DNA of 64,000 nt from Faecalibacterium sp. I3-3-33 (GTDB lineage Bacteria > Bacillota > Clostridia > Oscillospirales > Ruminococcaceae): assembly GCF_023347295.1 (NCBI RefSeq), contig NZ_CP094469.1, positions 372,001 through 436,000 on the forward strand, in the 5' to 3' direction. Position 1 is the stretch's first letter; the number at the start of each line of letters is the position of its first letter. Shown here piece after piece: positions 1 through 64,000 of the stretch. The notes under the pieces were generated by a model that did not search any database, was not told the origin of the DNA, and saw only the letters and a program-made list of their open reading frames with translations. Position numbers and translations under genes: made by a program.

Positions 1-2
1 TA

Positions 3-76
3 TGGGCCAGGCAGGACTTGAACCCGCGACCAAGCGGTTATGAGCCGCCAGCTCTGACCAGCTGAGCTACTGGCCC
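3..76 (-). tRNA. tRNA with CAT anticodon, probably tRNA-Ile2 (lysidine type)
   Basis: Read on the minus strand, a complete 74-nt cloverleaf is visible: acceptor arm GGGCCAG pairs with CTGGCCC, the D arm is AGCTCAGCTGGTCAGAGCT, and the T arm holds GGTTCAAGTCC. The anticodon loop reads CTCATAA, giving anticodon CAT. The context CTCATAACCGC-TTGGTCGC resembles tRNA-Ile2, whose C34 is changed to lysidine by TilS so that it reads AUA; elongator tRNA-Met is the alternative. The 3' CCA is not encoded. An extended -10 (TGTTATACT on the minus strand, near 109-116) lies upstream. Confidence 0.85.
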
Positions 77-153
77 GTATGTGGTGCTGCATTGCTGCAA
101 CACGCACTAGTATAACAAAAACCGCGCAAAAAGGAAAGCATTTTCCGCAAAAA

Positions 154-573
154 TCATTTGGTGCGGTGGGCATCCAGCTTTTGCAGCATAAATTCGTCCA
201 GCATGGCGGGCGGGAACAGCGGCTCCTTGTAGCCAAAGGCCTCCCGGATAAAGATCAAAGTCACCACGGTCTGGCGGCCGGGGTCCAGCCGCAGGGTGTA
301 CAAGGTGTCCAGCGGCTGCTGGCTGGGCTGGTGCAGCGTCAGGTGCAGCATGAAGCTGCCGTCATTCTCCCGGCGGCACTCGTAGGCAAAGAGGTCTGAG
401 TCGCTGCGGGTGTCCAGACGGTCAAAGCACTCGTCCAGTGCAAGGCCGGTGCGGAACTCGGACAGGCCGGCGGGGCCGTACTGGCTGCGGCGGTTTGTCT
501 CCCGCCGGGAGAGCAGGTACACGATGATGCCCAGCGCACAGGCTAAAAGACAGACGGAAACGACAGCGTTCAT
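154..573 (-). CDS. Hypothetical membrane-anchored protein, 139 aa
   Basis: I do not recognise this protein. It begins with a hydrophobic segment (about residues 2-21) followed by RRE, so it is probably a single-span protein with a soluble C-terminal part of about 115 residues that has alternating strands and no obvious catalytic motif. The start at 573 follows a GGGGAGGG ribosome binding site; a longer reading frame extends upstream but would cross the divergent promoter region. It is transcribed away from the gene at 700, and an extended -10 on the minus strand (TGTTACAAT, about 604-612) fits. Confidence 0.6.
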   Translation of the reverse strand: MNAVVSVCLLACALGIIVYLLSRRETNRRSQYGPAGLSEFRTGLALDECFDRLDTRSDSDLFAYECRRENDGSFMLHLTLHQPSQQPLDTLYTLRLDPGRQTVVTLIFIREAFGYKEPLFPPAMLDEFMLQKLDAHRTK

Positions 574-627
574 GGAAAGACCCTCCCCAAAAGAGTTTTC
601 CTTATTGTAACACAACCTGCAGGGGTT

Positions 628-638
628 TGTGCTATAAT
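628..638 (+). promoter_or_regulatory. Extended -10 promoter for the 700-2480 pair
   Basis: TGCTATAAT is a perfect -10 hexamer with a TGn extension, about 60 bases upstream of the gene at 700. No good -35 is visible at 17 bases. Confidence 0.5.
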
Positions 639-699
639 ATTTACAATTCTTTTTAAATTTTTCTGCAAGCCGGGCGCAAACGCCCGGGGGAGGGGCTTC

Positions 700-1200
700 A
701 TGAAGCTTAAATTTACACGAAAGACATGGTATTTCTTTTTGCTGGCGGCAGCGGCGGTGTCCATGCTGGGCGGCTTTGCCATGCTGGGCGGGATGGATTT
801 TTCCGGGCTGGAAATGATCGTATTCTGCCTTACCGGCATCGCGGTGCTGTTTCTGGCGGCGCAAAAGGGCGCACCGGCCAAGGAAAAGCGCAACTACACC
901 GGCGTGTTCGTGGTGCTGATGCTCAGCAAGCTGGGTGCCAGCGGCTGGGCGGGGGATATCTGCTCGGCGCTGGTGTGGCCTGCTTTGCTGGCAACGGAGT
1001 ATGAGCGCGGCAGACCCATCCAGCGGCAGCTGCAGCTGGTGAGCGCCGCCGAGGTGCTGCGGCTGGTGTTCTGGATGCTGACCAAGTACGCGGGCATGAG
1101 CGGCCTTGCCTTCTGGACGAATATCATGTTCGTGCTGCTGACCTGCGCCCGGGGCTGGGCGGGGCTTACCCTCTATAAAACGCAGGAGGAGACCCTGTGA
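700..1200 (+). CDS. Hypothetical integral membrane protein, 166 aa
   Basis: Four hydrophobic stretches are visible (about residues 11-30, 36-54, 66-98 and 136-156) with short charged loops, so this is a small polytopic membrane protein. No family motif is recognised. The ATG at 700 follows a very strong GGGGGAGGGG site. The stop codon overlaps the GTG start of the next gene by four bases (GTGA), so the two are probably translationally coupled. A role linked to the downstream secreted glycosidase-like protein is possible but is only inferred from the overlap. Confidence 0.65.
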   Translation: MKLKFTRKTWYFFLLAAAAVSMLGGFAMLGGMDFSGLEMIVFCLTGIAVLFLAAQKGAPAKEKRNYTGVFVVLMLSKLGASGWAGDICSALVWPALLATEYERGRPIQRQLQLVSAAEVLRLVFWMLTKYAGMSGLAFWTNIMFVLLTCARGWAGLTLYKTQEETL

Positions 1201-2480
1201 CCCAGCGCCGCAGGACGTCTAAAGCCAAGGCAAAACGCCGTTTTGGCCGCAGAGCCTTTCTGGCCGGGGCGGGCGCAGCAGCCTGTGCTGTGGCGGGGTG
1301 GTATCTGCGGCAGAAAAGCGATGCAGACCACACCGCTGCCTCCGGGCAGGATACGCCCCCGGCACCCAACCCCGCCCTGCCCGCCGGGGAGTGGCGGGCG
1401 GTGTGGGTGAGCTATCTGGACTGGGCGCTGCTGGATTTTTCCACCGAGGACACCTTCCGCGCCGGAGCGGCGCAGCTGCTGGACAATTGCGCCGGGCTGG
1501 GACTGAACACCGTGCTGGCGCAGGTGCGTCCCTTTGGGGATGCGCTGTACCGCAGCAGTTTGTTCCCGTGGAGCCATCTGTGCACCGGGGTGCAGGGCAA
1601 AGACCCCGGCTTTGACCCGCTGGATGTCTTTCTGACCGAGGCGCACCGCCGGGGCATCGGGGTGGAAGCGTGGGTCAACCCCTACCGCCTGCGCTCCTCG
1701 GCGGCGATGCCGCCGAATCTGGCAGAGAATAATCTGGCAAATACCCACCCGGACTGGCTGTGCACCGCCGGGGAGGGGCTGTACCTGAACCCCGCCGTGC
1801 CCGCCGCCGCAGACTATGTGGTGCAGGGGGTGGCAGAGCTTTTGCAGAACTACCCGGTGGACGGCATCCACTTCGACGATTACTTTTACCCCACCACCGA
1901 TGCCGCTGTGGACGCGGTGCAGTTTGCGGCAAGCGGCGCAGCCGACCTTGCCGCGTGGCGGCGGCAGAACGTTACCGCGCTGGTGGCACAAGTGTACCGC
2001 ACCGTGAAGGCGGCAGACCCTACCCTGCGGTTTGGCATCAGCCCACAGGGCAACCCGGATAACGACCTTGACCAGCAATACAGCGATGTGACCGCGTGGC
2101 TGGCGGCGGGCGGGGAGGAAAAGGTCATTGACTACCTCTGCCCGCAGGTGTACTGGGGCTACGGCTTTACCCTGCACTCCGGCAGCACCCGCTTTGCCTT
2201 TGAAAACATCGTCCCGGCGTGGCTTGCCTACCCCCGGGCGGGGGATGTGGCACTGTATTTCGGGCTGGGCGCGTACCGGGTGGGCACCGGGGACGGCGGC
2301 GCGAACCCGGACAGCGTATCCGGCTGGAGCACCGGCAGTGCGCTGGCGGCACAGGTAAAGGACTTGCGGCAGCAGATGGCGGGCGGCTGGGCACTGTACC
2401 GCTACGGCAGTCTGTTCGGGCCGGAGGCTCCCGCGCTGGCCGAGGCCGAGTGTGCGGCGCTGCGGGCGCTGAATGGGTAA
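1197..2480 (+). CDS. GHL10/DUF187-type glycoside hydrolase-like protein, exported
   Basis: This 427-residue protein starts with a basic N terminus and an RRAFL motif followed by a hydrophobic stretch (residues 18-36), a Tat-like or uncleaved signal anchor. The body is a TIM-barrel of the GHL10 family (PF02638, YngK-like): RAVWVSYLDW at 67-76, a VLAQVRPFGDALY segment at 106-118, a WVNPYR segment at 159-164, and the signature VDGIHFDDYFYP at 221-232 with its paired Asp residues. Family members are thought to act on peptidoglycan or extracellular glycans, but the substrate is not established. The GTG start at 1197 overlaps the preceding stop. Protein family is confident; substrate is unknown. 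Confidence 0.85.
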   Translation: MTQRRRTSKAKAKRRFGRRAFLAGAGAAACAVAGWYLRQKSDADHTAASGQDTPPAPNPALPAGEWRAVWVSYLDWALLDFSTEDTFRAGAAQLLDNCAGLGLNTVLAQVRPFGDALYRSSLFPWSHLCTGVQGKDPGFDPLDVFLTEAHRRGIGVEAWVNPYRLRSSAAMPPNLAENNLANTHPDWLCTAGEGLYLNPAVPAAADYVVQGVAELLQNYPVDGIHFDDYFYPTTDAAVDAVQFAASGAADLAAWRRQNVTALVAQVYRTVKAADPTLRFGISPQGNPDNDLDQQYSDVTAWLAAGGEEKVIDYLCPQVYWGYGFTLHSGSTRFAFENIVPAWLAYPRAGDVALYFGLGAYRVGTGDGGANPDSVSGWSTGSALAAQVKDLRQQMAGGWALYRYGSLFGPEAPALAEAECAALRALNG

Positions 2481-2530
2481 AAATTTGTGCAGAAACAGGC
2501 GGCAAACCGCACAAAATAAAGATAGGTATC

Positions 2531-2559
2531 TTGTGCAGAGCGGCAAAATGCGGTATACT
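2531..2559 (+). promoter_or_regulatory. Sigma-A promoter for the lipoprotein gene at 2629
   Basis: TTGTGC, 17 bases, TATACT. The transcript would start near 2566, about 60 bases before the chosen ATG. Confidence 0.55.
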
Positions 2560-2628
2560 TACCCTGTATCTGCCCGTTGGCAGAGACGCACGAAAAAGAA
2601 AAGTTTCTTTGTTTCTATGAGGAAAGCT

Positions 2629-3171
2629 ATGAAGATGAAAAAACAGCTTTTGGCACTGCTGCTGGCGGCGGTTATGGTGTGCAGCTTGACCGGCTGCAAG
2701 GATACCCTGAAAAAGGTGGCGCAGAAGATAACAGGCCACTCCGAGGAAGTGCAGGAGGAGGACACCACCCGCTGGGCGGAATCCACCACCGACCCGCTGA
2801 TCATTCAGGGCATTGCGGATGCCTCGGCAAAGTATGCCACCGCCACCGCAGACGGCTGCCTGTATGCGGTATTCAATGGCATCTGGAGCCGCAACACCGG
2901 CTACTTTACCGTGCCGGGCGGCAGTGTGAACATCATGGCCTGCGGCACCGCCGAGGGCACCCAGAAGTTCAAGGTGGCACTGTGGAAAAAGGTGGACGGC
3001 GGCGCAGCGTATGTGCCGGACAGCACCTACTACGTCAAGACCGATGGCACCGACTACCGCTGCACCATTTCCGGGCTGGACCCGGCGGCGCAGTACCGCG
3101 TGACCATCTCCTATGATTCCAGCCGGTATTACCTGTACGGCCTGATGAAGGTGGAGGGCATTGCCGGATGA
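2629..3171 (+). CDS. Putative lipoprotein, 180 aa
   Basis: The N terminus is a lipoprotein signal: MKMKKQ, a Leu/Ala-rich core and the lipobox LTGC with Cys at residue 23. The mature part starts with a charged linker and continues as a beta-rich domain of about 120 residues with many Tyr, Thr and Gly residues, fitting an extracytoplasmic binding or structural role. I do not recognise the family. The open frame extends upstream to 2473, but ATG 2629 has a GAGGA site six bases upstream and gives a proper signal peptide. The stop overlaps the next start by four bases (ATGA). Confidence 0.7.
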   Translation: MKMKKQLLALLLAAVMVCSLTGCKDTLKKVAQKITGHSEEVQEEDTTRWAESTTDPLIIQGIADASAKYATATADGCLYAVFNGIWSRNTGYFTVPGGSVNIMACGTAEGTQKFKVALWKKVDGGAAYVPDSTYYVKTDGTDYRCTISGLDPAAQYRVTISYDSSRYYLYGLMKVEGIAG

Positions 3172-4085
3172 CGAACCAGACGAAAAATTCAATGCTGCTG
3201 ATGCTGTGCGCCCTGATCTGGGGCACAGCCTTTGTGGCACAGAGCGCCGGCTCCGGCATGGGCGCGTTCTCCTTTCTGGCGGGGCGCAGCTGGATGGCGG
3301 TTCTGGTGCTGATCCCAACGGTCAAAGCGTTTGACGCTTTGCACCACCGGCAGGGCAGGCCGGACGGCAAGCCTAAGACGACGGCAGAGCGCAAGCTGCT
3401 GCTGAAAGCCGGGCTTGTGTGCGGCACGCTGCTGTTTTTGGCCAGCGCGGCGCAGCAGCTGGGCATCACGCTGGACCCCTCCACCGCAAAGGCGGGCTTT
3501 CTGACCGCTATGTATGTGGTGCTGGTGCCGGTGTTCGGCCTGTTTCTGGGGCGCAAGGGCAGCGCACAGCTGTGGGTGAGCATGGCCATTGCCGTGGTGG
3601 GGCTGTACCTGCTGTGCATGAAGGACGGCTTTGGCAGCATCCAGAGCAGCGACTGGCTGCTGCTTTTGTGCGCGGTGCTGTTCAGCTTCCAGATCATGGC
3701 GGTGGATCATTTCTCCCCGCAGATGGACGGTGTGCGCCTGAGCCTTGTGGAGTTTTTTGTGGTGTCGGTGGAAAGCACCGTGGCGGCGTTTTTGTTCGAG
3801 CAGCCTGCCATGGCAGAGTTCGTCGCCTTTGCCGGGCCCATCCTGTACTGCGGCGTGATGTCCAGCGGCGTGGCCTACACCCTGCAGATTCTGGGGCAGC
3901 GGGACCTGAACCCCGCCGTGGCAAGCCTGATCATGTGTCTGGAAAGCGTGTTCAGCGCTTTGGGCGGCTGGCTGCTGCTGCACCAGAACCTTTCCTTCCG
4001 GGAATCTACCGGCTGCGTGCTGCTGTTTGCCGCCGTGGTGCTGGCGCAGCTGCCCCTTGGCCGCCTGATGCGGAGCAAGGCCTGA
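3168..4085 (+). CDS. DMT-superfamily (EamA) transporter
   Basis: A 305-residue membrane protein with about ten hydrophobic segments arranged as two EamA repeats (roughly residues 8-150 and 160-300). The opening ALIWGTAFVAQ is typical of the first helix of EamA permeases, and the second half ends LESVFSALGGWLLLHQ, the usual conserved region. These carriers export metabolites or amino acids; the substrate cannot be told from sequence. The start overlaps the lipoprotein stop, so the two are co-translated. Confidence 0.85.
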   Translation: MTNQTKNSMLLMLCALIWGTAFVAQSAGSGMGAFSFLAGRSWMAVLVLIPTVKAFDALHHRQGRPDGKPKTTAERKLLLKAGLVCGTLLFLASAAQQLGITLDPSTAKAGFLTAMYVVLVPVFGLFLGRKGSAQLWVSMAIAVVGLYLLCMKDGFGSIQSSDWLLLLCAVLFSFQIMAVDHFSPQMDGVRLSLVEFFVVSVESTVAAFLFEQPAMAEFVAFAGPILYCGVMSSGVAYTLQILGQRDLNPAVASLIMCLESVFSALGGWLLLHQNLSFRESTGCVLLFAAVVLAQLPLGRLMRSKA

Positions 4086-4086
4086 G

Positions 4087-4641
4087 ATGCCGGCAAAGCC
4101 GTGCGCCCAGCTGCGCAGCGTGGAGGGCATCCAGTACGAGCTGGTGCGCAAAAAGGTAAAGCAGCTGCATCTGCGGGTGCGCAGCAACGGCACCGTGATG
4201 GTAAGCATCCCCCTGACGGCCAGTCTGGAGCAGGCTGACCGTTTTGTGCTGCAAAACGCCCAGTGGATCCGGGATACCCGGGTGAAGAACATCACGAAGC
4301 TCAACAAGGATAACGCCGACCTGCCGGATAAAGCCACGGCGCTGGCGCACTTTACCGCCATGAGTGATAAGGTCTACCCGGCCTTTGCCGGGGTGCTGGG
4401 CGGGCAGAAGCCCATCCTGAAAGTGCGCAGCATGACCAGCTGCTGGGGCGTGTGCTGCCCGGGCAAGCGGCAGATCACCTTTGCCTTGCAGCTGTATAAC
4501 CAGCCCCCTGCGGCGCAGATCTATGTGGTAGTACACGAGTACTGCCACTTTTTGCAGTTGAATCACAGCCCAGCCTTCTGGGCAGAGGTGGAAAAGCTGC
4601 TGCCGGACTGGAAGGCCCGGCGGGAGCTGCTGAAAAGATAA
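4087..4641 (+). CDS. YgjP-like zinc metallopeptidase (DUF45/SprT-type)
   Basis: A 184-residue cytoplasmic protein. The zinc site is HEYCH at residues 150-154 with a third His at 160, matching HExxH-x5-H of the YgjP/DUF45 family (PF01863). The preceding SCWGVCCPGKRQITFALQL segment corresponds to the family's SRWGSC region. Family members are M48-like peptidases of uncertain substrate, often found near housekeeping genes. The ATG at 4087 comes two bases after the transporter stop, so it is the third gene of the lipoprotein-transporter unit. Confidence 0.85.
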   Translation: MPAKPCAQLRSVEGIQYELVRKKVKQLHLRVRSNGTVMVSIPLTASLEQADRFVLQNAQWIRDTRVKNITKLNKDNADLPDKATALAHFTAMSDKVYPAFAGVLGGQKPILKVRSMTSCWGVCCPGKRQITFALQLYNQPPAAQIYVVVHEYCHFLQLNHSPAFWAEVEKLLPDWKARRELLKR

Positions 4642-4669
4642 TCTATCGTAAAAACGGAGGGAAATTCCC

Positions 4670-6160
4670 TTGGAAAACGAAAAAAAGACCGGCGATAAAT
4701 ATTCCAAACTGGCCGGCAATACCCTGATCTTTGCAATCTCCAGCTTTTCATCCAAGCTGCTCACCCTGATCGTACAGCCCTTTCTGACCTACGCCATGGC
4801 GGAGATCTCGGATCTGGGTCTGTCCAAGATCCTGAGCCAGTATGCCAATCTGCTCATCCCCTTTGTGTCCATGGGCATGTCCAACGCCATCATCCGCTTT
4901 GGTCTGGACAAGGGCAACAGCGAAAAACAGGTGTTCACCAACGGTCTGCTGACCATTCTGGGCGGCTTTGGCATTCTGGTGCTGTGCTGGCCCATTACCC
5001 AGTTTTTGCCGGATATGGCGCAGTACGGCCTGCTGATCTACCTTTATGTGCTCATGAGCTGCCTGCGCACCCTGTGCACCCAGTTCGTGCGCAGCCGCCA
5101 GTGGAATAAGCTTGTGGCAGTGGACGGCGTGCTGTGCACCGTGGCGACCATGGCGTTCTATGTGCTGTATCTGGTGGGCTTCAAGTGGGGCGCCAACGGC
5201 TACCTGCTGGCCATTATCAGCGGTGACCTGACCAGCGTGCTGTTTTTGCTGTTCACCGGCAGGCTGTGGAACTATGTGGAGCTGAAGGGCGTCAACAAAA
5301 AGCTGTGGCGGCAGATGCTCAACTTCTCGCTGCCCATGATCCCGGCGCAGATCAGCTTCTGGATCATCAACGCCTCCGACCTGTTCTTTGTGCGCGAAAT
5401 GTGCGAAGGGCTGGACGGGCGCACCGGCAACGCATGGAGCGGCCTGCTTTCCACCGGCTACTTCCTGCCCACCATCCTGACCACGCTGGGTCTGATCTTC
5501 TACGATGCGTGGCAGCTTTCCGCCGTCACCGAGGAGGAAGGGCGTGCGCGGTTCTTTACCCAGATCTTCCGCACCTATTCCAGCGTGCTGTTCTGCTGCG
5601 CAGCGGGCATTATCTGGCTGTGCCGCCCGGTGATGCACGTCATGAAGTCCAACTATTATTACGCATGGCATTTTGTGCCCTTCCTTGTGCTGGCTTCCAC
5701 CTGCAGCTGCTTTAACCAGTTTATGAACAGCGTCTATGTGGTGACCAAAAAGTCGCAGCGCAGCATGGTCACCATGATGGCGGGTGCTATCAGCAACTGC
5801 ATCATGAACTACTTCTTCATCAAGCTGTGGGGGCCTGTGGGCGCGACCTATGCGTCCTTCCTTGGCCTTGCGCTGGTGTTCACCCTGCGCGCGGTGGACG
5901 CCCGCCGCATGATCGGGATGCACGTCCACCCTGCGCGGGTGCTGGCAAACGCCGCCGTGCTGGTGTTTGAAGCCTTTGTGCTGCTGGCAGAGCCGCCGCT
6001 GTACGGACTGTGGACGGGACTGATCACGCTGGCGGTCATCCTGTACAACTTTGCGGGCGTATGGGCGATGGCGCGGGTGCTGCTGCCCCGCCTGCTGGGA
6101 CGCCGGGGCAAGGCGCTGGTAGCCGCCGTGGACGGCTGGCTGAAGCCGAAAAAGGCGTAA
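4670..6160 (+). CDS. Oligosaccharide flippase / polysaccharide biosynthesis membrane protein
   Basis: A 496-residue protein with some 12-14 transmembrane helices of the MOP superfamily (Wzx/RfbX type). The N-terminal sequence NTLIFAISSFSSKLLTLIV and the repeated helix pairs separated by short loops are typical. It should move lipid-linked sugars across the membrane. The start is a TTG preceded by ACGGAGGG at a good distance; there is no in-frame ATG with a comparable site. It follows the peptidase gene by 28 bases. No glycosyltransferases lie next to it, so the sugar substrate is unknown. Confidence 0.8.
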   Translation: MENEKKTGDKYSKLAGNTLIFAISSFSSKLLTLIVQPFLTYAMAEISDLGLSKILSQYANLLIPFVSMGMSNAIIRFGLDKGNSEKQVFTNGLLTILGGFGILVLCWPITQFLPDMAQYGLLIYLYVLMSCLRTLCTQFVRSRQWNKLVAVDGVLCTVATMAFYVLYLVGFKWGANGYLLAIISGDLTSVLFLLFTGRLWNYVELKGVNKKLWRQMLNFSLPMIPAQISFWIINASDLFFVREMCEGLDGRTGNAWSGLLSTGYFLPTILTTLGLIFYDAWQLSAVTEEEGRARFFTQIFRTYSSVLFCCAAGIIWLCRPVMHVMKSNYYYAWHFVPFLVLASTCSCFNQFMNSVYVVTKKSQRSMVTMMAGAISNCIMNYFFIKLWGPVGATYASFLGLALVFTLRAVDARRMIGMHVHPARVLANAAVLVFEAFVLLAEPPLYGLWTGLITLAVILYNFAGVWAMARVLLPRLLGRRGKALVAAVDGWLKPKKA

Positions 6161-6293
6161 AGCGGAAAAATTATTTGTGATTTCGGAATCCCGGAGCGTC
6201 TGTGGACGCTCCGGGATTCCCTTTTCATGGGGAGGGGTCGTGGAGGAAAACGGCATTTACAGCGCTTGCTTCCTGCGGAAGCGGCGGCGCTGC
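6161..6293 (-). repeat. Type B repeat, reverse orientation, truncated
   Basis: Hairpin 1 is a 15-bp perfect stem (6185-6199 with 6206-6220) around a loop that reads CCACAG on the minus strand. Hairpin 0 with the second loop lies at about 6259-6292, where GCTTCCTGCGGAAGC contains CCGCAG on the minus strand. The interleaved-stem core is missing: similarity stops at AGCGG, directly next to the flippase stop codon. Confidence 0.85.
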
Positions 6294-6307
6294 GGGGGAG
6301 CGGGCTC

Positions 6308-6456
6308 GCCCTCTCAGTCACCTGCGGTGACAGCTCTCCCAAAGGGAGAGCCAAGAGCACTGCCGGAAACTTTCCCATTACACTTAATACTTTAGCAACG
6401 AGCCACAGACCTTGGCTCCCCCTTCGGGGGAGCTGGCGCGGGAGCGCCTGAGAGGG
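6308..6456 (+). repeat. Type A MITE-like repeat
   Basis: The left end GCCCTCTCAGTCACC with a small hairpin and CAGCTCTCCCAAAGGGAGAG is mirrored at the right end by CTCCCCCTTCGGGGGAG...CGCCTGAGAGGG. The central segment contains ATACTTTAGCAACGAG, shared with other copies. Confidence 0.85.
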
Positions 6457-6522
6457 TTCGCTTCGGACAAGCAATTATTTTTACAATTTATGGAACTTGC
6501 TCAAGTTTTTTCCTTCTGTGGA

Positions 6523-6551
6523 TTGACGGAATAGCCTCAAAAACGTATACT
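6523..6551 (+). promoter_or_regulatory. Sigma-A promoter for the DUF1538 gene
   Basis: TTGACG, 17 bases, TATACT. It puts the transcript start near 6558, which would make the upstream TTG (6563) nearly leaderless and supports a later start. Confidence 0.75.
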
Positions 6552-6601
6552 ATAAATATATCTTGTACAAAAGTGTACAAACAGGATACAGACGAAAGGC
6601 G

Positions 6602-8152
6602 GTGGACATCATTCTCAGACGATCGCTCCCCAAGCTGCGGGAAAAGCTTTTGGAGGCGCTGCAGGCGGTGCTGCCCATTGTGGCCATTGTGCTGGTGCTC
6701 TGCTTCTCGGTAGCACCGGTATCGCCCAGCATCCTGCTGTGCTTTTTGCTGGGCGCTGCCATGATCGTGGTGGGCATCATGTTCTTTACTCTGGGTGCAG
6801 AGATGAGCATGACCCCCATGGGCGAGCGGGTGGGTGCAGTCATCACCCGCAGCCGCAAGCTGCCCCTCATCCTCGTGCTCGGCTTTTTGCTGGGCTTCCT
6901 TATCACCATCTCGGAGCCGGACTTGCAGGTGCTGGCAGATCAGGTGCCCTCTATTCCAAGCGGCACCCTGATCCTTTCGGTGGCGGCGGGCGTGGGCCTG
7001 TTTCTGGTCTTTGCCTTCCTGCGTATGCTTATCGGCATTGCGCTGCCAAAGCTGCTGGTGCTGTTCTATGGGCTTATCTTTCTGCTGGCGGCCTTTGTGC
7101 CCAAGGAGTTCCTTGCCGTGGCGTTTGACTCCGGCGGCGTGACCACCGGCCCCATGACCGTGCCCTTTATCATGGCGCTGGGCGTGGGCGTTTCTGCTAT
7201 CCGAAGCGACCGCCACGCGGCGGACGACAGCTTTGGTCTGGTGGCGATGTGTTCCATCGGCCCCATTCTGGCGGTGCTGACGCTGGGCATCGCGTTCCGC
7301 GCAGCGGACAGCACCTACATCCCGCCCATTCTGCCGGAGGTGGCAGACTCGGTGGAGCTGTGGCAGTTGTTCCGGGAGGGTCTGCCCACCTATCTGGCAG
7401 AGATCGCCCGCTCGCTGCTGCCCATCGTGCTGATGTTTGGAGCATTTCAGCTCATCGCCCTGCGGCTGGACCGCCGCACGCTGGGGCGCATCGGCGTGGG
7501 TCTTGCGTATACCTATATCGGCCTTGTGCTCTTTCTGACCGGCGCAAACGTGGGCTTTATGCCCGCCGGTAACTATCTGGGTCAGGTGCTGGCAGGCAGC
7601 GGGATGCGCTGGGCAATCATTCCCATCGGGATGCTCATCGGCTACTTCATCGTAAAGGCCGAGCCTGCGGTCTATGTGCTGAACAAGCAGGTGGAAGAGG
7701 TGACCGATGGTGCCATCTCGGCGCAGGCCATGGGTCTGGCGCTTTCCGCCGGTGTATCCATTTCGGTGGGTCTTGCCATGGTGCGGGTGCTGACCGGCAT
7801 CTCCATCCTGTGGTTCCTTGTGCCGGGCTATGTGTTCGCCATCAGCATCTCCTTTGTGGTGCCCAAGCTGTTCACCGCCATCGCGTTTGACGCGGGCGGT
7901 GTGGCCTCCGGCCCCATGACCGCAACCTTTCTGCTGCCGCTGGCGCAGGGTGCCTGCGTGGCGGTGGGCGGCAATATCGTCACCGATGCCTTCGGTGTGG
8001 TGGCTATGGTCGCCATGACCCCGCTGATCACCGTGCAGATGATGGGTCTGGTGGCGCAGCTGCGCACCCGCAAGGCACGCACGGCGCAGCCCGCTGCGGT
8101 GCTTGCCACCGTGTTTGCAGAACTGCCGGATGACGCCATTATTGAGCTGTAA
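6602..8152 (+). CDS. DUF1538 family membrane protein
   Basis: A polytopic protein of about 516 residues made of two related halves; each holds the signature FD(S/A)GGV(T/A)(T/S)GPMT, once near the middle and once near the C-terminal end. This is the DUF1538 family (PF07556), of unknown function, with transporter-like architecture. The gene next door encodes a PII-like protein, so a nitrogen- or metabolite-regulated transporter is a reasonable guess. The start is uncertain: GTG 6602 is chosen because of the promoter position and AAAGG just upstream, although AAGGCGGTG at 6597-6604 would also be an ideal site for an ATT start at 6611. Confidence 0.8.
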   Translation: MDIILRRSLPKLREKLLEALQAVLPIVAIVLVLCFSVAPVSPSILLCFLLGAAMIVVGIMFFTLGAEMSMTPMGERVGAVITRSRKLPLILVLGFLLGFLITISEPDLQVLADQVPSIPSGTLILSVAAGVGLFLVFAFLRMLIGIALPKLLVLFYGLIFLLAAFVPKEFLAVAFDSGGVTTGPMTVPFIMALGVGVSAIRSDRHAADDSFGLVAMCSIGPILAVLTLGIAFRAADSTYIPPILPEVADSVELWQLFREGLPTYLAEIARSLLPIVLMFGAFQLIALRLDRRTLGRIGVGLAYTYIGLVLFLTGANVGFMPAGNYLGQVLAGSGMRWAIIPIGMLIGYFIVKAEPAVYVLNKQVEEVTDGAISAQAMGLALSAGVSISVGLAMVRVLTGISILWFLVPGYVFAISISFVVPKLFTAIAFDAGGVASGPMTATFLLPLAQGACVAVGGNIVTDAFGVVAMVAMTPLITVQMMGLVAQLRTRKARTAQPAAVLATVFAELPDDAIIEL

Positions 8153-8164
8153 AGGAGGCAGAAC

Positions 8165-8863
8165 GTGAGCAGTTTGTTTTTGATGATCACCATCACCGAC
8201 CGCCGCTCTACCGACGGCTTTTTGCAGCTGTACAAAAGCCACGGCGTAACGGTGAGTATGCGCACCGTGGGCTCCGGCACGGCGGTGCAGGAGACCCTTT
8301 CCACCCTTGGGCTGGAAAAGACCGAAAAGGCGGTGCTGCTGGCTGTGGTAACGGCAGAAAGCTGGCAGAAGATCCAGAAGGATCTGCGCCGCAAAATGCA
8401 GATCGATGTGCCGGGCACCGGCATTGCGTTCATTGTGCCGCTGAGCAGCATCGGCGGCAAACGGGCGCTGATGTTCCTTACCGAGCACCAGCCCCTTACA
8501 TGGAAGGAGGAGAGCACCTTGAAGGATACCCGCTATGAACTGCTGCTGGTGGTGGCAAATCAGGGCTACACCGGCTCCATTATGGACGCTGCCCGCACCG
8601 CCGGTGCAGGCGGCGGCACGGTGATCCACGCAAAGGGCACCGGCATGGAGGGGGCAGCCGCCTTTCTGGGCGTGGAGCTGGTGAACGAAAAGGAGCTGGT
8701 GCTCATTGTCAGCCGCACCAGCCAGAAAAACACCATCATGAAAGCCATCATGGAGGGTGCAAACCCCAAGGCGGGTGCCATCGTGTTCTCGCTGCCGGTG
8801 ACCGATACCGCCGGTCTGCGACTGATGGAGGAGGACGAAGCTCAGCCGGAAGCCGCCCTGTGA
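8165..8863 (+). CDS. PII-like regulatory protein, tandem domains
   Basis: A 232-residue soluble protein with two ferredoxin-like halves. The second half carries the PII-like features GYTGSIMDAARTAGAGGGTV and a VELVNEKELVLIVS strand, similar to GlnB/GlnK folds, but the T-loop uridylylation tyrosine is not obvious. PII proteins sense ATP/ADP and 2-oxoglutarate and bind membrane transporters; here the likely partner is the DUF1538 protein encoded 12 bases upstream. The GTG start has an AAAGGAGG site. The strong terminator at 8884 ends the two-gene unit. Confidence 0.75.
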   Translation: MSSLFLMITITDRRSTDGFLQLYKSHGVTVSMRTVGSGTAVQETLSTLGLEKTEKAVLLAVVTAESWQKIQKDLRRKMQIDVPGTGIAFIVPLSSIGGKRALMFLTEHQPLTWKEESTLKDTRYELLLVVANQGYTGSIMDAARTAGAGGGTVIHAKGTGMEGAAAFLGVELVNEKELVLIVSRTSQKNTIMKAIMEGANPKAGAIVFSLPVTDTAGLRLMEEDEAQPEAAL

Positions 8864-8883
8864 CCCCTTAAAAATTGACCCCA

Positions 8884-8927
8884 ATATCCGCATTTATCGC
8901 CGAAGGCTTGATAAATGCGGATATTTT
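8884..8927 (+). terminator. Intrinsic terminator after the PII-like gene
   Basis: A perfect 15-bp inverted repeat (ATATCCGCATTTATC at 8884-8898 with its complement at 8910-8924) is followed by TTCGTT. Confidence 0.8.
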
Positions 8928-8936
8928 CGTTATCAT
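8908..8936 (+). promoter_or_regulatory. Promoter for the yitT-like gene, inside the terminator
   Basis: TTGATA (8908-8913), 17 bases, TATCAT (8931-8936). The -35 lies in the loop and 3' arm of the preceding terminator. Confidence 0.55.
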
Positions 8937-8975
8937 AGTAGAGGATACTTCAACGATAAACAAAGGAAGATGAAG

Positions 8976-9854
8976 ATGACGCAATTAACACACAAGCAAC
9001 AGCAGCTCTTCAACGCACTGTCCATCGTGGTGGGCAACGCGATGTATGCGCTGACTGTGGTATTATTTCTGATGCCCTCCGGCCTCATTACCGGCGGTGC
9101 CACCGGTATCGCACTGGCCTTCAACAAGGTCACCGGCCTGCCGGTGTCCGCGGTGCTGTTCGTGGTCAACGTGGCCATGCTGCTGCTGGGCTGGTGGGTG
9201 CTGGGACGCCGCTTTGCCTTGAACACCATGGCAAGCACGGTGCTCAGTCCCTTTTTTATGGCGCTGTGGGAGCACTTATTGGGCAAGCTTGTACTGACCG
9301 ATGATCTGGTGCTGAACACCGTATTCGCGGGCTTTGGCATCGGCATCTCGCTGGGCATCACCATCCGCGCCGGTGCCTCCACCGGCGGCATGGACATTCC
9401 CCCGCTGGTGCTGAATAAGTGGTTCCACCTGCCGGTGTCCAGCACCATGATGGTTTTCGACTTTATCATTCTGGCTGCGCAGGCGGCCTTCAGCCCGGTG
9501 CGGCAGTCCCTGTACGGCGTGGTGATGGCGATCATCTACACGGTCGTGCTGGACAAGGTGCTCATGTTGGGCACCACCCGTACCGAGGTAAAGATCATCA
9601 GCGCCAAGTCCGACGAGATCTGCGCGGCTATTTTTGCGCAGCTGGACCGCGGCGTGACCATCCTGCACGGCGAGGGCGGCTACCTGCGGGAGCCGGAGTC
9701 GGTGCTGCTGAGCGTGGTCTCCAACCGGCAGCTGCCAAGACTGGAAAAGCTGGCGCACGCCATCGACCCCACCTGTTTTATGATCGTGAGCCACGTTACC
9801 GAGGTGAGCGGGCGCGGCTTCTCGCTGGAAAAGGACTATCAGGCGGAGCAGTGA
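8976..9854 (+). CDS. YitT family membrane protein (DUF161-DUF2179)
   Basis: About 292 residues: five to six transmembrane helices in the first two thirds (family motif LITGGATGIAL near residue 40, and GASTGGMDI), then a cytosolic DUF2179 domain of about 80 residues that includes the ILHGEGGYL segment. YitT proteins are widespread in Firmicutes; their transport substrate is not settled. Two in-frame ATGs exist at 8970 and 8976; the second has AAAGG at an eight-base spacing while the first is too close, so 8976 is preferred. Confidence 0.85.
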   Translation: MTQLTHKQQQLFNALSIVVGNAMYALTVVLFLMPSGLITGGATGIALAFNKVTGLPVSAVLFVVNVAMLLLGWWVLGRRFALNTMASTVLSPFFMALWEHLLGKLVLTDDLVLNTVFAGFGIGISLGITIRAGASTGGMDIPPLVLNKWFHLPVSSTMMVFDFIILAAQAAFSPVRQSLYGVVMAIIYTVVLDKVLMLGTTRTEVKIISAKSDEICAAIFAQLDRGVTILHGEGGYLREPESVLLSVVSNRQLPRLEKLAHAIDPTCFMIVSHVTEVSGRGFSLEKDYQAEQ

Positions 9855-9873
9855 GCGGATTTCCCCAAGGCTC

Positions 9874-9903
9874 TTGCAAAACTGCCCCGGTTTGGGGTAT
9901 AGT
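9874..9903 (+). promoter_or_regulatory. Promoter for the DUF1858-trmK-nif3 unit
   Basis: TTGCAA, 18 bases, TATAGT. A second -10-like hexamer, TATACT, follows at 9921-9926, so the exact start is uncertain. Confidence 0.5.
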
Positions 9904-9959
9904 ATAGAGGAACAGTAGGTTATACTGTATCTCACCCGAAACAGAAAGGAAAAGCTATC

Positions 9960-10214
9960 ATGTTTGATATTTTCAATATGCTCAAGAAGGAGCAGCACAC
10001 CGCACCCAAGCAGGTGACCCGCGATACCATCATCGGCGACATTCTGGATATGGACCAGACCACCGCACCCTACTTTATGGAGATCGGGATGCACTGTCTG
10101 GGCTGCCCGGCTTCTCGTGGCGAGACCATCGAGGAGGCCTGCGAGGTGCACGGCGTGAACTGCGACGAGCTGCTGGAGAAGCTGAACACCCATCTGGCAG
10201 CCAAGAAGGCCTGA
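9960..10214 (+). CDS. DUF1858 domain protein, 84 aa
   Basis: A small soluble protein matching the DUF1858 family: VTRDTIIGDILDMD near the N terminus, then the MHCLGCPAS motif with CxxC, then an amphipathic C-terminal helix. DUF1858 proteins often accompany hybrid-cluster or redox proteins and may bind a metal or Fe-S centre through the CxxC pair; this is a family inference. A GAAAGGAAAAG site precedes the ATG. It is directly followed by trmK with no gap. Confidence 0.85.
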   Translation: MFDIFNMLKKEQHTAPKQVTRDTIIGDILDMDQTTAPYFMEIGMHCLGCPASRGETIEEACEVHGVNCDELLEKLNTHLAAKKA

Positions 10215-10874
10215 GTGCTGCCCACACTGGATGCGCGTCTGACCGCAGCGGCAGAGCTGGTGCGCCCGGGGCAGCCGGTGGCGGACATCGGCTGCGACCA
10301 CGGCAAGCTGACGGCGGTGCTGGCGGCTTCGGGTAAGTACCCGAAGGTCATCGGGGCAGACCTGCGCCCCGGCCCGCTGGCCAAGGCAAAGCAGACGCTG
10401 GAAAATGCAGGTTGTCTGGACCGCGCTGAGCTTCGGCTCGGCGACGGTCTTTCTGTGTTGTCTGCCGGGGAGGTGGGCAGCATTGTGCTGGCGGGTGTGT
10501 CGGCACAGACCACATGGGAGATCATCGAAAAAGCGCCGTGGGTGTCCGCTGTGGGCGGGCCGCGCCTTGTCATGGTGCCCGCCACCCGGCACAGCGAGCT
10601 GCGCCGCTGGCTGTGGCAGCACGGCTTTGCCCTTGTGGCAGACCGCCCGGTGCAGGCCGCAGGCCGCTGGTATGCGGTGATGGCGGCAGAGTACACCGGC
10701 AAGGTGACCGAGCCCACCTTTACCCAGTGTCTGCTGGGAGATACCGCCCGCTGGCCGGAGGGCGCGGGCTACGCCGCATGGCAGCGGGCGAAGCTGCCCC
10801 GGATGCGGCTGGGCGTGCCGGACGGCAGCCCGCTTGCTGCAGAGATGGATGCCATTCTGAAAGAGGGAAACTGA
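10215..10874 (+). CDS. trmK: tRNA (adenine22-N1)-methyltransferase, TrmK family
   Basis: A 219-residue class I methyltransferase with the SAM-binding motif VADIGCDHGKL at about residues 22-32, typical of TrmK (formerly DUF633). The enzyme methylates A22 in the D-loop of tRNAs. GTG 10215 begins immediately after the preceding stop codon (TGA-GTG). As in many Firmicutes, it is paired with a Nif3-like gene directly downstream, one base after its stop. The C-terminal coiled-coil part seen in Bacillus TrmK appears short here. Confidence 0.85.
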   Translation: MLPTLDARLTAAAELVRPGQPVADIGCDHGKLTAVLAASGKYPKVIGADLRPGPLAKAKQTLENAGCLDRAELRLGDGLSVLSAGEVGSIVLAGVSAQTTWEIIEKAPWVSAVGGPRLVMVPATRHSELRRWLWQHGFALVADRPVQAAGRWYAVMAAEYTGKVTEPTFTQCLLGDTARWPEGAGYAAWQRAKLPRMRLGVPDGSPLAAEMDAILKEGN

Positions 10875-10875
10875 A

Positions 10876-11652
10876 ATGACCACGGTACAGCAGGTATACG
10901 AAGTAATGCAGCGGCTTGCCCCGCCGGAACTGGCAGAGCACTGGGATAACCCCGGCCTGCTGGTGGACTGCGGCGGCAATGTGCGCCGGGTGCTGGTGAC
11001 GCTGGATATCACCCCGGAAGTGGTGGCAGAAGCTGCGGCAAAGCAGTGCACGGTCATCGTGGCGCATCACCCGGTCATCTTTGACCCGCTCAAGCGGCTG
11101 TGCCCTGCCGATGTGCCCTATCAGCTGGTGCAGGCGGGCATTTCCGCCATTTGTATGCACACCAATCTGGATGCCGCCGAGGGCGGGGTGAACGATGTGC
11201 TGGCCGACCTTTTCGGCATCCGGCAGCGCACCGCCTTTGCAGATGGCTGCGGCCGGGTGGGGGACATCGACCCCATCACCGTACCAGAACTGGCCGCGCT
11301 GGCACAGCACAAGCTGGCGGCGCTGTGCAACGCGCCGGATACCGGCGCAGCGGTGCAGGTGAAGTTTGCCGACACCGGAAAGCCGGTGCGCCGGTTGGCG
11401 GTCATCAGCGGCGCGGGCGGCAGTCTGTTTGCCGAAGCCATCGCCGAGGGTGCGGACTGTCTGCTGACCGGCGAAGCCAACCACCACCATGCACTGGACG
11501 CCAAGCGGCTGGGGCTTTCCCTGATCGCGGCGGGACACTACGCCACCGAATTCCCTGTGACCGCCGCCGTGGCATCTGCCCTGCGCGCCGCCCTGCCGGA
11601 GCTGGAGGTGCTGGTAAGCACCGACAACCGCGACCCGTATACTTATTTATAA
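10876..11652 (+). CDS. Nif3-like dinuclear metal-centre protein (GTP cyclohydrolase 1 type 2 family)
   Basis: A 258-residue Nif3/YqfO family protein. Metal ligands are recognisable: VAHHPVIF with His64-His65, MHTNLDAAEGG around residue 95, and the C-terminal GHYATEFPV motif. Members form hexameric toroids with a two-metal site; the biochemical role is poorly defined. The usual YqfO insertion domain is absent, so this is the short form. It is the last gene of the DUF1858-trmK-nif3 unit and is followed by a type A repeat. Confidence 0.88.
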   Translation: MTTVQQVYEVMQRLAPPELAEHWDNPGLLVDCGGNVRRVLVTLDITPEVVAEAAAKQCTVIVAHHPVIFDPLKRLCPADVPYQLVQAGISAICMHTNLDAAEGGVNDVLADLFGIRQRTAFADGCGRVGDIDPITVPELAALAQHKLAALCNAPDTGAAVQVKFADTGKPVRRLAVISGAGGSLFAEAIAEGADCLLTGEANHHHALDAKRLGLSLIAAGHYATEFPVTAAVASALRAALPELEVLVSTDNRDPYTYL

Positions 11653-11658
11653 AAAGAG

Positions 11659-11760
11659 AACCCTCTCCGTCATTGCTGCGCAATGCCACCTCCCCCGAAA
11701 GGGGGAGGTCTTTCAGCATAAACCGAAAAACTGGCAACGCCGCAGGCGACTGAGAGGGTT
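11659..11760 (+). repeat. Type A repeat, shortened copy
   Basis: Ends AACCCTCTCCGTC and GACTGAGAGGGTT are mirror images; a CATTGCTGCGCAATG hairpin and CCTCCCCCGAAAGGGGGAGG follow the left end. Most of the central segment is lost. Confidence 0.75.
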
Positions 11761-11783
11761 ATAGATAAAACGAGGTAACATTT

Positions 11784-13538
11784 ATGGCACTGGATGCTGC
11801 GACACTGGCGCTGACGGCAGCGGAGCTGAAAGCCACCCTGACCGATGCCAAGATCGCAAAAATTTTTGAACCGACCCGGGATGAGCTGGTCATCACCCTG
11901 CGCACCCGCACCGATACCTATGCGCTGCTGCTGTCTGCCCGCAGCGGCTCTGCCCGGGTGTGCCTGACCGAGGAGACCTTTGAAAACCCCGAGACGCCGC
12001 CCTCCTTCTGTATGCTCATGCGCAAGCACCTGACCGGCGGCAGACTGCTGGATGTGCACATGGAGCCGGGCGACCGCATCGTCTACTTTGATTTTCAGTG
12101 CACCAACGAGATGGGCGACCTTGTGCGCAATACCCTGTGTGCTGAGCTGATGGGACGCTACTCCAACCTTGTGCTGGTGCAGAGCGGCAAAATTATCGAC
12201 GCCCTCAAGCGGGTGGATTTTGAGGACAGCGATGTCCGACAGCTGCTGCCGGGCTTGCCCTATACCACGCCCCCCAAGCCCGCACGGCCGGATTTTCTGC
12301 TGGTGAGCAGCGCATCCATCGTGGCAGCGGCCTGTCAGCGGGAGCTGCCGGTGGCGGATGCCCTGAACAAGACGGTGGCCGGCGTTGGGCCGGTGGTCTG
12401 CCGCGAGGCGGCATGGCGCGCCTTTGACGGCGAGCATCTGCCCGCCAATGAGCTGACCGATGCCCAGAAGCGCAGCCTGATGGCTGCTATTGACGAGCTG
12501 AAGGAGCTGCACGCGCAGGGCGGCTGTCCGTGCAGCGTCACTGCGCCGGACGGCAAGCCGGTGGAGTATACCTTCTTCCGTCCGCAGCAGTACGGCGAGC
12601 AGTACACCGTCCGGGAGTGGCCGTCCTTCAACGCGATGCTGGAGGGCTACTACGCCGAGAAGGACCGCGCCGAGCGTCTGCGCACCAAGAGCAAGGAGCT
12701 GCACAAGGCGGTACACAATATGTACGACCGCGCCCTGCGCAAGCAGGCTGCCCGGCAGGAGGAACTTGCCGCCAGCGGCAAAAGCGAAAAGCTGCGCCTG
12801 TACGGCGAGCTGCTGTCTGCCAACCTCTATCTGGCGCAAAAGGGCATGAAGAGTCTGACCGTGCCCAACTGGTACGACGAGGGCAAAGAGGTGACCATCC
12901 CGCTGGACCTGCGGTTCAGCCCCAGCCAGAACGCCCAGAACTTCTTCAAGAACTACAAAAAGAAGCAGACCGCCGCCCGGATGCTGGTAGACCTGCTGGC
13001 AGAGGGCGAAAAAGAGATCGCCTATCTGGAAACGGTGCTCTACGAAGTGGAAAGCGCCTCCGGCGAGGCTGCGCTGAACGAGATCCGCATGGAGCTGAAA
13101 AATCAGGGCTACCTGAAATACTACAAGCAGCGGGACAAAAAGCAGAAGCCTGCGGACTTTCTGCGCTATACCTCCAGTGATGGCTTTGAGATCCTGGTAG
13201 GCCGCAACAACGCCCAGAACGACAAGCTCACCCTGCACACCGCCCGGGGCAAGGACCTGTGGTTCCATGTACAGAAAGCACCCGGCAGCCATGTTGTGGT
13301 CATGAGCCGGGGTGAGGACATTCCGGACACCACCAAGCAGGAAGCTGCGGAGCTGGCGGTCATCCATTCCAGCGCCTACAAGGCAGGCACCGGTGCCAAG
13401 GTGGCAGTGGACACCACCGAGGTGAAGAACATCTGGAAAGCCAACGGCGCCAAGCCCGGCATGGTGCTGTACGAGGTGTACACCACCGTCTACATCACCC
13501 CGCGCGAGGGGTTGGAAGAGCAGCTGAAGAAGAAATGA
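11784..13538 (+). CDS. rqcH: RqcH/NFACT family ribosome quality-control protein
   Basis: A 584-residue protein with the NFACT-N domain (1-~200), a central helical coiled-coil (~260-440) and an NFACT-R domain near the C terminus (GRNNAQNDKLTLHTARGKDLW followed by HVQKAPGSHVVV). Asp97-Arg98 in EPGDRIVY match the pair that RqcH uses to bind tRNA-Ala. RqcH binds stalled 50S subunits and adds C-terminal alanine tails for degradation. Older annotations call it fibronectin-binding protein. The ATG at 11784 follows AACGAGGTAAC. It sits alone between repeats. Confidence 0.9.
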   Translation: MALDAATLALTAAELKATLTDAKIAKIFEPTRDELVITLRTRTDTYALLLSARSGSARVCLTEETFENPETPPSFCMLMRKHLTGGRLLDVHMEPGDRIVYFDFQCTNEMGDLVRNTLCAELMGRYSNLVLVQSGKIIDALKRVDFEDSDVRQLLPGLPYTTPPKPARPDFLLVSSASIVAAACQRELPVADALNKTVAGVGPVVCREAAWRAFDGEHLPANELTDAQKRSLMAAIDELKELHAQGGCPCSVTAPDGKPVEYTFFRPQQYGEQYTVREWPSFNAMLEGYYAEKDRAERLRTKSKELHKAVHNMYDRALRKQAARQEELAASGKSEKLRLYGELLSANLYLAQKGMKSLTVPNWYDEGKEVTIPLDLRFSPSQNAQNFFKNYKKKQTAARMLVDLLAEGEKEIAYLETVLYEVESASGEAALNEIRMELKNQGYLKYYKQRDKKQKPADFLRYTSSDGFEILVGRNNAQNDKLTLHTARGKDLWFHVQKAPGSHVVVMSRGEDIPDTTKQEAAELAVIHSSAYKAGTGAKVAVDTTEVKNIWKANGAKPGMVLYEVYTTVYITPREGLEEQLKKK

Positions 13539-13544
13539 TCTGAA

Positions 13545-13704
13545 ATGGCCTCCGCTTTGCTCTGGCCATAAGCTAAGGAAAAAACATTTATTATTTCGGA
13601 CTACCGGAGCGTCTGCGGACGCTCCGGTAGTCCATTTTCACGGGAGGAGCCGTGGAGGAGAACGGCAGCTGCAGCGCCTGCTTCCTGCGGAAGCGCGGCG
13701 CTGC
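13545..13704 (-). repeat. Type B repeat, reverse orientation
   Basis: Hairpin 1 stem 13598-13612 with 13619-13633, loop CCGCAG on the minus strand. The core shows ATGGCC/GGCCAT pairing (13564-13569 with 13545-13550) around AGCGG; the partner CCGCT is degraded to CCTTAGCT. Hairpin 0 occupies about 13670-13704. The element begins seven bases after the rqcH stop. Confidence 0.85.
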
Positions 13705-13930
13705 GGGGAAAGCTTCTGCTTGTCGCAAGCGGGCAGGGACGCTCCGCTGGGCCAGAGGCAGGGAGGGGTGTTCCGATTCCCCCCTCCCTACCTCTGGACT
13801 CCACCCACCCCGCAACGGGCCAAGGGCTACACGCCCTTAACAATCCTAAAGAAGAAGTCGAAGCACAAAAAAGCTAGCGCTGCGCCAGTCGGCGCTATCG
13901 CTTTAACGCTTTTTTCGCTTCTCCATTTAA
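13705..13930 (+). repeat. Type C multi-hairpin repeat, short copy
   Basis: A long hairpin (CCAGAGGCAGGGAGGGG against CCCCTCCCTACCTCTGG, about 13759-13799) is followed by AAGGGC-tacac-GCCCTT and a segment rich in inverted repeats with GCACAAAAAAGC and GCTTTTTTCGCTTC. It is nearly identical to 41250-41595 but lacks about 110 bases after CCCCGCAACG. Confidence 0.85.
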
Positions 13931-13931
13931 A

Positions 13932-14075
13932 GCCCCTCAGTCGCTGCGCGACAGCTCCCCCGAGGGGGAGCTGTCACGCCCGGAAGCTTTACACTTCAGC
14001 CGGAAACCTTCCCGCCATGCCAAAGGCTCCCTCCCAGAGGGAGCTGGCAAAGCCGCAAGGCTTTGACTGAGGGAG
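13932..14075 (+). repeat. Type A MITE-like repeat
   Basis: Begins GCCCCTCAGTCGCTGCGCGACAG and ends with TTTGACTGAGGGAG; inner arms are CTCCCCCGAGGGGGAG and CTCCCTCCCAGAGGGAG. It adjoins the type C unit. Confidence 0.8.
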
Positions 14076-14253
14076 TTCCCTATATAATATGTATAACCCC
14101 CGCTTTTCCCGCCCATACTGATGCTGCAAAGGAGAGTGGGGGAGTTTTCCACCGGCAAAAAGCGTTGAGATTGTGCATCTTGCACAGAAAATGCGGCTAT
14201 TGACAAAACAGAGAAAATAAAAAAGAAAAATCGTAATTTTCTGCAAAAAACAC

Positions 14254-14282
14254 TTGCCAAATAGACGAAGATGTGATAAAAT
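14254..14282 (+). promoter_or_regulatory. Candidate promoter of the S10 operon
   Basis: TTGCCA (14254-14259), 17 bases, TAAAAT (14277-14282), in an AT-rich stretch. The transcript start would be near 14289, giving a leader of about 350 nt before rpsJ. Confidence 0.55.
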
Positions 14283-14288
14283 ATCTCT

Positions 14289-14640
14289 CGGCTGCAAAAG
14301 GCTTGTGCGATACAAGTCGTGCAGGCCAGCGATATGCGTTGATGCGGGAGGTTGTCATCCGGCGATAGCTGCGATGGGTTATTTCCGCGGAGTATGTCCG
14401 ATCTTAGAACCGGGCGAAAAAATTACTGACAGCGATGGAATACGTTCCCTCGGCAGAGAAGTTACTCCTCTGCGAAACGGGCGGAACCAATGTTCGGATT
14501 TGATTTGCTAATATGTTTCCGGGAGAACTGCCATGCGGTTCACCGGTTTTTATAGTGCCAAATCGAGGAACACCCGGAACTGTGTAGAGCAATTTATCGG
14601 CTCGCCTAGGGCAAAAACAATTTTTCAGGAGGCGTAAGCA
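14289..14640 (+). promoter_or_regulatory. Long structured 5' leader of the S10 operon
   Basis: No convincing gene lies here. Hairpins can be drawn: GGAA-TACG-TTCC (about 14438-14449), GCAGAG/CTCTGC (14453-14458 with 14468-14473), and further GC pairing around GAACCGGGCG and CGGGCGGAACC. The segment is GC-balanced and unrelated to the flanking repeats, so it is probably an mRNA leader. In enteric bacteria the S10 leader is bound by L4; whether that applies here is unknown. AGGAGGCG precedes the rpsJ start. Confidence 0.5.
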
Positions 14641-14952
14641 ATGGCAGTCAAAGAGAAAATCAGAATCCGTCTGCAGAGCTATGATGCTCAGCTGATCGAT
14701 GCCGCAGCAGAGAAGATCGTGGAGACCGCAAAGCGCACTGGCGCTCGCGTGTCCGGCCCCATCCCCCTGCCCACCGATCGTGAGATCGTTACCGTTCTGC
14801 GCGCTACCCACAAGTACAAGGATAGCCGCGAGCAGTTCGAGAGCCGCACTCATAAGCGTCTGATCGACATTCTGAAGCCGTCCAACAAGACGGTCGAGGC
14901 TCTGATGAGCCTCCAGCTCCCCGCTGGCGTGGACATCGAGATCAAGCTGTAA
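14641..14952 (+). CDS. rpsJ: 30S ribosomal protein S10
   Basis: This 103-residue protein matches S10 along its length ([14 protein letters not shown] at the start, [13 protein letters not shown] in the middle). S10 sits in the head of the 30S subunit and also acts with NusB in antitermination. It is the first gene of the S10-spc cluster, behind a long leader. Its codon use (CGT, GCT, AAG) is strongly biased, as in the following ribosomal genes and unlike the GC-rich flanks. A hairpin-rich gap of 97 bases separates it from rplC. Confidence 0.97.
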
Positions 14953-14975
14953 ACCACACACGATCAAATTCGATG

Positions 14976-15021
14976 CCCTCGTTTCCCGAGGGGTCATGTT
15001 GGCAGTGACGTGCGCTGCCAA
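14976..15021 (+). other. Two hairpins between rpsJ and rplC
   Basis: CCCTCG/CGAGGG (14976-14981, 14987-14992) and TTGGCAG/CTGCCAA (14999-15005, 15015-15021). No U-run follows, so they look like mRNA stability or regulatory structures and not terminators. Confidence 0.55.
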
Positions 15022-15049
15022 CCAATAACCTTTACAGGAGGAAAAGAAA

Positions 15050-15682
15050 ATGGTTAAAGGCATTATCGGCAAGAAAGTCGGTATGACCCAGCTGTTCGAT
15101 GAGAGCGGCAAGGTTATCCCCGTCACCGTCATCGAGGCAGGCCCCTGCACCGTCGTGCAGAAGAAGACTGTCGAGAGCGATGGCTATCAGGCTGTTCAGC
15201 TGGGCTTCGGCGAGGTTTCCGCCAAGAAGGTCAACAAGGCAGCTGCAGGTCACTTCAAGAAGGCAAACGTTGCCCCCAAGAAGACCCTGCGTGAGTTCCG
15301 TCTGGACGACGTTTCCGCAATGAACGTTGGCGACATCCTGAAGGCTGACGTCTTTGCAGCAGGCGACAAGGTTGACGTTGCAGGCGTTTCCAAGGGCAAG
15401 GGCTACCAGGGCGTTATCAAGCGCTTTGGCCAGCACCGTCTGCGTGAGAGCCACGGCACTGGCCCGGTGGCACGTCATGCAGGTTCTATGGGCGCTATTT
15501 CCAACCCCTCTCGCGTGTTCCCCGGCAAGCGCCTGCCCGGCCACATGGGCTGCGTGCGCGTTACCGTGCAGAACCTGACCGTTGTCAAGGTTGACACCGA
15601 GAACAATCTGATCGCTGTCAAGGGTGCGGTCCCCGGTTCCAAGGGCACCATCATCACCCTGGCCAACAGCGTCAAGGCGTAA
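15050..15682 (+). CDS. rplC: 50S ribosomal protein L3
   Basis: A 210-residue L3: [18 protein letters not shown] at the start and the long central loop with the signature GHMG(C/M)xRVTVQNL near residues 164-174. L3 is one of the first proteins in 50S assembly, and its loop reaches the peptidyl transferase centre. ATG 15050 has CAGGAGG nine bases upstream. Spacing to rplD is 14 bases. Confidence 0.97.
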
Positions 15683-15696
15683 GGAGGAAAGCTACA

Positions 15697-16320
15697 ATGG
15701 CAAAGTTTAATGTAGTCGATATGAACGGTCAGCACGTTAGCGAGATCGAGCTTTCCGACGCCGTGTTCGGTATCACCCCGAATGAGAAGGCTGTCCACAT
15801 TGCTGTGGTGAACTTCCTGGCCAACCAGCGTCAGGGCACCCAGAACACCAAGATCCGCATGGAAGTTTCCGGCGGCGGCAAGAAGCCTTGGCGTCAGAAG
15901 GGCACCGGCCACGCTCGTCAGGGTTCCATCCGTGCTCCGCAGTGGACCCACGGCGGCGTTGCTCTGGGCCCCAAGCCCCGCAGCTACAACTACCACATCA
16001 ACAACAAGGTCAAGCGCCTGGCTCTGCTGAGCGTCCTGTCCGACAAGGCTGCCAATGGCAACATGGTCGTGGTTGACAAGTTCGCTTGCGACGAGTACAA
16101 GACCAAGGCTGTGGTCGCTATGCTGAACGCTGTGGGCGCCGGCAAGAAGAACCTGCTGGTCAACGAGACTGTCGATGCAAAGTTCGTCAAGAGCGCTGGC
16201 AACATCGCCGGTGTCAAGACCACCTTCGCAGGCAGCGTGAACACCTACGATGTGCTGAACGCCGACAAGCTGATCATCAGCGTCGACGCAGCTAAGAAGC
16301 TCGAGGAGGTGCTTGGCTAA
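15697..16320 (+). CDS. rplD: 50S ribosomal protein L4
   Basis: A 207-residue L4/L1e family protein. The extended loop reads KKPWRQKGTGHARQGSIRAP around residues 65-84, which lines the exit tunnel and is where macrolide-resistance changes occur. In some bacteria L4 also represses its own operon; the long leader before rpsJ leaves room for this. It overlaps rplW by one base (TAATG). Confidence 0.97.
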   Translation: MAKFNVVDMNGQHVSEIELSDAVFGITPNEKAVHIAVVNFLANQRQGTQNTKIRMEVSGGGKKPWRQKGTGHARQGSIRAPQWTHGGVALGPKPRSYNYHINNKVKRLALLSVLSDKAANGNMVVVDKFACDEYKTKAVVAMLNAVGAGKKNLLVNETVDAKFVKSAGNIAGVKTTFAGSVNTYDVLNADKLIISVDAAKKLEEVLG

Positions 16321-16616
16321 TGAAAACCGCACATGATATCGTCCTGAAGCCGGTCATTACCGAGAACTCCATGGCTGGCATCGCTGACAAGAAGTACACC
16401 TTCAAGGTCGCTACCGATGCTACCAAGGTCGAGATCGCTCAGGCAGTTGAAGTTCTGTTCCCCGGCGTCAAGGTCGCTAAGGTGAACACCGTCTCCGTCC
16501 GCGGCCGCTTCCGCCGTCAGGGTATGCACGCTGGTTACACCGCTGCATCCAAGAAGGCTATCGTGACCCTGACCAAGGACTCCAAGGAGATCGAGTTCTT
16601 CAACAGCATGGTCTGA
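16320..16616 (+). CDS. rplW: 50S ribosomal protein L23
   Basis: A 98-residue L23 with DIVLKPVITENS at the N terminus and a KVNTVSVRGRFRRQG loop. L23 sits at the tunnel exit and docks trigger factor and SRP. The start overlaps the L4 stop (TAATG), implying translational coupling. Two small hairpins follow before rplB. Confidence 0.96.
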   Translation: MKTAHDIVLKPVITENSMAGIADKKYTFKVATDATKVEIAQAVEVLFPGVKVAKVNTVSVRGRFRRQGMHAGYTAASKKAIVTLTKDSKEIEFFNSMV

Positions 16617-16618
16617 TA

Positions 16619-16655
16619 GAACCCGCCGAGGGTTCCTCTATGGGGATATGACCCC
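16619..16655 (+). other. Hairpins between rplW and rplB
   Basis: GAACCC/GGGTTC (16619-16624, 16630-16635) and GGGG/CCCC (16642-16645, 16652-16655) in a 77-base spacer; no U-run. Confidence 0.45.
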
Positions 16656-16693
16656 GATAATAATTCATAAGATAAACAAAGGAGAATAGCACA

Positions 16694-17524
16694 ATGGCTA
16701 TCAAAAAGTATGGCCCCACTACTCCGGGCCGCCGCGGCATGACCGTCACGGATTACAGCGTCCTGAGCAAGGTCGCTCCTGAGCGCAGCCTGCTGGAGCC
16801 CATGAAGAAGCACAGCGGCCGCAACAACACCGGTCGTATCACCGTCCGCCATCAGGGCGGCGGCAACCGCACCAAGTATCGTGTCATCGACTTCAAGCGT
16901 CAGAAGACCGATATCCCCGCTACCGTCAAGACTCTCGAGTACGATCCGAACCGCAGCGCATTCATCGCTCTGGTCGAGTACACCGACGGCGTCAAGAGCT
17001 ACATCATTGCTCCCGATGGCCTGAAGGTGGGCGACGTGGTCGTCAGCAGCAAGTCTGCCGATATCAAGCCCGGCAACTGCCTGCCCTTCGAGAACATCCC
17101 CGTCGGTACCATCATCCACAACATCGAGCTGTATCCCGGCCGCGGCGCTCAGCTGGTTCGTTCCGCTGGCAACATGGCTCAGCTGATGGCTAAGGAGAAT
17201 GGCTACGCTCTGGTTCGTCTGCCCTCCGGTGAGATGCGCAACGTGCCCGTGAACTGCACCGCAGTCATCGGTCAGGTTTCCAACATCGACCACGAGAACG
17301 TCAACCTGGGCAAGGCAGGCCGCAAGCGCCACATGGGCGTGCGTCCCGGCAGCCGTGGTACCGTTATGAACCCCTGCGACCATCCCCACGGTGGTGGCGA
17401 GGGCCGCGCACCTGTTGGTCACTCCGGTCCTATGACTCCCTGGGGCAAGCCCGCTCTGGGTCTCAAGACTCGCAAGCATCATAAGCGCTCCGATAAGCTG
17501 ATCGTGAAGCGTGCAGGTAAGTAA
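16694..17524 (+). CDS. rplB: 50S ribosomal protein L2
   Basis: A 276-residue L2 with the N-terminal OB-like and C-terminal SH3-like halves. The C-terminal signature [12 protein letters not shown] carries the His implicated near the peptidyl transferase centre, followed by [10 protein letters not shown]2 is needed for subunit association. A GGAGA site lies upstream of the ATG, and the next gene, rpsS, follows after 17 bases. Confidence 0.97.
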
Positions 17525-17541
17525 GAGAGGAGTTTAAGACA

Positions 17542-17808
17542 ATGGGTAGAAGCATTAAAAAAGGACCTTTCGTCCAGGCTGCTCTTATGAAGCACGTTGA
17601 AGCGATGAACGCTTCCGGCAAGAAGCAGGTCATCAAGACCTGGAGCCGTGCCTCCACGATCTTCCCTGAATTCGTTGGTCACACCTTTGCCGTCCACGAC
17701 GGCCGCAAGCATGTGCCTGTGTATGTGACTGAGGACATGGTTGGCCACAAGCTGGGTGAGTTCGTTCCCACCCGTACCTTCAAGGGCCACACTGGTAATT
17801 CTAAGTAA
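17542..17808 (+). CDS. rpsS: 30S ribosomal protein S19
   Basis: An 88-residue S19 beginning [12 protein letters not shown] and containing [17 protein letters not shown] and the [18 protein letters not shown] segment. S19 pairs with S13 in the 30S head. It lies in its standard place between L2 and L22. The ATG follows GAGAGGAG. Confidence 0.97.
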
Positions 17809-17826
17809 TAGAGGGAGGAACACAAC

Positions 17827-18162
17827 ATGGAAGCTCGGGCAATTCTTCGTTATGCCCGCATTAGTCCTCGTAAGGTGTCTATCGTTATGGATCTGATCCG
17901 TAACAAGCCCCTGGACGAAGCGCTGGCAATCCTGCAGTACACCCCGAAGGCAGCTTGTGAGCCCCTTCTGAAGCTGGTGAAGTCTGCAGCCGCTAATGCG
18001 GAAAACAACTTCAATATGGACAAGAACAACCTCTACGTCGCCGAGTGCTTTGTTTGCCCCGGCCCGACGCTGAAGCGCATGATGCCTCGTGCACAGGGCC
18101 GCGGCTACCGCATCCTGAAGCGCACCAGCCACATGACCGTTGTTCTGAAAGAGAAAGAGTAA
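17827..18162 (+). CDS. rplV: 50S ribosomal protein L22
   Basis: A 111-residue L22: [20 protein letters not shown] at the start and the beta-hairpin region with [20 protein letters not shown], whose tip reaches the exit tunnel. It is slightly short but within the family range. A GAGGGAGG site precedes it. Confidence 0.97.
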
Positions 18163-18174
18163 GGAGGGAAAACA

Positions 18175-18879
18175 ATGGGCCAGAAAGTAAATCCGCACGG
18201 CATTCGTGTCGGCGTTATTAAAGACTGGGACAGCCGCTGGTTTGCCTCCAAGAAGGATTTCAGCGATAACCTCGTCGAGGATCACAAGATCCGCACTGAG
18301 CTGAAGGCTCAGCTGAAGGACGCTGGCGTCCCCAAGATCGAGATCGAGCGCACTGTGGATCCTTCCACTTCCGCTCCTCGCGTTAATGTTAACATCTACT
18401 GCGCTAAGCCCGGTATGGTCATCGGCAAGGGCGGCGAAGAGCGCATCGCCCTGCAGAACAAGCTGACCAAGGAGTATGGCAAGACCGTTATCGTCAATGT
18501 CATCGAGGTGAAGAGCCCCTCCACCAACGCACAGCTGGTTGCTGAGGACATCGCTCGTCAGCTGGAGAACCGCGTTACCTTCCGTCGTGCTATGAAGCAG
18601 TGCATGCGCAATGCCATGAGCCCCCGCGATCGCGCAACCGTTCCCGCAAAGGGCATCAAGGCAATGTGTTCCGGCCGTCTGGGCGGCGCTGATATCGCCC
18701 GCACCGAGAGCTACCACGAGGGCACCATCCCCCTGCAGACCCTGCGTGCCGACATCGACTACGGCTTTGCAGAGGCTGCTACCACCTACGGCCGCATCGG
18801 CGTTAAGGTGTGGATCTACAAGGGCGAGGTCCTCAAGAGCGCAAAGACCGCTCCTAAGAAGGAAGGAGGCAACAAGTAA
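18175..18879 (+). CDS. rpsC: 30S ribosomal protein S3
   Basis: A 234-residue S3 with an N-terminal KH domain ([11 protein letters not shown], the GxxG loop at residues 84-87) and the C-terminal S3 domain (residues ~120-210). S3 forms part of the mRNA entry site and its helicase activity. It ends in a short Lys-rich tail. The stop overlaps the L16 start (TAATG). Confidence 0.97.
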
Positions 18880-19319
18880 TGTTACTGCCTAAGCGTGTTA
18901 AGTACCGCCGCGTTCAGCGCGGCCGCATGACCGGCAAGGCTACCCGCGGCAACGTGGTGTGCCAGGGTCAGTACGGCCTTGTTGCTCTGGAGCCGGCATG
19001 GATCTCCTCCAAGCAGATCGAGGCTGCCCGTGTTGCCATGACTCGTTACATCAAGCGTGGCGGCAAGGTTTGGATCAAGATCTTCCCCGATAAGCCCGTG
19101 ACTGAAAAGCCCGCTGAGACCCGCATGGGCTCCGGTAAGGGCTCTCCCGAATACTGGGTTGCAGTCGTGAAGCCCGGCCGCGTGATGTTCGAGCTGGCAG
19201 ATGTCGATGAGGCAACTGCTCGCGAGGCTCTGCGTCTGGCTATGCACAAGCTGCCCATCAAGTGCAAATTTGTTGTCCGTGAGGACTCCGTGAAGGAGGA
19301 TGGCACCAATGAAGGCTAA
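18879..19319 (+). CDS. rplP: 50S ribosomal protein L16
   Basis: A 146-residue L16 beginning [21 protein letters not shown] and containing [21 protein letters not shown]16 organises the A-site tRNA elbow region. It overlaps rpsC by one base and rpmC by eleven, so the three are coupled. Confidence 0.97.
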
Positions 19320-19494
19320 TGAACTCCGCGAAATGCAGACCGCAGAGCTGACCAGCAAGCTGGCAGATCTGAAGGCTGAGCTGTTTAACCTGCGCTTCCA
19401 GCATGCCATCAACCAGCTGGAGAACCCCGGCCGCATCGAAGCAGTCAAGAAGGACATCGCCCGCGTGATGACCGTTCTGGCTGAGAAGCAGTAA
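19309..19494 (+). CDS. rpmC: 50S ribosomal protein L29
   Basis: A 61-residue two-helix protein with the typical [20 protein letters not shown] core and NPGRI motif. An upstream in-frame ATG at 19300 is only one base from the AAGGAGG site, whereas 19309 has nine bases, so 19309 is the start; it lies inside the end of rplP. L29 sits next to L23 at the exit tunnel. Confidence 0.95.
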
Positions 19495-19506
19495 GGAGGT
19501 TAAACG

Positions 19507-19764
19507 ATGGAAGAACGTAATCTGAGAAAGACCCGCGTCGGCGTTGTCGTGTCCGACAAGATGGATAAGACCATCGTGGTTGCCGTTAAGGATAGCGTGC
19601 AGCACCCCCTGTACAAGAAGATCCTGAAGCGTACCGTGAAGTTCAAGGCTCGTGACGAGCAGAACGAGTGCGGTATCGGTGACCGTGTTGAGATCATGGA
19701 GTGCCGCCCCCTGAGCAAGGATGTGCGCTGGCGCCTGGTCCGTATCGTTGAGAAGGCAAAGTAA
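19507..19764 (+). CDS. rpsQ: 30S ribosomal protein S17
   Basis: An 85-residue OB-fold protein: [21 protein letters not shown] at the start and [26 protein letters not shown] at the end. S17 is a primary 16S-binding protein. AAGGAGG lies nine bases before the ATG. Confidence 0.97.
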
Positions 19765-19807
19765 TCTTTGCCCGCTGCTTTGAACAGTTTGAAAGGAGAT
19801 ATCTGAT

Positions 19808-20176
19808 ATGGTTCAGATGCAAACTTATCTCAAAGTTGCCGACAACACCGGTGCCAAGGAGCTGATGTGCTTCCGTGTGCTGGGCGGCACCCGCAAGAGA
19901 TACGCAAACATTGGTGACGTCGTGGTCTGCTCTGTCAAGAAGGCAGCCCCCGGCGGCTCCGTTAAGAAGGGCGACGTCGTCAAGGCTGTCATCGTGCGCA
20001 GCAAGCATGGCGTGCGCCGCGACGACGGTTCCTACATCCGTTTTGATGAGAACGCCGCCGTTATCGTTATGGCCGACAAGAACCCCAAGGGTACTCGTAT
20101 CTTTGGACCTGTTGCTCGCGAGCTGCGTGATGCCGGCTACACCAAGATCCTGAGCCTGGCTCCGGAATCGCTGTAA
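19808..20176 (+). CDS. rplN: 50S ribosomal protein L14
   Basis: A 122-residue L14: [20 protein letters not shown], a [19 protein letters not shown] segment and GPVARELRD near the C terminus. L14 sits at the subunit interface and is the target of the RsfS silencing factor. It opens the spc part of the cluster without an evident terminator before it, so transcription probably continues from rpsJ. Confidence 0.97.
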
Positions 20177-20189
20177 GGAGGTTTTAAAA

Positions 20190-20504
20190 ATGAATAATCT
20201 TCATGTTAAAACCGGCGACAACGTGATGATCATCAGCGGCAAGGACAAGGGCCACACTGGTAAGGTCCTGCAGGTCAGCCCCGCTGAAGGCAAGGTCATC
20301 GTTGAAGGCCAGAACATGGTTACCAAGCACGTCAAGCCCCGCCGTCAGGGCGAGCAGGGCGGCATCGTTAAGGCCGAGGGCGCTATCTACGCTTCCAAGG
20401 TCATGCCCGTCTGCCCCAAGTGCGGCAAGGCCGTGCGTGTGGGCCACGTCGAAAAGGACGGCAAGATGGTTCGCGTCTGCAAGAAGTGCGGCGCTGAGCT
20501 GTAA
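20190..20504 (+). CDS. rplX: 50S ribosomal protein L24
   Basis: A 104-residue L24 with a KOW motif (GDNVMIISGKDKGHTGKV, residues 8-25). The C-terminal part has two CxxC pairs (CPKCGKA and CKKCGAEL), a zinc-ribbon version found in many Firmicutes. L24 starts 50S assembly. It follows L14 after 13 bases. Confidence 0.97.
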   Translation: MNNLHVKTGDNVMIISGKDKGHTGKVLQVSPAEGKVIVEGQNMVTKHVKPRRQGEQGGIVKAEGAIYASKVMPVCPKCGKAVRVGHVEKDGKMVRVCKKCGAEL

Positions 20505-20521
20505 GAAAGGAGTAAGGAACA

Positions 20522-21067
20522 ATGGCTCGTTTGAAAGAACAGTATGTCAATGAAATTGCTCCTGCTCTGAACTCCAAGTTCGGTTACAAGAGCGTTATGC
20601 AGATCCCCAAGCTGGACAAGGTCGTCATCAACGTTGCCTGCGGCGAAGCCAAGGAAAACGAGAAGATCCTGGAAGCAGTTATGAAGGATCTGGGCCAGAT
20701 CACTGGCCAGAAGGCAGTCGTCTGCCGTGCCAAGAAGAGCGTTGCTAACTTCAAGCTGCGTCAGGGCACCCCCATCGGCTGCAAGGTCACCCTGCGTGGT
20801 GAGCGTATGTACGAGTTCGTGGATCGCTTCTTCAACGTGGCTCTGCCCCGTGTGCGCGACTTCCGCGGCATCAACGGCAACGGCTTTGACGGCCGCGGCA
20901 ACTTTGCCTGCGGCATCAAGGAGCAGATCATCTTCCCCGAGATCGACTTCGAGAAGGTCGATGCAGTCCGCGGTATGGATGTCTGCTTCGTCACCACCGC
21001 AAAGACTGACGAGGAGGGCAAGGAGCTGCTGAAGGCTCTGGGCGCTCCGTTCGCAGAGAACAACTAA
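20522..21067 (+). CDS. rplE: 50S ribosomal protein L5
   Basis: A 181-residue L5 with [19 protein letters not shown], the segment [17 protein letters not shown] and the [17 protein letters not shown] motif. L5 binds 5S rRNA with L18 in the central protuberance. A GAAAGGAGTAAGG site precedes the ATG. Confidence 0.97.
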
Positions 21068-21084
21068 GGGAGGAGATTTGTAAA

Positions 21085-21270
21085 ATGGCTAAACTGTCTA
21101 TGAAGCTGAAGCAGTCTCGTCCTGCTAAGTTCTCTACCCGTGCATACACCCGCTGCCGCATCTGCGGCCGTCCCCACTCCGTGCTGCGCAAGTACGGCGT
21201 GTGCCGTGTGTGCTTCCGTGAGCTGGCCTACAAGGGCGAGATCCCGGGCGTGAAGAAGGCTTCCTGGTAA
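21085..21270 (+). CDS. rpsN: 30S ribosomal protein S14, zinc-binding type
   Basis: A 61-residue S14 of the short zinc form (type Z): CRICGRPH and CRVCFREL provide two CxxC pairs for one zinc ion. The protein ends IPGVKKASW as in most Firmicutes. The stop codon lies within a palindrome (CTGGTAATTTACCAG). A structured 112-base gap follows before rpsH. Confidence 0.97.
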
Positions 21271-21302
21271 TTTACCAGAGGGCTGGATAGAATGTCGGAT
21301 AT

Positions 21303-21335
21303 CCGCCCCGGGGCAAACAACTTGTTTCGGGGCGG
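21303..21335 (+). other. Hairpin between rpsN and rpsH
   Basis: CCGCCCC (21303-21309) pairs with GGGGCGG (21329-21335), with inner AAACA/TGTTT. No U-run follows. Its place just before rpsH suggests a possible feedback site for S8, but this is not shown by the sequence. Confidence 0.5.
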
Positions 21336-21382
21336 TATCATTATAAAACAAATGAGAGCTAATCTAAGGAGGTTAGTGGCAA

Positions 21383-21781
21383 ATGCAGATTACTGATCCT
21401 ATCGCGGACCTGCTGACTCGCATCCGCAACGCTAGCACTGCCAAACACCCTTCTGTGGAGATCCCCGCTTCCAACATGAAGAAGGCTATCTGCCAGATTC
21501 TGGTTGACGAGGGCTACATCAAGGGTATGCAGGTCAAGAACGACACTGTTCAGGGCACCATCGTTGTCACCCTGAAGTATCAGGCAAACGGCGAGCCCGT
21601 TATTGCCGGCCTGCGCCGTGTGTCCAAGCCCGGCCTGCGCATCTACACCAACTGCGAGGATATGCCCAAGGTCATGAAGGGCCTGGGCACCGCGATCATT
21701 TCCACCTCCAAGGGCATCATGACTGACAAGGCTGCACGTGCTGAGCACGTCGGCGGCGAAGTCCTGGCCTACGTGTGGTAA
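21383..21781 (+). CDS. rpsH: 30S ribosomal protein S8
   Basis: A 132-residue S8: [20 protein letters not shown] at the start and the C-terminal signature [23 protein letters not shown]8 is a primary 16S-binding protein and in enteric bacteria regulates the spc operon. AAGGAGG sits 11 bases before the start. Confidence 0.97.
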
Positions 21782-21798
21782 GAAAGGGGTAAAAGACA

Positions 21799-22350
21799 AT
21801 GTCGAGAATTGGAAGAAAACCCATCGTCATTCCTGCCGGTGTCACTGTCACTGTCGATGAGGCAGCACACACTGTCGCCGTCAAGGGCCCCAAGGGCAGC
21901 CTGAATTCCAACTATCATCCCCTGATGACCGTTAAGGTCGAGGGCAATGAGGTTTTGGTTACCCGCCCCAATGACGAACCCAAGGCCCGCAGCCTGCACG
22001 GCCTGACCCGTACCAACATCGCCAACATGGTGAACGGTGTTGTGAACGGCTACGAGAAGAAGCTGGAGATCGTTGGCGTTGGTATGCGCTGCCAGAAGCA
22101 GGGCTCCAACCTGGTCATGAACCTGGGCTTCTCTCATCAGGTGAACGTCCCCGATACCGAGGACTGCACCATTGTGTGGCAGGATCCCAACCACTTCTCT
22201 GTTACCGGTATCGACAAGCAGAAGGTCGGCCAGTATGCTGCAGAGATCCGCGCCAAGAAGCCGCCTGAGCCGTACAAGGGCAAGGGCATCCGCTACGCTG
22301 GCGAGGTCGTCAAGCACAAAGAAGGCAAGGCCGGTAAGGGCAAGAAATAA
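21799..22350 (+). CDS. rplF: 50S ribosomal protein L6
   Basis: A 183-residue L6 with two similar alpha/beta domains; it begins MSRIGRKPIVIPAGV and ends with the KPPEPYKGKGIRYAGE signature. L6 lies near the GTPase-associated centre. Spacing to rplR is 18 bases. Confidence 0.97.
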   Translation: MSRIGRKPIVIPAGVTVTVDEAAHTVAVKGPKGSLNSNYHPLMTVKVEGNEVLVTRPNDEPKARSLHGLTRTNIANMVNGVVNGYEKKLEIVGVGMRCQKQGSNLVMNLGFSHQVNVPDTEDCTIVWQDPNHFSVTGIDKQKVGQYAAEIRAKKPPEPYKGKGIRYAGEVVKHKEGKAGKGKK

Positions 22351-22368
22351 GGTAAGGAGTGAAAGACA

Positions 22369-22728
22369 ATGGTTAAGCAGATCGACAAGAACGAAGCTCG
22401 TCTTCGTCGTCATCGCCGCGTTCGCAACAAGATCAGCGGCACCGCAGCACGTCCTCGCCTGGATGTTTTCCGCTCCGCCAAGCACATCTACGCTCAGATC
22501 ATCGATGATGAGCAGGGCGTTACTCTGGTGTCGGCGTCCACTATGGACAAGGACTTCAACGGCAACGGCGGCAACGTCGAGGCCGCTGCTGAGATCGGCA
22601 AGAAGGTTGCAGCAAAGGCTCTGGAAAAGGGCATCACCGAGGTCGTGTTCGACCGTGGTGGCTACGTTTATCATGGCCGTGTTAAGGCCCTGGCTGATGG
22701 CGCCCGTGAGGGCGGCCTGAAGCTGTAA
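22369..22728 (+). CDS. rplR: 50S ribosomal protein L18
   Basis: A 119-residue L18: [21 protein letters not shown] near the N terminus and [26 protein letters not shown] at the end. It binds 5S rRNA together with L5. A GGTAAGGAGTG site precedes the ATG. Confidence 0.97.
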
Positions 22729-22747
22729 TGAGAGGAGGAAACACATT

Positions 22748-23248
22748 ATGGCTATGAGAAACCGTGAAGACGACGGCATGATCACCAAGGTTGTGTCTAT
22801 CAACCGCGTTTCCAAGACTGTCAAGGGCGGCCGCGTCATGAAGTTTGCTGCTCTGGTTGTCGTTGGCGACGGCAAGGGCAGCATCGGCTACGGCATCGGC
22901 AAGTCCGGTGAAGTTCCCGAGGCTATCCGCAAGGGTGAGGCCGCTGCCAAGAAGAACATGCACAAGGTTGCCCTGAAGGGCACCACCATCCCCCACGAGA
23001 TCGTCGGCAAGTACGGCGCAGGCGCTGTTCTGCTCAAGCCGGCTGCACCCGGTACCGGTATGATCGCCGGCGGCCCCGTGCGTGCCGTCATTGAGGCTGC
23101 TGGCATCAAGGACGTTCGTGCGAAGTCTATGCGTTCCAACAACCCCATCAACGTTGTTGCTGCTACCTTTGCAGGTCTGTGCGGTCTGGTCAGCGCCGAG
23201 TCTGTCGCTGAGAAGCGCGGCAAGACCGTGAAAGAAATTCTGGGTTAA
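22748..23248 (+). CDS. rpsE: 30S ribosomal protein S5
   Basis: A 166-residue S5 with the dsRBD-like N-terminal half ([19 protein letters not shown]) and the C-terminal domain ([19 protein letters not shown]). S5 contributes to mRNA entry and fidelity; the loop at VVKGGRR-like positions is where spectinomycin resistance arises. AGAGGAGG lies upstream. Confidence 0.97.
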
Positions 23249-23262
23249 GGAGGTAACTAACC

Positions 23263-23448
23263 ATGGCAGATAAGATGCTCAAGATCGAGCTGAAGAAGAG
23301 CCTGATCGGCCGCGGCGCTAAGCAGATCGCTACCGCTGAGGCTCTGGGCCTGAAGAAGCCGGGCGACGTTACCGTTCAGCCTGACAACGCCGCTACGCAG
23401 GGCAAGATCGCAAAGATCGGCTTCCTGCTCAGCGTCACCGAAGCCTAA
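23263..23448 (+). CDS. rpmD: 50S ribosomal protein L30
   Basis: A 61-residue L30 with the ferredoxin-like core [25 protein letters not shown]. It is small and ends [18 protein letters not shown] precedes the ATG, and rplO follows after 20 bases. Confidence 0.95.
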
Positions 23449-23468
23449 TAGCAGGGGGTATACGCACA

Positions 23469-23909
23469 ATGAAGCTTCATGAATTGCACGCCAGCAAGGG
23501 CGCCAATAAGCCTGTGACCCGCAAGGGCCGCGGCATTGGCTCCGGCAATGGCAAGACTGCCGGCTTCGGCAGCAAGGGCCAGAAGGCCCGTTCCGGCGTG
23601 AAGCACGCTGGTTTCGAGGGCGGCCAGATGCCTCTGGCACGCCGCCTGCCCAAGGTTGGCTTTAACAACATCTTTGCTACCCAGTACGCCATCGTCAACG
23701 TGGCTGACCTGGAGGCTGCTTTCAATGCCGGCGATGTCGTCGATACCGAGGCTCTGAAGGCTAAGGGTCTGGTCAAAAAGACCCTGGACGGCGTTAAGGT
23801 TCTGGGCAACGGCGAGCTGACCAAGGCTCTGACCGTGAAGGCCGCAGCCTATTCCGCTTCTGCCAAAGAGAAAATCGAGAAGGCAGGCGGAAAGGCTGAG
23901 GTGATGTAA
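23469..23909 (+). CDS. rplO: 50S ribosomal protein L15
   Basis: A 146-residue L15 with the Gly/Arg/Lys-rich N-terminal tail ([19 protein letters not shown]) that threads into the 50S core, then a globular domain ending in a Lys-rich helix. Directly followed by secY with a single base between. Confidence 0.97.
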
Positions 23910-23910
23910 G

Positions 23911-25206
23911 GTGTTCCAGACATTCCGTAACGCATGGAAGATCCCCGAGCTTAAAAATCGTCTTCTGTTCACGCTGGCGATCCTCGTGGTTTACCGTCTT
24001 GGCTGTGCCATCCCCGTGCCGTTCGTTTCCGGCTCTGCACTGACGCAGATGTTTGCAAACGGCGATATGCTCTCGTACCTCAATATGATGAGCGGCGGCG
24101 CACTGGCAAGATGCACGCTCTTCGCGTTAGGTGTGACACCCTATATCAACGCCTCTATTATTGTGCAGCTGCTGACTGTGGCCATTCCCGCGCTGGAAAA
24201 TTTGGCAAAGGAAGCAGACGGCCAGCAGAAGCTGCAGCAGATCAACCGGTACGCCGGTGCCGTGGTCGCACTGATCATGAGCATTGGCTACTACTTCGTG
24301 ATCCGCAATATGGGTGCACTGAAGTATGTTTCCGGCGCAGTCGGCGTGTTCGCCGCTGTGGTCATCATTGCTACCTTCGTTGCAGGTGCTCAGTTGATCA
24401 CCTGGGCGGGCGAGCAGATCGATGACAAGGGTATCGGCAACGGTGTTTCCCTTCTGATCTTCGCCTCCATCGTTTCCAACTGGTCCTCGCTGTACACCTC
24501 TGTGACGGGTCTGATGACCCGCGCAGCGGCCGGCGAGCCGCAGTTCTATATCCTGCTGCCCGTTCTGGTGATTCTGGCACTGGTCGCTGTGGTCTTTGTG
24601 GTGGTCATGACCAACGCAGAGCGCCGCATCACCATCCAGTACGCCAAGCGTGTGGTGGGTCGGAAGCAGATGGGCGGCCAGAACAGCTACCTGCCCCTGA
24701 AGCTGAACATGAGCGGCGTCATGCCCATCATCTTCGCTTCGGCACTGGTGTCCATCCCGGGCACTATCGGCAGCTTTTTGCAGATCGATCAGACCGCTCA
24801 CCCGGTCTGGTATGCGTTCTTCCATACCTTCAACTACACCTCTTGGCTGTACGTTGTGATCTACCTGCTGCTGATCCTGGCATTCAACTACTTCTATGTG
24901 GCCATCCAGTACAACCCTGTTGAGATCGCCAACAATCTGCGCCGCAACAACGGCTCGATCCCCGGCTTCCGTCCCGGTAAGCCGACCAGCGATTTCATCA
25001 CCCGCACCCTGAACAAGATCACCCTCATCGGTGCCATCTTCCTGGCTGCGGTGGCTGTACTGCCGATCATTCTGGGCAACCTGACCGGTATGAGCATTCA
25101 GCTGGGCGGTACCAGCCTGCTGATCGTGGTTGGTGTGGCACTGGATACCACCCGCAGCCTCGATAGCTTTATGACCATGCGCAACCACAAGGGTTTCCTT
25201 GGCTGA
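23911..25206 (+). CDS. secY: Protein translocase subunit SecY
   Basis: A 431-residue protein with ten transmembrane helices. Family marks are the opening NAWKIPELKNRLLFTLAILVVYRLG, GVTPYINASIIVQLL, and the cytoplasmic loop with RRITIQYAKRVVGRKQMGG. SecY is the channel for Sec export and membrane insertion. The GTG at 23911 lies one base after the L15 stop and uses AAGGTG-like pairing within the L15 end, so coupling is likely. A terminator follows at 25230. Confidence 0.96.
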   Translation: MFQTFRNAWKIPELKNRLLFTLAILVVYRLGCAIPVPFVSGSALTQMFANGDMLSYLNMMSGGALARCTLFALGVTPYINASIIVQLLTVAIPALENLAKEADGQQKLQQINRYAGAVVALIMSIGYYFVIRNMGALKYVSGAVGVFAAVVIIATFVAGAQLITWAGEQIDDKGIGNGVSLLIFASIVSNWSSLYTSVTGLMTRAAAGEPQFYILLPVLVILALVAVVFVVVMTNAERRITIQYAKRVVGRKQMGGQNSYLPLKLNMSGVMPIIFASALVSIPGTIGSFLQIDQTAHPVWYAFFHTFNYTSWLYVVIYLLLILAFNYFYVAIQYNPVEIANNLRRNNGSIPGFRPGKPTSDFITRTLNKITLIGAIFLAAVAVLPIILGNLTGMSIQLGGTSLLIVVGVALDTTRSLDSFMTMRNHKGFLG

Positions 25207-25229
25207 TCTGAAGCAATAAAGATGTAAGA

Positions 25230-25276
25230 AAGCACTGGAAAGGAGAGTACGCTCATACTTTTCAGTGCTTTTTTGC
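25230..25276 (+). terminator. Intrinsic terminator after secY
   Basis: AAGCACTG (25230-25237) pairs with CAGTGCTT (25263-25270), extended by GAAA/TTTT, and is followed by TTTTTTGC. It may be partly read through to adk-map. Confidence 0.75.
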
Positions 25277-25328
25277 TTTTTGTACGGTATGTTTCTATAA
25301 CGCAACATATAAGAAAGGAAGCGATCCT

Positions 25329-25961
25329 ATGAATCTGATCCTGTTGGGCGCACCCGGCGCAGGCAAAGGCACGCAGGCCGAGATCATCTGCGCAAAGCTG
25401 AACATCCCTTCCATCAGCACCGGCAACATCCTGCGCGCTGCTGTCAAGGAGGGCACCGAGATGGGCCTGAAGGCCAAGAGCTTTATGGACGCCGGCGCGC
25501 TGGTGCCCGATGAAGTCATCATCGGCATCCTGAAGGAGCGTCTGGCACAGGCTGACTGCGCCAACGGCTTCATTCTGGACGGCGTGCCCCGCACCATTGC
25601 GCAGGCAGAGGCCATCGAGACCATGGGCATCCGCATCGACAAGGTGCTGGAGCTGCAGGTTGAGGACAACGTGATCGTGGAACGCATGAGCGGCCGCCGC
25701 GTCTGCGAGAAGTGCGGCGCAAGCTACCACATCCTGAACAAGAAGAGCAAGGTGGAGGGCGTCTGCGACCTGTGCGGCGGCAAGACCGTCATCCGCAAGG
25801 ACGACCAGCCCGCAACCGTGCTGGATCGTTTGAAAGCCTACCATGAGCAGACCGAGCCGCTGGTGGAGTTCTACCGCACCCGCGGCAAGCTGGCAGAGAT
25901 CAAGTTCTGCCCCTCCATCGAGGAGACTACGGCTGAAGTCATGAAGGCTTTGGAGGCATAA
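25329..25961 (+). CDS. adk: Adenylate kinase, zinc-lid type
   Basis: A 210-residue kinase converting ATP + AMP to 2 ADP. The P-loop is GAPGAGKGT (residues 7-15), the AMP site includes STGNILR, and the lid has four Cys as CEKC...CDLC, a structural zinc site usual in Gram-positives. Standard position after secY. AAGGAAG precedes the ATG. Confidence 0.97.
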   Translation: MNLILLGAPGAGKGTQAEIICAKLNIPSISTGNILRAAVKEGTEMGLKAKSFMDAGALVPDEVIIGILKERLAQADCANGFILDGVPRTIAQAEAIETMGIRIDKVLELQVEDNVIVERMSGRRVCEKCGASYHILNKKSKVEGVCDLCGGKTVIRKDDQPATVLDRLKAYHEQTEPLVEFYRTRGKLAEIKFCPSIEETTAEVMKALEA

Positions 25962-25963
25962 GC

Positions 25964-26755
25964 GTGATCCAGATCAAAAATGCAAAAGAGCTGGACGGTA
26001 TGCGCCGGGCAAACGCCCTGAGCGCAGCTGCCCTGAAGTACGGCGGAGAGCACATCGAAGCAGGCATGACCACTTGGGAGCTGGACAAGCTGATCTACGA
26101 CTTCATCGTGAAGCACGGCGGCATTCCCAACTTCAAGGGTCTGTACGGTTTTCCCGGCACAGCCTGCATCAGCCTGAACGATACCGTCATCCACGGCATC
26201 CCCTCTCATGATATCGTCATCCGCCCGGGTGACATCGTGAGCATCGACACCGGTGCCAAGGTGGACGGCTTCAACGGCGACAACGCCTGCACCTACGCGG
26301 TGGGCAAGGTGGACTTGGAAGCCCAGCGCCTGCTGGAGGTGACCAAGGCTTCTCTGTACAAGGGCATCGAACAGGCCGTGGCGGGCAACCGCATCGGCGA
26401 TATCGGCTATGCCGTGCAGAGCTACTGCGAGGACGCGGGCTTCTCTGTGGTGCGTGACTTTGTGGGTCACGGCACCGGCAAGGAGCTGCACGAGGATCCC
26501 GAGGTGCCCAACTACGGCCATCAGGGCCGCGGGCCCCGTCTGGTGCCCGGCATGACCATCGCCATCGAGCCGATGATCTGTCAGGGTGACTACAAGATCA
26601 AGCAGCTCAGCGACGGCTGGACTGTCAAGACCAAGGACGGCGGACTGGCTGCTCACTTTGAGCACTCCATCGCCATCCTGAAGGACCGCACCGAGATCAT
26701 GACCCGCAGCTGGGATGACCCGGATTTTGACCCGGCCACCTTCAGCCTGAAGTAA
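25964..26755 (+). CDS. map: Methionine aminopeptidase, type I
   Basis: A 263-residue metallopeptidase that removes initiator Met. Metal ligands are recognisable in SIDTGAKVDGFNGDNA (two Asp), GHGTGKELHEDP (His), TIAIEPM (Glu) and a last Glu near FEHSIAI. The GTG start is two bases after the adk stop. A strong terminator follows. The KOW-type small gene that many Firmicutes carry between map and infA is not present here. Confidence 0.96.
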   Translation: MIQIKNAKELDGMRRANALSAAALKYGGEHIEAGMTTWELDKLIYDFIVKHGGIPNFKGLYGFPGTACISLNDTVIHGIPSHDIVIRPGDIVSIDTGAKVDGFNGDNACTYAVGKVDLEAQRLLEVTKASLYKGIEQAVAGNRIGDIGYAVQSYCEDAGFSVVRDFVGHGTGKELHEDPEVPNYGHQGRGPRLVPGMTIAIEPMICQGDYKIKQLSDGWTVKTKDGGLAAHFEHSIAILKDRTEIMTRSWDDPDFDPATFSLK

Positions 26756-26765
26756 GCAACCATTA

Positions 26766-26810
26766 AAAGGAGCCGCTGCACAGATGATGTGTGGCGGCTC
26801 CTTTCTCTTT
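26766..26810 (+). terminator. Intrinsic terminator after map
   Basis: AAAGGAGCCGC (26766-26776) pairs with GCGGCTCCTTT (26794-26804), extended inward by CAC/GTG, with a U-rich tail CTCTTTTC. Confidence 0.85.
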
Positions 26811-26950
26811 TCACCCCTGCAATTTGTGCAATTGTGACAAGTTTTCGTGAAAAAGTTTCACCTTCACGGTGGAGAAACGCGAAAGCCGGACGGGGCAGAA
26901 AAGAGCTTTTATACAGAATAATTTTTTATCGGAAATACGGAAAAAACCTC

Positions 26951-26979
26951 TTGCAAATTGACAACAAAAGGTGTATAAT
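26951..26979 (+). promoter_or_regulatory. Sigma-A promoter for the infA-rplQ operon
   Basis: TTGCAA (26951-26956), 17 bases, TATAAT (26974-26979). It is the strongest promoter in the ribosomal block and gives a leader of about 265 nt before infA. The 120 bases between the map terminator and this promoter hold no gene I can see. Confidence 0.8.
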
Positions 26980-26985
26980 CTATAA

Positions 26986-27251
26986 ATGGCTGTGGAAGCC
27001 AGATACTTCCTCGACGGACAGGCTTAGTCTGCCCGTTTTGCGGATTTTGTGCCGCAGGAGATGAAGTATGTGGCGCTCATCGCCACCTGTCCGTCTGGGA
27101 ATCGGCGTGAAAGCTCTTGAAAAAAGAAGCGGCAAACTGCACAAAAACGGGCGCAGGCACGGAAGAATGCAGTGCTTTCTGTTTTTTTGGAGCGGGAGCA
27201 CCGGTGCTCAATTATGACAAACTGAGCAGATCCAATGAGGAGGCAAATAGC
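26986..27251 (+). promoter_or_regulatory. Branched leader of the infA operon with possible attenuator
   Basis: GACGGACAGG (27013-27022) pairs perfectly with CCTGTCCGTC (27086-27095). Inside this closing stem lie TGCGG/CCGCA (27039-27043, 27052-27056), TGGCG/CGCCA (27071-27075, 27081-27085) and a short GGC/GCC, giving a multi-branch fold. Further on, AGAATGC-AGT-GCTTTCT (27164-27180) is followed by GTTTTTTT, which resembles a weak intrinsic terminator. A ribosomal-protein-controlled attenuator is inferred, not shown. Confidence 0.55.
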
Positions 27252-27503
27252 TTGTCTAAAGAAGACGTCATCGAGATCGAAGGCATTGTGCGTGAAGCCA
27301 TGCCCAACGCCATCTTTAAGGTGGAAATGTTGAGCGAGGATAAGAACACCGGGAAGCTCACTCCCAGCGGTCACATCCTCTTAGCGCACATCTCCGGCAA
27401 GCTGCGGACCAATTTCATCCGTATCCTGCCCGGGGACAAGGTAACCGTGGAAATGTCGCCCTATGATCTTTCTAAGGGCCGCATCACCTGGCGCTCCAAA
27501 TAA
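27252..27503 (+). CDS. infA: Translation initiation factor IF-1, with an inserted loop
   Basis: An 83-residue OB-fold protein: [20 protein letters not shown] at the start and [24 protein letters not shown] at the end match IF-1 closely. Usual IF-1 is about 72 residues; here the strand 2-3 loop carries about eleven extra residues ([14 protein letters not shown] between VEM and HILLAH). TTG 27252 is chosen because GAGGAGG lies just upstream and the homology starts there; an upstream extension of 45 codons has no similarity. IF-1 binds the 30S A site. Confidence 0.93.
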
Positions 27504-27538
27504 GCGTCAGGGCATCAACCAAAAGGAGGTTCAACATC

Positions 27539-27652
27539 ATGAAGGTCAAGCCTTCCGTGAAACCCATCTGCGAAAAGTGCAAGGTCATCCGCCGCAAAGG
27601 CCGCGTGATGGTCATCTGCCAGAACCCCAAGCACAAGCAGCGCCAGGGCTAA
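27539..27652 (+). CDS. rpmJ: 50S ribosomal protein L36
   Basis: A 37-residue protein, [20 protein letters not shown] at the start, with a zinc motif C-x2-C-x12-C-x4-H formed by CEKC, CQNPKH. AAAAGGAGG lies ten bases before the ATG. It lies in the standard place between infA and rpsM. Confidence 0.96.
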
Positions 27653-27663
27653 TTCGGGCGCCT

Positions 27664-27698
27664 GGGGGTCAAGTGCGTAGAGTCCCGGCGCAGACCCC
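27664..27698 (+). other. Hairpin between rpmJ and rpsM
   Basis: GGGGTC (27665-27670) pairs with GACCCC (27693-27698), and TGCG (27674-27677) with CGCA (27689-27692). It is a strong structured spacer without a U-run. Confidence 0.5.
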
Positions 27699-27734
27699 GA
27701 CACTGACATGGGATGATTTTTGGAGGAAACTACT

Positions 27735-28106
27735 ATGGCACGTATTGCCGGCGTTGACCTGCCCCGCGAGAAGCGCGTTCAGGTGGGTCTCACCTACGTT
27801 TATGGTATCGGCCAGACCACTGCTAACAAGATCCTGGAAGCAACTGGCATCAACCCCGATACCCGCGTCAAGGATCTGACTCTGGACGAAGAGGCTAAGA
27901 TCCGTGACTACATCGATCAGGCTAACATCCTCGTTGAAGGCGACCTGCGCCGCAACGTGGCTCTGGACATTAAGCGTCTGGTCGAGATCCAGTCCTTCCG
28001 TGGCACCCGCCATCGCAAGAATCTGCCCTGCCGCGGCCAGCGCACCAAGACCAATGCTCGTACCTGCAAGGGTCCCAAGCGCACTGTCGCAAACAAGAAG
28101 AAGTAA
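27735..28106 (+). CDS. rpsM: 30S ribosomal protein S13
   Basis: A 123-residue S13: [21 protein letters not shown] at the start, [12 protein letters not shown], and the C-terminal basic tail with [21 protein letters not shown]. It contacts S19 and the P-site tRNA. ATG 27735 is used; a TTG at 27720 sits on the GGAGG site itself. Confidence 0.97.
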
Positions 28107-28120
28107 GGAGGATTTGAGAA

Positions 28121-28531
28121 ATGGCAAGTGCAAATAACGCCAAGAAGGGCGCAAATGTCCGCATGAAGCGGAAAGAGCGCAAGAACATTGCTGCTGGTCA
28201 GGCTCACATCCAGTCTACCTTCAACAATACTGTCGTTACTATCACCGACCTGCAGGGTAATGCAGTGTCTTGGTGCTCCTCCGGCTCCCTGAACTTCCGT
28301 GGCAGCCGCAAGAGCACCCCGTTCGCAGCTCAGTCCGCTGCCGAGACCGCAGCTAAGACTGCGATCGAGCACGGCATGAAGACTGTTGAAGTTTACGTCA
28401 AGGGCCCCGGCGCTGGCCGCGAGTCCGCTATCCGTGCGCTGCAGGCTACCGGTCTGGAAGTCACCCTGATCAAGGACGTGACTCCCATCCCCCACAACGG
28501 CTGCCGTCCCCCGAAGCGCCGTCGTGTCTGA
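28121..28531 (+). CDS. rpsK: 30S ribosomal protein S11
   Basis: A 136-residue S11 with the core [21 protein letters not shown] and the ending [18 protein letters not shown]. The N terminus is a Lys/Arg-rich tail. S11 forms the platform with S18. AAGGAGG precedes the ATG. Confidence 0.97.
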
Positions 28532-28551
28532 TCGAAGGAGGAAATTGAATT

Positions 28552-29154
28552 ATGGCAAAGAATACGCAGCCTATCGCAAAGCGTTGCAAGGCCCTGGGCA
28601 TTTCTCCTGCGGTCATGGGCTATGCAAAGAAGAATACCACCCGCAACTCCAATGGCAACGTCCGCAAGAAGCAGTCTGAGTACGCATCTCAGCTGAAGGA
28701 GAAGCAGAAGGTCAAGTTCATCTACGGCGTTCTGGAGAAGCAGTTCCACAACGCTTACCTGAAGGCAGAGGCTCGCCCCGGCAAGACCGGTGAGAACCTG
28801 CTCCAGATCATGGAGTGCCGTCTGGACAACGTCGTGTTCCGTCTGGGCTTTGCTCAGACCCGCCGCGACGCTCGTCAGCTGGTGTCTCACGCTCACTTCA
28901 CCGTCAACGGCAAGAAGGTCAACATCCCCTCTTACCAGGTGAAGGCTGGCGATGTGATCGAAGTGCGCGAGTCCAGCCGCAGCTCTGCAAAGTTTGCAAA
29001 GCTGACCGGTGCCGAGGCTCCCGTCGTGGCTCTGCCCGCATGGCTGAACCGCGAGACCGGTTCTCTGAAGGGCGTTGTCGCTAAGCTGCCCGAGCGCAGC
29101 GATATCGACTACGAAGTCGCAGAGCACCTCATCGTCGAGCTGTACTCCAAGTAA
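28552..29154 (+). CDS. rpsD: 30S ribosomal protein S4
   Basis: A 200-residue S4 with the S4 RNA-binding domain (LDNVVFRLGFAQTRRDARQL, residues ~85-105, then HFTVNGKKVNIPSY). It lacks the N-terminal four-Cys zinc site, so it is the zinc-free form. S4 starts 30S assembly, affects fidelity, and controls its own alpha operon in several bacteria. Confidence 0.96.
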   Translation: MAKNTQPIAKRCKALGISPAVMGYAKKNTTRNSNGNVRKKQSEYASQLKEKQKVKFIYGVLEKQFHNAYLKAEARPGKTGENLLQIMECRLDNVVFRLGFAQTRRDARQLVSHAHFTVNGKKVNIPSYQVKAGDVIEVRESSRSSAKFAKLTGAEAPVVALPAWLNRETGSLKGVVAKLPERSDIDYEVAEHLIVELYSK

Positions 29155-29162
29155 TCCATTAA

Positions 29163-29183
29163 GAAGGCGGTGCCTTCCTTTTG
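29163..29183 (+). other. Small hairpin between rpsD and rpoA
   Basis: GAAGG (29163-29167) and CCTTC (29173-29177) followed by CTTTTGG. It could act as a weak partial terminator that sets the rpoA/ribosomal protein ratio. Confidence 0.35.
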
Positions 29184-29265
29184 GATGGTACGCTTTCGCA
29201 TTCTTTTTTGAAAGAATTCAATAATGGGCCGGTGGAAACACCGGTTTGACAAGGAGGGCATAGAT

Positions 29266-30222
29266 ATGATGGAGATTGAACGTCCCAAGATCGAAACGGC
29301 AAGCCTGTCCCCGGACGGCCGCTACGGTAAATTCGTGGCAGAACCTCTGGAGCGTGGCTTTGGCATCACACTGGGCAATAGCCTGCGTCGTGTGCTTCTT
29401 TCCTCTCTGCCCGGTGTCGCCGTGACCAGCGTCAAGATTGACGGTGTGGTCCACGAGTTCTCCACCATTGAGGGCGTCAAGGAAGACGTTACCGAAATTG
29501 TCCTGAACCTGAAGGGTATCGCTGCAAAGCTGTACACCGAGGGTCCGAAGACAGTGCGTGTTGAGGCAGTTGGTCCCTGTGAGGTCACTGCTGACAACAT
29601 CAAGCAGGGCGACGACATCGAAATTCTGAACCCTGAGTGGCACATTGCAACTCTGGGCGAGGGTGCCAAGCTCGTTATGGAGCTGACTTTCGACAAGGGT
29701 CGCGGCTATGTGCCCGCAGAGCGCAACAAACAGGCTATCATCGAGAAGAACGATATCAACACCCTTCCCGTTGACAGCATTTACACCCCTGTGCTCAAGG
29801 TGAATTATAACGTCGAGAGCACCCGTGTTGGACAGGCTATTGATTACGACAAGCTGACCATTGAGGTTTGGACTGATGGCACGATCAACGCACAGGAAGC
29901 CGTTTCTCTGGCTGCCCGTGTGCTGACCGAGCACCTGAACCTGTTCGTCAACCTGTCGGACGAGGCCGCCGGCGCTGAGATCATGGTAGAAAAGACCAAC
30001 GACGACAAGGAGAAGGCTCTGGAGATGACCATCGAAGAGCTGGATCTGAGCGTGCGTTCCTTCAACTGCCTGAAGCGCGCAGGGATCAACACGGTGGAAG
30101 ATCTGGTCAGCAAGAGCGAGGACGAGATGATGAAGGTCCGTAACCTCGGTCGCAAGAGCCTGGAGGAAGTCATGGCTAAGCTGGACTCCCTCGGCTTCAA
30201 GCTGAACACGGATGACGAATAA
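29266..30222 (+). CDS. rpoA: RNA polymerase alpha subunit
   Basis: A 318-residue alpha subunit: the N-terminal dimerisation domain includes [20 protein letters not shown] and LLSSLPG; the C-terminal domain (from about residue 255) has [17 protein letters not shown] and [12 protein letters not shown], which bind UP elements and activators. The ATG pair at 29266/29269 follows AAGGAGGG; a GTG/ATG further upstream has no site. Confidence 0.97.
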
Positions 30223-30249
30223 CTAAAATAATTTAAGGAGTGAAACGGG

Positions 30250-30591
30250 ATGCCCGGTACCAGAAAGCTCGGTAGAACCAGCGACAGCCGCAACGCTATG
30301 ATGCGCGCTATGGTTACCTACCTGTTAGAGAATGGCAAGATTGAGACCACTGTCACTCGCGCTAAGGACGTTCGTTCCATGGCCGAGAAGATGATCACCC
30401 TTGGCAAGGCCAGCGACCTGCACACCAAGCGTCAGGTCTACGCCTACATCACCAAGGAAGATGTTGCAAAGAAGCTGTTTGATGAGATCAGCCCCAAGTA
30501 CGCTGACCGCAACGGCGGCTACACCCGCATCATCAAGATCGGCGCTCGCCGCGGCGACGCAGCTGAGATGGCAGTTCTGGAGCTCGTCTGA
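30250..30591 (+). CDS. rplQ: 50S ribosomal protein L17
   Basis: A 113-residue L17: [21 protein letters not shown] at the start, ending [25 protein letters not shown]. It is the last gene of the alpha cluster and is followed by a strong terminator. Confidence 0.97.
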
Positions 30592-30620
30592 TCCTGCTCT
30601 GACTGTTTGATACAGTAACC

Positions 30621-30664
30621 AAAGAAACCATTGCACAGCTTTTGTGCAGTGGTTTCTTTTTTTG
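30621..30664 (+). terminator. Intrinsic terminator after rplQ
   Basis: A 17-bp stem (30621-30637 with 30643-30659) built from AAAGAAACCATTGCACA and its complement, followed by a run of seven T. Confidence 0.9.
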
Positions 30665-30671
30665 TGGTTTA

Positions 30672-30778
30672 CCCCCTCAGTCGCTGCGCGATGGATTCCA
30701 AAAGGGGGAGCGTTTAACTCCCTCAGTCAAAACCTGACGGTTTTGCCAGCTCCCTCGGGGAGGGAGCCTTTGGCATAG
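30672..30778 (+). repeat. Two type A half-elements
   Basis: CCCCCTCAGTCGCTGCGCG with AAAAGGGGGAG, then CTCCCTCAGTCAAAACC-TGACGGTTTTGCCAGCTCCC with GGGAGGGAGCC. They are the left ends of two type A copies, without right ends. Confidence 0.7.
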
Positions 30779-30831
30779 CGGTAAAGTTTCTTGTTATGTT
30801 TGAAATTTTAACGACAGGGCTAACAGCGTGC

Positions 30832-30988
30832 GCCCTCTCAGTCAAGCCCTGTCGGGCTTGACAGCTCTCCCAAAGGGAGAGCCAAGAGCACTGCCAGAGA
30901 GTTTCTCATTGTACCTGACACTTTAGCAACGAACTTTACGGCTTGGCTCTCCCTTTGGGAGAGCTGGCGCGGGAGCGCCTGAGAGGGC
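30832..30988 (+). repeat. Type A MITE-like repeat, best-preserved copy
   Basis: Left arm GCCCTCTCAG, a 20-base hairpin, CAGCTCTCCCAAAGGGAGAG CCAAG; right arm CTTGGCTCTCCCTTTGGGAG, GGCGCGGGAGCGCC, TGAGAGGGC. The arms are near-perfect inverted repeats of about 45 bases around a central segment with ACTTTAGCAACGAAC. Confidence 0.9.
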
Positions 30989-31001
30989 AAGCCCACTCTC
31001 C

Positions 31002-31172
31002 TTGCAGCGCCGCGCTTTCGCAGAAAGCGGCGCTGCAAATGCCGTTTTCCTCCACGACCCCACCTGTGAAAATGCAATGCCGGAGCGTCCGCAGACGCTC
31101 CGGCATTGCTCTATTTTAAATAATTATTCCGCTGATGATGCGCAAAGCGCACGCGGCGCGCATTCCAAATCG
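31002..31172 (+). repeat. Type B repeat, complete forward copy
   Basis: Hairpin 0 (31002-31037, inner GCTTT-CGCAG-AAAGC); spacer AAATGCCGTTTTCCTCC and GTGAAAAT; hairpin 1 (31074-31088 with 31095-31109, loop CCGCAG); AT-rich spacer; core CCGCT 31129-31133, ATGCGC 31138-31143, GCGG 31153-31156, GCGCAT 31158-31163. Confidence 0.9.
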
Positions 31173-31212
31173 TCCCGCGCACAAGCACCCCCTTTTTTGT
31201 ATCCGCAAAGTG

Positions 31213-31221
31213 TGGTATACT
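31213..31221 (+). promoter_or_regulatory. Extended -10 promoter of the lipoprotein-two-component unit
   Basis: TGGTATACT, an extended -10 with a T-rich stretch about 17 bases upstream, 40 bases before the start at 31262. Confidence 0.55.
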
Positions 31222-31261
31222 GAAAATAGCATTTTTTATGCCCGGAAGGAGGTTGACCGGT

Positions 31262-32575
31262 ATGAACAGAACCCGCAGGCTGCGGCTGGTGCTGTGCACG
31301 CTGCTGTGCTTTGTGCTGTGCAGCTGCCAGACGCTGCTGCCGGCCAACGAAAAGGCACAGGTAGAGGAGCTGCTGCGTGCCCCGAAACTTTCCGGCGATT
31401 ACGGCGCGCTGCAAACTGCCCTGAACGACTGGCTGGGGGAGAGCGCCCAGCTGAAGTATCCCATTCAGGGTGAACTGCTTTCTCCCTTTGTGCTGCAAGA
31501 TCTGGACGGCGATGGCCAGCAGGATGCGGCGGTGCTGTATACCACCGCCCAGACCGCCAACGTCTGCATGGCTATCTTGCAGCGGGACGACGCCGGAAGC
31601 TGGCAGGTGCGCCAGAGCGTGGAAGGCCTTGCCGAAACGGTGGAGAACGTCAGCCTTGCCCAATTGCAGGATACAGACAGCTGCCAGCTGGTGGTGGGCT
31701 ATACCGCCGCCCAGAATGACCACTATCTGGCGGTGTATTCCTATCAGGACGGCACCCTGTCCACCATTCTGGAGCAGCAATACGAGCAGTATCTGGTGGA
31801 AAATATCACCGGCGGCAGCAGTGAGGATCTGATCCTGATGTCCACGCAGGAGGACGGCAGCGTGCAGATCGAGCTGCTGACCGCGGACCGCAAGGGCAGC
31901 TTCCGGCAGGTGGCAGTCAACGGCCTTTCCGCAGATAAGTTCTCCGGCTGTGCCTCGGTGGCGGCGGGCGCAGGCGCGGACGGGCGGCACTATCTGGTGC
32001 TGGACGGCTGGACCGGCATTTCCGGCAACAATCTGGCCTCGGTGCTGCTGTGCTACGATGAGAACAGCCAGCAGATGGTGCCCGCCACAAGGATCAGCAG
32101 CCAGCGGCTGTATAACGCCTCTTTGCGCAACGTGCCCACGCTGGTCAGCCGGGACTTGGATGGGGACGGCATCGTGGAGATCCCCACCCAGCCGGACGAG
32201 GCGGGTCTGCTGAACCTGAGCCAGAGCCGCCGCATGGACTTTATCGTCTGGATGGACTACACCAGCAGACATCCGGAAAAAAGCTTTGGTCTGCTGGACG
32301 AGGAGACCAACTGTTATATCGAACTGCCCGCCGAGTGGGAGGGCAACCTGAAACTGACCGACAGCGAGGAATTTGACGGCGCGGTGGAGCTGCGCACCGT
32401 AGACGAGGATCAGCTGGTGCTGACGGTACGGCTGGCAAGGACCTCGGCCAACTCCACCGGCTGGACAAGGCTTGGCGTGGTGGCGTCCCGTCAGGTGCAG
32501 GCCAGAATGGGCCCGGGCGTTTTGCTTGCCGATACAAATTACCGCCTTTCCAAGGCGTTGTATCTGCTGAATTAA
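31262..32575 (+). CDS. Putative lipoprotein, 437 aa, upstream of a two-component system
   Basis: The N terminus is a lipoprotein signal with a basic start (NRTRRLRL), a hydrophobic core and Cys in CFVLCSC. The mature protein has repeats resembling FG-GAP or VCBS calcium-binding loops (DLDGDGQQDAAV, SRDLDGDGIVEIPT), which suggest a beta-propeller. ATG 31262 has AAGGAGGT eight bases upstream. The response regulator starts 17 bases after its stop, so this may be a cell-surface sensor or a target of that system; function is unknown. Confidence 0.75.
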   Translation: MNRTRRLRLVLCTLLCFVLCSCQTLLPANEKAQVEELLRAPKLSGDYGALQTALNDWLGESAQLKYPIQGELLSPFVLQDLDGDGQQDAAVLYTTAQTANVCMAILQRDDAGSWQVRQSVEGLAETVENVSLAQLQDTDSCQLVVGYTAAQNDHYLAVYSYQDGTLSTILEQQYEQYLVENITGGSSEDLILMSTQEDGSVQIELLTADRKGSFRQVAVNGLSADKFSGCASVAAGAGADGRHYLVLDGWTGISGNNLASVLLCYDENSQQMVPATRISSQRLYNASLRNVPTLVSRDLDGDGIVEIPTQPDEAGLLNLSQSRRMDFIVWMDYTSRHPEKSFGLLDEETNCYIELPAEWEGNLKLTDSEEFDGAVELRTVDEDQLVLTVRLARTSANSTGWTRLGVVASRQVQARMGPGVLLADTNYRLSKALYLLN

Positions 32576-32592
32576 GGAATGGAGGATGCAGC

Positions 32593-33297
32593 ATGGTACG
32601 AGTGCTTGTTGTAGAAGATGAAGCCAATATCCGTGATATGATCGCCCTGAACCTGCGCCATGCGGGGATGGAGGTGGTGGAGGCCGAAAGCGCCGAAGCT
32701 GCCCTACCGCTGCTGGCGCAGAAGCCCGGCTGTGATGCCGCCATTCTGGATGTGATGCTGCCGGGCATGAACGGATTCTCGCTGTGCGAGACCATCCGCC
32801 GCACCGACCAGCAGATCGGCATCATCATCCTCAGCGCCAAGGGGCAGGAGCAGGATAAGATCCGCGGCCTGTCCATCGGTGCAGACGATTACATGACCAA
32901 GCCCTTCAGCGTCAGCGAGCTGATGGCGCGTGTGGAGGCGCTGTGCCGCCGGGTCATCCGCACCAAGGAGGAGGACAGCAACGGGAACACCCCGCTGGGT
33001 ACCCTGACCAGCGGAGACTTTGTGCTGGACGAGAACCGCCGCGTGCTGCTGAAAGCCGGTCAGCCCATCGAGCTGACGCAGGTGGAGTTCCAGATCATGG
33101 AGCTGTTCTTCCGCAACCCGGGTACCGCGCTGGTGCGCGAAAAGATCCTGAAAGGGGTCTGGGGCGAGAACTACTTCGGCGATGTAAAGATCGTGGATGT
33201 GAACATCCGCCGCCTGCGCATGAAGGTGGAGGACGAGCCCAGCCACCCCACCCACATCATGACCGTGTGGGGCTACGGCTACCGGTGGGAAGAATAA
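32593..33297 (+). CDS. OmpR/PhoB-family response regulator
   Basis: A 234-residue regulator: receiver domain (1-~120) with acidic pocket EDE (residues 8-10), phospho-acceptor Asp53 in ILDVMLPG, and Lys in TKPF; then a winged-helix DNA-binding domain ending IMTVWGYGYRWEE. It resembles the PhoP/WalR group. Its kinase partner lies downstream, separated by 144 bases that hold a type B repeat. Confidence 0.93.
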   Translation: MVRVLVVEDEANIRDMIALNLRHAGMEVVEAESAEAALPLLAQKPGCDAAILDVMLPGMNGFSLCETIRRTDQQIGIIILSAKGQEQDKIRGLSIGADDYMTKPFSVSELMARVEALCRRVIRTKEEDSNGNTPLGTLTSGDFVLDENRRVLLKAGQPIELTQVEFQIMELFFRNPGTALVREKILKGVWGENYFGDVKIVDVNIRRLRMKVEDEPSHPTHIMTVWGYGYRWEE

Positions 33298-33307
33298 AAT
33301 CCCTTCT

Positions 33308-33413
33308 GTGAAAGTGCGTTTGGAGCGGCCCGCAGGCCGCGACAAACGCGAAATTTGAAATAAGCTTTCCGCTGAAAATGGTCAGAGCGCAAGCGGAGAC
33401 CATTTCCAATCGT
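33308..33413 (+). repeat. Type B repeat inside a two-component operon
   Basis: Hairpin 1: GCGTTTG/CAAACGC (33316-33322, 33343-33349), internal loop, CGGC/GCCG, loop CCGCAG (33330-33335). Core: CCGCT 33369-33373, ATGGTC 33378-33383, AGCGG 33392-33396, GACCAT 33398-33403. Hairpin 0 is absent. Confidence 0.9.
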
Positions 33414-33441
33414 CTATACTCACCGAAAGGAGGACACTGTT

Positions 33442-34866
33442 ATGCGAAGCGGTATCACCCGCCGCTGGCTGCGGGGCAACCTGCTTATCACCGTATTGGT
33501 GGTGCTGCTGGCCGAAGCGATGTTTCTGTACAGCTATACCCGCAGCTACTACGGCAGTGTGCAGCAGATCATGTACCGGCGGTTCTCCTCGGTGACCGGT
33601 CAGCTGAAAATGTATACCGGCGATACCGCCCAGAGCGCCGCCGCCAGCCGCAGTCTGGCGCTGCGGCGCATGGTGGAACAGTTTGCCGATAAGGACAAAT
33701 ACGAGTTCATGCTGCTGGACAGCTACGGCGGCGTCATCGCCTCTTCCAGCGGTACGGACGCGGAGGGTATCGTCAGCAGTAAGGATTTTGAACAGGCGCT
33801 TGGCGCACCGGACGGTCTGGGCGTGGCGGTGTACCGCACTCAGTCCGGCGAGATGGTCATGGCGGCCTGCTCGCTGGTGCCCTACGACGCCGAGGACGTG
33901 GCTGCGCTGCGGCTGGTCACCAGTCTGGCGCTGGTGGAGCGGCAGGTCAAAAACGCCGTTATCGTCAGCGGATTCATTGCAGTGGCAATATTGCTGTTTA
34001 CGGTCATGTCCGGGCTGTATTTTGTGCGGGGCATCGTGGTGCCGCTGGGGCAGGTGGAGCGCACCGCCGCCGGCATCGCCCGGGGCGAGCTGGATGTGCG
34101 TCTGCCCCTGACCGGCGACCCTCACGACGAGGTGGACCGGCTGCGCGGCACCATCAACCAGATGGCCGAGGGACTGGAAGAGACCGAGAAGATGAAGAAC
34201 GAGTTCATCAGTTCGGTGTCCCACGAACTGCGCACACCGCTTACCTCTATCCGGGGCTGGGTGGAGACCCTGATGACCTTGGATGACCCCACCGATGAGA
34301 ACTACCGCAAGGGGCTGGAGATCATCAACAACGAGACCGGGCGGCTGAACAATATGGTGGAGGAGCTGCTGGATTTCAGCCGCCTGCAGAACGGACGCAT
34401 CCGCATGGAGTGCCGGCCGCTGGACTTGGTGGCAGAGCTGACCGATGCGGTGCTCTTCTGCGAGGCGCGCATCCGGCAGGAGGGGCTGCTGCTCCACTAC
34501 ACCGAGCCGGAGGAGATGATCCCTGTCTACGCCGACCCCGACCGTCTGCGGCAGGTGTTCATCAATATTCTGGATAACGCCATCAAATACTCTGCCCCCG
34601 GCGGACGCATCACGGTAAAGCTGTGGGCAGGGGAGTACAAAGCCTTTGTGGAGATCATCGATCAGGGACGCGGCATCCCGCCGGAGGATCTGGAAAACGT
34701 AAAGACCAAGTTCTACAAGGGCAGCAACTCGGTGCGCGGCAGCGGCATCGGTCTGGCGCTGGTGGATTCTATCATGACCGCACTGGACGGTACGCTGGAT
34801 ATCAAAAGCACTCTCGGGCGTGGCACGGTGGTCACGCTGGGTCTGCCGCTGTACCACAAGGCATGA
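33442..34866 (+). CDS. Sensor histidine kinase
   Basis: A 474-residue kinase with two transmembrane helices (about 13-31 and 173-194) enclosing an extracytoplasmic sensor, a HAMP domain (~195-250), a HisKA domain with phospho-acceptor His261 in SSVSHELRTPL, and a HATPase domain (N box NILDNAIKY, G1 DQGRGIP, G2 GSGIGLALV). It should pair with the OmpR-type regulator upstream. AAGGAGG lies 11 bases before the ATG. The signal is unknown; WalK/PhoR-like enzymes respond to envelope or phosphate state. Confidence 0.93.
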   Translation: MRSGITRRWLRGNLLITVLVVLLAEAMFLYSYTRSYYGSVQQIMYRRFSSVTGQLKMYTGDTAQSAAASRSLALRRMVEQFADKDKYEFMLLDSYGGVIASSSGTDAEGIVSSKDFEQALGAPDGLGVAVYRTQSGEMVMAACSLVPYDAEDVAALRLVTSLALVERQVKNAVIVSGFIAVAILLFTVMSGLYFVRGIVVPLGQVERTAAGIARGELDVRLPLTGDPHDEVDRLRGTINQMAEGLEETEKMKNEFISSVSHELRTPLTSIRGWVETLMTLDDPTDENYRKGLEIINNETGRLNNMVEELLDFSRLQNGRIRMECRPLDLVAELTDAVLFCEARIRQEGLLLHYTEPEEMIPVYADPDRLRQVFINILDNAIKYSAPGGRITVKLWAGEYKAFVEIIDQGRGIPPEDLENVKTKFYKGSNSVRGSGIGLALVDSIMTALDGTLDIKSTLGRGTVVTLGLPLYHKA

Positions 34867-34915
34867 GTAGCACCCAAAACACAGATTTTGTCACATTTGT
34901 GTGCTAAAATGAGCT

Positions 34916-34943
34916 TTGCTCGGGGATATGCCCCGGATAAAAT
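34916..34943 (+). promoter_or_regulatory. Candidate promoter for the DUF1385-prmC pair
   Basis: TTGCTC, 16 bases, TAAAAT, with a CGGGG/CCCCG hairpin between the boxes. Modest match. Confidence 0.4.
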
Positions 34944-34997
34944 ACAAAAAGACCGTCCTTTGCTGCAAGCGGCAGGGGCGGATATCGGGAGAAACCA

Positions 34998-35945
34998 ATG
35001 AATCAACCTAAAAAGGAACGCTTTAAGACCAGCGTGGGCGGGCAGGCACTGATGGAAGGCATCATGATGCGCGGCCCCAAGCAGATGTGCTGCGCCGTGC
35101 GCAAACCGGACGGCACCATTGAGACCAAGCTCGACCCCACCCCCACCCATGGGGTGTGGACGAAGATCCCGCTGGTGCGCGGTGCCATTGCCATGATCGA
35201 GAGTATGATCGTGGGCTACCGCTACATGATGTACTCGGCACAGGTGAGCATGGGCGATGACTACGACCCCGCCGAGGAGGAGACCGCCTTTGAAAAATGG
35301 GTGGGAGAGCATCTGGGCGAAAAAGCCGAGAATGCGCTGATGACCGTGGCGGCGGTGCTGGGCGGTCTGCTGGCGATTTTGCTGTTCACCGTGCTGCCCA
35401 CCTTCCTTGTGGGCGGGGTGAACCGTCTGCTGCCGCTGGGGCGCTGGGGCAAGGTGGTGCTGGAAGCCGTGCTGAAGGTGGCCATCTTCCTGACCTATAT
35501 GGTGGCGATCTCCAAAATGAAGGAGATCCACCGCGTGTTCGAGTACCACGGTGCAGAGCACAAGACCATTGCCTGCTACGAGGCGGGCGACCCGCTGACC
35601 GTGGAGAACGTGCGCAAGTACACCCGCTTCCACCCCCGCTGCGGCACCAGCTTCCTCATTCTGGTGGTCATCGTCAGCGTGTTCTTGTACAGCGTGCTGC
35701 CGTGGGGCAGTATTGGTCTGCGGGTGGTGTGCAAGCTGCTGCTGTTGCCGCTGGTCATGGGCATCAGCTACGAGCTGCTCAAGTGGTGCGGTCGGTCGGA
35801 TAACATCGCCACCCGTATCATCCGGCAGCCGGGCATCTGGGTGCAGCATCTCACCGTCTTTGAGCCGGATGACAGCATGATCGAGGTGGCCATTGCAGCC
35901 GTTACCCCCGTGCTGCCCGAGACCCCGGAGGAGGGCAAATGGTAA
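34998..35945 (+). CDS. DUF1385 (YqhQ-like) membrane protein
   Basis: A 315-residue protein matching the DUF1385 family: VGGQALMEGIMMRGP near the N terminus, then HGVWTKIPLVRG, several membrane helices, and the central AEHKTIACYE and FHPRCGTSF motifs that suggest a metal or catalytic site. Function is not established. In Clostridia it is commonly next to prmC and prfA; here its stop overlaps prmC by seven bases. Confidence 0.85.
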   Translation: MNQPKKERFKTSVGGQALMEGIMMRGPKQMCCAVRKPDGTIETKLDPTPTHGVWTKIPLVRGAIAMIESMIVGYRYMMYSAQVSMGDDYDPAEEETAFEKWVGEHLGEKAENALMTVAAVLGGLLAILLFTVLPTFLVGGVNRLLPLGRWGKVVLEAVLKVAIFLTYMVAISKMKEIHRVFEYHGAEHKTIACYEAGDPLTVENVRKYTRFHPRCGTSFLILVVIVSVFLYSVLPWGSIGLRVVCKLLLLPLVMGISYELLKWCGRSDNIATRIIRQPGIWVQHLTVFEPDDSMIEVAIAAVTPVLPETPEEGKW

Positions 35946-36910
35946 ACGAAGCAATGCTCCCACGCGCAGCGGTGCGGGAGGTGGAGCAGCGGCTGACCGC
36001 CGCAGGCTGCCCGGACGCGGATTTTGACGCGCGGGAGCTGTTCCGGCTGGCCACCGGGCGGGACGTGCGCCTTTCCGACCGTCCGCTGACCGCAGAGCAG
36101 GCGGCGGCGCTGGAAGTGCTCTGCACCCGCCGCGCCGCGCGGGAGCCGCTGCAATACCTCTGCGGCAGCTGGAGTTTTTTAGACTTTGAGCTGGCGGTGG
36201 GTCCCGGGGTGCTCTGCCCCCGGGCAGATACCGAAGTGGTGGCGCAGGCCGCTGCCGAGACCCTTGTGGGCATCGCAGCGCCCCGGGTGCTGGACCTCTG
36301 CGCCGGTACAGGCTGTCTGGGGCTGGGGGTCAAGCGCTTCTGCCCCGCTGCGCAGGTGACCTGCGTGGAAAAAAGCCCGGCGGCCTTTGTCTATCTGGAA
36401 AAGAATGCCCGCTGCGCTCTGACCGGGCAGGGCAGACAGACCGAGAACGTATTGGAACCCTCTGCCCTTGAGCAGGCAGATGCTCCTTCTTTTGATTGGG
36501 GCCCGGCGCTGAACGCCCTGCGGGCAGGCAAAAAGCCCGCCTACGCGGTGCAGCCGGTGCAGGGCGACCTGTTCACCTACTGGGAGACCCTGCCGGAGGG
36601 GCAGCTGGAACTTATCGTCTCCAACCCGCCGTACCTGACCGCCGCCGAGATGGAGCAGCTGCAGCCCGAGGTGGCGCAGGAGCCTGCCATGGCGCTGGAA
36701 GCCGGGGAGGACGGCCTTGTGTTCTACCGGGCGCTGGCGCAGCACTACCAAAATGCGCTGTGCCCCGGCGGGGCGCTGGTGCTGGAGATCGGCTGGCAGC
36801 AGAGGGAAGCCGTAACCGCCCTGCTGGCGGAGTACGGCTGGGCAGACATCCGCTGCATTCAGGACTTTGGCGGCAACGACCGCTGCGTGACTGCCCGCCG
36901 CCCAAAATAA
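35939..36910 (+). CDS. prmC: Release factor glutamine methyltransferase PrmC (HemK)
   Basis: A 323-residue methyltransferase that modifies Gln in the GGQ motif of release factors. SAM motif VLDLCAGTGCLG is at about 117-128, and the catalytic NPPY is at 229-232. Between the SAM domain strands there is an extra stretch of about 40 residues (roughly 162-204) not usual in PrmC, which makes the protein longer than the typical 280. The ATG overlaps the DUF1385 gene. No prfA follows. Confidence 0.92.
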   Translation: MVNEAMLPRAAVREVEQRLTAAGCPDADFDARELFRLATGRDVRLSDRPLTAEQAAALEVLCTRRAAREPLQYLCGSWSFLDFELAVGPGVLCPRADTEVVAQAAAETLVGIAAPRVLDLCAGTGCLGLGVKRFCPAAQVTCVEKSPAAFVYLEKNARCALTGQGRQTENVLEPSALEQADAPSFDWGPALNALRAGKKPAYAVQPVQGDLFTYWETLPEGQLELIVSNPPYLTAAEMEQLQPEVAQEPAMALEAGEDGLVFYRALAQHYQNALCPGGALVLEIGWQQREAVTALLAEYGWADIRCIQDFGGNDRCVTARRPK

Positions 36911-36935
36911 ATTGGAAAAAACAAACAACTTCTTG

Positions 36936-36963
36936 TTGTAATATTTTGATTTTGTGTTATACT
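36936..36963 (+). promoter_or_regulatory. recA promoter with overlapping palindrome
   Basis: TTGTAA, 16 bases, TATACT with a TGT extension. An inverted repeat ACAAC-n5-GTTGT (36925-36939) covers the -35; it may be an operator, although it is not a classical Gram-positive LexA box. Confidence 0.5.
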
Positions 36964-37025
36964 AAGAAGGAAAGCGAAGGACAGCCCGCCCTCTGCGGGC
37001 CCAAAGGATAAAGGAGCAGCAGGCT

Positions 37026-38201
37026 ATGGCAAAAAATCAGAACAACAACGTTGCACCGGCCACCCAAAAGACCGAGCCGGAAGCCAAGAAGGACGCGCTG
37101 GCTACGGCGCTGGCGCAGATCGAAAAGCAGTTCGGCAAGGGCGCCGTTATGAAACTGGGCGACAACGCCTCCATGCAGGTGGATGCCATTTCCACCGGCA
37201 GTCTGGGGCTGGATCTGGCGCTGGGCGTGGGCGGTGTGCCGCGCGGACGCATCATCGAGGTGTACGGCCCGGAATCCAGCGGTAAGACCACGCTGGCACT
37301 GCACATCCTTGCCGAAGCCCAGAAGAAGGGCGGCGAGGTGGCCTTTATCGACGTTGAGCACGCACTGGACCCCACCTATGCCGAGGCACTGGGCGTGGAC
37401 ATCAACAACCTGCTGGTCAGCCAGCCGGACACCGGCGAGCAGGCCATGGAGATCTGCGAAGCACTGGTGCGCTCCGGTGCCATTGATGCCATCGTAGTGG
37501 ACTCGGTAGCTGCCATGGTGCCCCGCGCCGAGATCGAGGGCGAGATGGGCGACAGCCATGTGGGCTTGCAGGCACGTCTGATGAGTCAGGCCATGCGCAA
37601 GCTGACCAGCGTCATCGGCAAGACCAACACGGTCTGCGTGTTCATCAACCAGCTGCGCGAGAAGGTGGGCGTCATGTACGGTAACCCGGAGGTGACCACC
37701 GGCGGCCGCGCCCTGAAATACTACGCCTCAGTGCGTATCGACATCCGCCGCGTGGAGGGCCTGAAAGACTCCTCCGGCCAGTTCATCGGCAATCACACCC
37801 GCGCCAAGATCGTCAAGAACAAGGTAGCTCCGCCGTTCCGTGAGGCCGAGTTCGACATCATGTTCGGCGAGGGCATCTCCAAAATGAGCGAGCTCATTGA
37901 CGTGGGCGTCAAGCTGGGCATCGTGCAGAAGAGCGGCGCATGGTTCAACTACGGCGATATCCGTCTGGGTCAGGGCCGCGACAACGCCAAGCAGTTCTTA
38001 AAGGATAACCCCGAGATCGCCAATGACATCGAGGGGCAGATCCGCGCCAACGCCGATAAGCTGTACGCCACCCGCCGCCCGGCAGGCCGCGCCGCCGCCG
38101 CAGTGGAGAAGCCCGCCGAGCCCGCCGCCGCAAAGGAGCCGGTGGTCAAGGCACCCACCCGCAGCAGCGAGAGCGAGCTGGACATCATGGTGGAGGACTA
38201 A
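37026..38201 (+). CDS. recA: Recombinase RecA
   Basis: A 391-residue RecA. The Walker A is GPESSGKTT, Walker [12 protein letters not shown], and the L2 loop [20 protein letters not shown] is present. RecA coats ssDNA, drives strand exchange and triggers LexA cleavage. The C terminus has an Ala/Pro/Lys-rich tail of about 40 residues ending ELDIMVED, longer than in Bacillus. AAGGAGCAG precedes the ATG. recX follows with no gap. Confidence 0.97.
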
Positions 38202-38705
38202 ATGGCCTTCTACCGCCGCCGACCCCGCCCGGATGCGGAAAAGTGTGCCGACCCCGCCAAGGCGCGGGCCAGTGCGCTGGAAACGCTGGCCGGGCAGGAG
38301 GTCTCTGCCAATATGCTATATGAGCGGCTGTGCCGCCGCTATACCGAGCCCGCTGCTGCCGCCGCGGTGGCCGAGATGGTGCAGCTGGACTATGTGAACG
38401 ATGCCCGCTACGCCGAAGCACGGGCACACAGTCTGCTGGCTGCCCGCAAAAGCCGCCGCGCCGCCGCCCAGAGCCTGCGCCAGAAGGGGCTTGCTCCCGC
38501 CGAGGTAGCAGGGGCGTTGGAAGCGGTCTACGCCCCGGAGGACGGCGATGACCCGGAGCTGGAAGCCGCCGCCGCGCTGGTGGACAGCCGCTACCGTAAA
38601 AAGCTTGCCATCGGCCGCCGAGACCTTGTGGTGGCCGCGTTGCAGCGCCGCGGCTTTGCCTACCCCACCATCAAAGAAGCCATCCGCAGGGTGGAGGAGG
38701 AATAA
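38202..38705 (+). CDS. recX: Regulatory protein RecX
   Basis: A 167-residue helical protein with the three-helix repeats of RecX (ALETLAGQEVSANMLYERL, YVNDARYAEARAHSLLAARKSRR, LRQKGLAPAEV). RecX inhibits or modulates RecA filaments. Its ATG begins directly after the recA stop, so the pair is co-expressed. It is very Ala- and Arg-rich. Type A repeats begin four bases after its stop. Confidence 0.88.
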   Translation: MAFYRRRPRPDAEKCADPAKARASALETLAGQEVSANMLYERLCRRYTEPAAAAAVAEMVQLDYVNDARYAEARAHSLLAARKSRRAAAQSLRQKGLAPAEVAGALEAVYAPEDGDDPELEAAAALVDSRYRKKLAIGRRDLVVAALQRRGFAYPTIKEAIRRVEEE

Positions 38706-38708
38706 AAC

Positions 38709-38914
38709 GCCCTCTCAGGCGCTCCCGCGCCAGATTCCCCCTTTTGTCACCTACGGCGACATCTTCCCCCGGAGCGGGGGAAGTCTTTCCTCTCAGGGAG
38801 AGCCAAGGTTTAAAGCCCGTTGCTAAAGTATTATGTTTAATAGGAAGGCTTCTGGGCGTGCTCTTGCCTCTCCCTTTGGGAGAGGTGGCATCGCGTAGCG
38901 ATGACGGAGAGGGC
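38709..38914 (+). repeat. Type A repeat, long copy
   Basis: Left arm GCCCTCTCAGGCGCTCCCGCGCC and right arm ATCGCGTAGCGAT with GACGGAGAGGGC. The central segment holds TTGCTAAAGTATTATG, which is the reverse complement of the central part of the copy at 6308, so the core is inverted relative to that copy. Confidence 0.8.
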
Positions 38915-38929
38915 GCACGCCGCTGCCCT

Positions 38930-39028
38930 CGGTGCTAAAGTCTCAAGTGCAATAAGAAGCTTTCCCGCCATGCCAAAGGCTCCCTCTCCGAGGAAGCTGG
39001 CAAAACCGACAGGTTTTGACTGAGGGAG
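38930..39028 (+). repeat. Type A repeat, partial
   Basis: Core GTGCTAAAGTCTCAAGTGC, then CTCCCTCTCCGAGG and the right end TTTTGACTGAGGGAG. The left arm is reduced to GCCCTC. Confidence 0.65.
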
Positions 39029-39044
39029 TTCGTTCCAAACCTCT

Positions 39045-39156
39045 CTCCGTGAAAATGGGTTACAGGAAAGTCCGCAGACTTTCCTGTAACCCGAAATTTA
39101 AAATAGTTCTTCCGCTGATGATGCGCAAAGCGAACGCGGAGCGCATTTTAAATCCT
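39045..39156 (+). repeat. Type B repeat upstream of rimO
   Basis: Hairpin 1 has a wholly different stem, GGGTTACAGGAAAGT (39057-39071) with its complement at 39078-39092, but the same loop CCGCAG. Core: CCGCT 39112-39116, ATGCGC 39121-39126, GCGG 39136-39139, GCGCAT 39141-39146. Confidence 0.9.
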
Positions 39157-39211
39157 TAAATCGTAAAAAATCAAAAGCATCCCTCAAAAGAGAAAGAGAG
39201 TATCATCCCTT

Positions 39212-40537
39212 ATGAAAATTGCGTGTATTTCCCTTGGCTGCCCGAAAAATCAGGTGGATCTGGATGTGATGGTGCACATCCTGCTGTCTGCCGGGCACGA
39301 GACCGTGGCCGATCTGGCCGAAGCCGATGTCATTCTTGTGAACACCTGCGGCTTTATCGAGAGCGCCAAGACCGAGGCCATTGAAAACATTCTGGAAGCC
39401 TGCGCTTATAAGCAGCAGAACCCGAACCTGAAGGTCATCGTTACCGGCTGCCTTGCCGAGCGCTACCGCAGCCAGATCGAGGAAGAGATCCCCGAGGTTG
39501 ACGCCGTTGTGGGCTGCGCCTCCAACAAGGCCATTGATACCATCGTGGAGCGGCTGTTCCACGGCGAGGATCACCTGGAAAGCTACGGTGCCAAAAAGGA
39601 CTTCCCGCTGGGCGGCAAGCGCGTCATCGGCACGCCCGCCCACTATGCGTACTTAAAGATTGCCGAGGGCTGCAATAACCGCTGCCACTACTGCGCCATC
39701 CCGGGCATCCGCGGCCCGCTGCACAGCCGCGATATGGCCGACTGCGTTGCCGAAGCCCGCTGGCTGGCGGGTGAGGGCGTGAAGGAGCTTATTGTTGTGG
39801 CGCAGGACCCCACTGCCTACGGCGAGGACTGGGGCAAGCCCGGCAGCATCTGTGAGCTGCTGGATAAGCTGAACAAGGTGCCGGGGCTGGAATGGATCCG
39901 CATCATGTACGCCTACCCGGAGCGCATCACCGATGAATTCATCGCCGCCATGAAGCGCAACGAGAAGGTGGTGCCCTACCTCGACCTGCCCATCCAGCAC
40001 TGCAACGATACCATCCTGAAGAACATGAACCGCCGCTCCACCCGCGCGGAGCTGTTGGAGGTGATCGGCAAGCTGCGCCGCGAGATCCACGGCATCACCC
40101 TGCGCACCACCCTGATCGCGGGCTTCCCCGGCGAGACCGAGGAGCAGTTCGAGGATCTGTGCAACTTCGTCAAGGAGGTGCAGTTCGACCGTCTGGGCTG
40201 CTTTGCCTACTCTGCTGAGGAGAACACCGTGGCTGCCAAGATGGACGGTCAGATCGAGCAGGAGGTCAAGGACAAGCGCGCCGAGCTGGTGATGCAGATC
40301 CAGACCGGCATCATGGCGCAGAAGCAGGCCGAAAAGGTGGGCCAGACCGTGCACGTTCTGTGTGACGGCATCGACGAGGAAAACGGCCTGTACCTCTGCC
40401 GTACCACCGGCGATGCGCCGGAGGTGGACGGCTGCGTCTGCGTTTCCAGCGAGGAACCGTTGTACCCCGGCCAGTTCTATGATGTGCTGGTAGAGGACAG
40501 CGACCTTTACGATCTGTATGGTACGGTCGTAAAATAA
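39212..40537 (+). CDS. rimO: Ribosomal protein S12 methylthiotransferase RimO
   Basis: A 441-residue radical-SAM enzyme. The N-terminal UPF0004 domain provides Cys10, Cys46 and Cys80 for the auxiliary cluster; the radical-SAM motif CNNRCHYC (Cys154, 158, 161) binds the second cluster; a C-terminal TRAM domain follows (from ~375). It adds a methylthio group to an Asp of S12. The start GCGTGTATTTCCCTTGGCTGC context (MKIACISLGCPKN) is canonical for RimO. pgsA follows after 20 bases. Confidence 0.95.
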   Translation: MKIACISLGCPKNQVDLDVMVHILLSAGHETVADLAEADVILVNTCGFIESAKTEAIENILEACAYKQQNPNLKVIVTGCLAERYRSQIEEEIPEVDAVVGCASNKAIDTIVERLFHGEDHLESYGAKKDFPLGGKRVIGTPAHYAYLKIAEGCNNRCHYCAIPGIRGPLHSRDMADCVAEARWLAGEGVKELIVVAQDPTAYGEDWGKPGSICELLDKLNKVPGLEWIRIMYAYPERITDEFIAAMKRNEKVVPYLDLPIQHCNDTILKNMNRRSTRAELLEVIGKLRREIHGITLRTTLIAGFPGETEEQFEDLCNFVKEVQFDRLGCFAYSAEENTVAAKMDGQIEQEVKDKRAELVMQIQTGIMAQKQAEKVGQTVHVLCDGIDEENGLYLCRTTGDAPEVDGCVCVSSEEPLYPGQFYDVLVEDSDLYDLYGTVVK

Positions 40538-40557
40538 CGAATTGGAGGATAAAACCT

Positions 40558-41157
40558 ATGAATCTGCCCAATAAACTTACCCTGACCCGCATCATTCTGG
40601 TGCCGGTGTTCATGATCTTTGTGTCCCTGACCGGTCTGGACGGCATTGTAGACGGCACTTTCAACCCCACCTTCTACCTGCTGGCCGGTATCGTATTTGC
40701 CGCTGCCAGCTTTACCGACTATCTGGACGGCCATCTGGCACGCAAGTGGCACATGGTCACGGATTTCGGCAAGTTTGCCGACCCGCTGGCCGATAAGCTG
40801 CTGACCACGGTGGCCTTCATCTACATGCTGCGGGACGGCGTGTGCAGCCCCGTGGTGCTGTGCATCATTCTGGCGCGCGAGTTTGCAGTGTCCGGTCTGC
40901 GCATGGTGGCTGCTGGTGCTAAGGACGGCAAGGTCATCGCCGCCAATATGTGGGGCAAGGTAAAGACCGTCTTGCAGATGCTGAGCATCATCTTCTACTT
41001 CTTCGGCACTGCCCTGAGCTACCGCGGCACGCTGGAAAGCGTTTCCATCGTGGTGGTGGTCTCCATTGCCCTGTGCTGGCTGGTGGCCGCTGTGACCGCC
41101 ATCTCCGGCATCAAGTACCTGTGGGACAACCGCAGCTTTATCAACACTGCGAAGTAA
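40558..41157 (+). CDS. pgsA: CDP-diacylglycerol-glycerol-3-phosphate phosphatidyltransferase
   Basis: A 199-residue membrane enzyme with the CDP-alcohol phosphotransferase motif D-x2-DG-x2-AR-x8-G-x3-D-x3-D, visible as DYLDGHLARKW through FGKFADPLAD. It makes phosphatidylglycerophosphate for phosphatidylglycerol. MNLPNKLTLTRIILVP is the usual N terminus. It is co-transcribed with rimO, as in many Firmicutes, and ends at a strong terminator. Confidence 0.94.
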   Translation: MNLPNKLTLTRIILVPVFMIFVSLTGLDGIVDGTFNPTFYLLAGIVFAAASFTDYLDGHLARKWHMVTDFGKFADPLADKLLTTVAFIYMLRDGVCSPVVLCIILAREFAVSGLRMVAAGAKDGKVIAANMWGKVKTVLQMLSIIFYFFGTALSYRGTLESVSIVVVVSIALCWLVAAVTAISGIKYLWDNRSFINTAK

Positions 41158-41171
41158 AAATGTGGAAAACC

Positions 41172-41210
41172 AAGGCCGCTGCACCTCACCGTGCAGCGGC
41201 CTTTTGCTTT
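41172..41210 (+). terminator. Intrinsic terminator after pgsA
   Basis: AAGGCCGCTGCAC (41172-41184) pairs with GTGCAGCGGCCTT (41191-41203), then TTGCTTTG. Confidence 0.85.
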
Positions 41211-41249
41211 GTAAGGAGAAAATGCAGCGGAAAATTCATCTGCAACGCC

Positions 41250-41595
41250 GCTGGGGGAAAGCTTCTGCTTGCTTTCAGCGTGCAAAGACGCTCCGCTGGG
41301 CCAGAGGTAGGGAGGGGTGTTCCGATTCCCCCCTCCCTACCTCTGGACTCCACCCACCCCGCAACGCAACAACTGCGACCGCCGCCAGCGGCGGAAACAG
41401 GGAGCAGTTGTTGGGGCAGCGGCCAGCAAGACGCGAGTGCCGCCCAAGGCACGAAGCGGATGCTGGGTGCCGCAACCCGTCGTCAAGGGCTACTCGCCCT
41501 TGACAATCCTAAAGAAGAAGTCGAAGCACAAAAAAGCTAGCGCTGCGCCAGTCGGCGCTATCGCTTTAACGCTTTTTTCGCTTCTCCATTTATAG
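41250..41595 (+). repeat. Type C multi-hairpin repeat, long copy
   Basis: It matches 13705-13930 nearly base for base on both sides of an extra block of about 110 bases. The block itself folds: CAACAACTGC pairs with GCAGTTGTTG around CCGCCG/CGGCGG. The 3' part repeats AAGGGC/GCCCTT and GCGCTGCGCCAGTCGGCGC. No conserved reading frame is seen. Confidence 0.85.
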
Positions 41596-41596
41596 C

Positions 41597-41636
41597 CCCT
41601 CAGTCGCTGCGCGACAGCTCCCCCCGGGGGAGCGGG
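41597..41636 (+). repeat. Type A half-element
   Basis: GCCCCTCAGTCGCTGCGCGACAG with GCTCCCCCCGGGGGAGC, a left end only, between type C and type B. Confidence 0.65.
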
Positions 41637-41641
41637 CACGC

Positions 41642-41805
41642 CCGCCGCGCTTTCGCAGAAAGCGGCGCGGCATCTGCCGTTTTCCTCCACGCCCCCTCTT
41701 GTGAAAATGCAATGCCGGAGCGTCCGCAGACGCTCCGGCATTGCTCTATTAAAAATAATTTTTCCGCTGAATATGGCTAGAGCGTAGCGGAAGCCATTTA
41801 AAATC
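41642..41805 (+). repeat. Type B repeat, forward copy
   Basis: Hairpin 0 (about 41642-41670); hairpin 1 41709-41723 with 41730-41744, loop CCGCAG; core CCGCT 41764-41768, ATGGCT 41773-41778, AGCGG 41786-41790, AGCCAT 41792-41797. It ends 17 bases from the stop of the minus-strand gene. Confidence 0.9.
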
Positions 41806-41821
41806 GTTTTTCGACGCACTG

Positions 41822-42985
41822 TCAGGAAAGCACGGCGCTTTCCTCCACCTTGTCCAGCACCGCCAGCTGCAAAGCGTTCAGCATACTGCGCTGTGCGCCG
41901 TAGGTGTCGGCGTAGGAACTGTTGGCGCTGTCGAGCTGCTCCTGTGTGGGGGTGATGTCCAGCTGCTCCGCAATGGCCTGAAAAACCAGATCCTGCTTTG
42001 CCAGATGCTCAAAGTAGGCATCGGAATCTGCCAGAAATGCGTCCGCATCGGCGTAGCCCTTGGCCTGTGCGTAGGCGTCCAGCTCCATGCCGTACTTAGC
42101 GGCAAGCTGAGAGTGGTAGTTCAGGAACATACGGATGTAGTAGCTGGTGATCTGAGTGGGGACTTCTTTAAAGGTGGAGTTCGTGAGCAGATAGTCCATC
42201 GCGGCGGTGTCCAGATTGTTGGCGTACAGGGCGCTGTCAAAGTACTGGCGCAGGGCGTCTGCGGTGTGCAGGTCGTCGCTGGCGGCAAAATTGGTCTCCA
42301 CCCACTCGTCGGTCAGGGTGGGCACAACGCTCTGGGTGATGGCGTTCAGGGTCACGCTGAACACGGCCTCCTTGCCGCTGAGGGTGATGGTGTTGCCCTC
42401 GGCGTCGGTGGAGTCGCCGTAGCCCTCCGGGAAGGTAACAGTCACATCAAAGACGTCGCCGATGTTGTGGCCGATGATCTGATCCTCAAAGCCGTCAATA
42501 AAGGTATGGCTGCCCAGCGTCAGGTCGTAGCCGGTGGCGGTGCCGCCGGTAAAGGCTACGCCATCCACTGCGCCGGAATAGTCGATGTTCACGGTGTCGC
42601 CGCTCTGGGCTGCCCGGTCGGTGATGTTCTGGGTGGTGGCGTACTGGTTCAGCAAAGTGTCGATCTGGGTCTGGATCTCGGCCTCGGTGGGCTCGATATC
42701 GGCCTTGGAAAGCGGCAGCGCGGATACATCCTCCGGCAGGGTCACATAGTCCAGTGCGCGGATGCCGGTCCAGTGGCCGTTATCGTCCAGCCCCTCAGAA
42801 TAATCGAAGCTGGCGTAGTCGAAATCCGACACCTTGCCGTAGACGGACACGCTTGCGCCGGATGCGGCAGAGGATGACGTGGTGCCGCTCTGCTTTTTGA
42901 GCAGCATAAAGCAGGCCGCAGCTACGCACAGCACAGCAGCCACCGCGCACAGCACACACAACAGGATCTTGGTAATGCGTTTCAA
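41822..42985 (-). CDS. Membrane-anchored trigger-factor-like peptidyl-prolyl isomerase
   Basis: A 387-residue protein with an N-terminal transmembrane anchor (about 5-28), a Ser/Ala-rich linker, a segment with paired-helix character, and an FKBP-type domain (~115-215; GDTVNIDYSGAVDGVAFTGG and LGSHTFIDGFEDQIIGHNIGD are the typical strands). The C-terminal part is helical like trigger factor. It probably folds exported proteins outside the membrane, in the role of PrsA. The start is TTG 42985 with an AGGAGGT site. It is convergent with pgsA, separated by repeats. Confidence 0.82.
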   Translation of the reverse strand: MKRITKILLCVLCAVAAVLCVAAACFMLLKKQSGTTSSSAASGASVSVYGKVSDFDYASFDYSEGLDDNGHWTGIRALDYVTLPEDVSALPLSKADIEPTEAEIQTQIDTLLNQYATTQNITDRAAQSGDTVNIDYSGAVDGVAFTGGTATGYDLTLGSHTFIDGFEDQIIGHNIGDVFDVTVTFPEGYGDSTDAEGNTITLSGKEAVFSVTLNAITQSVVPTLTDEWVETNFAASDDLHTADALRQYFDSALYANNLDTAAMDYLLTNSTFKEVPTQITSYYIRMFLNYHSQLAAKYGMELDAYAQAKGYADADAFLADSDAYFEHLAKQDLVFQAIAEQLDITPTQEQLDSANSSYADTYGAQRSMLNALQLAVLDKVEESAVLS

Positions 42986-43177
42986 AAGAGATACCTCCTA
43001 AAAATAGCAGACCGTTTTCACGGAGAATGCAAATATCATACCATCCTATTATAACGGAAAAATGCGAAAAGAAAAGATTTTTGCGAAAATTCCACAAATG
43101 TCACCCGGCACAGGTATCACTTTTGCCCGCTTTGGGACGGGAAATGCCGCAAAACCGGTGGAAATACCCCGGCGGTT

Positions 43178-43187
43178 CTGCTACAAT
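43178..43187 (+). promoter_or_regulatory. Extended -10 promoter for the malic enzyme-fumarase unit
   Basis: TGCTACAAT lies 62 bases before the ATG at 43249; a convincing -35 is not seen. Confidence 0.45.
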
Positions 43188-43248
43188 AAAACTGTATGAG
43201 CCTTTCCCTGCAGGGGAAAGCCTTTTGCTGAAATTGGAGGATAAAACC

Positions 43249-44421
43249 ATGGATTACAATAAAGCAGCTCTGGAAATGCACGAGACCCACAAGGGAAAGG
43301 TGGGCATCGTGAGCAAGGTGGAGGTTGCCACCCGCGATGACCTGTCCACCGCCTACACCCCCGGCGTGGCAGAGCCCTGCCGCAAGATCAAGGAAAACCC
43401 GGAGGATGTGTATAAGTACACCTTCAAGGGCAACATGGTGGCCGTTGTCTCCAACGGCACTGCCGTGCTGGGTCTGGGCGATATCGGCCCGGAAGCTGGT
43501 CTGCCTGTCATGGAGGGCAAGGCCGTGCTGTTCAAGGAGTTCGGCGGCGTGGATGCCTTCCCCATCTGCATCGACGCCCACGACGCTGCCAGCGTCATCG
43601 CCGCCTGCAAGGCTATTGCGCCCACCTTTGGCGGCATCAATCTGGAGGATATCAAGAGCCCGGAGTGCTTTGAGATCGAGGAGACCTTGGAGCGGGAGCT
43701 GGACATTCCCGTGTTCCACGATGACCAGCACGGCACCGCCATCGTGGTCACCGCTGCCCTCATCAACGCCCTGCGGGTGGTGAATAAGAAGATGGAGGAC
43801 GTACACATCGTCCTGAACGGCCCCGGCGCTGCCGGTACCGCCATCATCAAGATGCTGATGACCGCCGGTGCGAAGGACATCGTGGCGGTGGATCAGTTCG
43901 GCACCCTGTACAAGGGCTGCAACAGCGCCGAGGCGCACAAGAACTGGCTGGGCGAGGTGACCAACCCCCGTCAGGTCAAGGGCGGCCTGAAGGAAGCGCT
44001 GGAGGGCGCCGACGTGTTCATCGGCGTGTCCAAGCCCGGCATCCTGACCACCGAGCTGTGCAAGACCATGAACAAGGACGCCATCGTCTTTGCCATGGCC
44101 AACCCCACCCCGGAGATCATGCCGGATGAAGCCAAGGCAGGCGGTGTGCGCGTGATGGCTACCGGCCGCAGCGACTTCCCCAATCAGGTCAACAACGTGC
44201 TGTGCTTCCCCGGCCTGTTCAAGGGCGCGCTCAGCGTCCGCGCCCGGGATATCAACAATGAGATGAAGCTGGCTGCTGCCTACGCCATTGCAGACCTCAT
44301 CACCGATGCCGACCGCAGCGAGGAGAACATCATCCCCGGCGCGTTCGACCCCCGCGTGGCCGAGGCTGTGGCAAATGCCGTGGCAAAGGCTGCCCGCGAG
44401 ACCGGCGTGGCACGGTTGTAA
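43249..44421 (+). CDS. NAD(P)-dependent malic enzyme
   Basis: A 390-residue short-type malic enzyme: STAYTPGVAEPC (catalytic Tyr), NGTAVLGLGDIGPEAGLPVMEGK (Lys), FHDDQHGTAIV, and the nucleotide fold VLNGPGAAGTAII. It oxidatively decarboxylates malate to pyruvate. The reading frame opens at 43027, but ATG 43249 has TTGGAGG and begins the conserved sequence. The two fumarase subunits follow directly, so the unit interconverts fumarate, malate and pyruvate. Confidence 0.93.
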   Translation: MDYNKAALEMHETHKGKVGIVSKVEVATRDDLSTAYTPGVAEPCRKIKENPEDVYKYTFKGNMVAVVSNGTAVLGLGDIGPEAGLPVMEGKAVLFKEFGGVDAFPICIDAHDAASVIAACKAIAPTFGGINLEDIKSPECFEIEETLERELDIPVFHDDQHGTAIVVTAALINALRVVNKKMEDVHIVLNGPGAAGTAIIKMLMTAGAKDIVAVDQFGTLYKGCNSAEAHKNWLGEVTNPRQVKGGLKEALEGADVFIGVSKPGILTTELCKTMNKDAIVFAMANPTPEIMPDEAKAGGVRVMATGRSDFPNQVNNVLCFPGLFKGALSVRARDINNEMKLAAAYAIADLITDADRSEENIIPGAFDPRVAEAVANAVAKAARETGVARL

Positions 44422-44436
44422 GCGGAGGACACAGGC

Positions 44437-45276
44437 ATGAGAACGATCTCCGCACAGAGCATTACAGATACGGTGGCGCAGCTCTGCATCAAGGCCAACA
44501 CCCAGCTGCCGCAGGACGTGCAGGCCGCGCTGGAAAAGGCACGGGAAGAAGAGCCGTGGCCGCTGGCAAAGAACACATTAGACCTGCTGTGGTCGAACCT
44601 TGGCGCTGCAAAGGAAAAAGACCTGCCCATCTGTCAGGACACCGGCATGGCCTGTGTGTTCGTAGAGCTGGGCACGGATGTGCACATTGACGGCAGCTTT
44701 GAAGCCGCCATCCACGAGGGCGTGCGCCGGGGCTATACGGACGGCTATCTGCGCAAAAGCATCGTGGCCGACCCGCTGCGCCGGGGCAACACCGGCGATA
44801 ACACCCCGGCGGCCATCACGGTGCATCTGGTGGACGGCGAGGGCTGCCGCATCACGGTGGCACCCAAGGGCTTTGGCAGCGAGAACATGAGCCGCATCCA
44901 GATGCTCAAGCCCGCCGACGGCGTGGAGGGCTTTAAAAAGTTCGTGGTGGATACCGTAAAGCTGGCGGGCTCCAACCCCTGCCCGCCCATTGTGCTGGGC
45001 ATCGGTGTGGGCGGCAGCTTTGACAAGGTGGCGTATCTTGCCAAAAAGGCGCTGCTGCGCCCGCTGGACATCCCCAACCCCGACCCATACTACGCCCAGC
45101 TGGAGCAGGAACTGCTTACCGCCATCAATGCACTGGGCATCGGTCCGCAGGGCTTTGGCGGCAAGACTACCTGCCTTGGCCTTGCCATTGAGCAGATGCC
45201 CACCCATGTGGCGGGTCTGCCGGTGGCTGTGAACGTTTCCTGTCATGTGACCCGCCGCGCCAGTGCGGAGCTGTAA
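44437..45276 (+). CDS. Fumarate hydratase class I, alpha subunit
   Basis: A 279-residue protein of the Fe-S hydro-lyase alpha family (FumA N-terminal/TtdA type). CQDTGMACVFVELG and NPCPPIVLGIGVGGSFDK carry conserved cluster Cys residues, and GFGSENMSRIQML is typical. With the beta subunit it forms an oxygen-sensitive [4Fe-4S] fumarase; L(+)-tartrate dehydratase is the alternative. It starts 15 bases after malic enzyme. Confidence 0.92.
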   Translation: MRTISAQSITDTVAQLCIKANTQLPQDVQAALEKAREEEPWPLAKNTLDLLWSNLGAAKEKDLPICQDTGMACVFVELGTDVHIDGSFEAAIHEGVRRGYTDGYLRKSIVADPLRRGNTGDNTPAAITVHLVDGEGCRITVAPKGFGSENMSRIQMLKPADGVEGFKKFVVDTVKLAGSNPCPPIVLGIGVGGSFDKVAYLAKKALLRPLDIPNPDPYYAQLEQELLTAINALGIGPQGFGGKTTCLGLAIEQMPTHVAGLPVAVNVSCHVTRRASAEL

Positions 45277-45289
45277 GGAGGGGAGAAGA

Positions 45290-45844
45290 ATGGAATACAG
45301 ACTGACGACCCCCTGCACCGCGCAGGAGCTGGCCCCGCTGAAAGCGGGAGATACCGTGCTGCTTTCCGGTGTGGTGTACACCGCCCGGGATCAGGCACAC
45401 AAGCGGATGATGGAAGCACTGGACAAGGGCGAGACCCTGCCTTTTGATCTGGAAGGCAGCGCCATTTATTATGTAGGCCCCACCCCGGAGCGCCCGGGCG
45501 AGGTCATCGGCTCGGCAGGGCCTACCACCAGCGGACGCATGGACGCCATGAGCCCCCGGCTGCTGGATCTTGGCAACAAGATCATGATCGGCAAGGGCAA
45601 GCGGGACGCAGCCGTCAAGGCGGCTGTGGTGCGCAACGGCGCGGTGTATCTGGCTGCGCTGGGCGGTGCCGGTGCACTGATGGCCAAAAGCGTGCAGACG
45701 CTGGAAGTGATCGCATGGCCGGACTTGGGCTGTGAGGCGGTGCGCCGCCTGACCGTGCAGGATATGCCCCTGACCGTTGTGCTGGACGCACACGGCGGCG
45801 ATCTGTACGAGGCAGGCCCTGCGGCCTATCTGGCTACGCTGTAA
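45290..45844 (+). CDS. Fumarate hydratase class I, beta subunit
   Basis: A 184-residue protein of the Fe-S hydro-lyase beta family (FumA C-terminal/TtdB type): VLLSGVVYTARDQAHKRM, YVGPTPERPGEVIGSAGPTTS and a GKGKRD motif. It completes the fumarase heterodimer. ATG 45290 with GGAGGGGAG is chosen; an earlier in-frame start at 45263 overlaps the alpha subunit and has no site. Confidence 0.92.
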   Translation: MEYRLTTPCTAQELAPLKAGDTVLLSGVVYTARDQAHKRMMEALDKGETLPFDLEGSAIYYVGPTPERPGEVIGSAGPTTSGRMDAMSPRLLDLGNKIMIGKGKRDAAVKAAVVRNGAVYLAALGGAGALMAKSVQTLEVIAWPDLGCEAVRRLTVQDMPLTVVLDAHGGDLYEAGPAAYLATL

Positions 45845-45910
45845 ATTGCACCCTTTGCACAAAACAGGGGCAGTGCAAAAACGGCAAAACAGCAGTTCTG
45901 TGCAGAAAAA

Positions 45911-45929
45911 TATGGTTAGTTTAACCAAA
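45911..45929 (+). promoter_or_regulatory. DtxR-family operator-like box
   Basis: TATGGTTAGTTTAACCAAA has the palindromic half-sites GGTTA/TAACC and matches the DtxR/IdeR iron-box pattern (TTAGGTTAGSCTAACCTAA) at most positions. It lies 15 bases upstream of the -35 of the DtxR-family gene, so autoregulation is likely. Confidence 0.6.
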
Positions 45930-45944
45930 CTTGCTGCGAATTAC

Positions 45945-45973
45945 TTGCATCAACCGCAAAAGTGTGATATCCT
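45945..45973 (+). promoter_or_regulatory. Promoter of the DtxR-family gene
   Basis: TTGCAT (45945-45950), 17 bases, TATCCT (45968-45973). Confidence 0.6.
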
Positions 45974-46050
45974 TTAACATACGACAGAGGGTACAAATAC
46001 TCTGTCGGAAAAATCCCCCAGAGGGAATAAGGCAGGAGGCCGGACAAACC

Positions 46051-46440
46051 ATGCAGATCCACCAGTCCGCAGAAGATTATCTTGAAACGATCCTGATGCT
46101 GAGCCAGCGTATGGGCAAAGTGCGCTCCATTGATGTTGTCAATGAGTTGGGCTTTACCAAAGCCAGCGTGAGCATCGCCATGAAAAAGCTGCGGGAGAAC
46201 GGCTATATCGCGGTGGACGGCGAAGGCAACCTGACCCTGCTGGAGCCCGGGCTGGAGATCGCTCAGCGCATTTACAGCCGCCACCAGCTGCTGACCCACT
46301 TCTTTGTGCAGCTGGGCGTGGACGAGCAGACCGCCGCCGAGGACGCCTGCAAGGCAGAGCACATCCTCAGCGAGCAGACGCTGGAAAAGATCCGCGAAAG
46401 CGCCCTGCGCAACGATGCCACCCATCCGCAGGCAAAGTAA
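46051..46440 (+). CDS. DtxR-family metal-dependent transcriptional regulator
   Basis: A 129-residue repressor with the typical start HQSAEDYLETILML, a winged helix (VRSIDVVNELGFTKASVSIAMKKLRENGYI) and a short helical dimerisation domain with the metal-binding residues EAC-like DACKAEHILSE. It is MntR-sized, without the SH3 domain of DtxR. It should sense manganese or iron. ATG 46051 follows CAGGAGG; the longer frame from 45931 runs through the promoter. Confidence 0.88.
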   Translation: MQIHQSAEDYLETILMLSQRMGKVRSIDVVNELGFTKASVSIAMKKLRENGYIAVDGEGNLTLLEPGLEIAQRIYSRHQLLTHFFVQLGVDEQTAAEDACKAEHILSEQTLEKIRESALRNDATHPQAK

Positions 46441-46450
46441 TATGATTTCA

Positions 46451-46492
46451 AAAGATGCCGGAACGCCGAAAGACGTTCCGGTGTCTTTTTTT
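46451..46492 (+). terminator. Intrinsic terminator after the DtxR-family gene
   Basis: GATGCCGGAACG (46454-46465) pairs with CGTTCCGGTGTC (46474-46485), with A/T extension and a T7 tail. Confidence 0.85.
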
Positions 46493-46514
46493 GTATGAAT
46501 TTTTTCGGTTTGCG

Positions 46515-46543
46515 TTGCATATTTGTTATGGATTTGGTACAAT
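46515..46543 (+). promoter_or_regulatory. Promoter of the diguanylate cyclase gene
   Basis: TTGCAT, 17 bases, TACAAT. Confidence 0.7.
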
Positions 46544-46549
46544 GGGTCT

Positions 46550-46629
46550 GTGCGAAAAAGGAACGTTGGTAGAACGGAAAGGGTCGGGACGGCGCAAAGC
46601 CGCCCTAGGGTAAAGGAGAGCGTTGCGGC
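46550..46629 (+). promoter_or_regulatory. Structured leader of the diguanylate cyclase gene
   Basis: GGG-A-CGGC-GCAAA-GCCG-CCC (46586-46605) forms a compact hairpin, preceded by CGTT/AACG. The string GGGACGGCGCAAAGCC recalls part of the c-di-GMP-I riboswitch consensus, but the rest of that fold was not found. An AAAGGAG site follows. Confidence 0.35.
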
Positions 46630-47808
46630 ATGGATGCGATTGCCCATACTCAGGTCAGTGGGTTCTGTCTGGTCACGCTGGCGGTCTTGCTGCGGGCGCA
46701 GCAGAAAATGCGGGATAAAAGCCTGCCCGGGCGGTTGTTTACGGCGCTGCTGTGGTTTGCCGGGGCGCTGACGATCGTAGATTATAGCAGTGCGCTGGCG
46801 CAGCTGGGCGCGTGGGAGGAGCTGGGCATCCCCTTGACCTACCGGCTGAACGCCGGGGGCAGTATTTTGTTTTATCTGCTGGCGGCGTGTTGCTGCTTGC
46901 TGGTGTTTTTGTATGTGGAGGCAGAGCTGGGGCGTACATGGATGGAGGACGGCCGCAGGCTGGCACTCAGCGCCGCACCGGTGACACTGCTTTTGCTGGT
47001 GCTGCTGACGGCGCGGGACGAAAACGGCTTTTGCTATCTGGACGCAGAGGGGCTGCGGGGCAGCACCCTGTTCTGGGGGGCGAAGCTGGTGGGGCTTGCC
47101 TATCTGGCAGCAGCCTTTCTCCGCTGCAGCTGGACGCTGAGCCACTGGAAGCAGGAAACACCCAAAGAGGAACTGAAAACCCTGCTGCTGCTCGCGCTTG
47201 CGCCGGCGGCAGGCTTTTTGCTGCAAGGCTGGCTGCCTGGGCGCGGGCTGCTGTGCTGCGGCATTACGCTGGGGCTGGTGTGCGTGTATGTGCTGGTGCT
47301 GCAGACCAAGTTCACGGTGGATACCCTGACCGGCGTCAGCAACCGCATCGTGGCACTGCGCTATCTGGAAAGTGAGCTGCCCTACTACCGCCGTCATCCC
47401 AACCGCTCGCTGCATTTCCTCATGATGGACATGGATCACTTCAAGCACATCAACGATGAATACGGCCACTTGGAGGGGGATGCCGCGCTGGTGCTGCTGG
47501 CGGGCATTTTGAAAAAGGTGTGCGCCAACTATAACGGTGTGCTGGCGCGCTACGGCGGCGATGAATTCTGCATTGCCTGCGGCTGCAACAGCGTGGAGGT
47601 GCGCACCCTGATCGCCTCCATCCAGCGAGAGCTAGACGCCGCCAACGCCGCCTCCGGCAAGCCCTATCAGATCGAGATCAGCATCGGCTGCGCCCGCCTT
47701 GAGCCGGACATCGCCACCGTGCACGACCTGATCGATAAGGCCGATCAGGAGATGTACCACCTCAAGACCCGCAAGCGCGGCACAGCCCCCGCAGAAAAAC
47801 AGGGCTGA
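46630..47808 (+). CDS. Membrane-bound diguanylate cyclase (GGDEF)
   Basis: A 392-residue protein with about seven hydrophobic helices in the first 220 residues and a C-terminal GGDEF domain (~235-385): DTLTGVSNRI, MDMDHFKHINDEYGH and the active site RYGGDEF are intact. It should make cyclic di-GMP. The RxxD inhibitory site five residues before GGDEF is missing, so product inhibition there is unlikely. The N-terminal part resembles a 7TM sensor of unknown ligand. Confidence 0.9.
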   Translation: MDAIAHTQVSGFCLVTLAVLLRAQQKMRDKSLPGRLFTALLWFAGALTIVDYSSALAQLGAWEELGIPLTYRLNAGGSILFYLLAACCCLLVFLYVEAELGRTWMEDGRRLALSAAPVTLLLLVLLTARDENGFCYLDAEGLRGSTLFWGAKLVGLAYLAAAFLRCSWTLSHWKQETPKEELKTLLLLALAPAAGFLLQGWLPGRGLLCCGITLGLVCVYVLVLQTKFTVDTLTGVSNRIVALRYLESELPYYRRHPNRSLHFLMMDMDHFKHINDEYGHLEGDAALVLLAGILKKVCANYNGVLARYGGDEFCIACGCNSVEVRTLIASIQRELDAANAASGKPYQIEISIGCARLEPDIATVHDLIDKADQEMYHLKTRKRGTAPAEKQG

Positions 47809-47833
47809 ACGGTTGTGACCTTACTATAACACG

Positions 47834-47972
47834 ATAAATGCCGTTTGCCTTTACGGCTTTTCCCGTGAAAAATGCAATACCGGAGCGTCCGCAGACGCTC
47901 CGGTATTGCTCTATATAAAAATAATTTTTCCGCTGATGATGCGCAGAGCAACGCGGAGCGCATTCCAAATCG
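47834..47972 (+). repeat. Type B repeat, forward copy
   Basis: Hairpin 1: GCAATACCGGAGCGT (47874-47888) with complement 47895-47909, loop CCGCAG. Core: CCGCT 47930-47934, ATGCGC 47939-47944, GCGG 47953-47956, GCGCAT 47958-47963. Hairpin 0 is reduced to AAATGCCGT...ACGGC. Confidence 0.9.
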
Positions 47973-48013
47973 TCCCGCTCGGCGTTTTCTAAACGTTTTT
48001 TACCCTTCTGCCC

Positions 48014-48042
48014 TTGCATCCCGGGATGGAACGCGGTATTCT
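48014..48042 (+). promoter_or_regulatory. Promoter of the SNF2 helicase gene
   Basis: TTGCAT (48014-48019), 17 bases, TATTCT (48037-48042). Confidence 0.6.
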
Positions 48043-48087
48043 TATAGAATAGACTGGAACCGCGACAGCACAGGGGAGGGAGACCAC

Positions 48088-51000
48088 ATGGACGCACAGG
48101 AGATCCGCGCATTGCTGGGCAAAAGCATCTTTGAGCGGGCGCAGAAGTACCGCAAGCGCATCCTGCAAAGCAGCTGCACCACCAACGAGGACGGGGTGCG
48201 GCACCTGACAGCACTGGTGCAGGGCAGCGGGCCGGACTGCTATTATACGCAGGTCTGGCTGCGGGAAAACGGCAGCTTTGTCAGCGCCTCCTGCGACTGC
48301 CCCTATAACCAGAACGGCGATGGCACCTACTGTAAGCACATTGGTGCGCTGCTGCTGCAGGACGCGGAAAAGAACCCGCCTGCCCCGGAAAAAAAGCCGG
48401 AGAGCATCCCCGGGGTGCAGCGGGGCGTGGCGGGCTTGAGCACCGAACCCCGCAAGGACAGTTACAGCGCCGGGCTGGATATGCTGTTCGGCCGCAAGTG
48501 GCGGGGAGAAGAGCCGGAGACCGACTATGATGCCCAGCTGTTGCTGAAGCGCTACCAGCGGGAGGATGCGCAGCCCCAGCCCCAGAACGCCGCCCAGCGC
48601 ACCGGCTTTGCTCTGCTGGAACCGGAGCTTACGCCGCACAATGGCCGTATCTGGCTGCGGCTGCGGGTCTCGGACGGCATCGGCGGGCGGCAGTATCTGA
48701 TAAAAAGTATCCCGCAGCTTTTGCAGGCGATCGAGCAGGGCGAAAGCGTCAGCTACGGGAAATCGCTGGCGTTTGTGCACCGGTGGGACGCTTTTGCCCC
48801 GGACGCACAGCAGCTGCTGCGGCTGCTGCGCCGTCAGGTGAGCGCCCGGCAGGCGTTTGAAGCCGAGGGCACGGTGCGCTCCGCTTGGGAGAAAGGCCCG
48901 GCGGGCGGTCTGCCGCTGACCGGCGAGGGGCTGGATGCCCTTGTGGAGCTTTACGCCGCCGAGGGCGTCGTGGGCGGCTACACCCTTAAAGAGGGACTGC
49001 CGGTCATCAGCCTGAAGGTGGAGCGCCGCAAAGGCGGCGTGCAGCTAAGCTGTACCCCGGCGCTCAGCGGGGTGCAGGGGCTGGACTATGCCTATCTGCT
49101 GGGCGAAACCACCCTCTGGCGGATGCAGCGGGAGGAGTGCCGCCGGGTGCTGCCGGTGCTGGAGACCTTTGGCGGGCGCAGTTTGTTCTTTACCAGCGCG
49201 GATGCCGCCGCTTTTTGCAGCTATGTGCTGCCGGAGCTGGGCAACCGGGTCAACATCGTGGACCCCGACCGGCTGCTGCTGAACCAGATCCCGCTGGAAC
49301 CGGTGGTGCAGTTTTATCTGGATGCCGACCGGGGGCTTACCGTCACGGCGTACCCGGTCTTTCTCTACGGCGAGGACAGGGTAGCCCCCGGCGAGCCGGT
49401 GCCGCCGGATCTTTTGCGGGACGCCCGCACCGAGAACCGGGCAAAGCGGCTGCTGGAAACCTATCTGGAACCCGAGACCGGCAAGCCGGGGCATTACAGC
49501 ATTTCCGGGGAGGAGGCGCTTTTCCAGCTGCTGGAAGAGGGCATCCCCGCCCTGCTGGCCATGGGCGAGGTGTACCAGACCGATGCCTTCCGCAACTTAC
49601 AGGCCGCCCCGCCTAAAATTTCGGTAGGGGTGTCGGTGCACGGCAGCGTGCTGGATTTGGAAGTGGACACCGGCGCGTTCCCGGTGGAGGAGCTGCGGGA
49701 GCTTTTGCAGTCTCTGCACCAGAAAAAACGCTACCACCGCCTGCGGGACGGCAGTCTGCTGCGGCTGGACGACAGTCTGGAAGGACTGGACGAGCTGAAC
49801 GACACGCTGGAACTTTCCGGTGCAAAGCTGAAGGACGGCCACGCCGCCCTGCCGCTCTACCGCGCCCCCACGCTGGACTGGGCGCTTTCGGGGCAGAACG
49901 GCCTGCGGTTCGACCGGGATGACGCTTTCCGGCGCATCAGCCGCAGCTTCCACGCCGTGCGGGACAGCGAGTATACCCCGCCGCTCTCCCTGCAAAAGAC
50001 CCTGCGCAAATACCAGCGGGACGGCTACCGCTGGCTGCGTACACTGGACGGCTACGGCATGGGCGGCATTCTGGCCGATGATATGGGTCTGGGCAAGACG
50101 GTGCAGGTGCTCAGCTACCTGCTGGCCATGAAGGAGGGCGGGCAGCACCTGCCCAGCCTCATCGTCTGCCCGGCGTCGCTGGTGCTGAACTGGCAGGAGG
50201 AATGCCAGAAGTTCACCCCGCAGCTGCAAAGCGTTGCCATGGACGGCGATGCCGCCCACCGCGCCGCGCTGGTCGATGGGTGGGCGCAGGCGGATCTCGT
50301 CATCACCAGCTACGATCTGCTGCGCCGGGACGAAAAACTGTATGCCGGGCAAAGCTTCTACGCCTGCATTCTGGACGAAGCGCAGGCCATCAAAAACCAC
50401 ACCACCCAGAAATACAAGGCGGTGTGCCGGGTGAACAGCCGGGTGCGCTTTGCCCTGACCGGCACCCCGGTGGAAAACCGCTTGGGCGAGCTGTGGAGCA
50501 TCTTCTCCTTTTTGATGCCCGGGTATCTGCCCCCCTACAAGACCTTCTGCGCCCGGTTTGAAAAGCCCATCGTGCAGGACGAGGATGCTAACGCCGTGCG
50601 GCGGCTGAACCAGTTCACCGGGCCCTTCATCCTGCGGCGCATGAAGTCGGAGGTGCTGCGGGAGCTGCCGCCCAAAACCGAGAATCTGCGCCGCGTCGAG
50701 CTGGAAGCGGAACAGCGCAAGCTGTATCTGGCAGCGGTGGTGGACGCCCGCGAAAAGCTGCGGGCGGCAAAGCCGGAGGACAAGATGACTGTGTTTGCCG
50801 TGCTGATGCGGCTGCGGGAGATCTGCTGCGACCCGCGCCTTGTGGCGGACAACTGGACCGGCAGCAGCGCCAAGCTGGAAGCCTGTCTGGAACTTGTCAC
50901 CGAGGCAGTGGCGGGCGGGCACCGCATTCTGCTGTTCAGCCAGTTCACCTCTATGCTGGAGCTGCTGGCAAAGCGGCTGGACGAAGCCGGGGTGAGCCAC

Positions 51001-51384
51001 TTCACCCTGCAAGGTTCCACCCCGAAGCCGGTGCGCGCCGAGCAGGTGCGCCGGTTCAATCAGGGTGAGGCGGACGTCTTTCTCATCTCGCTGCGGGCGG
51101 GCGGTACGGGCCTCAACCTGACCGCCGCCGATATCGTCATCCACTACGACCCGTGGTGGAACCTTGCCGCGCAGAATCAGGCCACCGACCGCGCCTACCG
51201 CATCGGTCAGCGCAACCCGGTGCAGGTGTACCGGCTGATCGCGCAGGACACCATTGAGGAAAAGATCGTGGAGCTGCAGCAGGCCAAGCAGTCGCTGGCC
51301 GACACCGTTACCGGCGGGGCAGACGGCGCGATCCTGTCCATGAACCCCGAACAGCTGCTGCAGCTGCTGGGAGAAGAAGCATAA
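48088..51384 (+). CDS. SWIM zinc-finger SNF2-type helicase/ATPase
   Basis: A 1098-residue protein. A SWIM zinc finger lies near the N terminus (Cys69-x-Cys71 ... Cys82-x-His84), followed by a long SNF2-associated region and a SWI2/SNF2 ATPase in the C-terminal half: motif I DDMGLGKT, motif II DEAQ, motif III LTGTPVEN, and motif VI ATDRAYRIGQ. Such proteins translocate on dsDNA; the bacterial role may be transcription recycling, like RapA, or defence. It is not part of a recognisable defence island. ATG 48088 follows GGGGAGGGAG; the earlier frame comes from the repeat. Confidence 0.9.
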   Translation: MDAQEIRALLGKSIFERAQKYRKRILQSSCTTNEDGVRHLTALVQGSGPDCYYTQVWLRENGSFVSASCDCPYNQNGDGTYCKHIGALLLQDAEKNPPAPEKKPESIPGVQRGVAGLSTEPRKDSYSAGLDMLFGRKWRGEEPETDYDAQLLLKRYQREDAQPQPQNAAQRTGFALLEPELTPHNGRIWLRLRVSDGIGGRQYLIKSIPQLLQAIEQGESVSYGKSLAFVHRWDAFAPDAQQLLRLLRRQVSARQAFEAEGTVRSAWEKGPAGGLPLTGEGLDALVELYAAEGVVGGYTLKEGLPVISLKVERRKGGVQLSCTPALSGVQGLDYAYLLGETTLWRMQREECRRVLPVLETFGGRSLFFTSADAAAFCSYVLPELGNRVNIVDPDRLLLNQIPLEPVVQFYLDADRGLTVTAYPVFLYGEDRVAPGEPVPPDLLRDARTENRAKRLLETYLEPETGKPGHYSISGEEALFQLLEEGIPALLAMGEVYQTDAFRNLQAAPPKISVGVSVHGSVLDLEVDTGAFPVEELRELLQSLHQKKRYHRLRDGSLLRLDDSLEGLDELNDTLELSGAKLKDGHAALPLYRAPTLDWALSGQNGLRFDRDDAFRRISRSFHAVRDSEYTPPLSLQKTLRKYQRDGYRWLRTLDGYGMGGILADDMGLGKTVQVLSYLLAMKEGGQHLPSLIVCPASLVLNWQEECQKFTPQLQSVAMDGDAAHRAALVDGWAQADLVITSYDLLRRDEKLYAGQSFYACILDEAQAIKNHTTQKYKAVCRVNSRVRFALTGTPVENRLGELWSIFSFLMPGYLPPYKTFCARFEKPIVQDEDANAVRRLNQFTGPFILRRMKSEVLRELPPKTENLRRVELEAEQRKLYLAAVVDAREKLRAAKPEDKMTVFAVLMRLREICCDPRLVADNWTGSSAKLEACLELVTEAVAGGHRILLFSQFTSMLELLAKRLDEAGVSHFTLQGSTPKPVRAEQVRRFNQGEADVFLISLRAGGTGLNLTAADIVIHYDPWWNLAAQNQATDRAYRIGQRNPVQVYRLIAQDTIEEKIVELQQAKQSLADTVTGGADGAILSMNPEQLLQLLGEEA

Positions 51385-51399
51385 AGGAGTGTATCCATC

Positions 51400-52389
51400 A
51401 TGAAGGTTTGGGATCTGCATTGCGATACCCTGTACGAACTGCGCCGCGCCGAAAAGGCGGGCGCACCCAAAAGCTTTTTGCACAACGATCTGCATATCGA
51501 CCTTGAAAAATTGCGGCAGGGGGATTATCTGCTGCAATGCTTTGCGGCCTATGTGGATCTGGCCGACCCCGCACCCGGAGCCGACCCGCTGGTAAGCGTG
51601 CTGGAGGAGATTGACATCTTCAAGCGGCTCATGGCGGCTTACCCGGAAAAGATCGCCCCGGTGTACACCGCTGCCGACCTTGAGCGCAACCGCGCCGAGG
51701 GCAAGTTCAGCGCCATGCTGACGGTGGAAGAGGGTGGCTGCTGCAAGGGCAGTCTGGGCGTGCTGCGGCGGCTGCAGGAGCTGGGCGTGCGCATGATGAC
51801 CCTGACATGGAACTACCCCAACGAGCTGGCAGCCCCCAACGCAAACCCCGGCGGGCCGCTGGTACCGAACACTGAGACCGGCCTGACCGAGCGGGGCTTT
51901 GCCTTTTTGGAGGAGATGGAAAGGTTGCACATCACCGCAGACGTGAGCCACCTTTCCGATAAGGGCTTCTGGGATATCGTAAACCACAGCACCCGCCCCT
52001 TTGCGGCAAGCCACTCCAACTGCCGTGCCCTGTCGCCCCACAACCGCAACCTGACCGATGAGATGATCCGCGCACTGGCAGAAAAAGGCGGCATTGCAGG
52101 GCTGAACTACTGCGCTTCCTTTGTGGACGCAGACTCGGCACACCCGAAGCTTTGCCGCAGCACGGTGGAGCGGCTGGCAAAGCACGCGGCACACTTCAAG
52201 CAGGTGGGCGGCATTGAGGTCATCAGCCTTGGCAGCGATTTTGACGGCATCGGTGGTCAGCACGAGCTGGAAACGGCGGCAGATATGCCGCTGCTGGCCG
52301 AGGCGCTGCGCCGCGAGGGCTTTACCGAGGACGAGGTAGAGGCCATCTACTGGCGCAACGCATATCGCTTCTTTAAAAACAATCTGTAA
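51400..52389 (+). CDS. Membrane dipeptidase (peptidase M19 family)
   Basis: A 329-residue TIM-barrel dipeptidase. MKVWDLHCDTLYEL provides the HxD zinc ligands (His7, Asp9), a Glu follows in LTVEEGGCC, and HisxxxHis-type ligands occur in ITADVSHLSDKGF and ASHSNCR; GSDFDGIG is a further signature. It cleaves dipeptides, possibly with D-residues. It starts 16 bases after the helicase stop with AAAGGAG. Confidence 0.9.
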   Translation: MKVWDLHCDTLYELRRAEKAGAPKSFLHNDLHIDLEKLRQGDYLLQCFAAYVDLADPAPGADPLVSVLEEIDIFKRLMAAYPEKIAPVYTAADLERNRAEGKFSAMLTVEEGGCCKGSLGVLRRLQELGVRMMTLTWNYPNELAAPNANPGGPLVPNTETGLTERGFAFLEEMERLHITADVSHLSDKGFWDIVNHSTRPFAASHSNCRALSPHNRNLTDEMIRALAEKGGIAGLNYCASFVDADSAHPKLCRSTVERLAKHAAHFKQVGGIEVISLGSDFDGIGGQHELETAADMPLLAEALRREGFTEDEVEAIYWRNAYRFFKNNL

Positions 52390-52548
52390 TAATAACTTCT
52401 AAAATTGCAAAAAGTGCCCGGAGATGCCCTGCTGTGCGCGGGTATCCCGGGCTGTGTATTGCCCTGCGAGGGGAGGTTTTATATGGTCTGAGGCGCGCGT
52501 CCCCTGAAAAAGAACAAACGACTTGGAAAGATAAGAGGAATTATAACA
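52390..52548 (+). promoter_or_regulatory. Structured spacer before the TSUP permease
   Basis: CCCGG/CCGGG (52418-52422 with 52448-52452) and AGGGG/CCCCT (about 52469-52473 with 52501-52505) give two stem-loops before AGAGGA and the start at 52549. It could be a 5' leader with a control function; no known riboswitch class was matched. Confidence 0.35.
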
Positions 52549-53322
52549 ATGGGTATCACGATCTCGCCGTGGATGATGGCGTTTCTCATGCTGATGACCG
52601 GCTTTGCAGGCTTTGTGGATTCGGCAGCCGGCGGCGGCGGGCTGATCAGTCTGCCTGCCTATCTGTTCGCCGGGCTGCCGCCCCACTACACCTATGCCAC
52701 CAACAAGTTCAGCGCCGCCTGCGGCACCACCTTTGCCACGGCAAGCTTTTTCAAAAGCGGTGCCATGAACGTGAAGGTGGGCGTTCTTGCGGCCATCGGC
52801 AGCTTTGCGGGCAGTGCGCTGGGCGCGCACATCGTGCTGCTGCTCAGCGATGAGATGCTGCGCACCATGATGTTCATCATCCTGCCGGTGGCGGCGGTCA
52901 TCATCCTGTGGCAGCGCAACCTGCCGGACGAGAACCGGGACGACGGCACGCTGGACCTGAAAAAGATCTTACTGGCGCTGGCCATCGGTTTGGGCATCGG
53001 CCTGTACGACGGCATTATGGGCCCGGGCACCGGCACCTTTGCCATCATTGCCTTTACCACCCTGATGGGCTTTGACCTGCGCACCGCCAACGGCAACGGC
53101 AAGGTGCTCAATCTGGCCAGCAACTACGCCAGCCTGTTCACCTACCTGATGAACGGTCTGGTGGTGTTCCACATCGGCATCCCCTGTGCCATCAGCAACA
53201 TTCTGGGCAACCTGCTGGGCTCTCACTTTGCGCTGAAAAAGGGTGCCCGCTTCATCCGCCCCATGATGCTGGTGGTGCTGGTTCTGCTGCTGGGCAAGCT
53301 CATCTCGGACGCGGTGCTGTAA
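52549..53322 (+). CDS. TSUP-family (TauE/SafE) membrane transporter
   Basis: A 257-residue protein with seven to eight membrane helices. FVDSAAGGGGLISLPAYLFAGL near residue 25 and the second-half IGLYDGIMGPGTGTF are the paired TSUP signatures. Members move sulfite, sulfoacetate or other organic anions; the substrate is not known here. The start has an AGAGGAAT site. Confidence 0.88.
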   Translation: MGITISPWMMAFLMLMTGFAGFVDSAAGGGGLISLPAYLFAGLPPHYTYATNKFSAACGTTFATASFFKSGAMNVKVGVLAAIGSFAGSALGAHIVLLLSDEMLRTMMFIILPVAAVIILWQRNLPDENRDDGTLDLKKILLALAIGLGIGLYDGIMGPGTGTFAIIAFTTLMGFDLRTANGNGKVLNLASNYASLFTYLMNGLVVFHIGIPCAISNILGNLLGSHFALKKGARFIRPMMLVVLVLLLGKLISDAVL

Positions 53323-53342
53323 GGGCATTTTCACGGGTAAAA

Positions 53343-53381
53343 AACAAGTCGGGCAGCCCGCGGGCTGTCCGACTTGTTTTA
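53343..53381 (+). terminator. Bidirectional terminator related to type B hairpins
   Basis: A 15-bp stem (53343-53357 with 53364-53378, one G-T pair) encloses CCGCGG; T-runs flank both sides. It serves the convergent TSUP and DegV genes and resembles the type B hairpin, including the nearby TTTTCACGGG. Confidence 0.75.
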
Positions 53382-53395
53382 GCTATACATAGGTT

Positions 53396-54253
53396 TTATT
53401 CCAGCACCAGCTCTTTATCAAAGAACGCGATGCCGAATGCGCCGGGGCCGGTGTGGGTGCCGATGACGCAGCCGATCTGGCGCACCAGCGGTGCGTCCAG
53501 ATGCAGGTTGTCCTGCAGGTAGGTCAGCAGCGGCTGCAGCTCCCGGTGGTTGACGGTGTAGCCCAGCAGCGGGGTATAGTCCGGGTGGATGCCGCCCATC
53601 TCGTCGATCTTTTTGAACAGTGCCACATACACGCCGGGCAGACCGCGCGCCTTACCGGCCAGTGCCACCTTGCCCTCCATGACGGCGAGGATGGGCTTAA
53701 TGCCCAGCATACCGCCCGCCACAGCTGCGGCGGCGGACAGTCTGCCACCCTTGCGCAGGTACTTCAGATCGTCCACGGCAGCTACCAGATGCAGGTGCTG
53801 CTTGGCCTTTTCCAGATCGGCAGCGATCTGGGTGATGGTTTTGCCGGCGTCCCGCAGCTGCACCGCCAGCCGCACCAGCAAAGACTGCCCCAGACAGACG
53901 TTCTCGGTGTTTACGAACACCACATTGTCCACGTTGGCAAGGTCGGCAGCAAGTCTGGCGCACTGACCGGTGCCGGACAGCGCATCGGACAAAAAGATGC
54001 CCAGCACCTCGTCCCCGGCGGCAGCGGCATCCAGATACAGCCGCTCGAACTGCTCCGGGCTGGGCTGGCTGGTGGTGGGCAGCTTGCGGCAGGCTGCCAG
54101 ATGGGTATAGTATTCGCTGGGGGTCATGTCGATGCCGTCCCGCAGGACGGTGCCGTCCTCCAGCGTCACATTCAGGGGGATCACAGTCACGCCCAGCTGC
54201 TGCGCCTCGGCGGGCAGGATGTCGCACGCGGAATCGGTGAGGATACGGATCAT
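53396..54253 (-). CDS. DegV family fatty-acid-binding protein
   Basis: A 285-residue EDD-fold protein: RILTDSACDILPAEAQQLGV and VTVIPLNVTLEDG at the start, the TSQPSPEQF motif, and LSDALSGTGQ. DegV/FakB proteins bind fatty acids and hand them to the kinase FakA for acyl-phosphate formation. It is a single gene on the minus strand with GGAGGT upstream of the ATG. Confidence 0.9.
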   Translation of the reverse strand: MIRILTDSACDILPAEAQQLGVTVIPLNVTLEDGTVLRDGIDMTPSEYYTHLAACRKLPTTSQPSPEQFERLYLDAAAAGDEVLGIFLSDALSGTGQCARLAADLANVDNVVFVNTENVCLGQSLLVRLAVQLRDAGKTITQIAADLEKAKQHLHLVAAVDDLKYLRKGGRLSAAAAVAGGMLGIKPILAVMEGKVALAGKARGLPGVYVALFKKIDEMGGIHPDYTPLLGYTVNHRELQPLLTYLQDNLHLDAPLVRQIGCVIGTHTGPGAFGIAFFDKELVLE

Positions 54254-54453
54254 AATAATACCTCCGGTCTACCGGTAAAATACAGTATACGCAACGCTTT
54301 TATTAAAAAGGTTGGAAATTATTATACCACCATTTAGGGCGATGTGTCAATATTTTGCATAAATTTGCCACGACAGAACGCCGAAACCTTGCGCACCCGG
54401 CGGCAGATATGGTACTATAACCGGGAACGAACCACAGCAGGAGGAGACCGACC

Positions 54454-54843
54454 ATGCACAAGCTGAACCCCCGCACCGCCGCACTGCTTTCAGCCTTTGG
54501 CTGGGCGGTGGGGTATCTGCTGGCGGGCAAGGCGCTGGCGGTGCTGCTCCCCGCGCCGCCCGGCGGCGCAGCGCGGTTTTTCCGGGTCTGCCTGCTGGCT
54601 CCGCTGGCGGAGGAAGGGGTGTTCCGGGGTGCGGTGCAGCACCGGGCGCAGCTGCTGGGCAGGGGACAGGCCATTCTGTTGCAGGCGGTGCTGTTCGCCT
54701 TGCAGCACGGCAGCGCCGCCGCCATGGTCTATGCGCTGGTGTGCGGGCTGGGGCTTGGGTGGCTTGCCGACCGCACCGGACATCTCTGGCCGGGGATACT
54801 GCTGCACAGTGCAAACAATCTGCTGGTGCTGGCGATGGGATGA
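54454..54843 (+). CDS. Short CPBP-family intramembrane protease
   Basis: A 129-residue membrane protein with the three CPBP (Abi) motifs: E53E54xxxR58 in AEEGVFR, F81xxxH85 in FALQH, and H118xxxN122 in HSANN. These form the active site of Rce1-like glutamic intramembrane proteases. At 129 residues it is a minimal form with about four helices. AGGAGGAG precedes the ATG; tadA follows closely. Confidence 0.82.
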   Translation: MHKLNPRTAALLSAFGWAVGYLLAGKALAVLLPAPPGGAARFFRVCLLAPLAEEGVFRGAVQHRAQLLGRGQAILLQAVLFALQHGSAAAMVYALVCGLGLGWLADRTGHLWPGILLHSANNLLVLAMG

Positions 54844-54856
54844 GAGGATGGAATAC

Positions 54857-55357
54857 ATGACCGATTTTGAACTGATGGGTCTTGCGCTGGAAGAAGCCGC
54901 CAAAGCCGCCGCCTTGGGCGAGGTGCCGGTGGGCGCTGTGGTGGCGCGGCACGGCGAGGTGGTGGCTACGGCGCACAACACCCGGGAGACCGAGAAAAAC
55001 GCTTTGCACCACGCGGAACTGCTGGCCATTGATGCCGCCTGCAAGGCGCTGGGCGGCTGGCGGCTGTGGGAGTGCGAGCTGTTCGTTACCTTAGAGCCCT
55101 GCCCCATGTGCGCGGGCGGCATCATCAACAGCCGCTTGCGCCGGGTGGTGTACGGCGCTGCCGACACCAAAGCCGGGTGCTGCGGCTCGGTGACCGACCT
55201 GTTTGCGCTGCCCTTCAACCACCATCCGGTGGTGGAAAAGGGGCTGCGGGAGGCCGAGGCGCAGCAGCTTTTGCAGGCGTTTTTTGTTTCCCTGCGGGAA
55301 AAGCGGGCGGGCAGACCCCGCTGGAAGCCCCCGGTGTCCGAAAACAGGGGAAAATAA
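54857..55357 (+). CDS. tadA: tRNA-specific adenosine deaminase TadA
   Basis: A 166-residue zinc deaminase with HAE (52-54) and PCPMC (81-85) as ligands and catalytic Glu54. It converts A34 of tRNA-Arg to inosine. ATG 54857 has GAGAGG at nine bases; the ATG at 54848 is too close to the site. The C-terminal tail is basic and Pro-rich. It shares a transcript with the CPBP gene. Confidence 0.93.
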   Translation: MTDFELMGLALEEAAKAAALGEVPVGAVVARHGEVVATAHNTRETEKNALHHAELLAIDAACKALGGWRLWECELFVTLEPCPMCAGGIINSRLRRVVYGAADTKAGCCGSVTDLFALPFNHHPVVEKGLREAEAQQLLQAFFVSLREKRAGRPRWKPPVSENRGK

Positions 55358-55365
55358 GGAAAAAT

Positions 55366-55407
55366 AGTGGGAACTGCGTAAAAAATTGCAGTTCCCACTT
55401 TCTTTTT
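55366..55407 (+). terminator. Intrinsic terminator after tadA
   Basis: AGTGGGAACTGC (55366-55377) pairs with GCAGTTCCCACT (55388-55399), followed by TTCTTTTT. Confidence 0.88.
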
Positions 55408-55421
55408 GGGCTGGATTGTGG

Positions 55422-55599
55422 TATATTATTCAATGGAATCTTGTCGAAACCCATCGTAAGTACAGGCAGGCACGCCAAAGCACCGGACCTTTGCCGGACA
55501 TACGAACGGAACGATGCACTGTCTGGGGATGGGAACAGGGTTTTTCCGGCTGGGCGCACTTACGCCAAGCCGAGGATACCGAACAGGAGGGATACACTC
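55422..55599 (+). promoter_or_regulatory. Promoter and leader of the SDR gene
   Basis: An extended -10, TGGTATATT (about 55418-55428), is followed by some 165 bases without a gene. Hairpins CCGG/CCGG (near 55483-55497) and GGCT-GGCG/CGCC-AGCC (near 55549-55573) can be drawn. The latter ends just before CAGGAGGG. Confidence 0.4.
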
Positions 55600-56607
55600 T
55601 TGTACGAGGACGAGTTTGAACTGACCTTTCAGGTGCCGGAGGAAGAGAGCGCGCCGGAGCCCCTTGCCGCACCGGCTGCAAAGCCGGCGGTGCCGGTGGA
55701 GCCGGTGGTGGACGAACCCACCCGCATCATGACGCTGGAAAAACCGGCAGCGCCTGTGGTGGACGAGCCCACCCGGGTGATCACGCTGGAAAAGCCCGCA
55801 GAGCCACAGCCGCCTGCGCCGCCGCAGCCCGAAGAGCCTGCGCCGGAGCCTGTAAAAGAACAGCCTGCCCCTGCAGCACCCGCTGCGGTGCGCCGGGTGC
55901 TGATCTCCGGCGGCGACCGGGGCATCGGTGCTGCCGCTGCCCGCGCCTTTGCGGCAGCAGGGTATCAGGTGGCGGTGCTCTACCACCAGAACGCCGCTGC
56001 AGCCGCTGCGCTGGAGCAGCAGCTGCCCGGGTGCATCGCCATCCAGTGCGATGTAGCCAGCCGCGCCAGCTGTGAGCTGGCGTTCCATGCAGTGGAACAG
56101 GCCATGGGCAGGGTGGATGTGCTGGTGTGCAACGCCGGTATCGCGCAGCAGAAGCTGTTTACCGACATCACCCCGGAGGAATGGCAGCGGATGCTGGACG
56201 TGAACCTGAGCGGTGCGTTCCACCTGTGCCAGTTGGCACTGCCCGGCATGATCCGCCGCAAGCAGGGCCGCATCCTGACCGTGAGCAGTATGTGGGGCCA
56301 GACCGGCGGCAGCTGCGAGGTGCACTATTCCGCTGCGAAAGCCGGGCTCATCGGCCTGACCAAGGCACTGGCGAAGGAAGAAGGCCCCAGCGGCATCACG
56401 GTGAACTGCGTAGCGCCGGGGGTCATCGAGACCGACATGATGGCGGCCTTTACCGCCGAGGACAAGGCGGCGCTGGCCGAGGAGACCCCTGTGGGGCGGC
56501 TGGGCACCCCGGAAGAAGTTGCAAAGCTGCTGGTCTTTCTGGCCGGCGAGGATGCCGGATACATCACCGGACAGGTGTTCGGGGTGAACGGCGGCCTTGT
56601 GATCTGA
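55600..56607 (+). CDS. SDR oxidoreductase (FabG-like) with disordered N-terminal tail
   Basis: A 335-residue protein. Residues 98-335 form a short-chain dehydrogenase: nucleotide loop SGGDRGIG, VCNAGIA, catalytic Ser...Tyr-x3-Lys (VSSMWGQ, HYSAAKAG) and the GIVTVNCVAPG-like segment, close to 3-oxoacyl-ACP reductase. Residues 1-97 are acidic, Pro/Ala-rich and contain two near-identical 15-residue repeats (VVDEPTRIMTLEKPA and VVDEPTRVITLEKPA). The TTG start has AGGAGGG. rpoD follows after 51 bases. Confidence 0.85.
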   Translation: MYEDEFELTFQVPEEESAPEPLAAPAAKPAVPVEPVVDEPTRIMTLEKPAAPVVDEPTRVITLEKPAEPQPPAPPQPEEPAPEPVKEQPAPAAPAAVRRVLISGGDRGIGAAAARAFAAAGYQVAVLYHQNAAAAAALEQQLPGCIAIQCDVASRASCELAFHAVEQAMGRVDVLVCNAGIAQQKLFTDITPEEWQRMLDVNLSGAFHLCQLALPGMIRRKQGRILTVSSMWGQTGGSCEVHYSAAKAGLIGLTKALAKEEGPSGITVNCVAPGVIETDMMAAFTAEDKAALAEETPVGRLGTPEEVAKLLVFLAGEDAGYITGQVFGVNGGLVI

Positions 56608-56658
56608 TGCACAGGGCGATATTACAGAATTTTCCCCGGAGTGGGAAGGAGAGAAAAA

Positions 56659-58032
56659 ATGGGCATGACTTTGAAGGAACTGTTGACTAAGGGCGAGGGC
56701 ACCCTCTCTGCACAGGAGGCCAAGGCGCTGGCGGCACAATGCCGCATGGATGTAGACACCCTCTACACCCTGCTGGAAGAGCGCGGCATCAAGATCCTGG
56801 AGGAAGAGAACGAGCCGAGTCTGGACGTGGACAGCATCATTGCTGAGGTGGAGAACGCCGAGAACAACAACGATGACATGGGCCTTGCCGATGAGAACGA
56901 AGAGGATGCCGAGGAGAACCCGGCAGACCTGAAGGCTGCCATGGATGAGCTGCTGGACGACCCGGTGAAGAACTACCTCAAGCAGATCGGTCAGATCCCG
57001 CTGCTGAGCGCCGAGCAGGAGGTGGAGCTGAGCCGCCGCATCCATGCCGGTGCCGAGGCTGCACACATTCTGCAGGCAGACCGCCAGAAGTACGACGCAC
57101 CGGAGTACATCAAGAAGAACAGCGCCCGCTTCTCCTTTGAAGAGGACGAGAACAGCCGCAGCTACACCGAGGATCTGGACGAGGACGGCGAAAAGTCCGC
57201 CGAGGATGCCGAGGAAAAGGCAGACGAGGAAAAGGCCATGGAAGCCGTGGAGAACGGCCCCCTGAGCGAGGAGCGCCGTCAGGAACTGCTCAAGACCCGC
57301 CGCGACGGCCTGAACGCCCGCCGCAGCCTGAGCGAGGCAAACCTGCGTCTGGTGGTGTCCATCGCCAAAAAGCATGTCGGTCATAATCTGGCCTTCCTTG
57401 ACCTCATTCAGGAGGGCAACATCGGCCTGATCAAGGCTGCCGAGAAGTTCGATTGCGACCGCGGCTTCCGCTTCTCCACCTACGCTACCTGGTGGATCCG
57501 TCAGGCCATCACCCGCGCTATCGCGGATCAGGCCCGTACCATCCGCATCCCGGTGCACATGGTGGAGACCATCAACCGGATGCGTCAGGCCACCAACCAG
57601 CTGGTGTACCAGAACGGTCACGAGCCCACCCCGGAAGAGCTGGCAAAGGCCATGGACATGAGCGTGGAGCGCGTGCGCGAGATCCAGCGCATGGCACAGG
57701 AGCCTGCCAGCCTAGAAAGCCCTGTGGGTGAGGAAGAGGATTCCTCTCTGGGCGATTTCGTTGCCGACGAAAACGCCGAAGCTCCCGGCAAGGCAGCCGA
57801 CCGCGCCATGGTGGCACAGCAGATCAATCTGGCGCTCAAGAGCCTGACCCCCCGCGAGGAGAAGGTCATCCGCCTGCGCTTTGGTCTGGACGATGGCCGT
57901 CCCCGCACGCTGGAGGAGGTCGGCCGCGACTTCGGCGTCACCCGCGAGCGTGTGCGCCAGATCGAAGCCAAGGCCATCCGCAAGCTGCACAGCCGCAAGT
58001 GCCTGACCCTGCTCAACGGCCTGATCGAGTAA
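56659..58032 (+). CDS. rpoD: RNA polymerase primary sigma factor
   Basis: A 457-residue sigma-70: an acidic region 1.1-like N terminus, region 1.2 ([18 protein letters not shown]), an acidic insert (~150-200), region 2 with [20 protein letters not shown], region 3, and region 4 helix-turn-helix [20 protein letters not shown]. It directs housekeeping transcription. ATG 56659 follows AAGGAGAG. No dnaG lies upstream, unlike the usual dnaG-rpoD order; an SDR gene takes that place. Confidence 0.96.
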
Positions 58033-58042
58033 TATGAATTTT

Positions 58043-58085
58043 GGGATAGCAGAACACCCGCGTGGGGTCTGCTATCCCTTTTTTC
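58043..58085 (+). terminator. Intrinsic terminator after rpoD
   Basis: GGGATAGCAGA (58043-58053) pairs with TCTGCTATCCC (58068-58078), then TTTTTTC. Confidence 0.9.
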
Positions 58086-58102
58086 ATAGGGCATAGAGAG
58101 AA

Positions 58103-58242
58103 GCTGCAAATGCCGTTTTCCTCTACGACCCCTCCCGTGAAAAAGGGGTTCTGAAAAGCCCGCAGGCTTTTCAGAACCCCAAATTAAAAAATCTTTTTTC
58201 CGCTGATGATGCGCAGAGCACAGCGGAGCGCATTCCAAATCG
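58103..58242 (+). repeat. Type B repeat between rpoD and mazF
   Basis: Hairpin 1: GGGGTTCTGAAAAGC (58145-58159) with its complement 58166-58180, loop CCGCAG. Core: CCGCT 58200-58204, ATGCGC 58209-58214, AGCGG 58222-58226, GCGCAT 58228-58233. It ends four bases before the mazF stop. Confidence 0.9.
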
Positions 58243-58246
58243 TTTT

Positions 58247-58597
58247 TCAGTACGAGCTCAGCCCAAGGCTGACGTCCAGTGCCTGATCCACCCGCTTCTG
58301 GTCGGCGGCGGTGATCTGCCCGGCGCGCTCCCGCAGGCGGTGCTTATCCAGCGTGCGGATCTGCTCCAGCAGCACCACGCTGTCCTTGGCAAGGCCGGTG
58401 TCTGCCGCCCGGATGTTGATATGGGTGGGCAGGCGGGTCTTGTCCAGCCGGGATGTAATGGCCGCTGCGATCACGGTGGGGCTGTGCCGGTTGCCGATCT
58501 CGTTCTGTACGATCAGCACCGGGCGCACACCGCCCTGCTCCGAGCCCACCACCGGCGAAAGATCGGCGTAGAAAACTTCTCCTCTGTGTACCTCCAT
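58247..58597 (-). CDS. mazF: MazF/PemK-type endoribonuclease toxin
   Basis: A 116-residue MazF/NdoA-like protein: EVHRGEVFYADLSPVVGSEQGGVRPVLI, NEIGNRHSPTVIAAAITS and LEQIRTLDKHRL are typical. These toxins cut mRNA at short sites. No mazE-like antitoxin gene is visible upstream: the 140 bases before it up to acpS are non-coding, with a TACAAT -10. GGAGGGAG precedes the ATG. Confidence 0.9.
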   Translation of the reverse strand: MEVHRGEVFYADLSPVVGSEQGGVRPVLIVQNEIGNRHSPTVIAAAITSRLDKTRLPTHINIRAADTGLAKDSVVLLEQIRTLDKHRLRERAGQITAADQKRVDQALDVSLGLSSY

Positions 58598-58737
58598 GGA
58601 ATCTCCCTCCTGTTTGTCTGGAGGATGTGCCCCGCTATGTGATGCGTCCGGCGCATCCTGTCTGCTCTCAGTATGCGCAGGCAGGGTGCGGCTTATGCAG
58701 TGCGGGGGCGATATTCCATTGTATGCACAAAGGGTGG

Positions 58738-59145
58738 TCAGCTTTCCTCTTCCAGCGTGCAGAAGGCCAGCGCCATGCCGCCTTCGTGGCTCAGGGAGAG
58801 CCGGGCGCGCAGCCGGTGCTGCGCCACCCATGCGGCGGTCTGCCCGCTGAAGCGGTAGGCCGGGGCGCCGTTTTCCTGCCGGACGGCTTCGATCTCCCGC
58901 AGGGAAAAAGGTTCCCGCAGACCGGTGCCCGCCGCCTTGAGAAAGGCCTCCTTGGCGGCAAAATCTGCGGCGGCGCTGGCAAGGCGGTGGGCGTTCAGCG
59001 GTGCGGGGGAGGCTTCGCAAAGCCCCAGCGCCGCCTGTTCAGCCGGGCCGTACACCCGGCGCACAAAGGCCGCCGCGTGAGCAGAGGAAAGGCTTTTTTC
59101 CAGATGGGAAAGGCTGCACAGGTCGCAGCCGATGCCGTAAAGCAT
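58738..59145 (-). CDS. acpS: Holo-[acyl-carrier-protein] synthase
   Basis: A 135-residue phosphopantetheinyl transferase: GIGCDLCSLSHLEK (Asp of the Mg site) and the FAAKEAFLKAAGTG motif with its Glu. It activates ACP by transferring 4'-phosphopantetheine. ATG 59145 has AAAGGAG; the upstream extension is not conserved. In Bacillus, acpS is followed by alr-mazE-mazF; here alr and mazE are absent. Confidence 0.92.
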   Translation of the reverse strand: MLYGIGCDLCSLSHLEKSLSSAHAAAFVRRVYGPAEQAALGLCEASPAPLNAHRLASAAADFAAKEAFLKAAGTGLREPFSLREIEAVRQENGAPAYRFSGQTAAWVAQHRLRARLSLSHEGGMALAFCTLEEES

Positions 59146-59248
59146 ACAAAGGCTCCTTTCGCGGGCAGAATGCCGCCCGGACATCGTTCATCTTGCCGGA
59201 ACATTGCTGGAAATTTTGTGCAGGATGTGCAAATCCAGCGTAATTATC

Positions 59249-59277
59249 TTGAAGTTTCGGCGCATTTCGTGTACAAT
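59249..59277 (+). promoter_or_regulatory. Promoter of the IreB-family gene
   Basis: TTGAAG (59249-59254), 17 bases, TACAAT (59272-59277). Confidence 0.7.
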
Positions 59278-59309
59278 GGGACTAGTTTCAACTGAAGGGG
59301 GTGTATTGC

Positions 59310-59555
59310 GTGGGAGACGCAACCGCGATTTTCTCTATCCACGATAAAAAGGACTATGAGATCCACGAAATCGTACAACAGGTGTACGATGCTTTGAAGG
59401 AAAAAGGCTATAACCCGGTCAACCAGCTGGTGGGCTACATCTTGTCCGAAGACCCTACCTACATTACGACCTATAAGAATGCCCGTGCCATGATCCGCAA
59501 GGTGGATCGTGATGACCTGCTGCAGGCTATGCTGCGCAGCTATCTTAACGTGTAA
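59310..59555 (+). CDS. IreB-family regulatory phosphoprotein (UPF0297)
   Basis: An 81-residue protein matching UPF0297/IreB: VQQVYDALKEKGYNPVNQLVGYILSEDPTYI and ARAMIRKVDRDDLLQAML. IreB in Enterococcus is a target of the Ser/Thr kinase IreK and affects cell-wall stress resistance. The GTG start follows AAGGGGGTG. In many Firmicutes it precedes yrrK/alaS neighbours; here it stands alone with its own promoter and terminator. Confidence 0.88.
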   Translation: MGDATAIFSIHDKKDYEIHEIVQQVYDALKEKGYNPVNQLVGYILSEDPTYITTYKNARAMIRKVDRDDLLQAMLRSYLNV

Positions 59556-59571
59556 TACGGTCCTTTTCAGC

Positions 59572-59602
59572 CCCGCTGTCTTGCAAGACGGCGGGCTTTT
59601 TT
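59572..59602 (+). terminator. Intrinsic terminator after the IreB-family gene
   Basis: CCCGCTGTCTTG pairs with CAAGACGGCGGG (59572-59595), one mismatch, followed by CTTTTTTA. Confidence 0.85.
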
Positions 59603-59607
59603 ATTGC

Positions 59608-59741
59608 AGATGCAGTTTCCCTCTGCGACCCCACCCGTGAAAATGTGTTTGGAGCACTCCGCAGAGTGCGACAAACACGAAATTATAAATATGATTTCCG
59701 CTGAGTATGTGCAGAGCAAAGCGGAGCACATTTTAATTGTT
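59608..59741 (+). repeat. Type B repeat overlapping the dusB stop
   Basis: Hairpin 1: GTGTTTG/CAAACAC (59645-59651, 59672-59678), internal loop, CACT/AGTG, loop CCGCAG (59659-59664). Core: CCGCT 59698-59702, ATGTGC 59707-59712, AGCGG 59720-59724, GCACAT 59726-59731. The last bases overlap the dusB stop codon. Confidence 0.9.
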
Positions 59742-60683
59742 TTCCACCAGCGGCAGGGTGAAGATCTGGTTCACCACCACCTCATACTCCCACGGCTCCC
59801 GCAGCTTTTTCAGCTGTTTTTCCAGCTTTTCTGCCCCGGCAAAGCAGTGGATGAGGTAGAACCAATGCCCTTTCATCCGGCTGATGGCGCAGCCCGCGCT
59901 GCCAAACAGTTCGGTGTAGCCGTGGTACAGGTCGGTCAGGTAGCCCCGCAGCTCCTCCTTGGTGGCGGGTGCACCGCCCCGCGCCTTGCGGAAGAGCGCC
60001 GGGTCGGCGATGAGTCCGCGCCCCACCATGATGCCGGACAGGGCGGGGAACTCTTCTTCCAGCGTGTGGAGCTGGGCGGCGGTGGTCACATCGCCGTTAT
60101 AGCACACCGGCATGGTGCACCGTGGCAGCGCAGCCGCAAAGGCGGCGCGGTCGGCCTGCCCGCGATACTGCTGCCGCATCACCCGGGGATGGATGGTCAG
60201 CTCCGAGATGGGGTAGCGGTTATAAATTTCCAGAATGGCTGTAAACTCCTCCGGCTTTTCCACGCCCAGCCGGGTCTTGACCGAGACAGGCCCTTCAGCG
60301 TGGGAGAACACCCCGTCCAGAAAGGCGTCCATCTTGGCAAGGTCCCGCAGCATCCCGGAGCCCTTGCCCTTGGCAGTCACCGTCCCGGCGGGGCAGCCCA
60401 GATTCAGGTTCACCTCGGTATAGCCCAGCGCCCGCAGCTGCTCGATCATCCACGCGGCCAGCTCGCCGTCCTTCGCCAGCAATTGCGGAATGACCGGCGC
60501 ACCGGGGTTTGCCGCCGGGGCAAGCTCTGCCATCTTCTTTTTTATGAGCACCCGGTTCTCCGGCGGGGAGATAAACGGCGCATAATAGCGGTCGGCAGCG
60601 CCTTGTGCGCCGAACCATTTCTGATGGGTCTGCCGCCAGACCCGGTCCGTGAAGCCCTCCATGGGGGCGGCATAATAAAGCAT
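59733..60683 (-). CDS. tRNA-dihydrouridine synthase family protein
   Basis: A 316-residue FMN enzyme: YYAAPMEGFTDRVWR at the N terminus, NLGCPAGTVTAKGKGSGML with the catalytic Cys, LTIHPRVMRQQYRG and VCYNGDVTT for flavin/phosphate binding, and GIMVGRGLIADPALF. It reduces uridines in tRNA D-loops. ATG 60683 follows GGAG; an extended -10 TGCTACAAT lies on the minus strand near 60715-60723. Confidence 0.92.
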   Translation of the reverse strand: MLYYAAPMEGFTDRVWRQTHQKWFGAQGAADRYYAPFISPPENRVLIKKKMAELAPAANPGAPVIPQLLAKDGELAAWMIEQLRALGYTEVNLNLGCPAGTVTAKGKGSGMLRDLAKMDAFLDGVFSHAEGPVSVKTRLGVEKPEEFTAILEIYNRYPISELTIHPRVMRQQYRGQADRAAFAAALPRCTMPVCYNGDVTTAAQLHTLEEEFPALSGIMVGRGLIADPALFRKARGGAPATKEELRGYLTDLYHGYTELFGSAGCAISRMKGHWFYLIHCFAGAEKLEKQLKKLREPWEYEVVVNQIFTLPLVENN

Positions 60684-60751
60684 GGGCGTTTCTCCAAACG
60701 TTTTTGTTACCGGTATTGTAGCATAAAATCCGGCGTGGGGAAAGGGGGCAC

Positions 60752-61112
60752 GCCCTCTCAGGCGCTCCCGCGCCAGGTTCCCCCTTTTGTCACCTGCGGT
60801 GACATCTTCCCCCGGAGCGGGGGAAGTCTTTCCTCTCAGGGAGAGCCAAGCCGTAAAGTTCAGTGCTAAAGCATTAAGTGCTATGAGAAAGCTCCCGGAA
60901 GTGCACTTGGCTCTCCCTTTGGGAGAGCTGTCACTGCAGGTGACTGAGAGGGCGCACGCCGTTAGCCCTGTCGCTAAAGCATTAGGTACAATGAGAAAGC
61001 TTGCCGCCACCGCAAAAAGCTCCCCCTTCGGGGAAGCTGGCATCGCGCAGCGATGACTGAGAGGGTTGGCGTCCCCTTGGGGGAGCTGGCGAACGAAGTG
61101 AGCCTGAGGGGG
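60752..61112 (+). repeat. Cluster of three type A repeats
   Basis: The first copy spans 60752-60953 with clear ends (GCCCTCTCAGGCGCTCCC and GACTGAGAGGGC). A second, lacking its left arm, runs to about 61063 (GATGACTGAGAGGG), and a third is a right end only (GGGGGAGCTGGCGAACGAAG and CCTGAGGGGG) to 61112. Cores share GCTAAAGCATTA. This fills the gap between cysK and dusB. Confidence 0.8.
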
Positions 61113-61116
61113 TATA

Positions 61117-61152
61117 ACAAAAACTCCCGCCCTGCGGGGTGCAGAGCGGGAG
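61117..61152 (-). terminator. Intrinsic terminator after cysK
   Basis: On the minus strand CTCCCGC...GCGGGAG (61146-61152 with 61124-61130) is followed by TTTTTGTT. Confidence 0.8.
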
Positions 61153-61170
61153 AGGAGAGTTTTTTTGAAA

Positions 61171-62103
61171 TTATTCCGCAAACAGCGGGGTGGACAGGTA
61201 ACGGTCGCCGGTATCGGGCAGCAGAACAACGATGTTCTTACCGGCGTTCTCCGGGCGCTTTGCCAGCTGGATGGCAGCCCAGACGGCAGCACCGGAGGAG
61301 ATGCCCACCAGCACGCCTTCCTTGTGACCGATCAGACGACCGGTGGCAAAGGCATCGTCGTTCTCCACGGCGATGATCTCGTCATAGACGGTAGTGTCCA
61401 GCACGTCCGGCACAAAGCCTGCGCCGATGCCCTGGATCTTGTGTGCACCGGCAGTGCCCTTGCTCAGCACAGGGGAGGAAGCGGGCTCCACAGCCACCAC
61501 CTTGACATCGGGGTTCTTGCTCTTGAGGTACTTGCCAACGCCGGTCACGGTGCCGCCGGTGCCAACGCCTGCCACAAAGATATCGACCTTACCATCGGTA
61601 TCCTCCCAGATCTCGGGGCCGGTGGTCTCGATGTGTGCCTGCGGGTTGGCGGGGTTCACGAACTGGCCGGGGATGAAGGAATTGGGAATCTCCTTTGCCA
61701 GCTCATCGGCCTTGGCAATGGCACCCTTCATGCCCTTGGCACCCTCGCTCAGCACCAGCTCGGCACCGTAGGCCTTCATCAGCTGGCGGCGCTCCACGCT
61801 CATGGTCTCGGGCATTACGATGATGATGCGATAGCCCTTGGCAGCTGCCACAGCAGCCAGACCGATGCCGGTGTTGCCGGAGGTGGGCTCAATGATGACG
61901 GAGCCTTCCTTCAGCAGACCCTTGGCCTCGGCGTCATCGATCATCTTTTTGGCAATGCGGTCCTTCACAGAACCGGCGGGGTTGAAGTACTCCAGCTTGG
62001 CGATAACGTGGGCGGGCAGCTGCTCTTCCTTCTCAATATGGCTGAGCTCCAGCAGCGGGGTGTGACCGATCAACTGATCTGCGGCGGTATAGATCTTGCT
62101 CAT
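61171..62103 (-). CDS. cysK: Cysteine synthase (O-acetylserine sulfhydrylase)
   Basis: A 310-residue PLP enzyme. The PLP Lys is at about residue 47 in [20 protein letters not shown] binds substrate and [13 protein letters not shown] binds phosphate. It makes cysteine from O-acetylserine and sulfide. ATG 62103 follows AGAGGGA; a longer frame upstream has no site. It is divergent from an Rrf2 regulator, which probably controls it as CymR or IscR do. Confidence 0.95.
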
Positions 62104-62191
62104 AATACTTGTCCCTCTTTCTGATATCGTTACGGGGTGCATAGCCCTGTCTTGTGCCGGTGTGCCCGGCTGCGATTCCCTCTAAACCTTT

Positions 62192-62214
62192 AAACCAACA
62201 TTGTTTGTGGGTTT
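62192..62214. promoter_or_regulatory. Inverted repeat at the cysK transcription start
   Basis: AAACC (62192-62196) and GGTTT (62210-62214), with ACA/TGT inside, lie exactly where cysK transcription should begin. This is a candidate Rrf2 operator. Confidence 0.4.
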
Positions 62215-62220
62215 GATGGC

Positions 62221-62249
62221 ATTATAGCCCTGTTTTCTCTGCTTGTCAA
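62221..62249 (-). promoter_or_regulatory. Consensus sigma-A promoter of cysK
   Basis: On the minus strand TTGACA, 17 bases, TATAAT: a perfect match in both boxes and spacing. Confidence 0.88.
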
Positions 62250-62272
62250 GGGGTTTTTGAAAAAATGTGGGA

Positions 62273-62301
62273 TTGAAAAGTGATTTACCCTGTTGTATAA
62301 T
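62273..62301 (+). promoter_or_regulatory. Promoter of the Rrf2 gene
   Basis: TTGAAA, 17 bases, TATAAT. Confidence 0.8.
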
Positions 62302-62339
62302 GGGTTATAATAAAATTTAACCGGAAGGAAGTACGGATC

Positions 62340-62771
62340 ATGATCGTTTCGACCAAAGGACGCTATGCGCTGCGGGTGATGATCGACCTCGCGGAGCATC
62401 AGTCTGAAAAATATGTTCCCTTAAAGGAAGTTGCCGCCCGGCAGGAGATTTCGGAAAAGTATCTGGAGAACATCCTCAAGGTGCTGGTGCAGAACGGATT
62501 TCTGGAGGGGCTGCGCGGCAAGGGCGGCGGCTACCGGCTGACCCGCAGCCCGGATCAGTACACGGTAAGCGAGATCCTGATGCTCACCGAGGGCAGTCTT
62601 GCCCCGGTAAGCTGCCTGACCCCCGGCGCTTCTGCCTGCGCCCGGATGGCCAACTGCCGCACCTACGAGATGTGGAAGGGACTCAACGACCTGATCTCGG
62701 ACTACTTCGGCAAGATCACACTGGCAGACCTTGCCCTGCCGGATCAGGCCGGCAACGATTATGTGATCTGA
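62340..62771 (+). CDS. Rrf2-family transcriptional regulator with Cys triad
   Basis: A 143-residue winged-helix protein: MIVSTKGRYALRVMIDLAEHQ, KEVAARQEISEKYLENIL and GLRGKGGGYRLTRSP are classic Rrf2 features. Three Cys in a C-x7-C-x5-C pattern (SCLTPGASAC, MANC) could hold an Fe-S cluster as in IscR (usually C-x5-C-x5-C). Because it is divergent from cysK, it is probably a sensor of cysteine or Fe-S status. AAGGAAG precedes the ATG. Confidence 0.9.
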   Translation: MIVSTKGRYALRVMIDLAEHQSEKYVPLKEVAARQEISEKYLENILKVLVQNGFLEGLRGKGGGYRLTRSPDQYTVSEILMLTEGSLAPVSCLTPGASACARMANCRTYEMWKGLNDLISDYFGKITLADLALPDQAGNDYVI

Positions 62772-62777
62772 ACTTTG

Positions 62778-62806
62778 CGCACCGGAACTGCACCGGTGCG
62801 TTTTTT
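62778..62806 (+). terminator. Intrinsic terminator after the Rrf2 gene
   Basis: CGCACCGG (62778-62785) with CCGGTGCG (62793-62800), then T6. The same terminator recurs at 63638. Confidence 0.88.
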
Positions 62807-62819
62807 ATAGGAAGAACAC

Positions 62820-62848
62820 TTGCAACCTTTTCGTTAAAATGATAAACT
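62820..62848 (+). promoter_or_regulatory. Promoter of the gene at 62868
   Basis: TTGCAA, 17 bases, TAAACT. Confidence 0.55.
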
Positions 62849-62867
62849 GTAAATGGAAGGTGATACG

Positions 62868-63383
62868 ATGATTTTTGAACCGTATATCGAATTGAAAGAC
62901 GGAGATAAAATATCGGTCATCATTCGGATGATGCAGCGATCAGATGCAGAAAGAACGAAGAAAAAACCTGTCTGGCAGACAGACTGGACGAGCGAGTATA
63001 TTGAGACGTCCCTTTATGAAAAATATGCAGTGGAAACGGCAGACGGAGAACTGATTGCACTGGGAATGTATGAGGTGTTGGAAAGAGCTCTCGTTGTCCG
63101 GGTAGTTTATATGGAAAGCCAGCCGGAGAGCAATCCGACATTGGCAGGTGCAAAACGTAAGTACAGTGGAATTGGAAAACTGATGATCGCTTACGGCATA
63201 AAGCTGTCAATAGATCATGGTTTTGGCGGAGATGTGATACTGGAAGCAAAAACGGATGCGCTGGCCGCCCATTATCAGGATGACTTTGGCGGGATAGAAC
63301 TGCCTGCTTTTGATGGCGGCGCACCGCGATTTTTGATACAGGGTGAAGCGGCAAAGCACATTTTTTTCAGTTATTTGAAATGA
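62868..63383 (+). CDS. Hypothetical protein, possible GNAT-like fold, 171 aa
   Basis: A 171-residue soluble protein. The stretch KYSGIGKLMIAYGIKLSIDHGFGGDVILEAKT followed by YQDDFGG resembles the A-motif and following strand of GNAT acetyltransferases, but the usual Q/RxxGxG/A is only partly kept (KYSGIGKL). ATG 62868 has GGAAGGTG; an earlier ATG at 62853 lies upstream of that site. Base composition is visibly richer in A/T than the neighbours, suggesting recent arrival. Confidence 0.6.
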   Translation: MIFEPYIELKDGDKISVIIRMMQRSDAERTKKKPVWQTDWTSEYIETSLYEKYAVETADGELIALGMYEVLERALVVRVVYMESQPESNPTLAGAKRKYSGIGKLMIAYGIKLSIDHGFGGDVILEAKTDALAAHYQDDFGGIELPAFDGGAPRFLIQGEAAKHIFFSYLK

Positions 63384-63393
63384 GGGATTGAGC

Positions 63394-63618
63394 ATGAAAG
63401 AAAACCTGTGCAGTGCTTATATGAAGGATGCGGGGAACGATAAGCAATATTATGAAATCTTTTTTGAGATGTGCCGCAAGTTCCGTATCGACTGGGCAAC
63501 GGCAGACGAAAAGGAAAAAGCGTTTATTACAGAAGTAACACGGGTGACCTACGAGCGCGAACGCGCTGCGCAGGAGGGCGTTTCACCTGAGAAGGTGCGT
63601 CCGGCGTTTTCGGCTTAA
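63394..63618 (+). CDS. Hypothetical small protein, 74 aa
   Basis: A highly charged helical protein (YYEIFFEMCRKFRIDW, ATADEKEKAFITEVTRVTYERERAA). No family is recognised. It starts 10 bases after the previous stop with GAGGGA, so it is co-transcribed with the possible acetyltransferase, and the pair may form a small two-gene module. It ends at a copy of the Rrf2 terminator. Confidence 0.6.
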   Translation: MKENLCSAYMKDAGNDKQYYEIFFEMCRKFRIDWATADEKEKAFITEVTRVTYERERAAQEGVSPEKVRPAFSA

Positions 63619-63637
63619 TGAAAATATGATTTGCTTG

Positions 63638-63667
63638 CGCACCGGAATTGCACCGGTGCGTTTTTTT
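63638..63667 (+). terminator. Intrinsic terminator, copy of 62778
   Basis: CGCACCGG/CCGGTGCG again (63638-63645, 63653-63660) with T7; the loop differs by one base. Confidence 0.88.
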
Positions 63668-63714
63668 GTACAGTTCTGCGCAAAAGGTGTAGAACTTCTT
63701 GGCAAGATTCACGG

Positions 63715-63743
63715 TTGATGGAGCGGGCAGTCCGCGGTATACT
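63715..63743 (+). promoter_or_regulatory. Promoter of the LrgA-like gene
   Basis: TTGATG, 17 bases, TATACT. Confidence 0.6.
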
Positions 63744-63823
63744 GTTACCTTGTGTGAAGCAGAAAATTCCGGGCAAAAGCCCGTTGTCTGTACGTTTATA
63801 AGACCAGAAAGGGGAGTTCTGAC

Positions 63824-64000
63824 ACGAAGTATATTTTTCAGTTCGGGCGCATTCTCGCGTTCTGTTTTCTGGGCGAGGTGCTGCACGCGGTGCTGCCGCT
63901 GCCGGTGCCTGCCAGCGTGTACGGTCTGGTGCTGCTGCTGGCAGCCATGATCACCGGTGTTGTAAAGCTGGAGCAGGTCAAGGAGACCGGCACCTACCTG
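63824..64000 (+). CDS. LrgA/CidA-family protein, start of gene, apparent ACG start
   Basis: The frame reads KYIFQFGRILAFCFLGEVLH, then LPLPVPASVYGLVLLLAAMI and GVVKLEQVKETGTYL, which matches the N terminus of LrgA/CidA holin-like membrane proteins; the rest lies outside the window. No ATG, GTG or TTG is in frame between the upstream stop (63755-63757) and the conserved start. The codon where Met is expected is ACG (63824), seven bases after AAAGGGGAG. Either ACG is used, or the start codon is mutated or misread. Confidence 0.75.

Follow-up and report, generated by a model that had tools for sequence, protein, structure and literature searches.

Type B repeats of Faecalibacterium: a clade-restricted intergenic family with hairpins replaced as blocks

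Positions 31,002 to 31,172 of the window, which is the whole 64,000-nucleotide stretch of the Faecalibacterium sp. I3-3-33 genome analysed here, hold one of nine intergenic repeats, called Type B, in which the two sides of a short stem change together. The question is what keeps the two sides complementary. An earlier note on this DNA saw selection on RNA structure, and proposed an H-type pseudoknot or a switch between two mutually exclusive stems; copying and exchange of the repeats themselves could also leave paired changes.

The window was searched with a model, R1, built from an alignment (A1) of 44 copies; these were 44 of 47 matches, two being omitted because they were cut by locus ends and one because it lacked the hairpin. 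All nine copies that had been claimed were found near the places given for them, and the copy at 6161 is truncated as described, having lost its 3′ module. Strand had been left unstated, and the copies at 6161 and 13545 lie on the minus strand. Five further, weaker matches appeared at E values up to 1, three of which are opposite-strand readings of the long hairpin in a listed copy. The 3′ core that the note described is present, but the element is larger: upstream lies a variable hairpin of about 16 bp with a near-fixed CGCA loop. The parts of the copy under study and the remaining window copies are listed here; G numbers denote genomes, G000 being the host. None of the window copies lies in one of the head-to-head doublets described below.

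31002..31065, plus strand: inner (centre-side) end of the arm, consisting of a type A hairpin and TGCCGTTTTCCTCCACGACCCCACCT; in doublets it faces the other arm
31066..31173, plus strand: Type B arm as modelled, from GTGAAAA to AAATCGT (R1, 107 bits, E 3.6e-23)
31074..31109, plus strand: long hairpin of 16 pairs with loop CGCA; the opposite strand has a cUGCGg loop and then AUUUUCAC
31110..31128, plus strand: A/T-rich linker
31129..31133, plus strand: conserved sequence CCGCT, whose pairing with AGCGG is unsupported
31138..31163, plus strand: S2 hairpin, ATGCGC - AAA - GC - GCAC - GC - GGC - GCGCAT
33307..33413, plus strand: Type B arm of S2 type GTC/GAC; in G014 and G029 the orthologous position holds another long hairpin alone, and the module is lacking
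39049..39156, plus strand: Type B arm, CGC/GCG, an S2 type common to G014, G029, G009 and G030
41701..41807, plus strand: Type B arm, GCT/AGC; G014, G029 and G009 have the identical hairpin and linker, but CGC/GCG modules
47866..47973, plus strand: Type B arm, CGC/GCG; an identical hairpin precedes a GCT/AGC module in G009
58137..58243, plus strand: Type B arm, CGC/GCG
59637..59741, plus strand: Type B arm, TGC/GCA; absent from G014 and G029 but for about the last 17 nt
13535..13641, minus strand: Type B arm, GCC/GGC, overlapping the stop codon of a gene called to 13538
6135..6228, minus strand: truncated Type B arm, with the hairpin kept and the module lost

The repeat is real, far beyond chance. 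The exact pattern CCGCT-N4-ATG-N3-...-AGCGG-...-N3-CAT matches four times in the window, against 0.00 expected from shuffles, and 45 times genome-wide (2.99 Mb, a single contig), with no match for the reversed pattern. A relaxed pattern without CCGCT gave 78 matches in the same genome and one, probably unrelated, in 196 other genomes sampled from the family, two of which are Faecalibacterium. At E 0.01 model R1 has at least 126 matches in the host genome and 79 to at least 126 per genome in eight repeat-rich genomes among 31 of the genus, with zero to four in each of the remaining 23; the matches include some to the hairpin only and some opposite-strand readings of a copy. Nine matching loci from repeat-poor genomes comprised one full copy (G016), one doubtful copy (G003) and seven long hairpins without the module. 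Loci bearing the motif in named genomes are from Faecalibacterium in 42 of 45 cases, the other three being from Acidobacteriota-type genomes, and six of 50,697 records in a phage collection match, all unannotated faecal contigs. Type B is a large intergenic family confined to one Faecalibacterium clade. Searches of the open-access PMC literature listed no paper whose title or abstract describes it. Rfam models, applied to the window at curated scores, gave no Type B match and reported only tRNA and an S10-Clostridia leader. The latter, a ribosomal protein leader, lies at 14331-14417 on the plus strand (40.6 bits against a cut-off of 35.1).

Copies for the family-wide counts were recognized by a pattern in which CCGCT, ATG, [AG]AGC, AGCGG, CAT and T are fixed, with up to three mismatches allowed. 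Conservation of CCGCT and AGCGG, pairing between them (the outer stem, S1), the ATG/CAT pairs and the inner GC/GC are therefore partly imposed; the pattern leaves free NNN, the four-letter stretch L1, the single letters that precede [AG]AGC and follow AGCGG, and the loop letters in front of AGCGG. Alignment A3 contains 80 of 81 modules, one poor match in locus L206 being left out; this match remains in the sets of 80 contexts, 82 copies and 130 copies, and perhaps among the 'far' orthologous pairs. Since the 80 contexts, the 82 and 130 copies, the doublets and the 48 close pairs include orthologues, counts from them are not independent.

Read from the inner end, an arm begins with TGCNGTTTNCC..ACGACCCC.., followed by GTGAAAA, the long hairpin (about 16 pairs, loop CGCA) and the A/T-rich linker; toward the module end come CCGCT, the variable letters of L1, the S2 hairpin, TNN and AAATCGT. 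Among 103 distinct long hairpins, 96 have CGCA as their loop, which on the opposite strand reads cUGCGg, a UNCG-type loop. Between the S2 arms, 129 of 130 copies have the order three letters-GC-loop-GC-three letters. The internal loop has ARA on the 5′ side in 128 of 129 copies and GGM on the 3′ side in as many, although the search pattern itself accounts in part for the GC, RA and GG letters. At a position free of that pattern, S2 apical loops of three or four letters begin with a purine in 127 of 128. The core reads as a single hairpin with a conserved, purine-rich internal loop, and AGCGG fits better inside this extended S2 hairpin than in an outer stem. That loop and internal-loop letters are conserved suggests recognition of the folded S2 hairpin by some factor, as DNA or as RNA. 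In RNA folding, S2 is the more stable on the strand listed above in 153 of 171 copies (means -9.39 versus -8.88), and 80 of 102 long hairpins favour the opposite strand (-28.40 versus -27.13); DNA folding gave the long hairpin practically equal means on both strands. The predicted energies agree modestly with the strand assignments.

Pairing of ATGNNN with N′N′N′CAT is strongly supported, and the inner-pair types that the earlier note had read from the window copies are correct. In the 80 modules of A3, 99.0% of S2-helix cells are paired; at the free NNN pairs 238 of 240 cells are paired, in seven recurrent types. Changes on both sides number 83 cells over the whole named structure, versus 30.0 (sd 3.3) in shuffles and 0-13 in slid controls, and all 83 fall in the inner helix, whose paired variation exceeds both controls. 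Counted as pairs with a double change (4 versus 3.3) or as pair types (10 versus 9.1), the same data stand at shuffle level. The long hairpin covaries strongly too, on the pattern-selected alignment A1. The copies are paralogues, as recent duplicates with random changes would be, but an inner stem fully paired in 76 of 82 copies and the excess of double changes over shuffles make pairing by chance scarcely credible.

The outer stem behaves otherwise. CCGCT/AGCGG, reported as nearly fixed, is present in only four of the eight module-bearing window copies, the other four having CGCGG (three) or CCTTA (one), and the combination CCGCT/CGCGG recurs in 25 of 82 copies of the wider set. Among 80 aligned copies the outer helix has no double change, a value that 500 of 500 shuffles equal or surpass; it pairs no better than in its own shuffles, and 33 of 80 copies lack its innermost pair. 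With an outer pair that never changes on both sides, and S1 fully paired in 43 of 82 copies despite a search pattern that favours its pairing, the pseudoknot is unsupported. The order of the four strands does match an H-type pseudoknot, and on the opposite strand the loops (1, 7-8 and 4 nt, counted by hand) would be sterically easier. Yet outer-stem variants are uncompensated, covariation there is at shuffle level, and the GC of the AGCGG strand can find a partner within the S2 hairpin in 129 of 130 copies, so that this strand is better placed within one hairpin. We regard a pseudoknot, or an RNA switch of two mutually exclusive stems, as very improbable.

There remains the inner stem, where the paired change is real but its reading as the trace of selection on structure is weakened by comparison with other genomes. 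Stretches of G014, G029 and G009 orthologous to the window are mostly about 95% identical to it, and copies differ among them by presence and absence. The 59637 copy is missing in G014 and G029 and the 13545 copy in G014; a copy at position 53327 in G014, G029 and G009 is absent from the window; and at position 26804 G029 has a doublet where G000 has none. Shared copies may also differ in one block only. At 39049 five genomes share the S2 type yet show three classes of long hairpin, and at each of 41701 and 47866 an identical hairpin and linker come with different module types in different genomes. Of 48 close pairs, 17 differ in hairpin class and 16 in module type, with one arm changed in one more (21 pairs unchanged, 10 differing in module only, 10 in hairpin only, 6 in both and 1 in hairpin plus one arm).

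The window holds other repeats as well. A composite repeat has two copies, at about 13705-13967 and at 41254-41630, with pieces 88% and 97% identical, and the stretch 13548-14086 is absent in G014. A 184-nt repeat occurs at 38707-38890 and 60750-60933, the two copies being 86% identical.

Divergence was compared at 28 loci, taking one pair per locus (two intergenic regions contribute two copies each). It was 4.0% in the aligned flanks, 26% on each side of the S2 NNN, 26% in the apical loop, 20.5% in L1, 15% in the linker and 5.4% in the internal loop, with 4.3% in CCGCT and 1.8% in ATG plus CAT, these last two being partly held down by the search pattern. In loci with an altered S2 type L1 was altered too in 8 of 9, against 3 of 19 loci in which the S2 type was the same (Fisher p 0.0004). 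In single genomes the class of the long hairpin does not predict the S2 type (z 0.5 and -0.1), and there is a weak association among L1, S2 and loop (z 0.7 to 2.9). At orthologous sites block replacement affects the long hairpin and the short module separately. Because S2, L1 and loop tend to change together there, the paired changes seem mainly to come from block replacement and from correction between arms, and are not alone proof of selection on RNA; covariation of this strength, which seems largely to reflect such exchange of whole hairpins and arm correction, would by itself overstate the case for a functional RNA.

Identical long-hairpin stretches occur at different loci, in 15 pairs in G000 and 23 in G029. 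Identical modules at different loci number 2 in G000, against 1.25 expected, and are modestly more frequent in G029 (6 against 1.26). As exact module copies hardly exceed expectation, no donor of the exchanged blocks was found among the copies compared, which were only 57 and 54 per genome. One conceivable account is that the hairpins are exchangeable cassettes, moved or converted as folded single strands by an enzyme that recognizes them; stems would then be swapped between loci several times faster than the flanks change, with loop and internal-loop letters near-fixed. We consider this unlikely.

Correction between arms is suggested by the long hairpins themselves. Distinct long hairpins are perfect in 77 of 103 cases, with 37 mismatches in 1619 pairs (20 G-A/A-G, 10 G-T and 7 A-C). 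In one hairpin class a two-letter block is found as GA/GA (24), TC/GA (5) and GA/TC (2), and one locus has A-A, A-T and T-A forms in three genomes. Same-class orthologous hairpins with flanks >93% identical gave five paired and three single differences among those listed, not all of them independent. There was no clear signal of G-U strand asymmetry, with 3 G-T versus 5 A-C in S2 and 10 versus 7 in the long hairpin; this lack of bias, and the resolution of quasi-palindromes in either direction, further weaken the argument from paired change to selection. The hairpin differences fit template-switch correction of the kind described in PMC8794818 (PNAS 2022), where GNRA-like loops are reported as enriched among one-step compensatory changes and the UNCG-type loop class is discussed.

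A purely mutational account would go further, taking Type B as old repeats whose hairpins were perfected by template-switch copying, with neither selection nor a dedicated enzyme. It would accommodate the five paired versus three single differences, the GA/GA block resolved both ways and the GNRA-like loops enriched in that study. It leaves unexplained the joint replacement of L1, S2 and loop, the identical long hairpins across loci in G000 and G029, the head-to-head doublets, and an internal loop that changes by 5.4% beside stems that change by 26%; as a complete explanation we find it decidedly unlikely.

The setting of the copies among genes bears on an RNA role. Genes were called with a simple caller made for this analysis. 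The 80 modules with called neighbours lie in 35 convergent, 42 tandem and 3 divergent gaps, versus 60, 257 and 67 among 384 background gaps longer than 80 bp (Fisher p 1.6e-7 for convergent and 9e-4 for divergent, with orthologues counted separately). In 50 of 80 cases the gene on the module side is encoded on the opposite strand, and in 38 of these 50 its stop codon is no more than 36 nt away. On the opposite strand 164 of 171 copies have a U tract after the long hairpin (at least four T of six, at most 2 nt from the stem end), versus 22 on the listed strand; a stricter rule (at least five T of eight) gives 78 versus 9. A terminator scan of 41300-60000 returned 27 sites against 18.6 expected, calling two of the four copies there, both on the opposite strand and at the top of the list. 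Judged by these sequence features, terminator activity is likely for many copies.

Such counts, together with the near-fixed CGCA loop (cUGCGg on the opposite strand), would suit a functional 3′-end RNA element of host genes, in which a stop codon is followed by the short hairpin and an intrinsic terminator, and selection keeps the stems. The fit is incomplete. No gene reads into the terminator in 30 of 80 copies, and in the 42 tandem gaps the terminator is oriented along transcription in 15 and against it in 27. The S2 loop bias lies on the other strand, neither strand shows a clear excess of G-U over A-C mismatches, and orthologous genes lack the element at several sites. Terminator activity does not account for the tandem-gap orientation or for the S2 hairpin, and we think an RNA element of this kind an improbable explanation of the family. 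A replication bias was also seen, 33 of 45 exact copies being co-oriented with the assumed leading strand (p 0.0025), and was set aside because genes share it (305 of 483) and the origin position is assumed.

A separate two-hairpin element of 113 nt (CAACRAC..GTTGTTG, then GCGGC..GCCGC) lies at 41367-41479 of the window on the plus strand and recurs in L226, L229, L255, L202, L210 and other loci. It was found in 27 of 31 genus genomes; among 16 members, 15 of its 32 predicted pairs are double-changed, and it has no Rfam match at a useful score. Its sites include the apical-loop region of several S2 hairpins and, in the window, the inside of another repeat: the composite-repeat copy at 41254-41630 has it and the copy at about 13705-13967 lacks it. 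In L210, L238 and L239 it directly follows the end of what is presumably a transporter permease gene.

Close neighbours within the Type B family are arranged regularly. In 36 sequences all 11 copy pairs less than 500 nt apart are head-to-head, and so are 26 of 27 pairs less than 350 nt apart when all loci, orthologues included, are counted; wider-spaced neighbours are mixed. These doublets, each a large palindrome, mostly span 225-350 bp between outer module ends, and most of the 28 listed end in the inverted repeats ACGATTT...AAATCGT or near variants; the DNA fold of one has a z of -13.6. Solo copies make up 61 of 83 in the 36 sequences; the inner end is retained in 46 of these 61, traces of an opposite arm were seen within 350 nt of 8, and the type A hairpin accompanies 23. 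The S2 types of doublet arms often differ, so pairing is maintained within an arm and not between arms.

Conserved architecture, restricted distribution, head-to-head pairing, presence/absence differences and orthologous block replacement are all direct observations. Our preferred reading, held at somewhat better than even confidence, is that Type B is the arm of a mobile REPIN- or MITE-like inverted-repeat element in one Faecalibacterium clade, with hairpins exchanged as blocks. The complete unit would be two arms set head-to-head, most copies being solo arms in mosaics with other repeats, and each arm would comprise two self-complementary blocks, a long terminator-like hairpin and the short S2 hairpin. 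Spread of the copies may involve folded single-stranded DNA or ectopic recombination. Their arms would stay complementary through the copying of whole hairpins together and through template switching, by which the arms of a palindrome correct each other, and a hairpin-recognizing factor could keep the conserved loop and internal-loop letters.

Several observations sit less easily with a mobile inverted-repeat element. No transposase linked to Type B was found. No target-site duplication was seen by eye at doublet flanks or near 26804, sites that offered no precise empty/filled pair for a lone doublet. Doublet arms are not better kept than solo arms (0.68 versus 0.79 mismatches, one-sided p 0.37), unlike in the REPIN report, and one-strand conservation of loop letters could equally mean an RNA function. 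A modular inverted-repeat element, with hairpins travelling as blocks and stems kept near-perfect through copying, is still the most economical account. Type B is an abundant repeat in a major human gut genus, and the speed with which copies turn over at orthologous sites could be put to use in strain typing and in looking for the mechanism of exchange. More generally, whole-hairpin exchange can mimic the usual evidence for a working RNA.

Two kinds of enzyme were considered. Mobilization in cis by an IS200/RAYT-type transposase was rejected, no linked Y1 gene having been found: the host genome has no Y1_Tnp gene, and a Type B module lies within 1.5 kb in one of eight Y1 loci examined (of 17 matches). 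That locus is L259 of G029, where the module is about 130 nt downstream of a gene (1453-2144) that we take to encode an IS200-like Y1 transposase; the seven others examined have no module in their flanks. Repeat-rich genomes have Y1 genes more often than the others (6 of 8 versus 5 of 23; Fisher p 0.012), so a Y1 enzyme might act in trans. Reverse transcriptases of the retron or DGR kind were likewise rejected, with none in the host genome and a presence in 5 of 8 repeat-rich versus 8 of 23 other genomes.

Among known systems, intrinsic terminators share with Type B a GC-rich hairpin followed by a U tract, found here on the opposite strand and with a UNCG-type loop; unlike them, Type B is repeated, turned over between loci and often facing no gene. 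The enterobacterial ERIC/RU repeats and bacterial MITEs are intergenic imperfect palindromes of 100-300 bp, and Type B doublets carry terminal inverted repeats as MITEs do. The host is another, and Type B is set apart, by description only, in its nested modular hairpins and in that no target-site duplication was seen by eye.

The closest likeness is to REPINs, the REP doublets associated with RAYT, which are described as high-copy, extragenic, inverted doublets that form a hairpin, with compensatory changes on the hairpin sides, singlets read as remnants, and doublets better preserved than singlets (PMC3116915). Type B likewise is high-copy and extragenic, forms inverted doublets and has compensatory hairpin changes. 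It differs in its arm of about 110-170 nt with two nested hairpins, in doublets that are no better preserved, in block replacement, and in having neither a GTAG/CGTC tag at the stem nor a linked RAYT that we could find. GTAG or CGTC stands directly 5′ or 3′ of the S2 stem in 0 of 190 copies, although CGTC occurs within 15 nt 3′ of the stem in 69 of 190. With the tag and a linked RAYT both sought and not found, we do not class Type B as a member of REP/REPIN. The main text of the survey in PMC3733652 mentions neither Firmicutes nor Faecalibacterium. In that survey REPs lie predominantly between unidirectional and convergent genes, near gene 3′ ends, and the CGTC-tagged families have no dedicated transposase; Type B resembles GTAG- and CGTC-tagged REPs in its placement at gene 3′ ends in convergent and unidirectional gaps, and the CGTC families in that no linked transposase was found.
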